From contig OX442324.1 of assembly GCA_949358305.1 (NCBI GenBank), positions 8,839,601 through 8,903,600 on the forward strand: 64,000 nt of DNA, given 5' to 3'. The stretch comes from Strigamia acuminata (Eukaryota; Arthropoda; Chilopoda; Geophilomorpha; Linotaeniidae). Each line of letters starts with the position of its first letter. Position 1 is the stretch's first letter. Shown piece by piece: positions 1 through 64,000 of this stretch. Both the position numbers and the translations under genes were made by a program. Below the pieces are notes generated by a model that worked only from the letters and a program-made list of their open reading frames with translations, was not told the origin of the DNA and did not search any database.

Positions 1-515
1 CGTAAATTCGGTGTAAACCGAAGGCGTGGAAGCGAAAATGGCGGCGTCGTGTCTCTGACACGAACGTAAATGCGACGTGACCGATTCTAAACAAAGCGCG
101 CGGCAAAATGCCGCTTATCTGCGCTTAAATAGCACAGAAGGTGCTCTAAACTAAAGTGAAACACTTTAATAAACTAAACATTTAATATAAATGGTAAAAA
201 TCTTACATATGGGATCCTTTTCAAAGGGAAAATCAATAGGAGAGCACACATTGCTGTGCGCGGCCATCTTGGATGGTAGAAAAAGTGTATGAGACACCTT
301 GTGTCGAAATTACACATTACATAAATACAAAACATGTGATAACAGAAAATATAGCTAAGGAACGCATGATACTTCATGCTTAAATGCATAAAGCAAACAT
401 AATGCCAAATATAAATAGACATATGAATTAATACATCAAGATAAACAAAATAAAAATTCAAAATGTGATTCTATATCACATCGATATAAATCCTTTGGGT
501 TTCTCAAAACCAACA
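1..515 (-). mobile_element. Copia-D-family LTR cut by the window edge
   Basis: On the minus strand this begins TGTTGGTTTTGAGAAACC at 515 and matches the solo LTR at 52569-53105 nearly base for base; about 24 bp of its 3' end lie outside the window. It is inserted in the pol gene of Copia-A, whose reading frame starts directly at 516. It carries the family's palindrome (gacacaaggtgtc, minus strand) and a CCAAGATGGC motif. Whether it is a solo LTR or the end of a full element cannot be told from here. Confidence 0.88.
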
Positions 516-2923
516 CATCAGTCGTACCGCAAATTTCTACGAAATATACCAAATGGCAACAACGAGTCCTTTTACGAACCCAACAATGAACAACAAAGAG
601 TGTCATTCAACGACACTGTCCAATATGCGAACTGGTCGATCAAGCCAGCATCAGATGATGAGCATTCGATATCCGAAGAAAAATCTGTATCCAACTTGGC
701 TTCTAAATCAAAGACGCCACCTATGCAGATTGTCCACATTCCACCCCCATCAACGCCGGAACGACAGTTATTAGAACTTTGTGCATCAACATTGCCGACT
801 CCAGCTCGTGGTTCCGTATCACATCCGATTACTAATGAGGAACACGAACAAATAGCTGAAGGGCAGGACACCGACGATGACGTTGAGCAGATCGAGGAAT
901 TTGCGGTTCAACCGGACGCGGAAGAATTGCGACTGAATCAGTCTGCCCATGTGTCACCGGAAACGTCCAATGCCAGTTCTCCCGGCCTTTCACCACCGAT
1001 ATCACCAAATCGTTTCATCACGTTACGAAAGAAAGCTGGTCCAAACATTCTGCAGCACACAATGCCAATCTTTGATCAGGGGCAAATGTCTCCATTGCCT
1101 CCTGGCGCAACACATGTTGCAGCTCCTTCTGCCGGCAAGACATCATTCTATTGGCGTTATGTCGGCGGGAACACAGTGTTTCGCAGATGGGTTCGCGAAG
1201 AACACCTACGAAAGGACCAGCAGCCAGGTTCGATAGATATCGACGTCTACTATTTTCCCGAACCCGGCCTTCGACTTCGATCTCGCAGAGACGTCGAAGA
1301 ATTCTGTGTCATGAACAATCTCCCTTACGACCCAGAGTTATTCTTTTTCGGCAACATAGAACATACGCTACCGACGATTCCTTTTCTACCTCGGCACGTT
1401 GCTCACCTCTGTCGCACCGAACCGTCAAATTCGACGACGCTCCAAAATGGCGTGAAGCCATTGATGAAGAGTTAGGAACTTTTAAGGAGCGGGAAATCTA
1501 TGTCGAAGTGCCGAAACCGCCCGATACGACAATCCTGGGCTGTAAGTGGATTTTTAAACTCAAATCAGATGCGACCGGCAAGATTACTCGATATCGTGCT
1601 CGACTTGTCGCCCAAGGCTTTCGCCAAACCTTCGGAATCGACTACGACGAGGTCTTCAGTCCAGTTGTAAATTTCGTCCTCATTCGTCTATTCTTTTGCC
1701 TTTTGGTAGTGCTACGAGGATGGAAAGACGCACATCTCGACGTCAAATGTGCATACCTGTACGGGGACCTGGAGCACAAGGTCTACATGCGCATCCCGGC
1801 AGGTGCCACCTGTAATCATCCCGACAACGTTTGGTTACTCGTGAAATCTCTTAACGGACTCCACCAGTCTGGCCGACAGTGGTATTTGAAACTGGACGAA
1901 GCACTTCGAGCCCTCGGATTCCGGAAAATGCCCGCATGCAACTGCGTGTACATCTACGGCAATTGCGCAGTCATGTTAGTCTACGTCGATGATATTGTAC
2001 TTTTCTATGCAGCCGACAGTGTTTTGGACCGGATTATTCGACTTATTACTTCGAAATTCGACATAGTCAACCTCGGCCCAATTACCAAACTGTTAGGCGT
2101 CGAGTTTATCCGCGAATTGGGACGCACTTATATTTCTCAACGTGCATATATCGCGAAACTCATCACGAAGTACAGTACATCGACAAATCGACTCGTGAAG
2201 GTGCCAGTGACACCCGGAACCACATTAGTCCGAGCATCGACAGAGGACCTGATCGATTTTCCCTACCGCTCACTTATCGGGTCACTACTGTTTCTGGCAT
2301 CACGAACGCGCCCCGACATCTTATTTTCCGTCATCTCGCTTTCGCAGTTCAACACTTGCTACGATAACACCCACATCCGTGCGCTCCTCCAAGTTCTCCA
2401 GTACGTGGCAAATACTGTTGATTACCGTATCGAACTTTCGAATTGTGCGTCAAGCCAATTATGGGCGTATACGGATGCATCGTGGGCTAGCGATTTGGCG
2501 ACATCTTTAAGTTTCGGTGGCTACATTACATATATCGGGAATGTGCCAATTGGCTGGTCGTGTCGGAAACAATCGACTGTCGCGTGTTCAACTATGGAAG
2601 CCGAATTCCTCGCCCTAGTTGATTGCGTGAAGGAAACCTTTTGGCTCGATAACATCTTCACCGAATTAGCGATTTTGAACCGCCTGTCTCGTCCGATTAT
2701 TTATTCCGATGCCCTAGCCAGCATACAATTCACATCTAACGACGTGGAAAACTCGAAGACGAAGCATATCCGCGTCAAGTATCACTGGCTTAGGGAATGG
2801 TTTACGGCAGGCTGTTTTGATCTCCGAAAAGTGTCCAGCGAGCATAACGTCGCGGACATCTTCACTAAGTGGCTCAGTTCAGAGCGTCTTCAGTCGTTGA
2901 TCTCCCGTGTATTCCGACTTTAG
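516..2923 (+). pseudogene. Copia-A pol, 3' half (MBD-like domain, RT, RNase H), frameshifted
   Basis: This is the C-terminal half of a Ty1/copia polyprotein. An acidic/proline-rich linker (516-1130) is followed by an MBD-like segment (about 1180-1360) with W-x-R, RK, DVYYF and LRSR motifs, then reverse transcriptase with an intact YVDD (about 1984-1995), then copia RNase H with STMEAEF, ending VFRL-stop. The frame breaks near 1432: relative to Copia-C a small deletion removes the residues between RTEP and FDDAPKW, and the RT frame continues from there. Gag, protease and integrase are absent because the LTR at 1-515 interrupts the gene. The remaining RT/RNase H frame is open to the stop, so decay is modest. 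Confidence 0.9.
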
Positions 2924-3130
2924 ACTTTATCGTGACATTCTTTCGTTATTTACCCGACTTCGAGGATCGCCAAGTTTCTGTGGGAATATTCGGGCCTACG
3001 TGGCGTTTTCAATAACAGTACCCGGCTCGGCGATTCGACTTTATTGTTTATTTTCAATTGTTATCATTTACTGTAATTCCAGTAACTGTATTTCGTTTCC
3101 CCTGATTCTATCTCCATCGAAAGGGGGAAT

Positions 3131-3666
3131 TGTTGGTCTATAGGACCGCCAGTTATGTCGATGTGACATAAAATCATATTCTTATTGGTTAATTATCTAA
3201 CTCCAATGTATTTATCTCGTTTTTATTTATATCAGATGATATTTGTTTATTTAGATCTTATACATTTGTTTATTGCTATTTAACACACAGCATCATGCTG
3301 TGTCCAGTGTTTCCTATTAATTCTCAATTTATTTGATTATATATTTCCAATTCACGACACCAGGTGTCGTTCTTGTATCACTTGCTTTTCCAAGATGGCG
3401 GCGACCAGCGCCTGGCTCTCGCCTCATGGTTTTTCATATGTTTTCCCACTTGTATGTGAGTATTTTCCTTTGATTAAATTGCTTTTATGTTTTTAAGCAC
3501 TTGTACGTTTAATCCCCGGCATATAAGCGAGGTTTCGCGGCCGTTTCGTCCGTTCATCATTGTCGAAGTCGCCCATACGCGCGTACGAGGCGTACGACGC
3601 GTCTTTGTTCATTTGCGCCCGAGACTTCGAGCATTTTTGGTTGTTTTCCTCTGCTGCCAACCTACA
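3131..3666 (+). mobile_element. Copia-A 3' LTR with preceding polypurine tract
   Basis: The polypurine tract (cgaaagggggaat, 3118-3130) is followed at once by TGTTGGTCTATAGGACC and the LTR ends in CCTACA. Internal landmarks are a perfect palindrome cgacaccaggtgtcg at 3355-3369 and ccaagatggcggc from 3390, which resembles a YY1 core-promoter site. The end sequence cctctgctgccaacctaca matches the ends of the B and D LTRs, so they belong to one superfamily. The outer flank is a second copia fragment on the other strand. Confidence 0.85.
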
Positions 3667-3975
3667 TGTGCCACTCACGAAGCCAGTGAAACTTCACTCG
3701 AATATGTTTCGTTTTCGAGTTCTCGATGTCGTTGTTCGTGAACTGAATCGAGGCGAGGGCATCGGAAAATATGATCGGTTTCGATAATCGACGTAAAGAC
3801 GGAAACACTTGATAAATACTGTCGAGCCAATAGAGTTCTTTGACGATTTCGACAAGTGCTACAAATTCGGCTTCCATTGTGGAGCAAGCGACGCTGGTCT
3901 GCTTCTTGCAGCTCCAGCCAATGGGCACACTTCCGATGTAAACAATGTATCCGCCGAATGATCTCTTTATTTCCA
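3667..3975 (-). pseudogene. Copia-F RNase H fragment
   Basis: About 100 residues of copia RNase H on the minus strand: SFGGYIVYIGSVPIGWSC, then STMEAEF, then KTKHIRVKFHWLREW. It is cut on its 3' side by the Copia-A LTR at 3666 and on its 5' side at about 3975, beyond which no copia sequence can be read. It lacks every other domain and is a dead fragment, nearest in sequence to Copia-C. Confidence 0.88.
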
Positions 3976-4149
3976 GTCCGGCGGCTTTTGGCCAGGCCTT
4001 ACGGCCAAACGCTACCAAAACGTTACCTGGTATTTTATCATGTTACCTCGATCTAAATGTCCCAAAACCGAGGAGTTTTTGTACCAGTGCTGAAAACACA
4101 TAGGGGGGGTCTCTTATTTGAGACACAGTACAGTATTTTGTGTCAGGCG

Positions 4150-4622
4150 CCACACAATGAGCTGCGCATGCGCTGTGCCAATGAGCTGCGAGCTGCGCAT
4201 GCGCTGACCCAATGAGCTGCGAGCTGCGCATGCGCTGACCGAATGAGTTGCGAGCTGCGCATCATGCGCTAAGCTAAAGAGCTGAGAGCTGCGCATCATG
4301 TGCTAAGCCAAAGAGCTGAGAGTTGCGCATGCGCTGACCGAATGAGCTGTGTGCTGCGCATGCGCTGACTGAATGAGTTGCGAGCTGCGCATCATGCGCT
4401 AAGCCAAAGAGCTGTGAGCTGCGCATCATGCGCTAAGCCAAAGAGCTGACAGCTGCGCATGCGCTGACCGAATGAGTTGCGAGCTGCGCATGCGCTGACT
4501 CAATGAGCTGCGAGCTGCGCATGCGCTGACCGAATGAGTTGCGAACTGCGCATCATGTGCTAAGCCAAAGAGGTAAGAGCTGCGCATGCGCTGACCGAAT
4601 GAGCTGCGAGCTGCGCATCATG
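4150..4622. repeat. Minisatellite of about 15 units, 31-33 bp, with NRF1-like palindromes
   Basis: Units read roughly aatgagctgcgagctgcgca followed by tgcgctgacc. Nine units carry the exact palindrome tgcgcatgcgc (near 4163, 4194, 4227, 4324, 4356, 4454, 4486, 4517 and 4580). Six carry a variant with a 3-base insertion, gcgcatcatgcgc or gcgcatcatgtgc. Two unit types (gctgaccgaatgag and gctaagccaaagag) alternate in blocks, as in arrays grown by unequal exchange. The palindrome equals the consensus bound by NRF1/Erect-wing proteins. Confidence 0.92.
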
Positions 4623-4974
4623 GAAACGAAAATTGAAGAGGAAATAGATTATATAAGTTGTTTTAACACACACACATCTAGAATAACATATTTAAAACCT
4701 GACGTATGTGCAATACTGGTCAGATGATAAAGAAAATCAAATGGTAGCATCACAATAACAATTTTACAACAAACGTTAGATTTGAAAAGTGAAATTTATT
4801 TAATTGTCCTTTTAAAAAATGTTTGTTTAAATTTGGAAAATAACGGCACTGCTTTTAAATACTTAAGAAAAAATTTAAAATGTATTTAATCAATTAATAG
4901 TAATTACCGTATTGAAACAGCATTTGTTTATGAGTTCTCAGGTGTGTTGAGTATACTGTGACTAACTGCAAAAG
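4623..4974. other. AT-rich intergenic, nothing recognised
   Basis: No open frame of note, no repeat match within the window. It lies just 3' of the caspase-like gene and may include its 3' UTR. Confidence 0.5.
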
Positions 4975-6367
4975 TTATTTATGATTATACAAGTGGCAAT
5001 CATTGCAAAAATAAACAAATTTTGTGAGTGTGGATTGTAAACAAGAAATACATTTTGTATATGAGGAACGGAAACAAGAGATTCGATCTTCCTTTCTGAA
5101 CGTCCGTGAATTCACGATGGTCAAAATATTCAATAAATCCACGTCACTTACTCCGATCACAACATGATAAAGTGTATAAAAATAATCTGTGATAGAACAA
5201 AAAAGAGTAAAACAACAATCTAAAAATCCAAAATTTAAATTACCCTCAGCCGTAGAAAAGGCGACAAGAATGTCAGCATATTGGGGTCCTTGAAACGCTC
5301 CACTCTGCTCGATCAACTTGGAATCAAACGCAAGCGCCTCGTTTTGGTAATTCTTCAAAATCTGATTGATTTTGATAGCTTCGTCGTTTCCTTTACATGT
5401 CCCCAGCAAGCCAATGAATGCAGACTGACTCTCGCCAGTCCTGAAAGCTTCGCGGTTCTGTGATTGCCGGAATAGATATTTTGATGCTTTTTTCAGGCAC
5501 TGGGTGGAGTTGTCGCTATCATCATCACCACTATCATCATCATAATAATCATCATAATCATCATGCGATGACGACGACATGCTGCGAATACTCCCGTCAC
5601 TACTTCTTCGGCTACTCTCGTTCGTCTGTTTGGTATCCGTTAGCGTGTTGGTGATCAATTCATTGTTGTCCTCGGGGTCTACAATGTCTTTCAATACGAT
5701 TTTGTCGTTTGAAGTCATCACAAGAATTTTATCCGGCGATTTTTTATCACAATTTGAGGACATCTCCATCTCAGTCTTCAAGTTTGTGCCGTCTTCAGCT
5801 TCCTTGTTTAAGCATGGAACCTTTCCTTGAATGATGTTCGTATCTTGCATTTTGATCCCCGCATCCAACTCAGCTTTGGGATCTGCCTGAATAAAGAAGA
5901 GTTTCGGCTTGCCTTTAAGTGATGTACACTCGGCGTCTGTGAAATTTTTCCACAGCTCTGAAATGGGGAATAGTTTGTCCCGTGAATAAAGCAGGTTTTG
6001 ATCACCATATGAGGAAACTGCACAAGCAAATACGTCGTAATCTTTGTGATTCTCCCGTTTCGCCACTAAATAACAAAAACAAAAAAAAGATAGAATAAAT
6101 GACGTCACAAACTAATCTAACTTATTAATTACAATCGTATAATACATCCATAATCTCGGCGTAGCTCGCATTTCGAACAATAATAATATCAGACCTAGTG
6201 AAACCCCAATGCAACAAAATATCAGTAAATAGACATTCGTCTAAATCTGCTTGCTCCCGTGGTGCCAGACCTGGAATGTCATAAATGTAATGATTAAATA
6301 TGACAGCTCTTCCCCTTCTCTGAAAATTCATCCGGTAATCGAAATCGAGTTTCAATTCTGTGTTCAT
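4975..6367 (-). CDS. Catalytically dead caspase homologue (pseudocaspase)
   Basis: Exon 1 (6367-6133) encodes YRMNFQRRGRAVIFN and GLAPREQADL, the start of a caspase p20 unit. A 67-nt GT-AG intron (6132-6066) joins in phase to exon 2. There SSYGD (residue 98) stands where caspases have the catalytic His (LSHGE), and GKPKLFFIQADPK stands where the active-site QACRG should be, so Cys140 is Asp. The following AELDAGI matches the usual TELDDGI. A roughly 150-residue insert rich in Ser and Asp (two DDY/DDD runs) replaces the short p20-p10 linker. The p10 unit is recognisable as ADILVAFSTAEG, then VDLLNILTIVNSR, then CLQSTLTKFVYF; the substrate-groove segment between them is short. A second 57-nt intron (5243-5187) is possible but can also be read through in frame. 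There is no CARD or DED prodomain. The frame is open, so this looks like a maintained decoy rather than debris. Confidence 0.85.
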
Positions 6368-6394
6368 GCTTGGTTACCAGCTGGCAAAAGGCTT

Positions 6395-6660
6395 TTAAAA
6401 CCAGTAATCAGCTGTCGACGGTTTTTTAAAATGTTTATTATCCTATATACATTGGGTTCTTTTATTAACAACAAAATTGCATTGAATTTAATAAACTTGA
6501 ATATAATTCCAATAAATTTAAATTGAATTTCTGTAAATTTGAATTGATTTTCTGTAAATTTGAATTAATTTTCTGTAAATTTAAATTAATTTTCTGTAAA
6601 TTTGAATTGACAGTCAAAAATTTTGAATTGTATTTTAGCAAATAGGAATTAACTTTCAAT
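6395..6660. repeat. Left arm of a dispersed inverted repeat with 20-bp tandem core
   Basis: Contains five near-copies of a 20-bp unit (tttctgtaaatttgaattga) and flanks (ccagtaatcag; tatatacattgggttctt) that reappear in reverse complement at about 11595-11850. This arm has about two more units than the other. Confidence 0.9.
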
Positions 6661-6802
6661 AAATAATAAACAGTAGGAATTGCAATTGAATTATGCTCAA
6701 AGACACGTTTTTTCACCTATTTTTTAAATTGAATAAGATGTTTAAAAGACAACTAGCTATTTTTACATTCTTCTAGCTTCTACAAACAGAGTCGATCACA
6801 AC

Positions 6803-7708
6803 ATGAAAATAACACTTTCGGTCCCACTGCTGGAACGTGCGGCATTAATCAAAATTGCCACAATTTTATGGAAAACTAACGATATTTTTTACACTATCAA
6901 CGCCACTAACGCAACCAACGCGAATTGGCAAGATGTTGACACAATAATTTCTAAAAACGTGGATAAATTACCTTTGCCGCCATTTTTAAAACAATCGTTG
7001 GTTAAAATTGTGAACTTAATTGGAATAGAACTACGCAAATGGCTAATTAATATATCTGACATATATAATAATTTGGATGAAATGATGTGCCACTACAAAT
7101 ACGCTGAGTGGACATCACATGATAAAATAAATTATCAAAAAACCGCACGCATGATGGTTTCGGACGAAAAATTAAAAGTGATTACGAGGTCCAAAATCGC
7201 TTTCAAGTATTTCATCATAGATCAAGATAAAATTGCATGGCAACGAGTTCCCGAGGCGCTCACCACCATCATCAACGAAATACAAGCAGATTACATCAAA
7301 ATAAAAGTAATAACATTTTGGATTACTGTCATCAAACGTGAAGCAGTTGACGTGGGGAGCAAGCTTCTGTTGTTGATGTTGTTTGCAACAGTCGGAAACG
7401 AAAGTGCAATAAAATTTGTATGGTCCAAATTTTCGAATGAAGAAAAAATTTTTATCCTTTCCAAAGATTTTTCAAGAATGTTACCGTTTGTTAAGCGTAG
7501 CTGTAAAATTCCCTACTGTTTTTTGTTCTTACTAATGAGTAAACTGGAACAGAATATTTTATTGTCAAATTCTCCACTAGCAACATTGGTATTGCAAGAA
7601 TGTGCGCAAGACTGGATCTACATGGAGTTGTTGGAGAAAATAACTAATAGAAGAAAAATGCTAATAGACAAGGGACTTATTGAATTGGAACAGCCTTTTT
7701 CTACTTAA
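6803..7708 (+). CDS. Uncharacterised 301-residue protein
   Basis: A single open frame starting MKITLSVPLLERAALIKIA and ending EQPFST. It is helical in appearance, rich in Ile, Lys and Asn, with a hydrophobic stretch (SKLLLLMLFATVG) in its middle but no clear signal peptide. Segments such as the one around KIAFKYFIIDQDKI, followed by a Trp, recall large families of uncharacterised arthropod proteins, but I cannot name a domain. AT-rich codon use matches the surrounding island, not the retroelements. It lies head-to-head with the caspase-like gene, 435 bp apart, with a repeat between them. Its last codons overlap a short repeat (aattgaaaaagggaaattag) that recurs near 9975 and, on the other strand, near 14890. 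Confidence 0.6.
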   Translation: MKITLSVPLLERAALIKIATILWKTNDIFYTINATNATNANWQDVDTIISKNVDKLPLPPFLKQSLVKIVNLIGIELRKWLINISDIYNNLDEMMCHYKYAEWTSHDKINYQKTARMMVSDEKLKVITRSKIAFKYFIIDQDKIAWQRVPEALTTIINEIQADYIKIKVITFWITVIKREAVDVGSKLLLLMLFATVGNESAIKFVWSKFSNEEKIFILSKDFSRMLPFVKRSCKIPYCFLFLLMSKLEQNILLSNSPLATLVLQECAQDWIYMELLEKITNRRKMLIDKGLIELEQPFST

Positions 7709-8205
7709 ATTGAAAAAGGGAAATTAGCATTTCTAAGCTGGATGCAGAAATGTGCATAATTTGTTCTCTCTTGGGACTAGAAAGGAAATCATAAAAACTT
7801 TTCCACAGAATATATTCTGCACTGTAATACTCTTTCCATTATTAAAAAGAATGAAATGACGACATTTAAAATATGTCAGCTTTTTTATCTTAAAAAATAA
7901 TTTAAAGAACATTTAAAATATATTAGTCTTTCCTTAGATTAAAATAAACATTTTCTTTTATGACTAACACTGCTAAAGAACTTTTTATTTTTCTGATTCA
8001 CTAATTATTCAAAAAAAAACAAATCCAAATGCCCCTCCTGATTTTGCTGGAATGAATCCAAATATAATTTATAATTCAACATACAAATTTGCACATAAGC
8101 CTAAAGAATGTCTTTTGCAAAAGCTCTCTTCCCATTCTTAGTCTTTCACTTTAGTCTTTCCGTTTCTAAACTCTTCTCCATCCAATTTTGTCCAGAATTT
8201 TTAGA
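7709..8205. other. AT-rich intergenic, nothing recognised
   Basis: Poly-A/T runs and no long open frame; probably holds the 3' UTR of the 301-residue ORF. Confidence 0.5.
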
Positions 8206-8530
8206 TAGAAACAACTTTCTTCCTCCTAGTGTCAAATGCTCTCAACTGATGGCGTTAGAAGTCTGACAATTGGCGAAATTTACTTGTTTTCGTCTATTTC
8301 TGATTTCTGATTTTCACTACCTTTATATCCTTTTTGAGTATATCATACATCGAGAAATCAGCACGAATGTGGCAGTTATCAAACCTTATTATTCATGTTA
8401 CTCACATGAATAATAAGGTTTGCAATTTGATTAAAAAGTTCAATTAAATAATAAAATAATAATAAATAATTTGTGATTTATACTTAGAAACCCAATTCTA
8501 CTTTCATAAAACTGATTGCAATTTGAATTA
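8206..8530 (+). repeat. Dispersed repeat R1, copy 1
   Basis: Shares aactttcttcctcc, ctctcaactgatggcgttag, aaagttcaattaaataataa and actttcataaaac with the copy at 9630-9910. Its right half also matches the minus-strand copies at 11950-12125 and 14940-15140. It also contains a short palindrome around ttattcatg/catgaataa near 8392-8414. No coding capacity; a non-autonomous element is likely. Confidence 0.8.
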
Positions 8531-8739
8531 GTTGTTATCTGAAAATGCAAAGAAAAGTTTTGAATTTCATTCTTACAGTTAATTTATTCATTTATCACAT
8601 ATCTGAATTTTTTCCCAGCTTTAAGTGGCTTTTTGTAGGGTCTTTCTGTGTCAACATCAGTGTAGGTGCTTCCTGCAATGATATATCAGAGCTTTGATAA
8701 TTTTGTTGTTGTTTTAAAATGCTTTTTTGTCATTTTTAC

Positions 8740-9446
8740 ATGTATTTAAATGCTGTCCCGTTCCAGTTCACTTGTGCGGGCTGTATGACCAGTTTGGAGC
8801 ATCTGGCTGCCTCGAAAATGAACTGGAAGAGGAGAGACTGTCAAAAGAGTGTTCGGACACATTTCGTGCATCCCAGCGGCTTATTATCAATTTATATACC
8901 TTGTTTTTAGTCATGGACATCTGCTGAGTGCTTGGGAGGCTCGTAACCCTACTGAAACATGCGTTTTATGTGATCATCGCTATCCCTAGTATGCGCAACA
9001 TGCGTGCAAGTTATGGCAGGTCCCGGGCGCGATCTGCAACGACTCAAGCGGTCATTTGTGCTCAGTTGTGTTTATTAAAGTGTCCTACCTGTTGTGGGGG
9101 ATCCTTGGAGTCATGCAGCAGCCATTTGGTACTGTTACTGTCCGTTTTCTCACTCCTTGCTCCCGCAGCGAGTTGTCAGGAAGCCATCTTGTTTGTGTGT
9201 GGTCCTTGAATGCTGTTGTGATTTAAATATAAATGTTTAATAGGATATTCTTTTACCTTTGCTATGTTAGTTGATAAGTTTGGATTTTGTAATGTATTGA
9301 TTACATATCATTTGTATTTATTAAAGAGTCCTTCATGTAATTTTGGTCATGAGCAAATGCTTTATTGTTTTTCACCCAGGAAATGCGATGCAACGCGAAG
9401 AAACGACCGACCCGATAAAGCGAAACGAGCTGAATCGGTGTTTTAA
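8740..9446 (+). other. GC-richer, coding-like island of unknown identity
   Basis: Base composition rises above the AT-rich surroundings and several short open frames exist (for example 8727-8927, containing GLYDQFGASGCLENELEEE after a good splice-acceptor-like tract ending cccgttccag at about 8766). Another frame near 8915 reads AWEARNPTETCVLCDHRYP. No single long frame joins them and I recognise no family. It may be exons of an unrecognised or decayed gene. Confidence 0.3.
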
Positions 9447-9629
9447 TTATTTATTTTCGTGTATTTTTCATTAATTATGAATTATGAATTATGAGTTTGA
9501 AATTTGAATTATTTTATTTCGTTTTAATAATTTAAATTAATAACCATGAAGTTTATTTTAGAGTATTTTGTTTTCTTTTAAAAAATGAATTTATTTTTTG
9601 TTTAGTTTTTGTTTTTCTAGACATTTTAG

Positions 9630-10000
9630 ATTTAAGCAACTTTCTTCCTCCGAGTGTCAAATACTCTCAACTGATGGCGTTAGAAGTCAGACAATTGGTT
9701 AAATTTACTTGCGTTTTTCATCTAAGTATAGCACACATCCACGAGAAATTAGCATGAATATGGCAGTTTGATTAGACCTTATTTTTCATGTACCTCACAT
9801 GCCTGTGAATTTTGCAATTCCATTTAAAAGTTCAATTAAATAATAAACAATAATAAATAGTTTGTGAGTTATTCTTAGAAACTCAATTCCACTTTCATAA
9901 AACAATTGACAAATAAGAATAATAAAAATAGAAAAATATAAATTGTTAATTTAATATTTCTTTTTTTTACTGAAATTGAAAAGGGAAAATTAGTAAAATG
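9630..10000 (+). repeat. Dispersed repeat R1, copy 2
   Basis: Matches copy 1 through tctcaactgatggcgttag and the aaagttcaattaaataataa segment, and extends into the aattgaaaagggaaaattag tail also found at the end of the 301-residue ORF and near 14890. Confidence 0.8.
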
Positions 10001-10035
10001 CATCAAAATCATCTCCAAATTCACTCAAATTTTAT

Positions 10036-10130
10036 CAAAATCTCATTAAATTAACTGGCAATTCATCAAAATTGCATTAAATTAACTGGCAATTCATCAA
10101 AATCGCATTAAATTAACTGGCAATTCATCA
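10036..10130. repeat. 34-bp tandem repeat, about three units
   Basis: The unit is attaaattaactggcaatt followed by catcaaaatcgc, repeated with very few changes. Confidence 0.9.
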
Positions 10131-10303
10131 TTGGTCGTATCCTACCCCAATTCCGATTTTTCGGAGAACAGAAATTAGCAGCGACGGAAAACACAAGACA
10201 GCTGGATGCATAGGGAAGACATAGCCGCCTTCAATCACAGGCCTCCACACATTCCCGCTAAAACCAACCAATGATAGTGCAGCTTACTAAAGGTAATGAC
10301 ATC

Positions 10304-11109
10304 ATTGTGAGCAAGGGAGGGAGTTTGATTTTTCATTACGATCACAATGTCTGAACAAAAAAATAGTCGTGGCTTTCGGGCAGCGCGACGACATCAAAGG
10401 CTATCAACATACACCCACTAATGTTAATTTTTGCATCTAAATGCTTTATTTCGTTTCGTTTAGTTGGGCACAGACTGCTCAGCATCAACAACATGCAGGT
10501 GACCGGTCGCCAACTCGAAGACGGCCGTGACGCGATTGAAGTGATCGAAAACGAGGAGAATTATCCGCTAAGTATCAAATTCTGAAGACCGAAATTAAAC
10601 ATAAACCGGAAAATATTTTTCGCCAGCATTTTCCATTCGTAAGAAATTAATAAATTGTATTTTTGGAATTTTGTTATAATTTAAGTAATTTTTCGTTAAC
10701 AGATTGTACGGCTTTGCGTCGCAACTGAACCCAGAAGTGCAGTCGTCGGGAATCGAAGTTTTGGAAGCAGACACGTTCAAAGTTCATTGTTTTCAGATAT
10801 TAACTGGTTAGATTTGATCCCAAATTTGTATTTTATTTCTTTCTTTCGCTTTTTTATTTCAGGAATTAGATTTATCGTCGTTACCGATCCGAAACAAATG
10901 GGTATAGACGTTCTTTTGAAGCGGATATACGAAATATATGTGGATTTTGCACTTAAAAATCCATTTTATTCTCTGGAAATGCCAATTAGGTAACGAAAAT
11001 TTAAAAAATATATATTTTACAAGAAAAAACAAAAATATGTAAATAAATAAATTAATAAATATGTCGTTTTAGGTGCGAATTGTTTGATAAAAACAAGCGG
11101 AAAAACTAG
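10304..11109 (+). pseudogene. TRAPPC4: TRAPPC4 (synbindin) pseudogene with introns
   Basis: Five exon-like blocks match the TRAPP complex subunit 4, which acts in ER-Golgi vesicle tethering. Block 1 (to 10399) holds VSKGGSLIFHYD and AFGQRDDIK; block 2 (10464-10638) holds VGHRLLSINNMQV and NYPLSIKF; block 3 (10703-10806) [20 protein letters not shown]; block 4 (10863-10989) [10 protein letters not shown] and [15 protein letters not shown]; block 5 (11073-11109) RCELFDKN. Introns are 56-83 nt with GT-AG ends, except the first, which now begins GC. Lesions: no in-phase start, a deletion of roughly 25-30 codons with stops between the two parts of block 1, a TGA at 10583-10585 where Gly is expected, and an early stop about 14 codons short of the usual C-terminus. 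Retained introns mean it arose by DNA duplication, not retrocopying. Confidence 0.9.
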
Positions 11110-11389
11110 TAAACATTGCGTTATAATATTGTGGAATGCTCGATTAATTGGTTAAGAATATATAAATGATTTGTAATTAATATAAAAAATATATTAAAAC
11201 ATTAATAACACACTTTGAATTCATCCTTTTATTTACAAGGCACGTTTCTAATGTATGAAATTATCGAAAGACGACTTAAGACGTCAATCCGGTTGACCGT
11301 ATGCATGTTATCCTGCAAATTACACCTGCCTTCAAACTAGCGTGAAGTGAAGTGAAGTAAAGTCTGCTCGACAGCACCAATTCATTTTA

Positions 11390-11570
11390 GGTGTAGAAAT
11401 GCATTTTTACTTGCAAAAACACATTTTTAACCTGCAAAATTGCATTACTTTAAAAAAAAATTTTATATTAACAGCAAAAATGCATTTTTACATGCACAAA
11501 TGCATATTTAACCTGCCAAAATTGATATCAAGGAAAAAAGTGTAAAGTTATACAATTATACACTTAAAAG
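11390..11570. repeat. Degenerate tandem repeat of gcatttttac-ttgcaaaa type
   Basis: Several imperfect copies of an approximately 30-bp unit reading tgcatttttacttgcaaaaa/cacatttttaacctgc. Non-coding. Confidence 0.7.
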
Positions 11571-11594
11571 TGATTTATCAATGCCGAAAATGTG

Positions 11595-11850
11595 ATTTTT
11601 CCTATTTTCCTATTTGCTAAAATACAATTCAAAATTTTTGACTGTCAATTCAAATTTACAGAAAATTAATTCAAATTTACAGAAAATCAATTCAAATTTA
11701 CAGAAATTCAATTTAAATTTATTGGAATTATACTCAAGTTTATTAAAATTCAATGCAATTTTGTTGTTAATAGAAGAACCCAATGTATATAGAATGATAA
11801 ACATTAAAAAAAATCATCGACAACTGATTACTGGACCGGACAGTGGCGAC
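11595..11850. repeat. Right arm of the dispersed inverted repeat
   Basis: Reverse complement of 6395-6660, with three tandem 20-bp units (aattcaaatttacagaaaat) instead of five and the same outer flank (gaacccaatgtatata; ctgattactgg). Confidence 0.9.
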
Positions 11851-11949
11851 ATCAGCGGGAAATTTCTAAACTAATTTTGTAAACAACAGGGACATGGTGG
11901 AGAAGCCAACAGAGGAGAATGGAAAGGAGGAAATACAAGACAAAAAAAA

Positions 11950-12125
11950 TTAATGAAAAAACAAATTTTGTCAATTGTTTTATGAAAGTGGAATTGTGTT
12001 TCTAAGAATAAACTACTACAACTATTTATTATTATTTTATTATTTAATTGAACTTTTAAATGGAATTGCAAAATTCACAGACATGTGAGTTACATGACTA
12101 ATAAGGTCTGACTAAACTTGGTCTT
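11950..12125 (-). repeat. Dispersed repeat R1, copy 3
   Basis: Minus-strand copy of the right half of R1; shares ttttatgaaagtggaattgt, acagacatgtgagttacatg and actaataaggtctga with copy 4 at 14940-15140. Confidence 0.85.
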
Positions 12126-12323
12126 ATTTCTGATACGTGCTTGCACGTCAGGTTAAGGAGTAAAAAAATCAGTAATGCAAAAAATCGATTTAATAATTTA
12201 TTTATTGTAATCTCAATTAGTTATCCACGATTTAAACAGAGGTTTACGTTTATAACACTGGAGAAACATAACACAGAAGCTACTCGTATTTTGGATTTAC
12301 ACTTGGAAACACATACTATTCTT

Positions 12324-12797
12324 CTATTGTTCCTGCCCCCACAGATAGTCTTCTTCTTCCTCCTCCAAGGCTAGCTCATAGGCGGCCAGAGCATCGTCTT
12401 GCTCGATCTGGATCCGCTCTTCCTCTTGTCGGTGCTCCTGCCTCCTCCGCTCTACTGCTATCGTTTCACGTGGGTTTGACAGAGCCACTTCAGCGATGAT
12501 TCTACCCGGTCTTGGGGTCGGGCCATATCTACCAACTGCTCGGCCCCGTCCAATGGCCCAGTCTCGTTCCTCAGGCGCCACCCGCACTCCTCGGGGCACC
12601 ATTTCGTAATGAACAGACCTTACTCCTTCGTCCGACACAGAAATTTTAAATTGATTCAACGGTATGTCTCTCGGGGTTCCTATTTGAGCTCTCTTTTCCT
12701 CTTCCGTCGATTGGTAATATTCCTGCAGTCTTGCCACAAATTGGGTGCACAGAGTTAAAAAGGACGAAGCAAACTCGAGTATAATCAAGGCCAGCAT
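12324..12797 (-). CDS. Uncharacterised 157-residue ORF
   Basis: Open frame beginning MLALIILEFASSFLTLCTQF, a hydrophobic stretch that could be a signal peptide or membrane anchor. A charged region follows, and then a strongly acidic end (LALEEEEEDYLWGQEQ). The middle is Arg-, Pro- and Gly-rich. GC content is higher than the surrounding DNA. I recognise no family; a real gene, a gene fragment or a retroelement accessory frame are all possible. Confidence 0.45.
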   Translation of the reverse strand: MLALIILEFASSFLTLCTQFVARLQEYYQSTEEEKRAQIGTPRDIPLNQFKISVSDEGVRSVHYEMVPRGVRVAPEERDWAIGRGRAVGRYGPTPRPGRIIAEVALSNPRETIAVERRRQEHRQEEERIQIEQDDALAAYELALEEEEEDYLWGQEQ

Positions 12798-12899
12798 CGT
12801 GAATGTTAAGTGTTTAGCCGTCGCTTCTAATTCAATGCAAAAGAAAACGTCAGACTTTTTAATACGCTATCTAGGATTTGTGTAAAATTATTCAACGTA

Positions 12900-13052
12900 T
12901 CTATACTCTTTCCACACTCAAGGTTGACCCTGGAAGCTGGGCTCCCATTGGCCTACTTAGAACTGCAATGTAACTATATTGCATTGCATTTCTAAGTAGG
13001 CCAATGGGAGCCCAGCTTCCAGGGTCAACCTTGAGTGTGGAAAGAGTATAAT
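12900..13052. mobile_element. Perfect 61-bp hairpin MITE, Tc1/mariner-like
   Basis: Arms 12902-12962 and 12990-13050 are perfect reverse complements with a 27-bp centre that itself holds tgcaatg/cattgca. The outermost bases are TA on both sides, so the element can be read as TACTCTTTCC termini flanked by a TA target duplication, as for Tc1/mariner MITEs. Arm identity implies recent insertion. Confidence 0.85.
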
Positions 13053-13105
13053 TGTTTTCCTCTTCCTGCTGACTTTTCCTGTAAATACGTGTTGAAATTA
13101 GTTTG

Positions 13106-13223
13106 AATTAGTTAAGGGGTCGGCAACCTGCGGTTTAAAAATTTGGTAAATTGTAACTTTTGGTTCTTCCGTCTCAAAGGGTTGGCTCTTCCGTCTCAAA
13201 GGTTGCCGACCCCTGAATTAGTT
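13106..13223. mobile_element. Short hAT-type MITE with 8-bp TSD
   Basis: The 8-bp duplication aattagtt (13106-13113 and 13216-13223) flanks a 102-bp element. Its ends are aaggggtcggcaacc and ggttgccgacccctg, i.e. the hAT terminal repeat CAGGGGTCGGCAACC with one change. Inside, ggttcttccgtctcaaag is tandemly duplicated with slight variation. It is too short to code for a transposase. Confidence 0.88.
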
Positions 13224-14045
13224 TAAAGATTTAAGTACTTTTCACTTTGAATGTAGATAGTGATAATTTTTACAGAAAGTGTGTTAGTTAGAAAAAAACA
13301 GAAGAAAACAAATCATCATCATGCTTAGTTTCATTCCCCCTTCATAAATACCAATTACATTGATTAAATTAATCCAACAAATGCATCAATGTCAATTTTA
13401 CATCGAAGCGACGCAAAGAAACACCAACTACTAGTAATCTTGGACCAAATCAGTAAAACACACTACACGTGTTTCTTACCAACTCCTAATGTTTAATTCA
13501 ACTTTTCGCATTTCTCTTCGAATCTAAAAGATTAAAATTCGGTTAGCAACTTACTCGAATTTTAATAAGTTTATCATATGTTAAACAAGATTCGTCCCAA
13601 ATGAAAACAGACAAGGGCTTGTCTTGAAAGACTCTGGGTCCCACACATCAACGGCCCTCAAAACCAAACAAAAAAAATATTTTTCCGGGCCCTTAGACGC
13701 GTGGGGCCTTGGATACTGCCCAATCTGATAACAGTTTAGACTTAATCTTTGCAATTCGGAAAAAAAAATTTTGGAGTCAAGGGTTTATGTGTGTGAAAAA
13801 AAACGGGGTGCTAAAAAAGATTTTGTTCTGAAAAAAACGAAGAGAGAAATGAGATGTCCTATAAGCCTAACTATCCCAATTTTAATTCAAGTAAATACAA
13901 ATTTTACATCACATTTACTTACATTATAATTTAGAAAACATGAAATTACAAGCAGAAATTTTAATAATACATTACGTAAAATATATAAAATATATATATA
14001 TATAAATACATAAAAGAGGAAATGCAGGACAGGACATTTAGGTTG
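13224..14045. other. AT-rich intergenic, nothing recognised
   Basis: Poly-A tracts and an (at)n run near 13980-14005. No open frame or repeat match to the rest of the window. Confidence 0.5.
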
Positions 14046-14522
14046 TTAATGTGAGGAAACAGATGGATTCGCCTTGTAAAAACGTTCTAGCGCAAATATG
14101 GCTGCCGTCAATTTATCTCTAGCAGCGCTAATATCGTCCAATAAGGCCATCGGGAAGTAAGGTTCCAAACACAGTTGTGTGGCTACACTGTGATTGAGTG
14201 GTGTTGCTGCATCCTGTTGACTGCCTGTTGAACTTGTCAGTTGTTCAGCATTAGGATTCGTAATTGTGGGGGTCTGTGTTGACGGGGAGTAGAATTCTTT
14301 CTCGAACTTCCTCAAAACTGCTTCAATAATCGAGTCAATGCTACTGTCTGACATATTACTGTATGGATTGGATTCAAAATATTTTTGCCATAAACAAAAA
14401 AGATGAAGATCACAATCTTTGATTCCGCATGGGTTATTGGGTGTATCGTTATTGCCCTGGTGAAGCTGGGTATCGCCTAAGATGCACGTGTGCTGAGAAT
14501 TATCTGTCGTCATGTTCTGCAT
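14046..14522 (-). CDS. Uncharacterised 158-residue ORF
   Basis: Open frame from MQNMTTDNSQHTCILG to NPSVSSH. Its central part is Ser/Thr/Asn/Gln-rich and probably disordered. The C-terminal stretch DDISAARDKLTAAIFALERF is likely helical. No recognisable domain. Codon use is AT-rich like the low-copy island. Could be a single-exon gene or the terminal exon of a longer one. Confidence 0.45.
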   Translation of the reverse strand: MQNMTTDNSQHTCILGDTQLHQGNNDTPNNPCGIKDCDLHLFCLWQKYFESNPYSNMSDSSIDSIIEAVLRKFEKEFYSPSTQTPTITNPNAEQLTSSTGSQQDAATPLNHSVATQLCLEPYFPMALLDDISAARDKLTAAIFALERFYKANPSVSSH

Positions 14523-14589
14523 TTAGGAAACGTTCAGAAGAGGTGAAATAATGTTGAGCTATATATATATTACAGTTTGTTGCTTTGTG

Positions 14590-14660
14590 AATCATGGATT
14601 CATCCATGAATCATGGATGAATCATGGATGAATCATGGATGAATCCATGATTCACATGGA
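14590..14660. repeat. Tandem and palindromic atcatggatga repeat
   Basis: Four or so units of gaatcatggat; the array is flanked by the inverted pair atggattcatccatgaatc/ gattcacatgg, so it can fold into a hairpin. Confidence 0.85.
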
Positions 14661-14869
14661 TTGAAGCTCCCATTTCATCATTTGTTCACTTTTTAAATTA
14701 GAGAGCAGTTGTTTATTTAAAATAAAAATGAGGTCAATTAAATGTGTGTTCCATCAAATTAGATTTTTACCCATCCATTTAATTTATTTTATTATCAAAT
14801 ACATTTTACAATAGTATTATGAAACGCATTATTCAATTGTATTAAGAAATGCCAACTATTTGTCAGTGA

Positions 14870-15140
14870 TATTAAGAAATGCTAATTTCCCTTTTTCAAT
14901 TTAAATAAAAAAGGAAATATTAAATTAACAATTTATATTTTCCCATTTCTATTATCCTTATTTGTCAATTGTTTTATGAAAGTGGAATTGTGTTTCTAAG
15001 AATAAACTACTACAACTATTTATTGCTTTATTATTTAATTGCATTTTTAAACAAAATTGCAAAATTCACAGACATGTGAGTTACATGACTAATAAGGTCT
15101 GATTAAACTTGGTCTTATTTCTGACAATTCACCTTCAATT
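14870..15140 (-). repeat. Dispersed repeat R1, copy 4
   Basis: Minus-strand copy closely matching copy 3 over about 170 bp and also carrying the ctaatttccctttttcaatt tail shared with copy 2 and the 301-residue ORF end. Confidence 0.85.
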
Positions 15141-15780
15141 CACCTTTTTTTTATTTTCTACATTATTATGTGTGGCTCTGGAGAACTACACATAACAATT
15201 CTTTAGTTTTAAAATGTCAAGTGACCTTCAGGGCCTTTCGTGAGACAAGTGAAGAAAACCTTCGCACGTCATTGTAAACATGTTTTCTCTCTCTGAAAGC
15301 TAACATAAAACATATTAAACAGAGTTTTTAAGTCTGAAATCGCACCACTTTGAGAGCTTTTCCGCTCTGTGATTTAGTTTATGTTATGTTTTAAGATTGT
15401 TATTGCATTACATTTGTCTTATATGTTTTATTAAAATTGAAGCAAAATCCAGTTAAATGTTTAAAATGTTCACGTAAAAATTCGAAATTGTATCTTTTTT
15501 TATAAATAAATAAATTACTAATATTCATTTTCTATTTTTATTAAAGCATTTAATCCTTTTCAGAGTCTCTGTTGTACAGATAAAGATTTTTGCAGAGTTT
15601 GGAGAAAACATACAGCAAAACTGCACTTAAAATTGAAGAAGTAAACTGGAGTTTATTAAAATTGTATTTTAATTTGTACTTTTACAAATTTTAGTTTTAT
15701 AGACAGGAAATGATTTTGTTTTTTGTTTTAAAAATAAACTTAAACACAAAATGTTTAATTTTTTAATGCAGCTGTACTAT
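15141..15780. other. AT-rich intergenic, nothing recognised
   Basis: No significant open frame; directly downstream of the Nup98/RING gene on its strand, so it may contain that transcript's 3' end. Confidence 0.5.
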
Positions 15781-15781
15781 T

Positions 15782-16850
15782 TTACATGAAAATGCGGAGA
15801 GTAGAGGTGACACCATGCCTGCAGGAGGGGCACTGTGGAGTTGCTTGCGCACGGCGGGCATCGTCTAACACACGGGCGCTGCAAGTAGCGCAGAAATAAG
15901 CGTGCAAACAAGGTAGCATCAGTGTGTTTCTGTCCTGAACAAGACAGACTATACACTTAGCCTGTACCTCCTTCTTCGCATCCACTACATTCGAAGATCT
16001 TGGATTAAACCCCCCCGGAAGTGCTGCTGGTGGTTCCAGACGGCGCTCCAAAGCTGGTGTTTGGCTTCAAACGGAAGGGATTAGTCGTGTTGGTCAGATT
16101 GGCGGACCGAAACACCTTCGGGGCTGTCGTGGTGGCTCTAAATCCAGTTTTATTCCCTAAAATACCCGGTTGATTTTGAGTCGTGAATGGCATCGTTCCG
16201 AGCATGCTCGAGAGAAACCAGTCCGGCGCCGGTTGATTTGTTGTCGTTCCAAACATCGATTTATTCTGATTCGCAAGTGTACTTCCAAAATTATTCGCGC
16301 CACCTGCGGGATAATTGAAATTAAAACTCGACTCGGCCGTAGACAGGAAGGGTGTACCGAACGTCAGGGGTTTCGCCGCACCAAAAGGTGTGTTATTTTG
16401 CTGCTGCATCGGTTGCCCGAAGATGGACGTAGTATTCGCCATCACATCAAAAGGATTCGTGGACCAACATAAAGGTTCATTCTGATTTTGAAACAAGCCG
16501 GTTGTCGGAGTGGTTGTACTGCTACAAAAAAACGACGGTTGCGCCGCACCGAAACCCCCAAAAGTCCCCGGTTGAGGTCCCTTCCGATTACTCTGATAAT
16601 CTTCCAGCATTAGTTCCTCCAAGCTCTTCGTTTCGTATTCCTTCATGACCGTTATGCATTGATGCCTTATGTTAATCGTCGCGTTTATGCCGTTCTTCAT
16701 CAATGTATCGATTCCATCCACTGCATTAAACTTGATCGTGGTCCCGTTTGTATCGGTCGCCGAGCAAAATGGCGCGTTCTCGAACCCGAACCCGAATGGC
16801 GTCGATTGAAAACTGTTGGTGTCGCCGAAAGGATTGTTATATCCGGCCAT
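15782..16850 (-). CDS. Nup98-GLEBS / C-terminal RING chimera, split by one base in a G7 run
   Basis: From the ATG at 16850 (MAGYNNPFGD) the frame encodes a shortened Nup98 N-terminus. Residues near 38-95 are an excellent GLEBS motif (HQCITVMKEYETKSLEEL, LEDYQSNRKGPQ), the Rae1/Gle2-binding site. Before it only about 35 residues of FG region remain. After it comes about 185 residues of FG-like sequence in which many FG dipeptides are lost (FCS, LFQN, PLCW, PFRL). The frame stops just after a run of seven G (16016-16010 on the minus strand). Dropping one G continues it into a C3HC4 RING: CIVC, LPCLHAYFCATC, CPSC, ending STLRIFM, like the C-terminal RING of IAP proteins. No introns are evident. 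Either the run is an assembly error and this is one gene, or it is a broken gene. Confidence 0.75.
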
Positions 16851-17106
16851 TTTTACTGGTTCGTCGGTGCAAAATCCCACCAGTGACAATATGTAAAAGT
16901 GCGAAAAATTATTATTGAATTTCGTCACCGTTTAATTGCATTAATACCAAGTAACAAATACCCATCAAATTTTAAATCGTAAACCATCTATGTAATTTAT
17001 TTGGAACAATAATAATATTATTTTCTGAATAATATTTGTCTTAAAATGATCAAATGTCATACAGTAAGTGATGATAATTTGATTTGATTTTGCTGCCTAA
17101 GTCGAA

Positions 17107-17136
17107 AGTATGTTGTATTAATTAATACAACATACT
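17107..17136. repeat. Perfect 30-bp palindrome
   Basis: agtatgttgtattaa followed by its exact reverse complement. No loop. Possibly a remnant of a miniature inverted-repeat element. Confidence 0.85.
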
Positions 17137-17224
17137 CCATTGGAAGAATTTATGCAAGATACAATTTCATTTTTCTTTTAATAACTGAAAGAATTTTCAA
17201 ATAACAAAAATTTTAATTATACAG

Positions 17225-17500
17225 GGTGAACAAAAAGTCTGTATCTTTACTTAATATTTCTGAAAGTGCTGACAATGCATCTAATCTAATGATGGCAAAG
17301 TACTAAAGTTGGGTGGGGCAATCTTTTGGTGACCCGAAATTTGACCTTGAGATGTTCCTTCAAGGTCATTGGGAAATTATCTCAGAAACCAATAGAGATA
17401 AACAGAAATTTCCAATTGTAAACTTGTAGAACAACATTTGTTTAGTCTAAAAATGACTAATTCTCAAATCTTTTGTACTAAAATTTTTTTAAAAAATCGC
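17225..17500. other. Possible DNA-transposon end before the assembly gap
   Basis: The segment starting acagggtgaacaaaaagtct resembles termini of arthropod DNA elements that begin cagggtg, but the other end is not visible, so the class is unknown. No copia sequence is present, although Copia-B resumes on the far side of the gap. Confidence 0.3.
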
Positions 17501-17700
17501 NNNNNNNNNNNNNNNNNNNNNNNNNNNNNNNNNNNNNNNNNNNNNNNNNNNNNNNNNNNNNNNNNNNNNNNNNNNNNNNNNNNNNNNNNNNNNNNNNNNN
17601 NNNNNNNNNNNNNNNNNNNNNNNNNNNNNNNNNNNNNNNNNNNNNNNNNNNNNNNNNNNNNNNNNNNNNNNNNNNNNNNNNNNNNNNNNNNNNNNNNNNN
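17501..17700. other. Assembly gap (200 N)
   Basis: A run of exactly 200 N, the size used for gaps of unknown length. Copia-B integrase is cut at its right edge. Confidence 0.99.
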
Positions 17701-18258
17701 AGGACTTCTATTCTTGATGTAAGCGAAAGTTACAGCGAGCTCTGCCCATAAACCGGCCGGAAGTTTGGTTTCTTCATGAATCGCGCGGATGTTGTCAGCC
17801 ATCGTTCTATTAATGCGCTCGGCCGTCCCGTTCATCTGTGGGCTTGATGGGTTCGTTTGCTGCCCTTGGATCCTTTTGTCCTTCAAATAGCGCTCGAATT
17901 CGTTGGACAAGAATTCGCCGCCACGATCTGTGCGAATGGCTTTGATCGTTGTATTCGCAACCCGTTCGACTCTAGCGGCAAAGTCTTTAAAGCATTCGAA
18001 GACTTGGGATTTCTGCGCTAATGGGGTGATCCAAGTATATCTGGTGGCGTCATCGATGATTGTTAGAACATAACGAGCTCCACCGAAAGATGTTGCAGGA
18101 GCCGGGCCCCACACGTCCATGTGCAGGAGGTCGAGTGCTTTGGTAGTACTCGGGTGAAGGTCCGGTTTGTGGGAAATCTTAATCGATTTTGCAAGACGGC
18201 AGTCATTGCAAGCGAGTTCTTGTTTTACTTCTCCCGGTTCCATTCCGTATACTTGGTC
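17701..18258 (-). pseudogene. Copia-B integrase fragment
   Basis: Continuation of Copia-B pol after the G1 insertion. It contains the zinc-binding end (LACNDCRLAKSIKISHKPD), the first catalytic Asp in LLHMDVWGPAP, the second in IRTDRGGEFLSNEF, and the Glu in MNGTAERINRTMADN. It is truncated by the gap after AYIKNRSP. The reading frame is clean, so the element was young when hit. Confidence 0.9.
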
Positions 18259-18263
18259 GTTAT

Positions 18264-18582
18264 TGTTGAATAGTGTTGCAAACTTCTGCAAATAGTGACA
18301 AATGTAGTGGATTGGAAAAACACATCAGGTGAAAGAATAAGACATCATGTTAACAGGTGAGAACCAAAACATCAAGTGAGCTTTATTGATTGGTCACATG
18401 ACCTCTTTGCAATAAGAGCCACCTGTAGGCAGCATACAAACACTGTATGTAAACAAACACTGCGATTACTCGCATTGGCCAAATACAAGCAATAACACCG
18501 GGTTACATGATAATACGAAAAGATATACATATGTACATGTGGTAAATAGTAATTGCTTATTAATATACGCCATATCTTAACA
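18264..18582 (-). repeat. Copia-G1 3' LTR
   Basis: Begins TGTTAAGATATGGCG at 18582 and ends CACTATTCAACA at 18264; 319 bp, same as the 5' copy. Confidence 0.96.
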
Positions 18583-18611
18583 TTCGGCCCCCCGTATTAT
18601 CTTCTTTCTCA

Positions 18612-21600
18612 TCAAGCACGCAAAATGCTTAAGTCAACTAAGAAACGATCGCAAAACTTTACCAAGTCAGCTTTGTCAACTGACTTTGTAAAAATGTCGG
18701 CAAAATTGGACTTTGTGCCTACGTGAACAATTAGAAGATTATCTCTTTTAACAAGTTCTCTTATAAAATGGTAACGGATGTCAATGTGTTTTGTTTTTCT
18801 ATTCTCAACACAAGATTTTGTAAAGTCCACTGTTGATATGTTGTCGCACATGACATAATGAGAGAATCTTCCAGCCAATTCTGGGGATATCTCGTGCAGA
18901 ACACGAACAATCCAGATGTAGTCCTTGACAGTTTCTGTAAGGGCCACGTACTCCGCTTCCATTGTTGACAATGTTACGTTCCGTTGTATGAAGGTGCGCC
19001 AGTAGATGGGTGTGCTACCCAAAGTCACTAGTGTTCCTGCAACGGAGATCCGGTCATCTCTGTTGTTCGCATAATCGGAATCGCTGTATCCGATTACCTC
19101 GATCTGGTCATTCGGGAACAACATCAATCCGTGATTTCTCGTTGTTCTCAAATAGCTGAGTAAGTCCAGTAGCGCAATCCAGTGATCCCACCCTGGATTC
19201 GATTGCAATTGACTCAGGATGTTCACTGCATAAGTCATGTCGGGCCTTGTCCTCGACGCGATGAATGCCAAACATCCAAGTAAGCTTCTATATGGAATTC
19301 CTTCCATGGCTTTGAATTCATCAATTGTGTCTGGACAATCTCGTTTCGTGAGAACAGTCGCTTTCGTCATCGGTTGAGATCGAATCTTCACATGCTCTAA
19401 GTGGTTTTTAAACTTTAACAACACTTTGTTCACGTATGACCTTTGGTGAAGAACCAATTGTTGTTGATGTGAATGAAATTCGACTCCTAGCAACTTTTTC
19501 GTTTGTCCGAGTATCACTAAATCAAATTGCGTTCCAATCATGTTGAGTATTTTCATCGCATCTTCGTACTGCTTTCCAAAGACAACGATATCGTCAACGT
19601 AGACGATTAGATACGCAATATCTTCGTATTTATAAACGCAGTTGCACCAATTCACGTGTTCAAGTCCTAGTTTCAACAAAGTCTCCTCTAGTTCTATACC
19701 CCACTCTCTTCCAGATTGGTGTAAACCGTATATGGCTCGGAGGAGCCTGCAGACATAGTTCTCTTTGCCTTCAATGATGAAACCTTTTGGCTGACGCATG
19801 TAGACTGTTTTATGCAACTTTGCGTAAAGATACGCACACTTGACGTCAGCTTGTATGTACGACCATTTGAGCATACAAACGAGTAGCGTGAACATGAAGC
19901 GCACGATTGAAAAGTCTACTACGGGTGAGAATGTCTCCTCATACGACTCGCCGTAGACTTGGGAAAATCCTTGCGCGACAAGTCTCGCCTTATAACGTGC
20001 AATTTCTCCCTCTTCGTTCTGTTTGGTCGTGTAAATCCATCTGCAACCCACTATCTTAGTGTTGGGCGGTGGTGGAACAAGTTCCCAAACCTCGCGCTCA
20101 TGCATGGTGCCAATCTCGTCGTTCATCGCTTGGCGCCATTCATTCCTTTCGGGTAAAGTCGCAATTTCCTCATAGCGTACGGGTACGTGGACCTCTAGAT
20201 GATTGGCTTCGAAGTTGATATTAATATCGTCAAAGTCCACGTCAAGACTATCTGTCGTCGTGTTTGATTCTGAGGGCTTTTTCTTTCTTTTGTCCTCAAA
20301 CAGATGCTCTGGTACGCGAAGATTGTGGTCAGTACAGTAACGCTTCACCTCGGGTATCGAGCGTAACTTGGGTTTGTCGTAGCCCTCGATTGTGTACTCG
20401 ACATCCCTCTGTCCAGTCGGTCTGACTTTCTCCGTTTTCTTCCAAACTAGTGCAGAAATAGTTGGAACTGGATTCAAAAGTCCTTGTCCGGGTTGTGGTA
20501 AAGTGCCCTGCAACTTCACTTCTGGTAAATTATGATGCAACTTGTCATCTGGCAGTCTAAATTTCAATTTAACTGGGGGCAATTCCAGTTGCGGATCTTC
20601 CTTCTTCTTTACTGGTACTGGCGGTGGTAGTGGCGGCCTGACATCTTCATCCGAATAATATTGGCGCTCATTGTCGTTATCCAAATTGTCGTCCAAATTA
20701 TCGATGTATGTCGTGTATTTTTCTGGTAGGCCCAGCACGCCTTCAACACCGCGCCTGCTTTCTACGAACTTCACGTCGCTGGTTTCGATTACTTTGGAAA
20801 ACTCCGGCAGCCATACTCGATATCCCTTTGTTATCCTCGAATATCCGACCATAATGCCGTGCAAGCTCTTGTTGTCGATTTTCCCATCTCGAATTCTTTT
20901 CTGCACAAAGCATAAACTTCCGAATTTTCTCAAATGTCTCAGTGATGGTTTACGTCCGTAGTACAATTCCATCGGCGTCTTGTCCGAATTCAGCTTTGCG
21001 ATCCTGTTCCTGAGATAGTTGAAAGTCAGGATGGCTTCTCCCCAGAATCGATGTTCCAAGCCGGCATCGTACACAAGCGCTCGTATTCCATTTGCTAATG
21101 TCTGGTTGAGTCTCTCGGAAACGCCATTTTGGACTGGAGTGTACGCGTTAGTCCTCTCGTGAGCGATTCCTAGTCCTTGGAGGTACTCTCCAAACTTGTT
21201 TGAGCAGAACTTCATACCGTTATCCGTACGAATTGCGAGAACCGATTTTCCAAGCAATCGTTCTATCCGTTTCACGTGTTTTTGGAAAATGTCAAATACT
21301 TCGTCCTTCTTCTTCATTAAGTACACTGTCGAATAACGAGAGAAGTCGTCCGTGATAGTTAAGAAGTATATGTTTCCCGAGAGTGTTGGTGTGCTAAATG
21401 CTCCACATACATCCATGTGTAGCAATTGGAGTGGCTCTGTCGATCTAATTCCTGGCAATGACTTATGAGAAATCGCTTTCTTCTTGGCTAATGTGCAAAC
21501 GTCGCATTGTGTGATTGGCACATCCAAAATTGGCAAACCAATTACTGCACCTCCTTTGCTCATTGCTTGCACGCTTGGAAAATAGATGTGTCCTAGCCGC

Positions 21601-23081
21601 TCATGCCAAAGTCTTGCTTCCTCAGGATTAGACGTGCTTTTTGTTGTGTTGTTTGTTAAATTAGTTGGCTCTGGTCTCTTCTGTTCACCAACATTCGCTT
21701 TGTTATTCGCTTTCTGTCTTAGTTTTTCAAAGTCGGGCTTCTGGTCGCTCAGTTTGATATAATATAGACGATCCTTTTTCACGCCTTCCATCAGTTGTCT
21801 CTTCCACTGAGGATCGTATATCTTGACTAGTCCTGAGCCCACGGCGACTTTGCATCGTGCTTCGTCAATGCAGGGTCCCGACAATAAATTTCGTCGCATG
21901 TCCGGCGCATAATAGACTTTCTTCAACGTGATTGGGATTGTCTCACTTCCAACCAAACACATCACGCAAACGTCCCCGACGCCTTGAACTTGAATTAAAG
22001 TTTTCTTATCCGCTTGACTTATTGTCCCTGTGGTTTCCTTGAAGTTGAAGAATTGATTCCTGTCTTTGCAGAAATGTCCAGTGGCCCCGGTGTCGTAGAT
22101 CCAACAGTTGTTGGCTGCGCTGCACTGTAACATCTCTTCTTCGCTCAACTCGGTGAGAAAACCGACATCGAACATGTTTGTGTCCAATTCTTCCGCTGTA
22201 TTTGTGTTCTGGCTGTTATTCGACGGTAATTGTGCTGTACAATCCCTCGCCCAGTGCCCTGGTTGATTGCACCGAAAACACGGCCCCCGTGGTGATGATC
22301 CGGTCGTATTTCCTCTGAAATTCCGCGAATTTTTGCCGCCTCGATAATTCGATTTGCCGCCCCTTTGTCCGCCTCGGTTGTTTTGGCTGCTATTTCCTTG
22401 CTGTTGTTGGGATTTAGACAAATTATCATTGTTCTTTGTGCTTGTTCCCATGTTGAAAGCGTCCGTAATTGGCGCTTGGCCCGAATCTCTGCGTTGTTGC
22501 GCGAGTCTGCCCTCCTCAGCGACCAATTCCGCTTCAACCTTTTCCAGTGTGAAATCCTTATCGTCCCATCGATAAATACTCTGCACAATTGACTGGTATT
22601 CTTGTGGCAGGTATCGGATGAGCTGGAATGCCTGATACAAATTGTCCAAATCGTGTTTGACGTCGGCTAGTCGCTTTGCTGCATTGCGTATCTTCGCCGC
22701 GACTACGCCGATCGTCTCCGTCGTTGGTTCGTACTTCAAATTGAAGAATTCGTCCAACAGACGTATTATTCTCGCCCTCGAGACCGGTTCGAAGTTAGTT
22801 TTCAGCGTGTCCCACGCTGTCTTCGCGTCCTCGGTCCCGCTGAACAATTCGTGGTATTGCTCCTCGATGGCATAGTAAATTAGGCTAAATGCCCGTCCCT
22901 TTCGTAGTTGATAATCCGAACGATCTCGCCAAGATGCTCCCGGTGCCAGCGCTTCTTGTGTACCATCGGTGAAGGCCCAACATCCGTGGTGCATCAACAG
23001 CACTTTGATTTGCTGTTTCCATGTGTCGTAGTTCGTTCTGTTCAAAAGTGTCACTTTCCTCTCTGGTTTTTCGGTCTCCAT
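18612..23081 (-). CDS. Copia-G1 Gag-Pol polyprotein, intact
   Basis: A 1489-residue single frame from METEKPERK at 23081 to the stop at 18612. Order: gag with MHHGCWAFTDGTQEALAPGA; zinc knuckle CFRCNQPGHWARDC (about residue 270); protease YDTGATGHF (about 331); GAG-pre-integrase LWHERLGHI; integrase D-D-E at LHMDVCG, IRTDNGMKF and NGVSERLNQ; a linker with a divergent MBD-like segment (RDVEYTIEGYDKPKLRS, about 20455-20290); reverse transcriptase with YVDD (about residue 1162); RNase H with STMEAEY. No stop, frameshift or active-site loss is visible. Length is normal for a copia polyprotein. Protein identity with Copia-G2 is high. The ATG was chosen over the upstream in-frame codons because G2 begins at the matching Met. 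Confidence 0.95.
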   Translation of the reverse strand: METEKPERKVTLLNRTNYDTWKQQIKVLLMHHGCWAFTDGTQEALAPGASWRDRSDYQLRKGRAFSLIYYAIEEQYHELFSGTEDAKTAWDTLKTNFEPVSRARIIRLLDEFFNLKYEPTTETIGVVAAKIRNAAKRLADVKHDLDNLYQAFQLIRYLPQEYQSIVQSIYRWDDKDFTLEKVEAELVAEEGRLAQQRRDSGQAPITDAFNMGTSTKNNDNLSKSQQQQGNSSQNNRGGQRGGKSNYRGGKNSRNFRGNTTGSSPRGPCFRCNQPGHWARDCTAQLPSNNSQNTNTAEELDTNMFDVGFLTELSEEEMLQCSAANNCWIYDTGATGHFCKDRNQFFNFKETTGTISQADKKTLIQVQGVGDVCVMCLVGSETIPITLKKVYYAPDMRRNLLSGPCIDEARCKVAVGSGLVKIYDPQWKRQLMEGVKKDRLYYIKLSDQKPDFEKLRQKANNKANVGEQKRPEPTNLTNNTTKSTSNPEEARLWHERLGHIYFPSVQAMSKGGAVIGLPILDVPITQCDVCTLAKKKAISHKSLPGIRSTEPLQLLHMDVCGAFSTPTLSGNIYFLTITDDFSRYSTVYLMKKKDEVFDIFQKHVKRIERLLGKSVLAIRTDNGMKFCSNKFGEYLQGLGIAHERTNAYTPVQNGVSERLNQTLANGIRALVYDAGLEHRFWGEAILTFNYLRNRIAKLNSDKTPMELYYGRKPSLRHLRKFGSLCFVQKRIRDGKIDNKSLHGIMVGYSRITKGYRVWLPEFSKVIETSDVKFVESRRGVEGVLGLPEKYTTYIDNLDDNLDNDNERQYYSDEDVRPPLPPPVPVKKKEDPQLELPPVKLKFRLPDDKLHHNLPEVKLQGTLPQPGQGLLNPVPTISALVWKKTEKVRPTGQRDVEYTIEGYDKPKLRSIPEVKRYCTDHNLRVPEHLFEDKRKKKPSESNTTTDSLDVDFDDININFEANHLEVHVPVRYEEIATLPERNEWRQAMNDEIGTMHEREVWELVPPPPNTKIVGCRWIYTTKQNEEGEIARYKARLVAQGFSQVYGESYEETFSPVVDFSIVRFMFTLLVCMLKWSYIQADVKCAYLYAKLHKTVYMRQPKGFIIEGKENYVCRLLRAIYGLHQSGREWGIELEETLLKLGLEHVNWCNCVYKYEDIAYLIVYVDDIVVFGKQYEDAMKILNMIGTQFDLVILGQTKKLLGVEFHSHQQQLVLHQRSYVNKVLLKFKNHLEHVKIRSQPMTKATVLTKRDCPDTIDEFKAMEGIPYRSLLGCLAFIASRTRPDMTYAVNILSQLQSNPGWDHWIALLDLLSYLRTTRNHGLMLFPNDQIEVIGYSDSDYANNRDDRISVAGTLVTLGSTPIYWRTFIQRNVTLSTMEAEYVALTETVKDYIWIVRVLHEISPELAGRFSHYVMCDNISTVDFTKSCVENRKTKHIDIRYHFIRELVKRDNLLIVHVGTKSNFADIFTKSVDKADLVKFCDRFLVDLSILRA

Positions 23082-23849
23082 TGTAAATTGAGTGCCCACG
23101 ACTTGTAAAACACCGTAAATACACACAGATTCGCTCAAAAACACTTTGAAATACTGGTAATCGCAACTGGGTGCAGTGTTGCGATGTTAGTTCGCTCTTA
23201 ATACTATGTTAGTGTATCCTATTAACAACACTAAGCTAATAATGGTATTCAACAATAGTAAAACGAAATAAACGAAATAAATAGTTCATATATATTGTCT
23301 TCCTGCTGTAGACTCTCCACTTGTTTCGTACTGACAGCTTTGAATCACACTTCACGTGTGGTTGAGAAAAATCGTCGTATTGTTGATTTTTCCTCGTTTT
23401 TCCGTCTTTCGTCTCGAAAAGTTCAGTTCCTTCGAGAATTTTCTCGTTTTTGGCAATTCCCGTTCGTTTATTGCTCGTTCACACTTCCCGTGTGGTTGTC
23501 GAGCGTCGTCGTCCTTGCGTATTTGTCGTCGAGTTGTTTTCTCGGCGAAAATTAACGCCACGTCGACGTTACGTATCGCGCCTCGCGATATTCGGAGAAA
23601 TCGTCCGAAAATGGCCAAAATAAACGTATTAATTAAATGTTCAATAATGTCCGAACCCAATTAATGATCCTGTGTCGCTTGATGACCAATAATCGCTTGT
23701 AGAACCGTGGATCCTTGGCATAAGCACAGGTTGATTCCATTCCTCATGGACGCCGCCATTTTGGATTTGGACGAGAAACGCCCACTTTTTCACCTGTGGT
23801 TGACTTGAAATGTTTCTCTTCACTCTGCCTGTTTTTCCCACGTTGTTTG

Positions 23850-23862
23850 TGGCCCATAACCT
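23850..23862 (-). promoter_or_regulatory. Copia-G1 primer-binding site, half-tRNA type
   Basis: Directly after the 5' LTR the minus strand reads aggttatgggcc. This is complementary to the anticodon region of initiator tRNA-Met (GGGCCCAUAACC), the mode used by Drosophila copia, where an internally cut tRNA primes. Confidence 0.8.
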
Positions 23863-24181
23863 TGTTGAATAGTGTTGCAAACTTCTGCAAATAGTGACAA
23901 ATGTAGTGGATTGGAAAAACACATCAGGTGAAAGAATAAGACATCATGTTAACAGGTGAGAACCAAAACATCAAGTGAGCTTTATTGATTGGTCACATGA
24001 CCTCTTTGCAATAAGAGCCACCTGTAGGCAGCATACAAACACTGTATGTAAACAAACACTGCGATTACTCGCATTGGCCAAATACAAGCAATAACACCGG
24101 GTTACATGATAATACGAAAAGATATACATATGTACATGTGGTAAATAGTAATTGCTTATTAATATACGCCATATCTTAACA
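23863..24181 (-). repeat. Copia-G1 5' LTR
   Basis: 319 bp, no differences seen from the 3' LTR. Flanked outside by TSD gttat and inside by the primer site. Confidence 0.96.
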
Positions 24182-25960
24182 GTTATTCGCCAACAGGCGC
24201 ATTGCATTTGTGTGCAAATGCCCTAACCTGCTATGCCATAGCCTCGTAGCGTCCTTTACGGTTGCAGGATTAGCAATTACCTTCTTTGGTGACTTAGAAG
24301 GATTGCTAGGAGGAGGAGGTATGGCAAGAGGAGTATTAGGTAATGGCGTTGTCGGAATGGATTGGAGAACGTTGGAATAGGATTGGACAGGAGGATCAGG
24401 CTGGATATTTGTGGATTTAGGGGAAATTTGAGACTGGATGGGATTAATGATCTGATTCGGAATTTGCTTCGGAATTGGTGGCATTTCTATGCGAAAATCC
24501 GTGTTGTCTCCTTGTTTCGATTTCCCCTTTTTTGGTTTCGGAATGTTCTCAAAATCCACTTCTGTGGTGACATAAGTCAGCGCCGGCGTTTGCTGAACGG
24601 GTGTCGGAATTACCGTCGACACTGGAGTCGAAATCGCCGCAGACACAGAAGGAGTCGAACACAAACCGTCCACATAATATAATCCTGCCTTCTCCTTTGC
24701 CCGAAGAATAGAACTTTGAATGTCCGATTGGTAGATGTTGACCTCACCATTATAGAAATGTATGTGATGACGTGTTTTATCGATTTTGGAAACCGAAATC
24801 AAATTTGCTTCGAAGTTCGGTGCAAAAAGTACGTTCGTCAAATTCACAATACAATTGCAATCATCTATTCTTGTGAGCAGTCGGACATTTCCTTTTCCAG
24901 TCACCTTGGACTTGCCTTGTCCGAGTTCGATGTCGAAAGGCACGATGTCAACAAAATCCGTAAACCAAGCCCGAACGTATGAAACGTGGTCCGTCGCGCC
25001 ACAGTCGACAATCCATTCGTTGGATTGCATGAAATGGGCAACTGGGCGCGCTGGAGCTTGCGGGGCACTGGCGAAGAATGTCCCTTCTCGGGTTGGACGA
25101 GAACAACCTCGCGGACGCGTATCATCTGGTTTTGGCGCAGAATTTTTGCTACGCTTCTTGCTCTTGCTTCGAGAGCGTTGGAAAGAAGCCGATGCCTGAT
25201 TACTCTTGTCGCGTGGAGGAAATGGGCACTTGTTGGCATAATGCCCCATCTCATTGCAGTTGAAACATTTAATTTCCGATAACGGTCGACGAGGACGTGA
25301 ATTCTTCCGGGATTGTTGGCCTTTTACAGACGAATGCACAGAAGACGAGTGTACATTATGCAATCCCATCGGTTTTAACCGTAGATATTCGGAAATCAAC
25401 TGTTCAGCGACTTTAGTCGGTGTAAAGTCCGGATCAGGCCAATGATATATGGCAAACGTAGCTTGGGCGTATTCGGGCGGGAGTCGGTTGAGGTACTGGT
25501 ATGCATGGTGATCATCTGTCGTAACCTCTTTGATATCGGCTAATTGACGGACAAAGTGATCCACTCGATTGATGAAATCCTGCATTTCCTCATTAGGTTC
25601 GAGATGTAATGTCAAGAATTCCGACCGTAATGCTGCCCGTCGTGCCCGCGAACTGGGCGCGTACGCCTTTGCCAGAACGTCCCATGCCTGTTTAGGAGTA
25701 TCACAATTGTCCAGGGCTGAACGTTTCGGTTCACTGACATACATATAAATGTGTCCGAGAGCTTTGTCCTTTTTAACCATGTAACGTTCTTTCTCTTTTT
25801 CGGATAATGTCAAGAGATGGTCCGCCTCCTTTTCCTCCGTTACATGCCTCCAAAGGCCCTCGGATTTTAAAAGCATCCGCATCGCCTTCTGCCAGGGCTC
25901 GTAATTCCCGACAGAGAGTATGGGAATTCTGCTGACCGTCGTTTCCGTTGTCTTTTGCAT
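24182..25960 (-). pseudogene. Copia-B gag-protease part of polyprotein
   Basis: Starts MQKTTETTVSRIPILSVGNY at 25960, the Met that also opens Copia-C and Copia-D. Gag contains LWRHVTEEKEA, the RLPPEYAQATFAIYHW helix and the zinc knuckle CFNCNEMGHYANKC. The protease reads VDCGATDHVS, with Cys where Ser or Thr is normal. After a Pro-rich linker comes RLWHSRLGHLHTNAMRLLANN, where Copia-G1 cuts the frame. The part up to the insertion has no lesion. Confidence 0.93.
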
Positions 25961-26138
25961 CGTTTCGAAGACTCGGCGCACCACGCAAAATACAAAGGCT
26001 CGAAGAAATGGTATAACGGCGATCGAAGCACTTCACAATGGCACAAATAGTGTGTACGAATGTTTGTTCACACAATGTCGTGGCACTTATCACAAAATCA
26101 CCTCCCTCGTGGTTCAAAGCGGATATCACCAGAAGGGG

Positions 26139-26249
26139 AACCAATGCTACAATTGGTTGAGAACCTAAAGCAAGTGTCCCCCTAGCTTCCTTTATAGCCA
26201 CCTGGGGCTGCGGGAGTGCTAGGTGGCGCAGGGCTCAGCCTTGCTTTAG
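26139..26249 (-). ncRNA. Structured leader RNA element, Copia-B copy
   Basis: In minus-strand orientation: stem 1 ctaaagcaag/cttgctttag (26249-26240 with 26174-26165), stem 2 cctagc/gctagg, stem 3 agcc/ggct around ccaggt. Next comes a second hairpin, aaccaat-tgtagc-attggtt (26158-26139). All stems pair perfectly although their sequences differ from the C and D copies. Confidence 0.85.
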
Positions 26250-26756
26250 AATACAAACACCGCTTGGACAGACTTGTCCGTAGGGCAGTGTCGATACTAA
26301 AGGATTTCTTCCAAAATACCCACTTAAAACTAACAATTTAAATACGACAAGAAGGAGAAATAGATGAATCTCCCGTGGAAGGTCACACGGGCTCGCGGCA
26401 AAGCACGAGACGGGTTTTCTCGAAAAACCCGCTAGAAAAGCGCAATTCGGCTTCGAAAAACCGAATTCTTCTCGATTTAACGAGGCTCTTCGTGAAAAAT
26501 ACACAAATCGTCGTAATAATTCAAAAATCGGCGATACTACATGCACACCGGGGTGCATGAAGCGAGAATCGTCTCGTTTCTCGTTGTGAAACGTCTCGTC
26601 GACGTTGTCGGAAGAGAAAATTGTCGAAATCCTGAAAAAAACAAAAATTCGCCTCGAAATTTGCGAGACCGCACAAGTTCGGACGAAATTAGCTGGAGAA
26701 TCACGTGAAGCATAGCGCAGGTTGCTTGTGAACGTCGGTGGAACGTTGTCGACGTT
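26250..26756 (-). other. Copia-B 5' leader (proximal part)
   Basis: Non-coding leader rich in TCGCGAA-type motifs, homologous to the leaders of Copia-C and Copia-D; the distal part continues at 32582-32700 beyond the nested G2. One acceptor-like module ends at about 26631 (tttttttcag on the minus strand). Confidence 0.75.
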
Positions 26757-26761
26757 GAAAT

Positions 26762-27094
26762 TGTTGGGTTATAATATTTACTAAGTGCAGTATATATATT
26801 ATTGTGTCGTATTATCAAGCGATAATGCTTATTAGTGTTCATTCTGTACATATATCCTTTGTATTTACTATTAGCATTACGAGTCATTGCTTTGTTTACA
26901 TTTCGGATATATAACTTCTGTATTGCGCCTATAGGTGGCATTGTATACCTTGGGGTCACGTGATCACACAGAATAAACTCACTCTATGTTCAGTTATGCA
27001 CCTGAGAACACCTGTCTCTTTTTGTTTCACAATTGGGTTTTTCACACCACTGCACAACAAGGCATTTGCTGATGATTTCAACTAGAAATCAACA
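26762..27094 (+). repeat. Copia-G2 5' LTR
   Basis: TGTTGGGTTATAATATTT...AGAAATCAACA, 333 bp. Followed by aggttgtgggcc (27095-27106), a half-tRNA-iMet primer site with one mismatch to the G1 version. Confidence 0.95.
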
Positions 27095-27764
27095 AGGTTG
27101 TGGGCCATACAACATTGGAAAACCCTGGAAAACCATTTGAAGTCATTCTGGACAATTTGGAGCCAATTAGAGGTTTGGAGAAAAATTTCCTCTAATTTAT
27201 TCAAAATGGCGGCGCCCACAACAGAGGACAACAATTTGTGCTTGTGCCAGGATTCAATGGATTTTCGAGCAGCAGAGAGTCATTAAACAACACAGGAACA
27301 CTATTTGGGTTTGAATAATTTTAAACCTAATATTTATCTGTTTTTCTTTTCCAAATTTTGGACTTTGGACGTTTTTCGCGTGCTACGAGGCGAAGCACGT
27401 ATCGGCGACGTGTCGGTATTTACGAATTGTGAACGTTTCTTCGAGTATTCGACGAGGACAATAATTTCTCGACAACCACACGTGAAGTGTGAACGAGATA
27501 GAAGAGAACGGACACAAAAACGACGGAAAAGAGCAGATATTTTGCGAAGAGAAGACATCTGAATTTAATGAACAATTTACAGTGTCTATTTTTGATTTCA
27601 TTTACTAGTTTAGTGTTGTGTTAGGAATTGTACTAACTTAGTTATAAGTAGCGCATTAACCTCATGAAATTGCACTATTTTCATGAGTAATAGTAAGAAA
27701 AGTGTTTTTACTGAAAAAGTGTGTGTATGTGCGCTGATTAACAAGTTAATTCTTCAAAAACAAG

Positions 27765-30700
27765 ATGGATTCGGACAAACCAGAAAGAAAAATCACCTTG
27801 CTGAACAGGGAGAATTATGATGCATGGAAACAGCAGATCAAAGTACTTTTAATGCATCATGGCTGCTGGAGTTTCACCGATGGAACTGAAGAGGCGTTGG
27901 CACCTGGAGCGTCTTGGCGCGACCGGTCGGATTACAAGTTGCGGAAAGGACGTGCTTTTAGTTTGATCTATTACTCGATCGAGGAGCAGTACCACGAGCT
28001 GCTCAGTGGGATCGAAGACGCCAAGAAGGCGTGGGACACTCTAAAGGCCAATTTCGAACCGGTTTTCAGAGCGCGGATAATACGTCTACTGGACGAATTC
28101 TTTAGCCTCAAATACGACCCGGCGACGGAGACGATTGGAGTCTTTGCAGCAAAGATACGAAACGCCGCAAAGAAACTCGCCGACGTCAAACACAAATTGG
28201 AGGACTTGTATCAGGCATTCCAACTCATTCGATACCTGCCAGCAGAATATCAATCGATTGTCCAGAGTATTTACCGCTGGGAAGATGCAAATTTCACTTT
28301 GGAGAAGGTGGAAGCCGAATTAGTCGCCGAGGAAGGCAGGCTGGCTCAACAACGACGCGATTCGGGCCAGGGGCCGATCGTGGATGCTTTTAGCATGGGA
28401 ATGAGCAGCACGAACATGAAAAACAGTGACAATTCACAGAAACAACAACAACAACAACAGCAACAAGGGAACAATACTCAAAACAATCGAGGATTTCAAG
28501 GCGGACAAAAGGGTGGCAGATCCAATTATCGAGGCGGCAAAAATTCGAGGAATTTTCGAGGAAACACGACCGGATCACCAGGACGGGGGCCGTGTTTTCG
28601 CTGCAATCAACCAGGACATTGGGCGCGGGATTGCACGATGCAATTGCCACCAAGCAACAATTTAAACACGAATAGTGCAGAAGAATTGGACGCCAACATG
28701 TTAGATGTCGGATTTTTGACAGAATTGGACAAAGAGGAGATGCTGCAGTGCAGCACAACAAACAATTGTTGGATATACGACACCGGGGCGACCGGACATT
28801 TCTGTAAGGAGAAGGACCAATTCTTTAATTTCAAACAAACCACTGGAACTATCAGCCAAGCAGATAAAAAGACATTAATACAAATCCAAGGCGTTGGCGA
28901 TGTCTGCGTGATGTGCGTCGTGGGGAAAGAAACAATTCCAATAACTTTAAAGAAAGTTTACTACGCACCGGATTTGAGGAGAAATTTGATGTCGGGACCG
29001 TGTATAGACGAGGCGAGATGCAAGGTTGCAATTGGCTGCGGAATAGTTAAGATTTACGACCCACAGTGGAAGAGACAATTAATGGAAGCTGTAAAAAAGG
29101 ACAGACTTTACTACATTAAAACGAGTGACCAAAAACCAGACTTTGAAAAGCTGAGACAAAAGCAAAACAACAAAGCTTATGTTGGCGAACAACAAAAACA
29201 ACCATCAACTGGATCAACCAGGAATGCATCTAATCCAGAAGAAGCTAGACTTTGGCACGAACGTTTGGGGCACATTCATTTTCCGAGTGTACAAGGAATG
29301 AGTAAAAGTGATGCAGTAGTTGGACTGCCTATATTAGATGTGCCCATTACACAATGCGACGTTTGTGATTTGGCGAAGAAAAGGTCGGTTTCACACAAGT
29401 CTTTGCCTGGAATTAGATCCAAACAACCACTAGAGCTACTTCATATGGACGTGTGCGGCGCTTTTAACACGCAAACACTTTCCGGAAATAGATACTTTCT
29501 CACTGTTACTGATGATTATTCGCGTTACTCAACAGTGTACTTAATGAAGAAAAAGGATGAAGTATTCGAAATATTCCAGAAACATGTTAAGCGAATAGAA
29601 CGATTATTGGGAAAATCGGTTCTAGCCATTCGAACGGATAATGGCATGGAGTTTTGTTCAAACAAATTTGGAGAGTACCTCGAGGGACTGGGGATTGCCC
29701 ACGAAAGGACTAATGCGTACACTCCTGCCCAGAACGGCGTTTCTGAAAGACTCAACCAGACTTTGGCAAATGGGATGCGTGCACTCATCTACGATGCACA
29801 ATTGGAACATCGATTTTGGGGTGAAGCAATTCTCACTTTCAACTATCTCAGAAATCGGATTGCCAAGTTGAACTCGGACAAAACACCAATGGAGTTGTAT
29901 TATGGTCGGAAACCATCGCTTCGACACTTGAGAAAATTTGGGAGTTTGTGTTTCGTGCAAAAGAAAATTCGAGATGGCAAAATCGACAAGAAAGGACTGC
30001 ATGGAATCATGCTCGGCTATTCCCGGATAACAAAAGGATATAGGGTCTGGCTGCCAGAATTTTCCAAAGTGATCGATTCCAATGACGTTAAGTTTGTAGA
30101 AAGCAGACGCGGAGTTGAAGGCGTGCTGGGCCTTCCAGAGAAATATACGACGTATATTGACAATTTAGAAGATAATTTGGAGGATAACGATCGCCAATAT
30201 TACTCAGATGAGGACATTAGACCACCACTACCGCCGCCAATCCCAATTCAGAAGACAGAAGCTCAACAAGAGGAATTACCTCAAGTGAAACTGAAATTTA
30301 GACAACCAGAAGACAAATTACGAACCAATTTGCCTGCACCACAAGCGAAGGCAAAAGTCCCGGACCCTGTTCGTACTATTCCTCCACTTGTTTGGATGAA
30401 AACAGAAAAAGTTAGACCAACGGGACAAAAGGATTTTGAATATACAATCGTCGGATATGACAAGCCGAAATTGCGTTCGATACCGGAAGTGAAACGATAC
30501 TGTGCGGACCACAATCTTTGTGTTCCTGAGCATCTTTTCGAGGACAAGAGAAAGAAGAAGCCATCCGAATCGAATGCAACAGCAGACTATTCAGACGTAG
30601 ATATAGATGAATTAACTCTTGACTTTGAAGCTAATCATCTCGAAGTTCATATTCCAACACGCTTCGAGCAGATTGCAAGTCTACCAGAAAAGGGAGAATG

Positions 30701-32225
30701 GAATCAAGCGATGTGTGAAGAGATCGACACGATGCATGAACGCGACGTATGGGAATTGGTTCCACCGCCACCCGACACTAAAGTGATAGGATGTAGGTGG
30801 ATCTACACAGTAAAAGTGAATGAGAAAGAAGAGATAGCCCGCTATAAAGCAAGACTCGTCGCACAAGGCTTTTTGCAAGTCTATGGCGATTCTTATGAAG
30901 AAACTTTCTCACCCGTAGTCGACTTCTCCATCGTTCGCTTCATGTTCACATTGCTGGTATGCATGTTGAAATGGTCCTATATCCAGGCGGATGTCAAATG
31001 CGCGTATCTTTACGCAAAACTGCATAAAACCATTTATATGCGTCAACCGAAGGGATTCATTTGCAAAGGAAAAGAAAACTACGTTTGTAAACTCCTGCGA
31101 GCAATATATGGTTTACATCAATCGGGCAGAGAATGGGGCATCGAACTGGAGGACACTTTATTAAAACTTGGACTGGAACATGTGAACTGGTGCAACTGTG
31201 TTTACAAGTTCGGAAGCGTTGCGTACTTGATAGTGTACGTGGACGATATTGTTGTTTTTGGCAAACGATATGAAGATGCCATGAATGTACTGGACATGAT
31301 AAAAACGCAATTCGATCTTGTGATTTTGGGAAAAACCAAGAAGTTGCTGGGAGTGGAATTCCATCCGCATAATCAACAGATGATACTGCATCAAAGATCT
31401 TATGTCAATAAGGTCTTGCTAAGATTTAAGAACCACCTGGAGTCTGTGAAGATTAGATCACAGCCGATAACTAAATCGACTGTTCTAACTAAGAAACAAT
31501 GTCCAACCACAATTGACGAATTCAGAGATATGGAAGGAATCCCATACAGGAATTTGCTGGGATGTTTGGCGTTCATCGCGTCGAGAACCAGACCAGACAT
31601 GACATATGCTGTTAACATCCTGAGCCAGTTTCAATCCAATCCAGGATGGGATCACTGGACCGTTCTACTGGACTTACTCAGTTATTTGAGAACAACGAAA
31701 AACATGGGACTGATGTTATTTCCAAATAATCGAGTTGAAGTTGTTGGCTACAGCGATTCTGACTACGCAAACAACAGGGACGATAGGATTTCCATTGGAG
31801 GAACCTTAGTAACTCTAGGCGGCGCACCAATTTATTGGAGAACTTTTAAACAACGGAATGTGACGCTGTCCACCATGGAAGCCGAGTATGTAGCCCTTAC
31901 GGAAACAGTAAAGGACTACATTTGGATCGTCTGAGTCTTACACGAGATCGTTCCTAATCTTGCGGATAATTTCTACCATCGTGTTTTATGCGATAACATT
32001 TCGACGGTGGATTTCACTAAGTCTAACATCGAAAATCGAAAAACTAAACACATTGATATTCGATATCATTTCATCCGCGAGCTAGTCAAGAAAAACAACC
32101 TACAGATTTCGCACGTAGGAACAAAGTGTAATTTCGCTGACATATTTACCAAGTCTGTCGACAAGGTTGACCTCTTGCATTTTTGTAAACTTTTCCTTGT
32201 TGACGTTTGTACGCTGAGCGCTTGA
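27765..32225 (+). pseudogene. Copia-G2 Gag-Pol polyprotein with a single TGA
   Basis: The frame runs from MDSDKPERK at 27765 to the stop at 32225, 1487 codons. It is broken only by TGA at 31932-31934 inside RNase H (after KDYIWIV), where G1 has Arg. Domains: gag, Gln-rich run (about 28440-28470), zinc knuckle CFRCNQPGHWARDC (28594), protease YDTGATGHF (28780), integrase D-D-E (LHMDVCG 29440, IRTDNGMEF 29631, GVSERLNQ 29736), divergent MBD-like segment (about 30390-30545), RT YVDD (31237). A CGA-to-TGA change would explain the stop. LTR identity shows the insertion is very recent, so the lesion is either new or was copied from a source element. Confidence 0.94.
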
Positions 32226-32243
32226 TTATACGAGGGGGCCGAT

Positions 32244-32576
32244 TGTTGGGTTATAATATTTACTAAGTGCAGTATATATATTATTGTGTCGTATTATCAA
32301 GCGATAATGCTTATTAGTGTTCATTCTGTACATATATCCTTTGTATTTACTATTAGCATTACGAGTCATTGCTTTGTTTACATTTCGGATATATAACTTC
32401 TGTATTGCGCCTATAGGTGGCATTGTATACCTTGGGGTCACGTGATCACACAGAATAAACTCACTCTATGTTCAGTTATGCACCTGAGAACACCTGTCTC
32501 TTTTTGTTTCACAATTGGGTTTTTCACACCACTGCACAACAAGGCATTTGCTGATGATTTCAACTAGAAATCAACA
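32244..32576 (+). repeat. Copia-G2 3' LTR
   Basis: 333 bp, no difference noticed from the 5' LTR; ends aaatcaaca followed by TSD gaaat. Confidence 0.95.
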
Positions 32577-32700
32577 GAAATCACGGAAATCCAGCTTGAA
32601 AATGGCGAGAAACCTGAAAATATAAATTCGCCGCAAAATTCGCGAAATTCGCGAGATTTTCGGCGATAATTAGTAGCAAATGAAGCGTGCAGAGGATTTA

Positions 32701-32717
32701 ACCATCCTCTGCTACCA
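32701..32717 (-). promoter_or_regulatory. Copia-B primer-binding site (tRNA-iMet 3' end)
   Basis: The minus strand reads TGGTAGCAGAGGATGGT, the exact complement of the 3' end of initiator tRNA-Met (ACCAUCCUCUGCUACCA). It lies 2 bp inside the LTR end. Confidence 0.9.
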
Positions 32718-32719
32718 AT

Positions 32720-33264
32720 TGTAGGTCGGTAGCAGAGGAAAACGACCAAAAACCACTCGAAACGTCGAGTGCAGCGTGGCGAAAACGTCGCAAAGGCGTC
32801 GCACTACTCGTGCGAACGTGTGGGCGACGTCGGAATCGAAAAACAAATAAAACGGCCGCGATATTCGCTTATACGCCGTGACAAATGATAAACAAGTGCT
32901 TAAAAACATACAACATATTTAATGAAAAGGGAATACTCACAAATGAGTCCATTACAGTGTGAAATGAAAAGGGCGAGAGCCAAAACGATGGTCGCCGCCA
33001 TATTGGAAGGTGATAAGTACACTGACGACACCTGGTGTCGTGAATTGGCGTTACGGAATTGAGAAATTCCGTAAAGCTTAACAAAGCATTAAGACCTGCA
33101 TGATACTTCATGCAAAAACACAACAAGTGTATATAAATACGGGAAAAGATAAACAATATCGAATATTAAATGAAATGTGGAAATACATCGAGATAAATGA
33201 AATAAACAGTTCAAATGTGATCCTATATCACATCGATAATATCTCACGGTCCTATAGACCAACA
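32720..33264 (-). repeat. Copia-B 5' LTR
   Basis: 545 bp on the minus strand from TGTTGGTCTATAGGACCG to ctctgctaccgacctaca. It carries the palindrome cgacacctggtgtcg at 33026-33040 and a ccaatatggcggc motif at about 33006-32994. Sequence is related to the Copia-A LTR. Confidence 0.9.
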
Positions 33265-34225
33265 GTATCTACCACAAAAGAAATGGCGACACCATCACAT
33301 TAATTGCAATTTACGTCGACGATATCATCATTGCAACGAATTGCATGAGCAACATGGAGAAGCTAAAATCGAAATTGAAGAGTGAATTTAAGATGAAGGA
33401 CTTGGGGCCCATTCATTATTGCCTTGGGATCGAGTTTAGACAGGATGAAAAAACGAAATCGATCGATATGTCGCAGAAGAAATACGCAAAGGATGTATTA
33501 AATCGATTTGGGATGCCGGAATGCTCTACGAGTTCAACACCACTTGATGCAAATCAAAAGCTGCAGAAGAACAAGAAGAACGAGGACGGGACAGAAGAAA
33601 AGAAACTGGACCCAAACGAATATCCCTACCAAAATTTAATCGGTTCCTTGATGTATCTCGCCGTCTGCACCCGACCCGACATCGCATACACGGTCAGCGC
33701 ACTCAGTCAGTACAACACCTGCTTCACCGCAACGCACTGGACTGCAGCAAAAAGAGTGCTGAGATATTTGAAGTACTCGACTGGCCTTGGTTTGAAGTAC
33801 GAAAAGACCAAAGAAAAGTTGTTTGGGTACACCGACGCAGACTGGGGAGCTTGCCTGGACGATCGACGGTCGTACACTGGGTACTGCTTCAAACTCGCCA
33901 ACGCAACCATTTCCTGGGAAGCAAGAAAGCAGCGAACCGTCGCAACATCGTCAACAGAAGCGAAATACATGGCACTGGCGGACGCGTCGAAGGAGGCCAT
34001 CTACTTACGAAATTTCCTCGACGAGATAGGATTCAGTAAGAAGACCGATGGGCCAACTTTAATCTACAGTGACAATCAGGGCGCCCACAAACTAGCTCGA
34101 AACCCAGCATTCCACCAGAGAACGAAGCACATTGACATACGCCATCATTTTATTCGCGAAACTTGCGAACGCGGAGACGTCGTCATCGAGTTCTTACAAA
34201 CAGAAGACATGGTCGCTGACGTGCT
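33265..34225 (+). pseudogene. Copia-E pol (RT to RNase H), split by Copia-D
   Basis: A different copia lineage from A-D. It opens in RT with YHKRNGDT and AIYVDDIIIATN (YVDD near 33324), followed by MKDLGPIHYCLGIEF, then YQNLIGSLMYLAVCTRPDIAYT, then RNase H with GYTDADWGACLDDRRS, SSTEAKYMALADASKE and KHIDIRHHFIRE. The frame is open up to VADVL at 34225, where Copia-D is inserted. The last codons resume at 62753. The 5' side is cut by the Copia-B LTR. RNase H residues look intact. Confidence 0.93.
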
Positions 34226-34786
34226 TGTTGGTTTTGAGAAACCCAAAGGATTTATATCGATGTGATATAGAATCACATTTTGAATGTTTATTTTGTTTAT
34301 CTCGATATATTTATCGTAATTACTTATCAAACTGTTCTTTTGAATATTATTCCGACATTTATCTTTGTTTACAAGTTTAAGCATGAGGTATCATGCATTA
34401 TTTAGTCTAATCTTATGTTTTCCCGAGTTTTTACCTTGTATAATGCTTTATTCTGACACAAGGTGTCACTCATGTATGTTTTGACCATCCAAGATGGCAG
34501 CACACAGTGCTTTTCTGCTCTGCCTTTTCTCAACTCCAGAATGGAGCCAATTTGTAAGTTGTTTCATTTCAATTAAACCTTTTGTTGTTTTAGTTGTTAG
34601 TGTTTATCATTAGAACACCTTTTGTGTTTTGTTCAAGCGCACATAAGCGGTATTTGTCCGCGCGCACTCGTCTCGGCAATTGACAACGTCGTTGCTACGT
34701 CCGTGTCGGACACACGGCGCCCGATACGCGCTTCCAAACTCGGCTCACGCCGAATTTGCGCTGCTTTCCTCTGCTGCTGACCTTCA
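34226..34786 (+). repeat. Copia-D 5' LTR
   Basis: 561 bp from TGTTGGTTTTGAGAAACCC to gctgctgaccttca. Palindrome gacacaaggtgtc at 34455-34467 and ccaagatggcag at 34489-34500. Its first ~150 bp equal those of the solo LTRs at 1-515 and 52569-53105, while the middle differs. Confidence 0.93.
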
Positions 34787-34788
34787 AT

Positions 34789-34804
34789 TGGTAGCAGAGG
34801 ATGG
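34789..34804 (+). promoter_or_regulatory. Copia-D primer-binding site (tRNA-iMet 3' end)
   Basis: TGGTAGCAGAGGATGG, complementary to the 3' terminus of initiator tRNA-Met, 2 bp after the LTR. Confidence 0.92.
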
Positions 34805-35559
34805 TTGGCTTGTTTGCATAACCATTTTTCTCTTTTATCGCCGAAAATTTTCGCGAATTTCGCGAATTTTTGCGGCGATTTGTATTTTTGCAGTTCACAA
34901 CGATTCCCGGGCCTATTTCCACGCTACCGACATATCGCAGACGTTTGGAAACGATCAGTGCCGTCCTTCATACGATTCTACGTTTAATTTCGTCAAGGAT
35001 TCCGCGGTCTCGCGAATTTTTAGGCGAATTTTCTTCTTTTTCAGTTTTCGTCGATTCTTCGAATTGACGACGTGTCGCCGACGTTTGGAGACAACCAGGG
35101 TTGTCCACCACACAATTCTACGGCTAATTTCGTCCGAAATCGCGCGGTCTCGCGGGTTTCGAGACGAATTTTCTTATATTTTCAGATTTTCTCGTCGATT
35201 TTATTTTTCAACGATTTTTTCGACGATTTCTCGACGGAAACGAGACGTTTCTCGCTATATACACCCCGGCGTGTATATAGTATCGACGATTTGTTTATTT
35301 CCAACGCATTTTTGTGAAGAGCCTCATTTAATGAGACGAATTTGGATTTTCGAATCCAAATTGCGCTTTTTCTCCGGTTTTTTCGAGAAAAACCGAGCCG
35401 TATTTTCTGATTGCACGAGGTCGCAACCGCGGCAGATTCATCATTTTCTCCTTCTTGTCGCAATAACCTTTGTTAGTCATTTAAGTGGATATTTTGGTTG
35501 GTTCCCTATTAGAATCGCAATAGCCCTTCGGACATTCCGTCTACCGCTATTGTTGTATT
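34805..35559 (+). other. Copia-D leader with three acceptor-like modules
   Basis: Non-coding. Three related modules of about 140-150 bp, each with tcgcgaat-type motifs followed by a pyrimidine tract and cag, end at 34893, 35044 and 35185. They resemble splice acceptors. Similar modules occur in the C and B leaders. Confidence 0.65.
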
Positions 35560-35670
35560 CTAGAGTAAGGCTGAGCCCTGCGCCACCTAGTATTCCCGCG
35601 ATCCCAGGAGATCTCAAAGGACACTAGGGGGACACTTACTCTAGGTTTTCAGCCGATTGTAGCATCGGCT
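35560..35670 (+). ncRNA. Structured leader RNA element, Copia-D copy
   Basis: Stem 1 ctagagtaag/cttactctag (35560-35569 with 35635-35644). Stem 2 cctagt/actagg (35586-35591 with 35623-35628). Stem 3 gatc/gatc around ccagga (35600-35613). Then hairpin II agccgat-tgtagc-atcggct (35651-35670). It lies about 160 nt before the gag ATG. Unpaired segments such as ggctgagccctgcgcca and aaagga are invariant among the three copies. Confidence 0.87.
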
Positions 35671-35837
35671 CCCAATTCGTGGTTTTCCGCTTTGAAAGTG
35701 CTTCGATTAGTGTTTGTGACAGTGCAGTGCTTCGAATATTCGCCGACGACGCCTATATCACTCTCAAAGCCTTCGTGTTTGCGTGGTGTGCGAAATCTTC
35801 TTTTTCCACGCCATTTTCCGCGTCGAGATGCAGAAAT

Positions 35838-36324
35838 TGTAGCAGAGGAGTGCGCAAATAATCGGTATATTTACCGATTTAACGAAGCGTGCTTTGGAAG
35901 AAAGCCTAATCATCAATGGCGACGTACGTGATACGTACGCGATTCGTTTCGTGTAAGCGCGCGGCTTATTGCCGCTTATATGCGCCGGAAAACTTGCACA
36001 GAATGTGCTTAAAGGTATACACAATACTAATACAAAATATACACTTTAATAAAACGAAATTATACATTACTAATCTGGAAAAACAGCTAGATAATACACG
36101 TCTGTGTGTTCCGCCATGTTGGAAAAGAGAAAGATAAAAAGGGGGGCACTCTGGTGCCGGAAATTAACATTAACAAAGGATAAATCATTGGATTGAAGAA
36201 CAAATCATTGGGAAATGTAACAACATATGGAGTTACATATGAGACATCGCTAAATTAACAATAGAATCGAAATCAATAGGATATAAATAAATTCATCGAT
36301 AAAAACATGGTCTTTAGACCAACA
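35838..36324 (-). repeat. Copia-C 3' LTR
   Basis: 487 bp; TGTTGGTCTAAAGACCATG at 36324 to cctctgctaca at 35838. Palindrome ggcactctggtgcc 36145-36158 and ccgccatgttgg 36111-36122 (plus-strand view). Confidence 0.95.
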
Positions 36325-36533
36325 AATCCCCTCTTCGATGGAAATATTTATCAGGGGACGAGATGAACGCATACTGGAATTACAGTTGATTATTGACGAG
36401 AAAAGAAAACAATAAAGTCGAATCATCGAGCCGGGTACTGTCGTGATTATCACTTGACTAAGCTCGGTATTCCCACAGAAACTCGATGATCCTCGCAATC
36501 GGGTGAAACTAAAATAGGAATGTCACGGTCTGT

Positions 36534-39500
36534 TTATACTCGGAAAATCTTCGAAATCAATGATCGTAAACGTTCCGAAGATAGCCACTTTGTGAATATG
36601 TCGGCGGTATTAACTTCGCCGGCTACCTTTCGAAGATCGAAGACTCCCGCAGTAAACCACTCCCTGAGCCAGTGAAACTTCACGCGAATTTGCTTCGTCT
36701 TCGCGTTCTCGATGTCATTAGACGTAAATTGAATCGAGGCCAGGGCGTCGGAATACACGATAGGTCGAGATAAACGGTTGAGAATCGGGAATTCGGTGTA
36801 TACACTGTCGAGCCAGAAGAGCTCCTTCACGCACTCAACCAGGGCGATGAATTCGGCTTCCATGGTTGAGCACGCTACGGTCGACTGTTTACGACAGGAC
36901 CAGCCAATAGGGACATTTCCAATGTATACGATGTATCCTCCAAAGCTCAATGATGTCTCCGGATCGCTTGCCCACGACGCGTCGGTAAATGCAGACAGTT
37001 GACTAGAAGAGCAACCGGATAATTCGATGCAAAGTTCTGCAGTGTTTGCTACGTACTGCAGAACCTGCAGCAAGGCGCGGATGTGGGTTCGATTATAGCA
37101 CGTGTTGTACTGTGCCAAAACGATGACGGAATAGAGTATGTCGGGACGAGTTCTCGATGCCAAAAACAGAAGTGAACCGATTAGAGATCGGTATGGAAAA
37201 TTTTCCAAGTTTTCGGTCGATCCTCTGACGAGTGTCGTTCCCGGGGTCACCGGTGTCTTGACGAGATTATTGGTCGACGTCCCGAATTTCTTAACAAGTT
37301 TGGCGATATAAGCACGTTGCGTTATAAACGTGCGTCCGGCGTCGCGGATAAATTCGACGCCTAATAGCTTCGTGATCGGACCGAGGTTGACTATGTCGAA
37401 TTTCGAAGAGATGAGACGGATTAGCTGATTGAAAACGCTGTTGGACGCGTAAAACACGACGATGTCGCCCACGTAGACCAGCATAACAGCTGTATTCCCG
37501 AACACGTAAACACAATTACATGCTGGCATTCTTCGAAATCCGAGGGCCCGAAGTGTCTCGTCGAGTTTCTCGAACCATTGTCTCCCGGATTGGTGGAGGC
37601 CGTAAAGCGATTTGAGAAGAAGCCACACGTTGTTTGGATCGGTGCATGTGGCACCTGCAGGGATTCTCATGTATACTTTGTGTTTTAACTCGCCATACAG
37701 GTACGCACATTTTACGTCGAGGTGTGCGTCTTTCCAGCCTCGCAACACAACCAGGAGACAGAAAAATAGACGAATCAACACGAAGTTCACGACCGGGCTA
37801 AACACTTCATCGAAGTCCACGCCGAGGGTTTGGTAAAATCCTTGGGCAACCAGGCGAGCACGATGACGAGTGACGGTTCCGGCTGCATCGGTTTTTAGCT
37901 TGAAAATCCATTTACAACCGAGAATGGTGGTGTCCGGTGGTCGGGGAACTTCGGTGTAAATTTCTCGCTCTTTGAAAGTGTCCAATTCTTCTTGGATGGC
38001 TTCCCGCCATTTCGGAGCGTCGTTGAATTTGGGAATTTCGGCGAATGAAGCCGGCTCGGTTCGGCATAGATGAGCCGCGTGACGAACGCCCGGAAGAATT
38101 GGTAACTTATGCTCGAGATTTCCAAAGAAGAAAAGTCCGGGGTCGTAATCGATGTTATTTAACAAACAATAGTCCTCGACGTCCTTATAAGATCTTAAAC
38201 GGATCTTCGGAGTTGGGAAATAATAGACGTCGATTGCGATTGATCCGGGTTTTTGATCCTTCCGGAGATGCTCTTCGCGTACCCATTCACGACACTCTCC
38301 ATCTCCACCAACGAATCGCCACATGTGAGTCGTGTGGCGAGCGGTTGCCGCAGCGACTTCGGTTCCCAATACCGGAGCTGGTGACATGGGATCGGGGTCG
38401 AATATCTGCAACGTATGCGTAGCAGGATCACCAGCGCGTTGTTGACGACGCGTTGTGATGAATCTCGGCGTCGGTACCGGTGTTTCACGGGGAAGTGGAG
38501 GTGCTGCCGAACGTTGAGGCGAGGGTGGAGCTGATGGGCGAGGCGATGGCGGGGCAGATTGACGAGGTGTCGACGGAGGTAGTTGATGCGACGATGTTTC
38601 TGCTGACGCGCCAACAAGTTCGGACGTCTCGGGATAAACCGATAGCTCATCCATCTCTCGGATGTCGTGGTCGGTGTCACGTTCTTCTTCATACGAAATG
38701 TGATGGGATTGGCGAAGAGACGCAGAACCCGGAGGTAATGTCGCACATAGATCCAGCAATACCCGTTCCGGAGTTGTCGGAGGTGGAATGTGGATGTGCG
38801 GATATGCAGGTGGCGTGTGCATCGAAGCGGATGCCGTTGACACATGTTCGGAGTCGTTTGCAGAGTGTTCGGAAGCCTCTGAATCGGATCCCCTGGGCCA
38901 CTGATGGTAATGAAGGTTATCATCGAATGTGACTGATTGCTGATTCGGGCTCGGAAACGATTCTTGAGGTTGCTGTGATGAAATTTTAATGGACTTCCGA
39001 TAGGATTGGCGTTCGTCAACTTTGACGTGGATCGACTCATAAACTTTGTTGTCGGTTGGGTTCCAAATCCTGTATCCACGGGTCCCGGTGGCGTAGCCGA
39101 CTAAATATCCCTCCCAGGCCCGCGGATCCAGCTTCTTGCGGCCTGGTGCGGTGTAGTGCACCCAGCACTTGGAACCGACTTTTCGTAGATGTCGTAACGA
39201 AAGGGCTCTCTGTCGCCAAAGGATGTACGGAACTTGATTGTTGAGACGAGAATGAGGGCACCGGTTCTTGATGTACGCGAACGTAACCGCGAGCTCGGCC
39301 CAGAGCGCTTCCGGCAACTTGGTTTCGGATAAGACTGCACGAAAGTTGTCGGCCATTGTCCGGTTTATGCGCTCGGCCGTGCCATTCATCTGTGGCGATG
39401 ATGGATTCGTTCGCTGACCCTGAATACCTTTGTCTTGAAGGTAGCGGAGAAATTCGTTTGATAAAAATTCGCCACCCCGATCCGTACGGATAGCCTTGAC

Positions 39501-41585
39501 TTTCGCGTCCTGTATCCGCTCCACCCGTGCAACAAAATCCTTAAAAGTTGCGAAAACTTGTGATTTCTGCGCTAGCGGTATGATCCAGCAATAGCGAGTA
39601 GCGTCGTCGATGACGGTAAGGACGAAACGCGCTCCTCCAAACGATGGGATAGGGGCGGGCCCCCAAATATCCATGTGGAGAAGGTCCAAAGGCTTTGTTG
39701 TCGAGGGATTCGGATCGGGCTTGTGAGAAGCTCTAGTCGATTTGGCGATCCGACAATCGTTGCAAGCCAATTCTCTGCTGACTTCCCCTGGTTGCATTCC
39801 GTAAACTTGGTCGTTTGCGGCCAACAACTTCATTCCATTGGTGTGAAGGTGGCCAAGTCGGCTGTGCCATAAGCCGGTGGCGTCCTTGACGGAAGCTGGA
39901 TTGGCAATGACCTTCTTTTTCGGTTGAGACGGATTGCCGAGGGAAGGAAAGGAATTTGCGTTGTGAATCGCGGTAGGAATTGCCGTCGGAATTGACTGTA
40001 GGGCACTCGCATAGGAAGGAGGAATGGTCAGGTCATTGTGGATTTGTGTGGGAATGGGAGGAGGGATCGGATTGGTTTGAGGAGCTTGTCGTACAGAAAT
40101 TTGCTTTACTGCTGGCATCTCAATCCGGAAGTCCGTAATTTCTCGCTGATTCGACCCTTTTCCCTGTCTATGCTTTGGAATATTCGGGAAATCTTCTTCG
40201 GTTGTCACGTACATTTGCGGTGGCGACGGTGGAATCGTCGGTTGTGTCGTAGGAGAGACAGTCGTCGCAAATGTCGGATTCGAACATAAACCGTCCACAT
40301 AGTAAAGACCACCTCTCTCCTTTGCACGGATGAGAGGACTGTGAATGTCCGATTGGTAAACATGAATCTCACTGTTGAAAATGTGGATATGATGTCGAGC
40401 TTTATCAATCTTCGAAACCGAAATCAAGTTTGCCTCGAAGTTCGGCGCGTAGAGAACATTTGTCAAATTGACGGTGCATCGGGTCTTGTCAATTGCTAGT
40501 AGAAGACGAACTGTCCCTTTGCCCGTTACTTGGGACTTGCCCTGTCCCAACTCGATGTCAAAGGGAATCACATCGGTGAATTCAGTGAATCCTGCACGCA
40601 CGTGAGACACGTGGTCCGTGGCGCCGCAATCCAGTATCCATTCATTGGATTGCATGAAGTGGGCTACTGGACGTTGGACAGTCTGCGGCGCGTTGACAAA
40701 GAATGTCCCCTCTCGATGCGGATGGGAACTCTCACGGGGACGCGTGTTGTTTGCCTTCGCCGCGGCGTTCTTGTTGCGCCGGCGGCTCTTACTGCGAGAA
40801 TTGCGTTGTAGTGAAGCCGCGGGTTGCCCCTGTTGTTGACGGGGCGGACGTGGACATTTGTTTGCGTAATGTCCGAATTGATCGCAATTGAAGCACTTCA
40901 CCGTCGAGATATCACGAGGTCCGGATTTATTTCGGGGTCGGAATTGTCCTTTCATAGACGCGTGAGCTGATGATTGGCTCGTTCCGAGTAATCCGATGGA
41001 TTTGAGCCGCATGTGCTCGGAAATCAATTGTTCGGCAACATCCTTCGGCGTAAACTGTGGATCTGGCCAATGGTATATTGCGAAGGTGGCCTGAGCATAT
41101 TCGGACGGCAAACACTTCAGGTACTGGTACGCGTGGTGAATCGGACTGATGATTTCATTGACGTCACTTAATTGCCGCACGTAATTGTCCACGCGGGCAA
41201 TGAAATCCGGCATATCTTCGCCAGGTTGGAGTTGGAGGCTGAGGAACTCCCAGCGCATCGCCGCTTGACGGGCTCTAGAGCTGGGCGCGTATGTTTTCGC
41301 CAACTTGTCCCACGCCTCCTTTGGCGTGTTACAGGTTTCCAAAACAGTACGCTTGGCGGGGCTCACATGGATGTAGATGTGTCCTAATGCCTTGTCCTTC
41401 TTTACCATGAATATATCCAATTCTTTGGGCGTTAACGTGGCAATATGTTCCGCTTCCTTGTCCTCCGTCACGTGCCTCCAGAGCCCCTCAGACTTCAGCA
41501 AAAACTGCACTGACAACCGCCATTGTTCGTAATTGTCAACACCGAGAACCGGAATTAAAGTGTTCGAATTCGCCGATTTCTGCAT
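36534..41585 (-). CDS. Copia-C Gag-Pol polyprotein, open but with YVGD in RT
   Basis: A 1683-residue frame from MQKSANSNTLIPVLGVDNY at 41585 (an extra in-frame ATG lies one codon before). Domains: gag; zinc knuckle CFNCDQFGHYANKC (about 40890-40850); protease LDCGATDHVSH (about 40631); GAG-pre-integrase; integrase with MDIWGPAP, RTDRGGEF and NGTAERINRT; Pro/Ser-rich linker; MBD-like segment (about 38310-38130) with WVREEHLRK, DVYYF and LRS; RT; RNase H ending ISKIFRV. The RT box reads YVGD because codon 37469-37467 is GGC, not GAC; loss of a catalytic Asp should abolish polymerisation. No stop or frameshift. Otherwise the element seems complete and young. Confidence 0.95.
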   Translation of the reverse strand: MQKSANSNTLIPVLGVDNYEQWRLSVQFLLKSEGLWRHVTEDKEAEHIATLTPKELDIFMVKKDKALGHIYIHVSPAKRTVLETCNTPKEAWDKLAKTYAPSSRARQAAMRWEFLSLQLQPGEDMPDFIARVDNYVRQLSDVNEIISPIHHAYQYLKCLPSEYAQATFAIYHWPDPQFTPKDVAEQLISEHMRLKSIGLLGTSQSSAHASMKGQFRPRNKSGPRDISTVKCFNCDQFGHYANKCPRPPRQQQGQPAASLQRNSRSKSRRRNKNAAAKANNTRPRESSHPHREGTFFVNAPQTVQRPVAHFMQSNEWILDCGATDHVSHVRAGFTEFTDVIPFDIELGQGKSQVTGKGTVRLLLAIDKTRCTVNLTNVLYAPNFEANLISVSKIDKARHHIHIFNSEIHVYQSDIHSPLIRAKERGGLYYVDGLCSNPTFATTVSPTTQPTIPPSPPQMYVTTEEDFPNIPKHRQGKGSNQREITDFRIEMPAVKQISVRQAPQTNPIPPPIPTQIHNDLTIPPSYASALQSIPTAIPTAIHNANSFPSLGNPSQPKKKVIANPASVKDATGLWHSRLGHLHTNGMKLLAANDQVYGMQPGEVSRELACNDCRIAKSTRASHKPDPNPSTTKPLDLLHMDIWGPAPIPSFGGARFVLTVIDDATRYCWIIPLAQKSQVFATFKDFVARVERIQDAKVKAIRTDRGGEFLSNEFLRYLQDKGIQGQRTNPSSPQMNGTAERINRTMADNFRAVLSETKLPEALWAELAVTFAYIKNRCPHSRLNNQVPYILWRQRALSLRHLRKVGSKCWVHYTAPGRKKLDPRAWEGYLVGYATGTRGYRIWNPTDNKVYESIHVKVDERQSYRKSIKISSQQPQESFPSPNQQSVTFDDNLHYHQWPRGSDSEASEHSANDSEHVSTASASMHTPPAYPHIHIPPPTTPERVLLDLCATLPPGSASLRQSHHISYEEERDTDHDIREMDELSVYPETSELVGASAETSSHQLPPSTPRQSAPPSPRPSAPPSPQRSAAPPLPRETPVPTPRFITTRRQQRAGDPATHTLQIFDPDPMSPAPVLGTEVAAATARHTTHMWRFVGGDGECREWVREEHLRKDQKPGSIAIDVYYFPTPKIRLRSYKDVEDYCLLNNIDYDPGLFFFGNLEHKLPILPGVRHAAHLCRTEPASFAEIPKFNDAPKWREAIQEELDTFKEREIYTEVPRPPDTTILGCKWIFKLKTDAAGTVTRHRARLVAQGFYQTLGVDFDEVFSPVVNFVLIRLFFCLLVVLRGWKDAHLDVKCAYLYGELKHKVYMRIPAGATCTDPNNVWLLLKSLYGLHQSGRQWFEKLDETLRALGFRRMPACNCVYVFGNTAVMLVYVGDIVVFYASNSVFNQLIRLISSKFDIVNLGPITKLLGVEFIRDAGRTFITQRAYIAKLVKKFGTSTNNLVKTPVTPGTTLVRGSTENLENFPYRSLIGSLLFLASRTRPDILYSVIVLAQYNTCYNRTHIRALLQVLQYVANTAELCIELSGCSSSQLSAFTDASWASDPETSLSFGGYIVYIGNVPIGWSCRKQSTVACSTMEAEFIALVECVKELFWLDSVYTEFPILNRLSRPIVYSDALASIQFTSNDIENAKTKQIRVKFHWLREWFTAGVFDLRKVAGEVNTADIFTKWLSSERLRSLISKIFRV

Positions 41586-41723
41586 CATGAATCGCTGGAC
41601 GAAACACGACGCGGAGAACACAAAAGCTCAGAGAGTGGCACTGCTTAATGGCACTAAATCGAAGCACAGAATCGTCGCACTTCACTAGCACTTGCTGTTC
41701 GAGGCGGAAAGACCAGAATTGGG

Positions 41724-41834
41724 AGGCAATGCTACAATTGCCTGATAACCTGTGGTAAGTGTCCCCCCGACGTCCTTTACGACCACCTGGGGTCACGGGA
41801 ATGTCGGGTGGCGCAGGGCTCAGCCTTACCACAG
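41724..41834 (-). ncRNA. Structured leader RNA element, Copia-C copy
   Basis: Minus orientation: stem 1 ctgtggtaag/cttaccacag (41834-41825 with 41759-41750), stem 2 cccgac/gtcggg, stem 3 gacc/ggtc around ccaggt, then hairpin II aggcaat-tgtagc-attgcct (41743-41724). Same 85-nt length for the main element as in B and D. Confidence 0.87.
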
Positions 41835-42593
41835 AATACAACAACGCGGTGCTCGGAATCGAGCGTAGGGCGTTGAGGATTCTAAATGACCCACCAAAAT
41901 CCCCTCTTAATTCTAACAAAGTTAATTTCGAATAAGGAGAAATAGATGAATCGATCGCGGTTGCGATCCTCGCGCAAATGAAGGCGCGGCTCGGCTTTCT
42001 CGAAAAGCCGGAGAAAACGCAATTCGGACGTGAATGTCCGAATTCTTCTCGAAAAATCGAAAAATCGAAAATTCGAGGCTCTTCTTCCTCTTGAAAAGTT
42101 CGGTGATAACCGCCGTTCACCGGGGAACTAAGCGGCCAATACTCGAGTATTGGGTTCTCGTTGTAACTGTCGCCGGAGCTAAACAGTGTCGTACGGTGAA
42201 ACCGGCAAAAAATCTGAAAATAAATAATATTCGCCTCGAAATCCGCGAATCCCGCGTGGTTTCGGACGAAATTAATTGAGGAATCGCTGGAGAAGCAGCC
42301 CTGGCTGCTACACAACGTCGAAAAATCCGAAAAACCTACAAATAACAATTTTCGCACTGAAATTTGCGAATCCCGCAAAATTTCGTGCAAAATTAGCCTC
42401 GAAAATGGCTGAATATCTTCAGCGAACGATCCAAGACGTTGACGTTGCGTTTCAGGCAGTGTACGAAACGTACGATGGACGAATATCGGTCGGAGAATCG
42501 TCGCAGCCTGAAAATAAATGTTTTCGCGCAAAATCGCGAATTTCGCGAATTCTGCGTCGAAAATGAAACAAATAACGATGGTATTAGGCAAAA
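41835..42593 (-). other. Copia-C leader with acceptor-like modules
   Basis: Non-coding leader from the primer site toward gag. Modules on the minus strand end in attttcag, atttgtag and attttcag near 42508, 42336 and 42214, each preceded by tcgcgaat-like motifs. Confidence 0.65.
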
Positions 42594-42609
42594 ACCATCC
42601 TCTGCTACC
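42594..42609 (-). promoter_or_regulatory. Copia-C primer-binding site (tRNA-iMet 3' end)
   Basis: The plus strand shows ccatcctctgctacca, identical to the end of initiator tRNA-Met, so the minus strand is the binding site; 2 bp from the LTR. Confidence 0.92.
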
Positions 42610-42611
42610 AA

Positions 42612-43098
42612 TGTAGCAGAGGAGTGCGCAAATAATCGGTATATTTACCGATTTAACGAAGCGTGCTTTGGAAGAAAGCCTAATCATCAATGGCGACGTA
42701 CGTGATATGTACGCGATTCGTTTCGTGTAAGCGCGCGGCTTATTGCCGCTTATATGCGCCGGAAAACTTGCACAGAATGTGCTTAAAGGTATACACAATA
42801 CTAATACAAAATATACACTTTAATAAAACGAAATTATACATTACTAATCTGGAAAAACAGCTAGATAATACACGTCTGTGTGTTCCGCCATGTTGGAAAA
42901 GAGAAAGATAAAAAGGGGGGCACTCTGGTGCCGGAAATTAACATTAACAAAGGATAAATCATTGGATTGAAGAACAAATCATTGGGAAATGTAACAACAT
43001 ATGGAGTTACATATGAGACATTGCTAAATTAACAATAGAATCGAAATCAATAGGATATAAATAAATTCATCGATAAAAACATGGTCTTTAGACCAACA
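42612..43098 (-). repeat. Copia-C 5' LTR
   Basis: 487 bp, nearly identical to the 3' LTR (differences seen at gatatgtacg versus gatacgtacg, and acattgct versus acatcgct). Confidence 0.95.
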
Positions 43099-46000
43099 GA
43101 AATCACCTTACGTGGAGCCAACGGTTGGAAAATGCCCGATGTTGGGCATAAACAATTATGAATCATGGCGTCGTGCAATGTGCATGCTTCTAAAGTCCGA
43201 GAGGCTTTGGAGGCATGTAACGGAAGAAAAAGAAGCCGAGTATTTATTGACATTAACGCCCAAAGAGACCGAAAAATTTATGATGAAAAAGGATAAGGCG
43301 TTAGGGCACATATATTGCCACGAGAGCGAGGCAAAACGCTCGACATTGGACAATGCCAACACTCCGAAACAGGCATGGGACATTCTCACTAAGATTTTCG
43401 CTCCTAGTTCCCTGGCTCGTCAAGCAGCCATGAGATGGCAATTTTTAGGCCTGCATCTTCAACCGAACGAAGACATGGTCGATTTTGTCAGTCGCGTCGA
43501 TCTCCACGTACGCCAACTTAGGGATATGAAAGAGGAAGTCTCGGACAAGCATCACGCTTACCAATATTTGAATCGACTGCCTCCGGAATATGCTCAGGCC
43601 ACATTTGCCATCTACAACTGGCCTGAAGCAAATTTCACACCGACAAAAGTGTCTGAACAATTAATATCCGAGTACCTTCGCCTTAAATCAGTGGGTCTAC
43701 ATAATGTTTCGTCATCGGCTCACGCATCTGCCCAGAACCAGCAACAGTCTCGTCAAGGTTCACGTCCACGTCGTCCATTATCGCAAGTCAAATGCTTTAA
43801 TTGTAATGAGATGGGCCATTACGCGAACAAGTGCCCACATCCTAAACGTAATGATCGAAATCAGCCGCCGACAGCTTCCTTTCAACGTTCTCGCAGCAAA
43901 AGCAAGAAGCGTGGCAAGAACTCGGCATCCAACCCCGAGGACAATCGCCCGAGAGGAAGTTCTCATCCAGTCCGCAAAGCTGTATTTTTCGCCAGTGCAC
44001 CGCAAATGGTTGAACGTCCAGTGGCTCACCTGATGCAATCCAATGAATGGATACTCGATTGCGGTGCGACAGATCATGTTTCCCACGTGCGATCGTGGTT
44101 TTCCGAATTTACAAACATTGTCCCGTTTGACATAGAACTTGGTCAAGGAAAATCACAGGTGACCGGCAAAGGAACTATTCCATTACAAACACGCATGGAC
44201 GGCGTTCATTGTAGCGTGACGTTGACTAATGTACTCTATGCGCCCAATTTCGAGGCGAACCTTATTTCTGTATCGAAAATTGACAAGACTCACCACCACA
44301 TCCATATCTTCAATGGAGAAATACATGTCTATCAAACAGATATTACGGATGCTATTTTGAGAGCGAAAGAAAAAGGAGGACTTTACTATGTGGATGGGTT
44401 GTGCACTAATCCGGCAATTGCTACTATGACTTCACCAATTATTCAACAATCACCCGTACAAACTTTTGTCACGACGAAAGAGGACTTCGTGAAGATTCCG
44501 AAGCCAAAGAAACAGAAGTCACAGCAACAGTACATTACGGATTTTAGGATTCAGATGCCGCCATTACCTGCGACGGAGGCCCCGACGTCAATCGCGGTTG
44601 CCACCAATCCTGTCCCACAATCCTTGCCTGTCCTCAACAACTCTCCGACCCCATCCTATGCTGATGTCATCCAATACATCCCAAGCAGTCCTTTGCCTAT
44701 TACACCTCCTCCTGTTGTCCAATCCGCTAGCAACTCTTCTCAATCACAAAAGAAGATTGTTCCTAACCCTGCCCAATTACCAAAGAAAGTCCATGCCAAT
44801 CCCGCTTCTGTCAAAGATGCAACTGGTTTATGGCATAGTCGCCTTGGACATCTTCACACCAACGCGATGCGGTTATTAGCCAATAATGACCATGTTTATG
44901 GACTTGAACCGGCGGAAGTGTCGCAGGAATTAGCATGCAATGACTGCCGTATTGCGAAGTCTACCAGGGCTTCTCATAAGCCGGATCCTCATCCTTCCAC
45001 CAGCAAGCCTCTTGACCTCTTACACATGGACGTCTGGGGGCCATATCCGGTTCCTTCATTTGGTGGCGCTCGCTTAGTCCTCACCGTCATTGACGATGCA
45101 ACCAGATACACCTGGATCACCCCCTTAGCACAAAAATCCCAAGTCTTCTCGTGCTTCAAAGAAATCGTAGCCAGAGTTGAGCGTGTCGCCAACACACGTG
45201 TCAAGGCCATACGCACTGATAGAGGCGGCGAATTCTTATCGAATGAATTTCAACAATATTTAAAGGACAAAGGGATCCAGGGTCAGCGAACAAATCCTTC
45301 GAGCCCCCAAATGAATGGCACAGCTGAGAGAATCAACCGGACAATGGCTGACCACATTAGAGCTGTACAAGAAGAAACAAAACTTCCAGCCGCTCTATGG
45401 GCAGAGATCGCTGTCAACTTTGCCTATATTAAAAATCGAAGTCCACATTCCCGTCTGAATAATCAGGTGCCATATATTCTTTGGCGACAGCGTGCTCTTT
45501 CCTTGCGTCATCTGAGAAAAATTGGATCTAAGTGCTGGGTGCACTACACTGCACCGGGACGCAGGAAACTCGACCCGCGAGCCTGGGAGGGATTTCTCGT
45601 GGGCTACGCCACTGGCACACGTGGCTACCGCGTATGGAACCCTGTGGACAATAGCGTAACGAAGTCGATTCACGTACGCATTGACGAACATCAATCTTAT
45701 AAGAAATCACTAAAGAGCCAAAATGGTAATCGCTATCCAATTTTTGAAGAACCAGACGCTGGTCAACAACATCAAGTGACATTTGATGATAACGTCCACT
45801 ATCTAGACTGGCCTAAACATGATTCTGATGGAGACTCATCTAATGCATCGGACGATGATAATAACGACGACCCAGACGATGATGATGATGATGATAATGA
45901 TGAGGATGGAAATGTTTCCAGGTCGATATCTATCCCACTTGTACATCTTTCATCACTTAATACGCCTGAACGTCAATTACTAGAAGCATGTGCACTAGCA

Positions 46001-46572
46001 TTACCAGGTTCTGCAACATTGGGCCATTCAGCAACGTACCCAATCTTTTTTCAAGAAGAACAAGACACCGATGAAGATATTGATCAAATCGATGATGATG
46101 CTATTCGATCGTATGCAGCTGAATCGCAACAGTTTGACTCTCCGAATATTTCATCAGCTCCTGTCAGCTCTCCCGAGCTTTCCCAGCTTTCCCCACCTGG
46201 CTCACCGAATCGCTTCATTACATTACGTCGAAGACACGGTGGGAACATTCTTCAGCACACGATGCCCATACTTGACCAGGGAGCTATGTCACCTTTGCCA
46301 ACTGGTTCGACGTCCGTTCCGGCTCATGGAAACAAGACTTCTTTTATGTGGCGTTATGTGGGTGGAGACACAGTCTTCAGGAGATGGGTTCGCGAAGAAC
46401 ACTTAAGGAAAGATCAACGACCAGGCACGATTGACGCAGATGTCTATTATTTTCCACAGCCTGGCACAAGACTTCGATCCCGTAACGAAATTGAAGCATT
46501 CTGTCAAGTGAATGATCTCCCTTACGATCCTGAATTATTCTTCTTTGGCGTTATGGAACATTCGTTACCATT

Positions 46573-48322
46573 TGTGACGATTCTACTTTTGGGCTAATTT
46601 ATTAGTCCTTTTGAGATAGATAATTCGGTTTATACAAGACGTTGCTAAGTTTAGCAACAACCTAACCGAGATAAGCTACGGAAGTCTTTACAAACATGAC
46701 ACGTGATCGAATAGAAATAACTTACAGTTCTAGTGTGACATAACATATTTATTACTAAATATTAACAATAACAAAGATGGGTTCTTGACGCGTGTAAACG
46801 GGCGGCATCAACTGGTTGAGGATCCGGGCGAAGCCAGAGGGATACGGCTGACTTGCGGCATCGTCACAAATATCGCTACGGAGACGTATTTGGTCCGCAG
46901 CTCGAGTATCTAATAATGCGAAGAGTCCTTCGCATAAGTAGGAATATTCAGCAGAATATTCCATGTTCCAAATGAATAAAAGTAAAGTAATTAGTGGAAT
47001 ACAACAAATGAATTGTTGTATAAATATTAATTGGGCGGGGACCGTCACGACAATTGAGAGAACGTCGCGGGAGTTGTTGAGACTCCATCCGCCAGCATGC
47101 CTTACGACGACAAGATCTCGTGATCAGGCGCCGAGTATTTAATTGTGTGCTTTAACTCGCTATCGGTGGTACCAACCACCAGGTAAACATTTCTATGGAC
47201 TTACCGGGTCTAAAAGATATTGCCAATACAGAATTACCAATGCCCGAGTAATTTGTTTAACACAGTGTTTTCCAACTCCTGTTCACGGGTTACTAACCCG
47301 GAGGGTATAATGGGGCGGGGACCGTCACGACGGTTGAGAGAACCATCGCGGGAGGATTTGACTCCTCCATCCGCCAGCATGCCTTACGATGGCGGGATCC
47401 AATGATCGAGCACCGGGTAAAATATTACTTGGCCACTGCCGTTGGATTACCATTATCCAGGTAGTTATTTTATCGCAACATCTTGAAGATATTACTCACG
47501 GGCTACCAACCCGGCGTGTTACCTGTGCATTAGGCCTTTACCGACTTTTAACGAGCGGAAGGACCAATCGAGAAAAGACGGGAACCTGCGAGGGCTGTTT
47601 ACAACAGCCATCCTGCAGCGGACTGAGGCCAGTTAGCTGAGGGACCTACTTTCATTTAGCAAGGTCGTACTGTATACGACCGTTATATTAAGCCACCGTA
47701 CGAAATCTAACTGTCCCGTAGAACAGCAAGCTAACGTTACGGGGCCATTTCATGCGAATGCATGTCTATTACCGGAGTTAGCCTTCCCGAAATAGCCCTA
47801 CAACAGCAATAACAAAATAGTAATGAATACTAACTGTGGAGAGCTGAGGTGGCCTGATGTGTCAATAGAGAATAATGAAATCAAACGATAACAATTCAAC
47901 TACAGACAATATACGTGTTCAGTTATCAAGCCAGGGGGGTGAGAGGGTGAAAAACTGATGCTTATATAGTTCTGTAGAACTACTAGATTGGCGACAGCCA
48001 ATCAGCATACGAATCGGCGGATTCGTGGGTCACTAGTCCGGACCTAATATATGACTATGTCCAGATGGGCCCAGTTGGGGTCCGGAAGGGTCCAGTTGGT
48101 TCCCTTCGACAGGTAAGTAGCGTGGATATTGATTCGACAGAATCAACATCATCAAGTAATTAATACTTAGTTTATGTGGAATAAAATAGTTATATTTTAT
48201 TCACCGTGTCTAGATAATTATTTATCACACTTTTTAGTTTTATCGAGTTTGAATTACGCGCGTTTGGTAAACAGCGCCATCTATTGTGAACATTGATCAA
48301 TACGGATTTTGTAATCATCACA
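46573..48322. mobile_element. 1750-bp LTR-like insertion with TSD catt
   Basis: The Copia-D frame is continuous if 46573-48322 plus one copy of catt (46569-46572, 48323-48326) is removed. Ends are tgtgacgatt and aatcatcaca, inverted with one mismatch. No transposase or pol frame exists. Two copies of a roughly 280-bp internal repeat begin at about 47033 and 47311 (both with gcggggaccgtcacgac and ctccatccgccagcatgcc). A solo LTR of a large-LTR element fits best; a non-autonomous DNA element is the alternative. Small frames inside (for example 46755-47048, minus) are not recognised. Confidence 0.75.
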
Positions 48323-50110
48323 CATTGGTTCCTCCGGCCCGACATGCAGCTCATCTTTGCCGTACGGAGCCGGCATCCTACTCTGATATATCGACATTCC
48401 CAGATGCCCCAAAATGGCGCAAAGCCGTTAATGAAGAATTGGACATTTTCAAAGAGAGGCAGATTTATCAAGAGGTTCCGAAGCCGCCCAATACTACAGT
48501 CTTAGGCTGTAAATGGATCTTCAAGCTGAAAACAGATCTAAGCGGCGAAATAACTCGTTATCGTGCTTGACTCGTCGCACAAGGCTTTCGCCAAACGATC
48601 GGGGTTGATTACGACGAAGTCTTTAGCCCAGTCGTGAACTTCGTCTTAATCCGGCTTTTCTTCTGTCTTCTAGTCGTCCTCAGAGGATGGAAGGATGCCC
48701 ACCTTGACGTAAAAAGTGCATACCTATATGGCGACCTGAAGCACAAGGTGTATATGCGTATCCCCGCGGGTGCGACCTGTTCGAATCCCGGGAACGTTTG
48801 GCTGCTTGTTAAATCCCTCTACGGACTTCACCAATCAGGGAGGGAGTGGTACGAAAAGTTAGATGGAACGCTTCGAGCCCTCGGTTTTCGGAAGATGCCC
48901 GCGTGCAATTGTGTGTATATTTACGGCAATTGCGCCGTCATGTTAGTGTACGTGGACAACATAGTTCTCTTTTACGCTTCCGACACCGTGTTAACCCGGA
49001 TTATCCGACTTATATCGTCCAAATTCGACATTGTTAACCTTGGTCCCATCACGAGATTATTGGGAGTCGAATTCATTCGCGACGCCGGCCGAGCTTTCAT
49101 CACACAACGAGGCTACATCACAAAGCTCGTTAAGAAGTTCGAAGTTTCCATCAACCGTCTCGTAAAAGTTTCCGTTACACCTAGGACGACACTCGTAAAG
49201 GGGTCAACCGAGAATCTACCGGACTTTCCTTACCGATCCCTAATCGGTTCGCTTCTATTCCTCGCATCGAGAACACGCCCCGATATCTTATTCTCAGTTA
49301 TTTCGTTGAGCCAATTCAACACATGTTACGACAAAACGCACATCCGAGCCCTCACACAAGTTCTCCAGTACGTGGCTAACACCGTCGACTATCGAATCAA
49401 ACTCTCTAACTGTAATTCGAGTCAGTTGTGGGCCTTCACGGATGCGTCGTGAGCAAGCGATCATGCAACGTCCTTAAGTTTCGGTGGCTATATCAACTTT
49501 ATCGGAAATGTGCCTATTGGCTGGTCGTGCCGAAAACAGTCAACGGTTGCATGTTCTACTATGGAGGCGGAGTTTCTCTCCCTAGTGGAATGTGTAAAAG
49601 AATCTTTCTGGCTCGATCACATTTACTCCGAATTTCCCGTTCTCGACAGGCAATCTCGACCAATGATTTATTCTGACGCTCTCTCGGCCATTCAGTTTAC
49701 TGAGAATGACGTGGAAAATTCCAAGACCAAGCATATCCGCGTCAAGTATCATTGGCTGCGAGAGTGGTATAAGGCGGGATGTTTCGATCTTCATAAAGTA
49801 TCCGGTGAACAGAACATTGCGGACATTTTCACCAAATGGCTTAGCTCCGATCGTTTGAAGTCGTTGATTTCCAAGATCTTCCGACACTGATTTCACCGTG
49901 ACTTTATTGTGACTTTTCTTTATTTATTATTCCCAATTGTGAGGATCATCGAGTTCCAGTGGGAATATTCGGGCTTACGTAGCGTTCTTCAATTATAGTA
50001 CCCGGCTCAATGAATCGATTTTATTATTTTTCTCTTTTATCTCATGTACACTGTAATTCCAGTAACCGTTCTTTATTTCCCCTGATTCTATTTCCATCGA
50101 AAGGGGGAAT

Positions 50111-50270
50111 TGTTGGTTTTGAGAAACCCAAAGGATTTATATCGATGTGATATAGAATCACATTTTGAATGTTTATTTTGTTTATCTCGATATATTTATC
50201 GTAATTACTTATCAAACTGTTCTTTTGAATATTATTCCGACATTTATCTTTGTTTACAAGTTTAAGCATG
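50111..50270 (+). repeat. Copia-D 3' LTR, left part
   Basis: Starts TGTTGGTTTTGAGAAACCC after the polypurine tract and matches the 5' LTR until tttaagcatg, where the gypsy element begins. Confidence 0.94.
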
Positions 50271-50631
50271 ATTAAACGAATATCGTTTAGATATTTATTC
50301 TAGCGTAGATTGGCTACGCTAAATAAATGTGGCTGTTGTACAGTTGAAATGGTCAGCGGGCACCGGTCCTCGATCAATCCGTGAAACGGCCTGAAAGGTG
50401 AGGTAAATGGTGCTCTTGCTGAAATGTGGTAACTGTAGTGTCGTTTCCGGTCAAGGATCGGTGTTATATATTAACCGGAAATGACGTCATATGCAAATCC
50501 TTTTGATTATGCAGGTTCGCAGAAACACGAGACTAGTTAGTCTAGTTGGTATTTCTAGCGCAACCTAGTGGCGAGTATTAGCAACATAATAATCGTCGTC
50601 AATTACTTCTTCAGGTGATGCCGAATCACCA
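50271..50631 (-). repeat. Gypsy element 3' LTR
   Basis: 361 bp; differs from the 5' copy at a few positions (for example gtcaaggatcgg versus gtcaagcatcgg, aaatcctttt versus aaatcttttt). Confidence 0.92.
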
Positions 50632-50825
50632 CACGTCCCTCCCCGAGAATAAATCATCGGGGCCTCTTAAAATAAAAGGTGGAACAATATCTAATCACAA
50701 AATAATCTTTTTTATTAAATGATGATGCATGATGAACAAAATAATTTACATTTTTGAAATTGATACATAAATAATTTCATGGTTTTTTAGAGAAGACAGT
50801 CTTCTCGTTACGATTTTGTAATCAA

Positions 50826-53800
50826 TTATTTCTTCAAGTTATCGGCGTAACTTGGTTTATCTCCCGAACTTGGTTCGTCCAGGTTGGGAGATGTGGTTAA
50901 TCTTGAAGAGTAGTCCGAGGGATCTTCGCTCTCGTTCAAGTAGAAACGCAGGTGACCCGGCGCCTCCAGCGGATTCCCCGTTCGTTCGTGAGCCCAAATC
51001 GGCGGTAAGAAGGCCGACATACCTTGATTGGTGTGGTGAATTCTTTGGGCTTCGGCGATGCTGGTTGGCGCGCGATGGGCTCGGAGGAGTCGTTGATGTT
51101 GGATGAAGCGTTCGCCTCCGGCGCCGGCCTCGATAGCATTTTTCATCCAGACGTAAAGAGAATAACCGCGGTCTGGGGATTGGAGTAGTTTCGTCTCCGT
51201 GTCCTTCGTCAAGGACAAACCCGGGAAATACATTCTGAGTCTGGCGGCGATCTGAGGTTCGGCCGTCTTCGAAACCTTCATGCTCGATTTTGGGCGGAGC
51301 ATTTTTGTTTTTGTTTCCTTCTTCTTGAGCGAGACTGGTTCGGCCAGTGGCTCGGAAGGTCTATTTTCCGTCGGCGGAGGCGGAGGAGGAGGCGTCGGAT
51401 CCCTGGGGGCCGGAGTTTCCTCGGTTGGCACGGCCGTCGAAGGTGACGGGAGCGGGTGTTGAATGACCGCTCGAACGTTTTGGTAGGAGGCTTCTGGATC
51501 CGGGTCCTGGGCCACCATTTGGGCTCGGATTACTGCCGCGGAGGGCACCAGGCGTGTCCAGCTGTCTACGAGGGCTGGCGGGACTTAGAAACCCTCGTGT
51601 GCCACCACGATCCAGGCTGCCACAGCGACACGCGCGTTTCGGAAGGTGGCGGCGGCCAGCAAAATCGACATTAAGTCGGTAATGGCAACCACGATCCTCG
51701 TATTCCAATTCGGATGATTCCGATTCTTATTCTGCGTATATTCGATCGAGATTCGCTGAAGGTTCGTGATGACGTTTTGAATTACATTCTGTTGGTAGGC
51801 ATCCATCTCGCACAAAAGCGCTCGGGCTTGTTCTACCGTCGTCACCTCCAGGAACTGTTGTAACGTCTCCTCAGAAGGGTTGATCGGAGTCAAGGCTTGG
51901 ACGATCACTGGAGACGCCACCGTTGGACTGGGTGTCGAAGGTGCCGTCAACTGGGGCGTGGTTCTGATTAAGCATCTCGATTTCTCCGGTTCGGGCTTGT
52001 CCCAAACTATCGGAGTTCGTGTCGAAGTCGAGGCTTCGGGGATGATTGGGAGAGGTTCGTCCTTGGCTGGTCCAAAGCGAGCTTCTCGATGTTTGAGTTG
52101 TTCTTTAGAACTCAGTGTCGGTGCGCCGATTATTACCTTTCTTCGGAACGCGCTTGGGAGGCTGACGCTGGATGTTACGCTTCCCTTTTTCGACAGTTCC
52201 GGCTTGATGAAAGCACTTGGCGCCGTTTCTAGACTCGAGGCGGTAGAGGGAGTCGGGCGGTAGATTGGTTTCGGCTGCATTTGCTGGTATTTCATAACTA
52301 CCGCGAGGAGATCCGCCTGAGTATACATCTTCTTCTGCTCGGGGACCTCGTCGATAATCACTTCGTCGTCGATCTTCATTGGTTCGGGACTGTCCCGAAT
52401 TGATCTGGTATCTTCGTAGCGTTTCCTATCTCGCTGTCGTATTTCCTCTTCACGATACGCTTTCCATGAACGTGCGCGATTTTCTGATCCCCTCTTTCTT
52501 CGTTCATCCTGCTGACGGAGGTTCTCTCTTTCGCGTCTGGCTTTCTCATCACGTTCGCGTAGGAACTGAAGGTCAGCAGCAGAGGAAAGCAGCGTAAATT
52601 CGGTGTAAACCGAAGGTGTGGAAGCGAAAATGGCGGCGTCGTGTCACTGACACGAACGTAAATGCGACGTGACCGATTCTAAACAAAGCGCGCGGCAAAA
52701 TGCCGCTTATCTGCGCTGAAATAGCACTGAAGGTGCTCTAAACTAAAGTGAAACACTTTAATAAACTAAACATTTAATATAAATAGTAAAAATCTTACAT
52801 ATGGGATCCTTTTCAAAGGGAAAATCAATAGGAGAGCACACATCGCTGTGCGCGGCCATCTTGGATGGTAGAAAAAGTGTATGAGACACCTTGTGTCGAA
52901 AATTACACATTACATAAATACAAAACATGTGATAACATAAAATATAGCTAAGGAATGCATGATACTTCATGCTTAAATGCATAAAGCAAACATAATGCCA
53001 AATATAAAAAGACATGAATTAATACACCAAGATAAACAAAATAAAAATTCAAAATGTGATTCTATATCACATCGATATAAATCCTTTGGGTTTCTCAAAA
53101 CCAACAGGAACTCCTCTCGATGTCTGTTCCACGACTCTTTGTTTTCCTCCCGCCGTCGGAAGTAGTTTCTTCGATAATCGTCCCAATTTTCTTGGTTCTT
53201 ATCGCGTCTGCGTTGATCCTCTCGGCGGTCGGGGCGTTCGCGCACATTTTCTCTTCTTCGGCTGGTTGACGGGGCGTCCCTGGATTGAAATCGCGATGTT
53301 TGTGGGATCTCCGTTTTTCCTAGGCGAGAGAAAGCGCTTGGTTTGGCCAGGCGTTTCTTTGTCGCGAGTTTCTTACTCTGTGTGCTGCTGGAAGTGCTTG
53401 GCTTGTCCAGGCATTGTTTCTTCGCTGAGCAGCCTCCTTCGTCGTGCTCGTTGGAGAGACGCTTCTCGGCCTTCTGGCGCTTGCGACCGAAGAAGCCTAA
53501 AAAATGCAATTGGTGCATCGCTCGCTGCGAGGTGATAAACCCGTGCCTCGGTCTCCAATCTGGGCGGTCGGGTCGGTCGTCTCGGATCTGCTGGAGCCAA
53601 ATCTTGATCTCCTCAGTCGAGTAACCGTCCGGCTGTAGGTAATCAAAAATCTCGTCGTGAGCGGTTCGTCTCACCTCTTCGTAGTACGCCATATGGATTT
53701 CGTGTTTTTCTTCCTCAGTTTCGGCGTCGCGCCATTGTTCGTACACTTCCCATCCCCTTTGATCGTCCGGGAAGGCGGCTCGGATTAGCGGATTTGGGAT

Positions 53801-54479
53801 TGGCGCCGGCGGGTCCATATTTCTTGAAATGACCGCCCGCAAAGCTGCCTGGTATTGTCGCGGCATGTAATGAATCAACGTTTGCTGGCTGGACCAGTAG
53901 CGGCTGATCGCACGGGACAGTAAGAGGCGAATCTTCCATGGTTCGAAGTCGACTGATTCTTCAAGCGCTTGTCGGAACAGTATGGGGATGACTTCACGCC
54001 ATAAGCTGCCTGCGGAAACTCGTTTCGGGTCGATTTGTCCCCACGTAGTGCGATATCCGTCCTAAATATTAAAATATCAGGGAATATATTAGAAACGTTG
54101 ATTAATTTGTCATATTTGTAGAGATGATTTCGTCTGACACAAGATGGCGCCATGGTCGGCCATGTGCTTTTTGACCACGTGTCGCAAAGTTACTTTTTTC
54201 TTTCGACATTTGTTTAATTTTGACAATTTGTCATTTAACGTTAAGTTATTTCTTCGTTCGTGGTCAGTCCACGAACTTATTTCGTATTTTTAATTATCGA
54301 TAATTGAATTTTTTCTATTTTTTACTTACATCGGGTTGGGCATCGGGTTCATTGGGTTCGTCCCAATTTCCCTCTTCGTTGTTTACGACTATTTGTAATA
54401 AATCCACTTGATCTTCGTCGTCATCTTCGGAAGCGTTATTTAGTGCTTGTTCAATTTCTTTCTTCCAATCATTTCTCAT
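50826..54479 (-). CDS. Gypsy element ORF3: spliced, unknown function, interrupted by a solo LTR and a TAA
   Basis: Exon 1 (54479-54330) is 50 codons, starting MRNDWKKEIEQALNNASEDD. A consensus donor GTAAGT (54329) and acceptor atatttag (to 54062) bound a 268-nt intron, in phase 0. Exon 2 runs from 54061 to 50826. Removing the solo LTR plus one TSD copy leaves 898 codons in one frame. A TAA at 51587-51585 falls 3' of HEGF, and the frame continues beyond to KPSYADNLKK. The protein is Arg/Glu/Ser-rich and hydrophilic in its first half (REEN, RRDKNQEN, RERP motifs), with Pro-rich stretches later (a run of seven prolines near 51380). It has no signal peptide, no furin site and no transmembrane anchor, so it does not resemble an envelope. 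Role unknown; a second structural or nucleic-acid-binding protein is conceivable. Confidence 0.75.
52569..53105 (-). mobile_element. Solo LTR of the Copia-D family, TSD ggaac
   Basis: 537 bp, minus strand: TGTTGGTTTTGAGAAACCC at 53105 to gctgctgaccttca at 52569. TSD ggaac at 52564-52568 and 53106-53110. No internal sequence, so it arose by LTR-LTR recombination. ORF3 is in frame on either side once the insertion and one TSD copy are discounted. Confidence 0.96.
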
Positions 54480-54693
54480 TTTTCGGAAATTACTTTTGAT
54501 TTTTACGGCTGCTTCGTTGTGGTCGTCGCTTAGCCGGAGATGATAGTGATAAATGTGGGTCGGGTTTAGAGGTTAACTATTAGTCTCATGTCATCTTTGA
54601 TTGGTTTGGCCAATTAAGACGCATTGTGGGACGTAACAGGTGTCCCCCCTGTGGTTGTTTTTATCGATTGTTTGAGACAATGGCCGGAGTCGC

Positions 54694-57600
54694 TTATTGT
54701 TTTCCAACGAGTTTCCCGTCTTTTATGAACGGGTTTGGCTTGTGTCGGCGCATACCGTATATTTTATCAGGTTTGGGGATTCTTGTAGTCTTATTTTTGT
54801 TTGATTGCTTTCCTTTTTTAGGAGATTCTTCGACTATTTCCTCCCTCTCCGAAATCTCATCCGGGGCGTCGGCCGTTTCGTGTAACTCGTCTTGAACTAA
54901 ACTGGACGGGCCAGTTTGTTCATCTAAAAACATGTCGCGAATAATTGGATTTTGCGCTGGTTTCGTCTGATTTCCAGTCCAAGCTTCTTGAGGAAACTCA
55001 GGCAGGTATGGGGTTAATTCTCGGGCGTGGATTGATCTAAAATTAACGTTGTCTGCCAATCTTTTTAGCTTGAAAGCGTTTCCGCCGTGGGCTTCGAGTA
55101 TGACGTACGGGCCGTCGCGTTTGTCTGCTAGGCCTGCGTGGATCCCTTTATCGGCGCTGGACTGAATGTGTGTGTCTTTCCAGACGAGGTCATTGACTTT
55201 AAAATTGCAGAAGGGCCGATCCTTTCCAGCAATGCTAATACGATCTCTCATGTCGAATATGTGTGACATCATGTGCTGATAAGTGGCCGAAATTATTTGC
55301 TCCAATCTATCGACGTAAATATGAGGCTTCTCGGGATCGATCTCCAGTATCTCCTCCGGTATTCGCGGGTCCCAGGGTACTCTGAGTTCCCGAGCGAAGT
55401 TCAGGAACGCAGGAGAAAATTTGCGGTTCCTTGAGATCGTCGTGCGGATGCTGAAGGCAATTTCACGAAGATATCCGTCCCAGCTGGAGTGAACATCGGT
55501 GAAAATTGCCAGGGCATATTTTATGTCACGATTTAACCTTTCGACGGGATTGGCCCGTGGATTATAGGTTGACGTGTATGATGTTTCGATGTCGAATTTT
55601 TTACAGAAGTCCTTATACAAATTTGATGCGAATTGTGGTCCATTATCGGAAATTAGTTTCCGCGGGAATCCGAAATGAAGTGCCACTTCGTACAAACATC
55701 GAATGATTTTCTGCTTAGTTGGTCTCTCCATTGGAAAGAGCTCGGGCCATCCGGTTGCGACATCCATTATTACCAAAATATATTTGTTTCTATTGGATGA
55801 CGTGGGTTTTGGGCCCATTAAATCCACGCTCCAGCAATCGAAGGGTGCGAAGGGGCCGAGTGAGATTCTCTCGTAATTCTTGGGCGTCCTAGGTTTGCAC
55901 GCTTGGCATCTGGGGCAGTGGTGAATGAAACGAACAATATCTCGGGTCATTTTTGGCCAAAAATAAAGTTGATTTGCTCGGTAGATCGTTCTGGCCACTC
56001 CAGAATGTCCGGCGAGCGGGTGTCCGTGGACCATCCACAGAAACCTCGTCAGGAGACTCCTGGGTATGACGACTTTCATCGAAGTTCCTGTCTCCGTCAG
56101 ATCATCGCGGAAATTCGGGTGGTGTTTCAGTAGAAGTCCATCTTCGATTAAATATGTGGAAGCCTCTCTCTCGAATTCCTCGCGTTGGATTTCATCGAAA
56201 TTCTCGTCGGGAAATTTTCTATCTGAAATAAATTCTCGATAAATTTTACAGAAGTCGTCTGTTGTTTGGGCGGCTATTAATTCGTCCCTGGTGGGCGGCT
56301 TGCTGTTCGTCCCCTTGCTTACGTGAGCGACGAACGCTCGAACATACTTGTCGGAGATTCGAGGTTCTATTGTTAATTCGTAATTCGGGTGAGCGTCCTT
56401 GACTGACTGATACGCCCGGAGCCAATAATTGTAATAATTTTGGTCTCCCGATTCGAGTTTCTCCTTGGGTAGTTCATTTAGCTTTTTAAATTCCCATTTT
56501 CGGACGGGGTTTGGACAATAGAAGAGGCGCGAGTCGTCCTCTCCGCAGTCGGTCTCGTCTTCGGGGTCTGAGGCTGGGGCTCGTGATAGGGCATCTGCCA
56601 CGACGTTGAATTTTCCGGGTCGGTATTCAATGATGAGATCACAAGCCATTAATTCCAGCTGCCAGCGAGCCATTCTTCCGGAAGGTTCCTTCAACGCCAT
56701 CAACCATTTTAGAGCCTCGTGGTCGGTTTGCACGTTGAATTTGGTGAATTCCAGGTATGGTCGGAACTTTCGGATTGCCCAGACAACGGCTAGACATTCT
56801 AACTCTGTTGCGTTATAGTTCTTTTCGGCTGTTTGTAATTTCCGGCTGATGAACATCGTAGGGACTTCCAATTCCACTCCGTCGATAACATGTTTCTGAA
56901 GCAACGCAGCACCAAGTCCGATTCGACTGGCGTCGGTGTGGAGAGTAAATTCTCGGTTAAGATCCGGCAAGGGAATGCGCTTGGCATCGATCAGCATTTG
57001 TTTAATTTTGTTAAACGCCGTTTTGCAGTGGTCAGTCCACTTGAAATCTTTATCGTTGCGCAACAGGTCTGTGATGGGTGCGGCAATTTCCGCCAGATTT
57101 GGGAGCATTTGATTAAAGAAATTCCCCACTCCCATAAAACGTTGGACTCCCTTTACATCTTCCGGGGCGGGGAACTGGCTGATGGCTTGGGTCTTTTTCG
57201 GGTCGATGGATAGGCCACCTGTTCCGACTGTGTAACCCAGGAATGCCAATTCTTTGCGGCAAAATTTACTTTTTCCTGGATGGTTGTTTAGTCCGGCTTT
57301 TGTGAGTCGCTCCATGACGTCATTCACGTGTATCAGGTGATCTTCAAAAGTTTGGGAGACTATTACTATATCATCGAGGTAAGCCCATGCGTATTTGTGT
57401 AAGGCCTCGCCGAGAACTTTTTCTATCAGTTTTTGAAAGGTGGCGGGTGCGTTTACTAACCCGAAGGGCATTACATTAAACATCAGTCGACCCTGTGGTG
57501 TCCAAAAAGCTGTTTTCTCTTTATCCTCTTCCCGCAATTCAACCTGCCAGTAACCCTTGGACAAGTCCATGGTCGTGACCCAGTTAAATGGGGCGAGCTC

Positions 57601-58560
57601 CCGTAGAATCGCTTCTATTGACGGCATTTGGATGGGGTCGATGACGGTTATGGCGTTTAATGGTCTATAATCGATGCAGAGGCGCGGTTCGGAGCCCGGT
57701 CGCATGACGAGGACAATCCTCATTCCATACTCTCCGATGGCGTGTGACACGATCCCTTTTTCGAGCAATTCGTTACACATTGTTCTCACGATATGTCTCT
57801 TCTGGGGCTTCATAGTTTTAAAAGGCACTCGCACCGGCTTGCCCGTAACCAATTCGATCTCGTGCATGACGTAACTTGTCTTCCCTGGATCCTTGTTTAA
57901 ATTTTTTGAGTGCTTCTTGAGCATTTCCTCGAGGAGTTTTGTTTGTTCTTCTCCAAGATTAGCGTCGACAGCCAGATTATGTATTAAATTCTCCTCTTGG
58001 AGGATGGTATTAAACGACTTAAAATTATAGTCTTGGATGAACTTCTTAATTTCGCCTCCTTCCCATTCCTCGTCGTTCTTAGCTTTGTCTAGGAGTTCTG
58101 AAGGTATTATGGGTAGTCGTGGGTCCTCGTGGTTGTCGATGTAATTCCACGAACGTGTGACTGGGTTGGGCTGGATGTTCATCCGTTCCATCAGATCCAT
58201 TCCTATCAGCAGGATTGTGTCTCGGGTTGGTAACACGATGAAGAAATGCTTAATCGTGCCCCCTTCCCATACGAAATCGGTTGATAACGTTCCCACTGCT
58301 CGGACTTCTCCGGCTGCCGTAAGGACTCGGATATTCTCGTTCATTCCTCGTAATTTTTTTTGTATTTTTTCGTCGAGTGACTCGAACAAGTCGGTGGAAA
58401 TAAACGACTGGTCCGCTCCTGAGTCGAGTAGTCCCATCAGCACCTTTTTGCCGAAAGCGACAGGTATTTTAGTCAGTAAGCTCTTTGCTTCTGTTGATAG
58501 GTTGCAACGAAGTATTCGCTTTTTAAGGGGATTGGCCCCTTGATCAAGCGGTAGAGTCAT
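54694..58560 (-). CDS. Gypsy element Pol (PR-RT-RNase H-IN)
   Basis: A 1288-residue open frame. Aspartic protease at LLDSGADQSF (about residue 45). RT with FGLVNAPATFQ and YLDD (about residue 394). RNase H with HTDASRIGLG (about 542). Integrase zinc finger HPLAGHSG followed by CPRCQACKP. Integrase catalytic D-D-E at WSVDLMGP (about 911), ISDNGPQF (about 970) and NPVERLNRD (about 1004), spaced D-35-E. The domain order PR-RT-RH-IN is Ty3/gypsy. There is no chromodomain in the C-terminal tail. The frame upstream of the first Met is open (KFEIRDEDG), so Pol may be made by frameshifting from gag. No lesions seen. Confidence 0.95.
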   Translation of the reverse strand: MTLPLDQGANPLKKRILRCNLSTEAKSLLTKIPVAFGKKVLMGLLDSGADQSFISTDLFESLDEKIQKKLRGMNENIRVLTAAGEVRAVGTLSTDFVWEGGTIKHFFIVLPTRDTILLIGMDLMERMNIQPNPVTRSWNYIDNHEDPRLPIIPSELLDKAKNDEEWEGGEIKKFIQDYNFKSFNTILQEENLIHNLAVDANLGEEQTKLLEEMLKKHSKNLNKDPGKTSYVMHEIELVTGKPVRVPFKTMKPQKRHIVRTMCNELLEKGIVSHAIGEYGMRIVLVMRPGSEPRLCIDYRPLNAITVIDPIQMPSIEAILRELAPFNWVTTMDLSKGYWQVELREEDKEKTAFWTPQGRLMFNVMPFGLVNAPATFQKLIEKVLGEALHKYAWAYLDDIVIVSQTFEDHLIHVNDVMERLTKAGLNNHPGKSKFCRKELAFLGYTVGTGGLSIDPKKTQAISQFPAPEDVKGVQRFMGVGNFFNQMLPNLAEIAAPITDLLRNDKDFKWTDHCKTAFNKIKQMLIDAKRIPLPDLNREFTLHTDASRIGLGAALLQKHVIDGVELEVPTMFISRKLQTAEKNYNATELECLAVVWAIRKFRPYLEFTKFNVQTDHEALKWLMALKEPSGRMARWQLELMACDLIIEYRPGKFNVVADALSRAPASDPEDETDCGEDDSRLFYCPNPVRKWEFKKLNELPKEKLESGDQNYYNYWLRAYQSVKDAHPNYELTIEPRISDKYVRAFVAHVSKGTNSKPPTRDELIAAQTTDDFCKIYREFISDRKFPDENFDEIQREEFEREASTYLIEDGLLLKHHPNFRDDLTETGTSMKVVIPRSLLTRFLWMVHGHPLAGHSGVARTIYRANQLYFWPKMTRDIVRFIHHCPRCQACKPRTPKNYERISLGPFAPFDCWSVDLMGPKPTSSNRNKYILVIMDVATGWPELFPMERPTKQKIIRCLYEVALHFGFPRKLISDNGPQFASNLYKDFCKKFDIETSYTSTYNPRANPVERLNRDIKYALAIFTDVHSSWDGYLREIAFSIRTTISRNRKFSPAFLNFARELRVPWDPRIPEEILEIDPEKPHIYVDRLEQIISATYQHMMSHIFDMRDRISIAGKDRPFCNFKVNDLVWKDTHIQSSADKGIHAGLADKRDGPYVILEAHGGNAFKLKRLADNVNFRSIHARELTPYLPEFPQEAWTGNQTKPAQNPIIRDMFLDEQTGPSSLVQDELHETADAPDEISEREEIVEESPKKGKQSNKNKTTRIPKPDKIYGMRRHKPNPFIKDGKLVGKQ

Positions 58561-58569
58561 GAAAGCATT

Positions 58570-59046
58570 GGCTATGCCATCTTCGTCTCTAATCTCAAAT
58601 TTCAGATGGTGCAGTGGCTTCTTCGCTGTTAGCTTCTTCGCTCGTAGCTTCTTCGTTGGTGGTTTCTTCGTTGGTAGCCTCTTCGAAAAATTCTAACAAT
58701 TTTTTCATTTCTTTAATTTGTTTTTCCACTAGGGTAAGATCCATCGTTATCGAAGTTATCGCGAGCGGATGTGGAATTACTTTTGTTCCGCCCGCGAATT
58801 CCAGTTTTTTGTCATACTGTCGAATTTGGCGGTGAGTTCCTTCAGGACCTTTTCTTGCTCTCTAGCGAGTAATTTCACTAACTCTTCTCTTTCTGCGGCT
58901 TTGTCGTCAGCTTTTTTCTTTGCCAGTTTTGGGCAGGTCTGACGCCAGTGGCCGTCCTCGTTGCAGAAATTACAAGGGCCTTTCTTCTTTCCTTCCCGCG
59001 CAAAAGGCTTTCTGGGGTATTCCTTCTTTTCAGAAGATGTCTCTGT
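58570..59046 (-). pseudogene. Gypsy nucleocapsid extension after the gag stop
   Basis: Past the gag TAA the same frame continues with KKGPCNFCNEDGHWRQTCPK, a CX2CX4HX4C zinc knuckle (58974-58934), then a Lys/Glu-rich helix to a stop near 58780. A second frame follows with a repeated EEATNEE-type motif (about 58690-58600), whose 15-nt units are visible in the DNA. It is unclear whether readthrough occurs or the TAA is a mutation. Confidence 0.7.
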
Positions 59047-61656
59047 TTACGGGTTGTGGTGTTCCGATTTTCTGGACTTCATCTGGGGTCGGTAGCTGGG
59101 TGCTAACTCCTTTCCCATGTTCGCATGTACGACATCGCTGGTATCCTCTTCGACCTCATCGCTTTCTGAGTATTGCTCGGAATCTTCGCTTACTTCGTCT
59201 TCCGATTTTTCTTCGGCAGCGCTAGTTTGCGTGCGATAGGCCTTGTTTGGAGGTGGTATCGGGTTCGAAGATTGTTGGTTTTTCTTTGACGGGAGTGGCT
59301 CTATACTTCCGTTTAGATAGTTTCGTGATTGGAGCAGCTTAGTGGAGTCTATGCTACGTTCCTGTATTCGTTGCTGTCTAGCAGTTCCTAGAGCCCGTTC
59401 CTCCTTTGTCAGAGCTTCGTTATACCGAGCGTTTGCTTCGGTATGTTTCTTCTCGACGAAATTGAAGATAGCGGTGAAACTATCTCCCCTAGGAGCGTTC
59501 ATATCTCGTAGGACTTTGGTCGCGGTTTCGTTTAGGCCTTGTTCGAAGAGGGCTTTCTGGGCGTGTTGATTAAATGGTTTATCCATTTCTCGAAACAGGC
59601 TGTCTGCTCGTTGCACGTACTCTCTCAGAGTCTCCCCGGGAGCTTGTCGCATAGAGCTTACTCTTTTCTGTATTTCCTGGCTCGTCTCGCCATATTGATT
59701 GTGGAATTTTATGATGAAGTCTTCCCAATTTCGAGGTTGGACATCAGCATACCAGTTACGGGCTCGGTTTATCAGCATTTCTGGTATCCCGCGCGTGACC
59801 ATCTCGTCGGGTTCCGCTCCTAATCGGCCAATCGTCAGGGCGACTTCGTCCAAAAACAAGTTGCCGGCGTTCCAGGATCCGTCGAACTTAATTAGTCTCA
59901 GAGTCGTCCACTTGATGTTGTTATCTTTGCGAGAATACAGCCACCGGTCCGCGGAGTAACGTTTCAACAATCCTTCGCTTCGATCGTCTTCCTCGATCTC
60001 TTGGCCACGGCTTTGTTGAAGTTTTTGGTCCATGGCCTGAAGGAGTTCGTCTTTCATCGTCCGTAGTTGGTTGCTTAGCGAGTCAGTCTCACTAAGCAGC
60101 TGTGATGATCGTGGATTGTCGGAAGGGAGGCTCGGGTAATGCGTACCGTTGCCTGTTAGTCCGAATTGATTGGGTTGGAACGACGTTTGTCCTGATGATC
60201 CCGCGGTGTTCGGGTTATTCGTGAGATCTTGCGCTATGGTTGACTTATCGGGGTTCGATTTCTCTGGAGCGGAGGTACGGTTCAATTTTGTTCCGGGTGG
60301 TATCAGATCGTCCAGTCGGGTCCCCGTGAGGCCTTCGTCCGTCTTCTTGATAAAAACGTAGGAGTCTCTTCCAGCATATGCTTCGGCGGCGTGTTTCTTC
60401 TCGAGGTGATTTTTAACTGCGTTAATCTCCTCGAGCGTCGGCATGGCCAGTTTATTTCGACCTGCTTCGTTGCGTATCTGGTTCTTCTGATTTATACATC
60501 TGATTAGTTCGGCATTAGGGTCGCCTGGGTTGGTATTACTGGTTTGGCCAGTTTTCATTGCGAATGAGTTTTTTATTGCCCATGATTGCGCGCCCTGATT
60601 ATTCCTCCTATCCTGTATAAATGCCTCGTACAGTTCCCCTTTGACTTCGTCCGATTCATTCAAGATGCTATCTAGTCCGTTGACTCGGATACTGCCGTGA
60701 GATGCTTGAGAGTCGATACTTTCACTGTCTGATGTTGGTTCGCCGCCGGTCTCGGACTGCTGTCGATCTGCTCCGACCCGACGTCGTTTCTCCCCGCGTC
60801 TGGCCGTGTTTTCTGCCGATCGTTTTTCAGTCCTCTGGTTTACCAGGTCGATTACTCGGCTTAGCTCTGCATATGGATCCTTGTCCTGGTCGATCTCGAT
60901 GCCATGTGCGCAGGCTACTCGAGTTACTTCTATTGCTTTGGCTACCAGTTCCTTAGCTGTGTGAGACCGTTCTGGGGAGCTCTGCACGGAGTTTGGCTCC
61001 GAATGTTGGCTTAACCCGTTGCTTGGTGGCTGGATCTTGTAGTCCCTTGCCATTTCTCGTTCGATTATTTTCTGCTTCGCGAGCAATTCTCGAGTCAGTT
61101 CGCGCTCCATGGCCATCTGTTTTTCTTGGCTTTCACGGGCGGCCGCCATCTGCTTAGCCTGACGTTCTTGGGCCAAGCTCTGTTCCATGGCAGCTAATTT
61201 CTCGCGATGCTCTCTGGCTAAATCTTCCATCAATTCGTTCTTCTTCTTTTCCAACGCAGCTGTTCTTGCTTGGTCGGCTCGGGCAGCCTCGTTGATAATT
61301 GCGGCGCCTGTATTTGCCGCTTTATTCAGAAGAGTCATCAGGTCCATTTCACTGGGGTCCTTCTCGACTTCTCTGGGGCTTTTCAATCCGAATCGAGGGT
61401 TTTCGAACGATTTATTTAATCCATTTTCTTCGTGAGGGCTTCTCGTTTCTTCGAATTCTCCTCCCGTAAATGGAAGTTTTCGTGCAAGGGGAAGGCCCTC
61501 ACTAGATGATTCCGTTGAAACTTCGGTCGAGTTAGTCTCGACCTCTGGTTCTACGTGGTTCGCTTCTTCCGCCTTTTGGCGCTCGATTTCTTCGGCTTCT
61601 TTTCTATCCTTTTCGTCGTTGCGCCTTTTTCTATCTTCTGCGGTGGTTTTCGTCAT
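59047..61656 (-). CDS. Gypsy element Gag
   Basis: 869 residues from MTKTTAEDRKRRNDEKD. The N-terminal third is Glu/Lys/Arg-rich and ends in a long coiled coil (about residues 115-215, AREHREKLAAMEQSLAQERQ and following). A disordered region follows, then the capsid domain (about residues 590-760) with KFDGSWNAGNLFLDEV, RARNWYADV, FHNQYGETSQEIQ and PGETLREYVQRADSLF, the usual retrotransposon gag signature. An acidic tail (SEDEVSEDSEQYSESDEVEE) precedes the TAA at 59049-59047. The zinc knuckle lies beyond that stop in the same frame. Confidence 0.92.
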   Translation of the reverse strand: MTKTTAEDRKRRNDEKDRKEAEEIERQKAEEANHVEPEVETNSTEVSTESSSEGLPLARKLPFTGGEFEETRSPHEENGLNKSFENPRFGLKSPREVEKDPSEMDLMTLLNKAANTGAAIINEAARADQARTAALEKKKNELMEDLAREHREKLAAMEQSLAQERQAKQMAAARESQEKQMAMERELTRELLAKQKIIEREMARDYKIQPPSNGLSQHSEPNSVQSSPERSHTAKELVAKAIEVTRVACAHGIEIDQDKDPYAELSRVIDLVNQRTEKRSAENTARRGEKRRRVGADRQQSETGGEPTSDSESIDSQASHGSIRVNGLDSILNESDEVKGELYEAFIQDRRNNQGAQSWAIKNSFAMKTGQTSNTNPGDPNAELIRCINQKNQIRNEAGRNKLAMPTLEEINAVKNHLEKKHAAEAYAGRDSYVFIKKTDEGLTGTRLDDLIPPGTKLNRTSAPEKSNPDKSTIAQDLTNNPNTAGSSGQTSFQPNQFGLTGNGTHYPSLPSDNPRSSQLLSETDSLSNQLRTMKDELLQAMDQKLQQSRGQEIEEDDRSEGLLKRYSADRWLYSRKDNNIKWTTLRLIKFDGSWNAGNLFLDEVALTIGRLGAEPDEMVTRGIPEMLINRARNWYADVQPRNWEDFIIKFHNQYGETSQEIQKRVSSMRQAPGETLREYVQRADSLFREMDKPFNQHAQKALFEQGLNETATKVLRDMNAPRGDSFTAIFNFVEKKHTEANARYNEALTKEERALGTARQQRIQERSIDSTKLLQSRNYLNGSIEPLPSKKNQQSSNPIPPPNKAYRTQTSAAEEKSEDEVSEDSEQYSESDEVEEDTSDVVHANMGKELAPSYRPQMKSRKSEHHNP

Positions 61657-62018
61657 TTTCTTGCGATATAATGATCGGTCGAAAGATCCCGGTTATTATT
61701 TAAAGTTTTGTCGTAAGGTTAGCAAATTCTATCCCGGACAGACCCCCACGTGTCGTGATTCGACTTTGTGGTTAAAGATAATAAATAATAAGACTCGGGA
61801 ATACAATACTAGTTATAATACTGCTTTATTAAACACGCTTACTAATACAATATGAATGTAGATGGTTCCTACGGTGGTCCTCGGATTCGTCTGCGAATAC
61901 GATGTGCCGCTAAACAATGGCGGATCCAATTGTTTAGTCCTACGCGTGGTCTGGTTGTTGTCTAGGGTTGTTTTCCACGTGTTATTATGAACACGCGAGA
62001 ATTCGCTTTCTCGTGCGA

Positions 62019-62379
62019 ATTAAACGAATATCGTTTAGATATTTATTCTAGCGTAGATTGGCTACGCTAAATAAATGTGGCTGTTGTACAGTTGAAATGG
62101 TCAGCGGGCACCGGTCCTCGATCAATCCGTGAAACGGCCTGAAAGGTGAGGTAAATGGTGCTCTTGCTGAAATGTGGTAACTGTAGTGTCGTTTCCGGTC
62201 AAGCATCGGTGTTATATATTAACCGGAAATGACGTCATATGCAAATCTTTTTGATTATGCAGGTTCGCAGAAACACGAGACTAGTTAGTCTAGTTGGTAT
62301 TTCTAGCGCGACCTAGTGGCGAGTATTAGCAACATAATAATCGTCGTCAATTACTTCTTCAGGTGATGCCGAATCACCA
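62019..62379 (-). repeat. Gypsy element 5' LTR
   Basis: 361 bp, start of the element on the minus strand; contains the inverted pair ggtgat-tcggc-atcacc at its very end. The adjacent internal bases (tcgcacgagaaagcg) do not match a tRNA end I know, so the primer is unassigned. Confidence 0.92.
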
Positions 62380-62383
62380 CATG

Positions 62384-62752
62384 TTTTCCCGAGTTTTTAC
62401 CTTGTATAATGCTTTATTCTGACACAAGGTGTCACTCATGTATGTTTTGACCATCCAAGATGGCAGCACACAGTGCTTTTCTGCTCTGCCTTTTCTCAAC
62501 TCCAGAATGGAGCCAATTTGTAAGTTGTTTCATTTCAATTAAACCTTTTGTTGTTTTAGTTGTTAGTGTTTATCATTAGAACACCTTTTGTGTTTTGTTC
62601 AAGCGCACATAAGCGGTATTTGGCCGCGCGCACTCGTCTCGGCAATTGACAACGTCGTTGCTACGTCCGTGTCGGACACACGGCGCCCGATACGCGCTTC
62701 CACACTCGGCTCACGCCGAATTTGCGCTGCTTTCCTCTGCTGCTGACCTTCA
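62384..62752 (+). repeat. Copia-D 3' LTR, right part
   Basis: Resumes with ttttcccgagtttttacc and matches the 5' LTR to gctgctgaccttca. About 30 bp present in the 5' LTR (ggtatcatgcattatt and following) are missing between the two parts. Confidence 0.93.
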
Positions 62753-62827
62753 GTACTAACGAAAGGCTTGTTCAAGCCGAAACATGAAGAGTTCGTCGCG
62801 AAGTTTGGATTAAAGAACATTGCGTAA
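62753..62827 (+). pseudogene. Copia-E pol, final codons
   Basis: Resumes the frame left at 34225: TKGLFKPKHEEFVAKFGL, then the stop at 62825-62827. This is the conserved C-terminus of TNT1-like copia RNase H and fixes the right boundary of Copia-D. Confidence 0.92.
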
Positions 62828-62864
62828 TTTTTTGGGATGTGCGGAGACAAGCACTCAGGGGAAG

Positions 62865-63059
62865 TGTTGTATTTGAGTGTCTTGTCTTCACGCCAGGTGA
62901 ACGTTTCACCTGTGCGCCCACGACGTCCAGATGACGTACTTGGCGCAAACCAATCAGGGTTGAGCGCACCACTTTTGTACTTGTATATATCATGTGTTAT
63001 GGATTAAATAAATCAGTCATTCATGTTAAACCTAACCACGCGTCTCGTCCTTTCTTACA
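62865..63059 (+). repeat. Copia-E 3' LTR (short)
   Basis: After a purine tract (caggggaag, 62856-62864) TGTTGTATTTGAGTGTC begins an approximately 195-bp LTR that appears to end cctttcttaca. It includes ccaggtgaacgtttcacctg, a palindrome, and a TATA-like tgtatatatc. The 3' boundary is inferred from a CA end only. Confidence 0.65.
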
Positions 63060-63099
63060 AACTGCTTCGAACGTAAAAACTACAGTTTTCCTAAATGTA

Positions 63100-63324
63100 A
63101 TGTATATTTTCGTTTCATTAAAGTGTATATTTTATTTTAAGTATTGTCTTTACTTTCAAGCACCTTTAGTGCTTGTTTTGTGCGCACATAAGCGACCTTA
63201 CGTCGCGCGCTTACGTGAAACGTCTCGCGAACGTTCGTACCAGGTGTACGACGCCATTTTGCCTTTATTTAACACGCTTCAATCGGCAACTCGCCGATAT
63301 TTTGCGCACTCCTCTGCTACACCT
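63100..63324 (+). repeat. Fragment of a Copia-C-like LTR (3' part)
   Basis: gcgcacataagcgacc, then gcgcgcttacgtgaaacg, then gccgatattttgcgcactcc followed by tctgctaca parallel the end of the Copia-C LTR. No TG start and no primer site follows, so it is a truncated copy. Confidence 0.75.
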
Positions 63325-63900
63325 CCAACCCCAACTAGTTCTTTGATTCCCTTAGCCGATCTGGCAGCTGAAGCGGAGACGATGGAAGCGCTGGTCGAGC
63401 CACTTTGGGGCGAGCGGCCACCGGGAGATCGCATCAACAATGCTGGCGCGTCCTTGACCGGTCTGTCGCCAGAGGTTGTTAGCTCAGGACTCCGGGGAAC
63501 CCAGGCGACACAACCGATGGAGGAGCCGGGAGCAGGAGCTTATGCAACCATGCCCCCTTCTCCACCGTCGGCAGAGAGCGACGTTCCGGATGACATCCCG
63601 AGGACGCCGGGTAGGCCTCGCCATTCCCGTCGTAAGAAGGGAAGGAAGGCCAGACGTACCCGCGCCACTGCGATGACTACTACGTCAGCTACGATGGCGG
63701 AAGAGGGGGCCAGATTGGGCCCGCTCCCCGAGCCACGCATGTTAACCAGGGAGGCGGAGAGTATTTCTCCGCCCCTTTTCGAGTCGCAGGAGGTGATAGT
63801 CCTTAGTGACGAGTGTTGGCGCGTATTATATGATCCTAGAAGTGTTGTTCATGTGAAGAAACACAGACGGTCACGTAGGTCGCCATCTTGGAGACTTTAA
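63325..63900 (+). CDS. Unrecognised Pro/Arg-rich frame after an LTR fragment
   Basis: Open from the LTR end to the stop at 63898-63900 (a Met can be taken at 63382). Includes LAAEAETMEALVEPLWGERP, a Pro/Ser segment, a basic run SRRKKGRKARRTRAT and ISPPLFESQEVIVLSDECW. It is GC-rich. The last residues overlap the minus-strand LTR below. It could be a gag N-terminus of another retroelement; no domain is recognised. Confidence 0.4.
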   Translation, partial: PTPTSSLIPLADLAAEAETMEALVEPLWGERPPGDRINNAGASLTGLSPEVVSSGLRGTQATQPMEEPGAGAYATMPPSPPSAESDVPDDIPRTPGRPRHSRRKKGRKARRTRATAMTTTSATMAEEGARLGPLPEPRMLTREAESISPPLFESQEVIVLSDECWRVLYDPRSVVHVKKHRRSRRSPSWRL

Positions 63901-64000
63901 TAAAGATGAATAAAAGAAACTGTCACCAGGTGGTGATACATAAAACAAAGTAAACAAAAGATCGTCTGCTACAATACAAATGAGAAAGAGCGAATTACAT
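63870..64000 (-). repeat. Start of a further copia-type LTR on the minus strand
   Basis: Minus strand carries tatcaccacctggtgacag followed about 25 bp later by ccaagatggcgacc, the same palindrome plus YY1-like pair as in the other LTRs. The element runs off the window. Confidence 0.6.

Follow-up and report, generated by a model that had tools for sequence, protein, structure and literature searches.

Methyl-CpG-binding domains within copia polyproteins of the centipede Strigamia acuminata

The window analyzed here is a stretch of 64,000 nt of the Strigamia acuminata genome (contig OX442324.1, positions 8,839,601 to 8,903,600 of the forward strand). It contains copia retrotransposons that we term Copia-A, Copia-B1, Copia-B2, Copia-C and Copia-D, each with a segment assigned below as a methyl-CpG-binding domain (MBD). 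The relevant features are these, in window coordinates:

1143-1352 (+): MBD of Copia-A
20283-20456 (-): divergent MBD of Copia-B1 (profile score 25.0 bits)
30381-30554 (+): divergent MBD of Copia-B2 (profile score 23.2 bits)
34225-34786 (+): likely 5′ LTR of Copia-D, from self-comparison
35838-43098 (-): Copia-C element, with LTRs at 35838-36324 and 42612-43098 (487 bases, 2 mismatches) and a 5-base target duplication, GAAAT
36534-41627 (-): gag-pol open frame of Copia-C, with gag, zinc knuckle, integrase, SH3-like domain and RVT_2 by Pfam, and the MBD by profile
38121-38330 (-): MBD of Copia-C
43061-46597 (+): open frame of Copia-D (1178 aa), with gag, zinc knuckle, integrase, SH3-like domain and MBD, broken off after the MBD
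46340-46549 (+): MBD of Copia-D, its core starting with W at 46385
48571-49452 (+): reverse transcriptase fragment of Copia-D, past an insertion (RVT_2, E = 1.9e-46)
50110-50271 and 62381-62752: likely 3′ LTR pieces of Copia-D, split by an inserted element

Copia-C has gag, integrase and RVT_2 in the copia order, together with LTRs and a short target duplication, and is thus a Ty1/copia element. It is read as an insertion in the leader of Copia-D, i.e. one MBD-bearing copia element (CopiaMBD) inside another; this fits, as a single case. From self-comparison we infer both the LTRs of Copia-D and the nesting at its 3′ end, where the element splitting the likely LTR carries 363-base repeats at 50271-50633 and 62019-62381. 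This inserted element is gypsy-like. The nested stack spans 34225-62752, and a further insertion of approximately 1.7 kb (~46594-48330) lies directly beyond the Copia-D MBD. Elsewhere in the window there are host-like coding stretches on the minus strand at 4978-6111 (caspase domain, E = 2e-16) and 16008-16931 (Nup98 Gle2-binding motif, E = 3.8e-21), and a run of 200 N at 17501-17700.

The segment of Copia-D at 46379-46555 (+) reads RRWVREEHLRKDQ...DADVYYFPQPGTRLRSRNEIEAFC...YDPELFFFG. It is in frame within the 1178-aa frame, as the original prediction had claimed, and the matching segments claimed for Copia-A and Copia-C are both present. The MBD of all three elements follows the integrase and precedes the reverse transcriptase. 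Copia-C has its SH3-like domain at residues 807-876 and RVT_2 at residues 1222-1461, and from its coordinates the MBD lies between them at residues ~1100-1169.

Tested as 70-residue segments against the Pfam MBD profile (PF01429), Copia-D scored 21.6 bits, above the cut-off of 21, while Copia-A (18.4 bits) and Copia-C (14.4 bits) fell below it. Neither Copia-B segment gave a match to Pfam MBD. With whole frames Copia-D scored 17.1 and Copia-A 15.1 bits, while Copia-C was unlisted up to E = 1, and by themselves these whole-frame scores leave the identity of the domain undecided. Five other copia sequences from the genome scored 46.8-50.4 bits with the same profile. Searching the genome with PF01429 gave 1092 candidates, of which 150 were scored, all of them above the cut-off. 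By hand count 130 of these 150 lie within frames of 1000 aa or more; one is a host exon that by eye resembles BAZ2. At seven copia loci inspected by eye (L001, L003-L008) integrase or reverse transcriptase remains flank the MBD, and the domain was visible by eye in 19 further short stretches.

A copia-MBD profile was constructed from seven copia MBDs of the same genome, excluding the window sequences. It gave 47.0 bits for Copia-D, 46.0 for Copia-A, 42.0 for Copia-C, 24.0 for Copia-B1 and 22.2 for Copia-B2; 1000 shuffled versions of the five window segments scored 7.2 bits at most. Compared with the PDB, a twelve-segment profile matched MBD2, MBD4, MeCP2, MBD1 and MBD3 (best E = 1.8e-13), while the Copia-D segment alone reached MBD2 only at E = 0.083. 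The AlphaFold modeling that had also been proposed, using 12 sequences, gave a model of the Copia-D segment with three strands and a helix (pLDDT 87.4), i.e. the fold of an MBD. In Foldseek this 70-residue model found MBD/TAM structures at all of ranks 1-23, and in rows 1-36 on a second look; the E-values were 0.012 and weaker, with a probability of 1.00 for rank 1. Sequence profiles, the PDB profile match and the predicted fold therefore support an MBD, rather than a segment with no profile match and an unlike fold. We regard it as virtually certain that the segment of Copia-A, -C and -D is a true methyl-CpG-binding domain. Resemblance by chance or convergence without homology, which might have been suspected from Pfam alone because the window copies score near or below its cut-off, is exceedingly improbable and is rejected on the scores of 42-47 bits against 7.2 for the best shuffle, the PDB match, the predicted fold and its Foldseek neighbors.

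In a study of 2019 an MBD-bearing retrotransposon family is said to be Copia ('CopiaMBD'), from Strigamia maritima and a spider. The insertion sites of CopiaMBD are reportedly CpG-dense, denser than those of other LTR elements, and its MBD reportedly prefers methylated DNA. The title of the study speaks of a 'functionally active' MBD that an arthropod retrotransposon family has captured (de Mendoza, Pflueger and Lister 2019, Genome Res 29:1277). A sentence in PMC7343188 cites it for a recent S. maritima TE family acquiring high methylation, and one in PMC11721087 refers to it, jointly with a second paper, for methylated copia elements that build up where CpG is dense. Because of the 2019 paper and these citing sentences, MBD-bearing copia elements are a known kind. 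The original remark that no described MBD in copia was known thus fails; the family is reportedly Copia, which the sentence in PMC11721087 supports.

The present elements have an MBD inside the copia polyprotein of an arthropod and, judged from species, architecture and the literature, very probably belong with the published MBD-bearing arthropod Copia. They share with these a captured methyl-CpG-binding domain in an arthropod retrotransposon family; they differ in coming from another Strigamia species, in the coexistence of several MBD lineages and in the two elements with a divergent MBD. The chromoviruses, i.e. gypsy elements with a chromodomain integrase, likewise have a chromatin-reading domain near the integrase end (PMC3605345; Gao et al. 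2008), but are of another element superfamily with another reader domain. DNMT-bearing retrotransposons have also captured a DNA-methylation protein, but it is a writer rather than a reader; the examples taken from PMC5890265 are dinoflagellate LINE and DIRS elements.

The four residues that contact mCpG in MeCP2 are R111, D121, Y123 and R133. On alignment all four have counterparts in Copia-A, -C and -D, which bears out the original claim, and all are also kept in four of seven other aligned sequences. The counterpart of Y123 is absent from 3/10 aligned MBDs, where it is replaced by V or I. Among 19 further copia MBD stretches chosen from the PF01429 match list (L009-L023, L025-L028) the tyrosine is kept in just one, the others having V (8), I (5) or W (5), and it is kept in 20/20 fetched relatives of Copia-C. 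The MBD cores of the coexisting copia lineages are 26-53% identical to one another. These diverged MBD lineages, many without the tyrosine contact, are an addition to the known kind.

The MBD of the Copia-B elements, which the original prediction did not list, is a shorter, related domain at the equivalent place between integrase and reverse transcriptase. In the profile alignment Copia-B1 has a loop shorter by ~4 residues and E at the place of Y123, and the set of four mCpG contacts is incomplete in Copia-B. Both elements have LTR pairs with 0 mismatches (~320 and 335 bases). The dN between Copia-B1 and Copia-B2 is 0.065 in the MBD-like part, 0.196 in the linker and 0.081 in the reverse transcriptase. 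That the two Copia-B elements have an MBD both divergent and constrained likewise adds to the known kind. We note that of the best 150 Copia-B matches, in a list ordered by resemblance to a copy on the window's own contig (C12), 49 are on contig C13 and 34 on C12 (hand count); these two contigs form ~8% of the assembly. By length, C12 (9.63 Mb) fits chromosome X and C13 (10.34 Mb) chromosome Y (PMC10556566).

Among the other elements, too, the MBD changes more slowly than the upstream linker. Between Copia-D and Copia-A dN is 0.140 in the MBD and 0.431 in the upstream linker, and between Copia-D and Copia-C it is 0.282 in the MBD, 0.682 in the upstream linker and 0.150 in the integrase core; dN/dS ratios are not comparable since dS is saturated everywhere except in the D-A linker. 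In an integrase stretch of seven sequences Copia-B is the most distant (38-42% identity), the others being 48-55% identical and D and C 83%. A homologous MBD is found at the equivalent place in every lineage, and therefore one early capture is suggested; copia probably took the MBD from a host MBD gene before the lineages split. The genome has a host MBD2-like gene (C5:5734327-5734579, minus strand) whose MBD is divided between two neighboring matches, 81% and 61% identical to chicken MBD2. The split is possibly due to an intron. The copia MBDs examined each lie within a single frame, which is what capture of a cDNA type would produce.

Insertion sites were compared in three groups, i.e. CopiaMBD copies, Copia-B copies and 40 random stretches. 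For both kinds of element the copies were the first 20 of 40 picked from 150 listed, with long frames and large contigs preferred. Nineteen of 20 CopiaMBD copies were used (L049 has no LTR pair in its stretch and was dropped); one of the 20 Copia-B rows did not exist, and borders were found in 17 of the other 19 (L063 and L066 were dropped), for which 5′ flanks only were used. The LTRs of the 19 CopiaMBD copies have 0 mismatches in 16 cases and 1 in 3, and the 5-base target duplications match in 18/19. Median CpG density per 100 bases is 7.0 in the 500-base 5′ flanks of CopiaMBD, with a GC fraction of 0.474, and 5.4 in the 3′ flanks, compared with 3.2 and a GC fraction of 0.366 in the random stretches (CpG density, p = 0.0017 for 5′ and p = 0.004 for 3′ flanks). 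The 5′ flanks of Copia-B have a median of 6.4 CpG per 100 bases (n = 17), differing from random (p = 0.0004) and not from CopiaMBD (p = 0.66). Insertion preference is thus for GC- and CpG-rich DNA in CopiaMBD and Copia-B alike. The CpG observed/expected ratio is no different from random for CopiaMBD (p = 0.21) and is different for Copia-B (p = 0.017). TE-like flanks were seen in 5/19 CopiaMBD, 6/17 Copia-B and 4/40 random stretches (CopiaMBD against random, p = 0.13). Because the Copia-B flanks are equally CpG-rich, an intact mCpG reader cannot be named as the source of the preference; nor is Copia-B a clean null, because its MBD is constrained and may still bind. The survival of insertions may also differ from their targeting.

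DNA-methylase matches are present at 11 places in the genome. For S. maritima, a passage in PMC7343188 assigns 0.758 of 719 TEs to the highly methylated group. Over the TE-rich part of the window (1-4000 and 18001-64000) the CpG observed/expected ratio is 0.94-1.65 per 2-kb step, and therefore there is no CpG depletion there, though the TEs of the sister species are reported as methylated in that passage.

On balance we favor, as rather probable, the explanation that a host-derived MBD serves copia as an integrase extension acting as a methyl-CpG reader. The MBD would be carried as an extension between the SH3-like domain of the integrase and the reverse transcriptase, and after cleavage of the polyprotein would remain on the integrase. 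It might then tether the integration complex to chromatin that is methylated and dense in CpG, and new copies would insert next to other transposons and away from genes. Chromodomains, which read histone marks and not DNA, play such a part in some gypsy elements. We put this tethering forward tentatively, at somewhat less than an even chance. The contact residues and the constraint fit a putative role in methyl-CpG binding and in targeting or retention, but the insertion sites do not single out the four-contact elements. The Copia-B flanks are just as CpG-rich, the observed/expected ratio at CopiaMBD insertions is like random, TE-like flanks do not separate CopiaMBD from random (p = 0.13), the tyrosine is missing from 3/10 aligned and 18/19 further stretches, and CpG is not depleted in the TE-rich part of the window; all of these speak against the explanation that we favor.

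The same results bear on a less probable but substantial alternative, that the MBD fold binds DNA or chromatin in general, holding the integrase on DNA or inside the nucleus, and does not read methylation. The GC- and CpG-rich insertion sites would then reflect copia integration itself, or survival. The equal flank composition of Copia-B and CopiaMBD would be expected on this basis, as would V, I or W at the tyrosine position, and the Copia-B domain is constrained even so (its dN lies below that of linker and reverse transcriptase). It accounts less well for the retention of all four contacts in Copia-A, -C and -D and in four of the seven other sequences, or of the tyrosine in every Copia-C relative; the retrotransposon MBD is moreover called active in the 2019 title and reportedly prefers methylated DNA. 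It is improbable that the MBD is an anti-silencing decoy, competing with host MBD proteins on methylated copies and so easing silencing: the host does have an MBD2-like gene and DNA-methylase genes, but the MBD is embedded in pol beside the integrase and forms no separate protein.

It is possible, though on the unlikely side, that a single captured reader has diverged inside one genome into versions that read methylation and versions that are re-tuned, with Copia-B as the extreme form. The MBDs of Copia-B and those with V, I or W in place of tyrosine may read something other than methyl-CpG and still steer integration. Strigamia acuminata is a second Strigamia species in which copia elements have retained a constrained DNA-methylation-reader domain across deep divergence. 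Its natural variants (tyrosine kept; V, I or W; glutamate with a short loop) provide a ready comparison for testing if integration is reader-guided.
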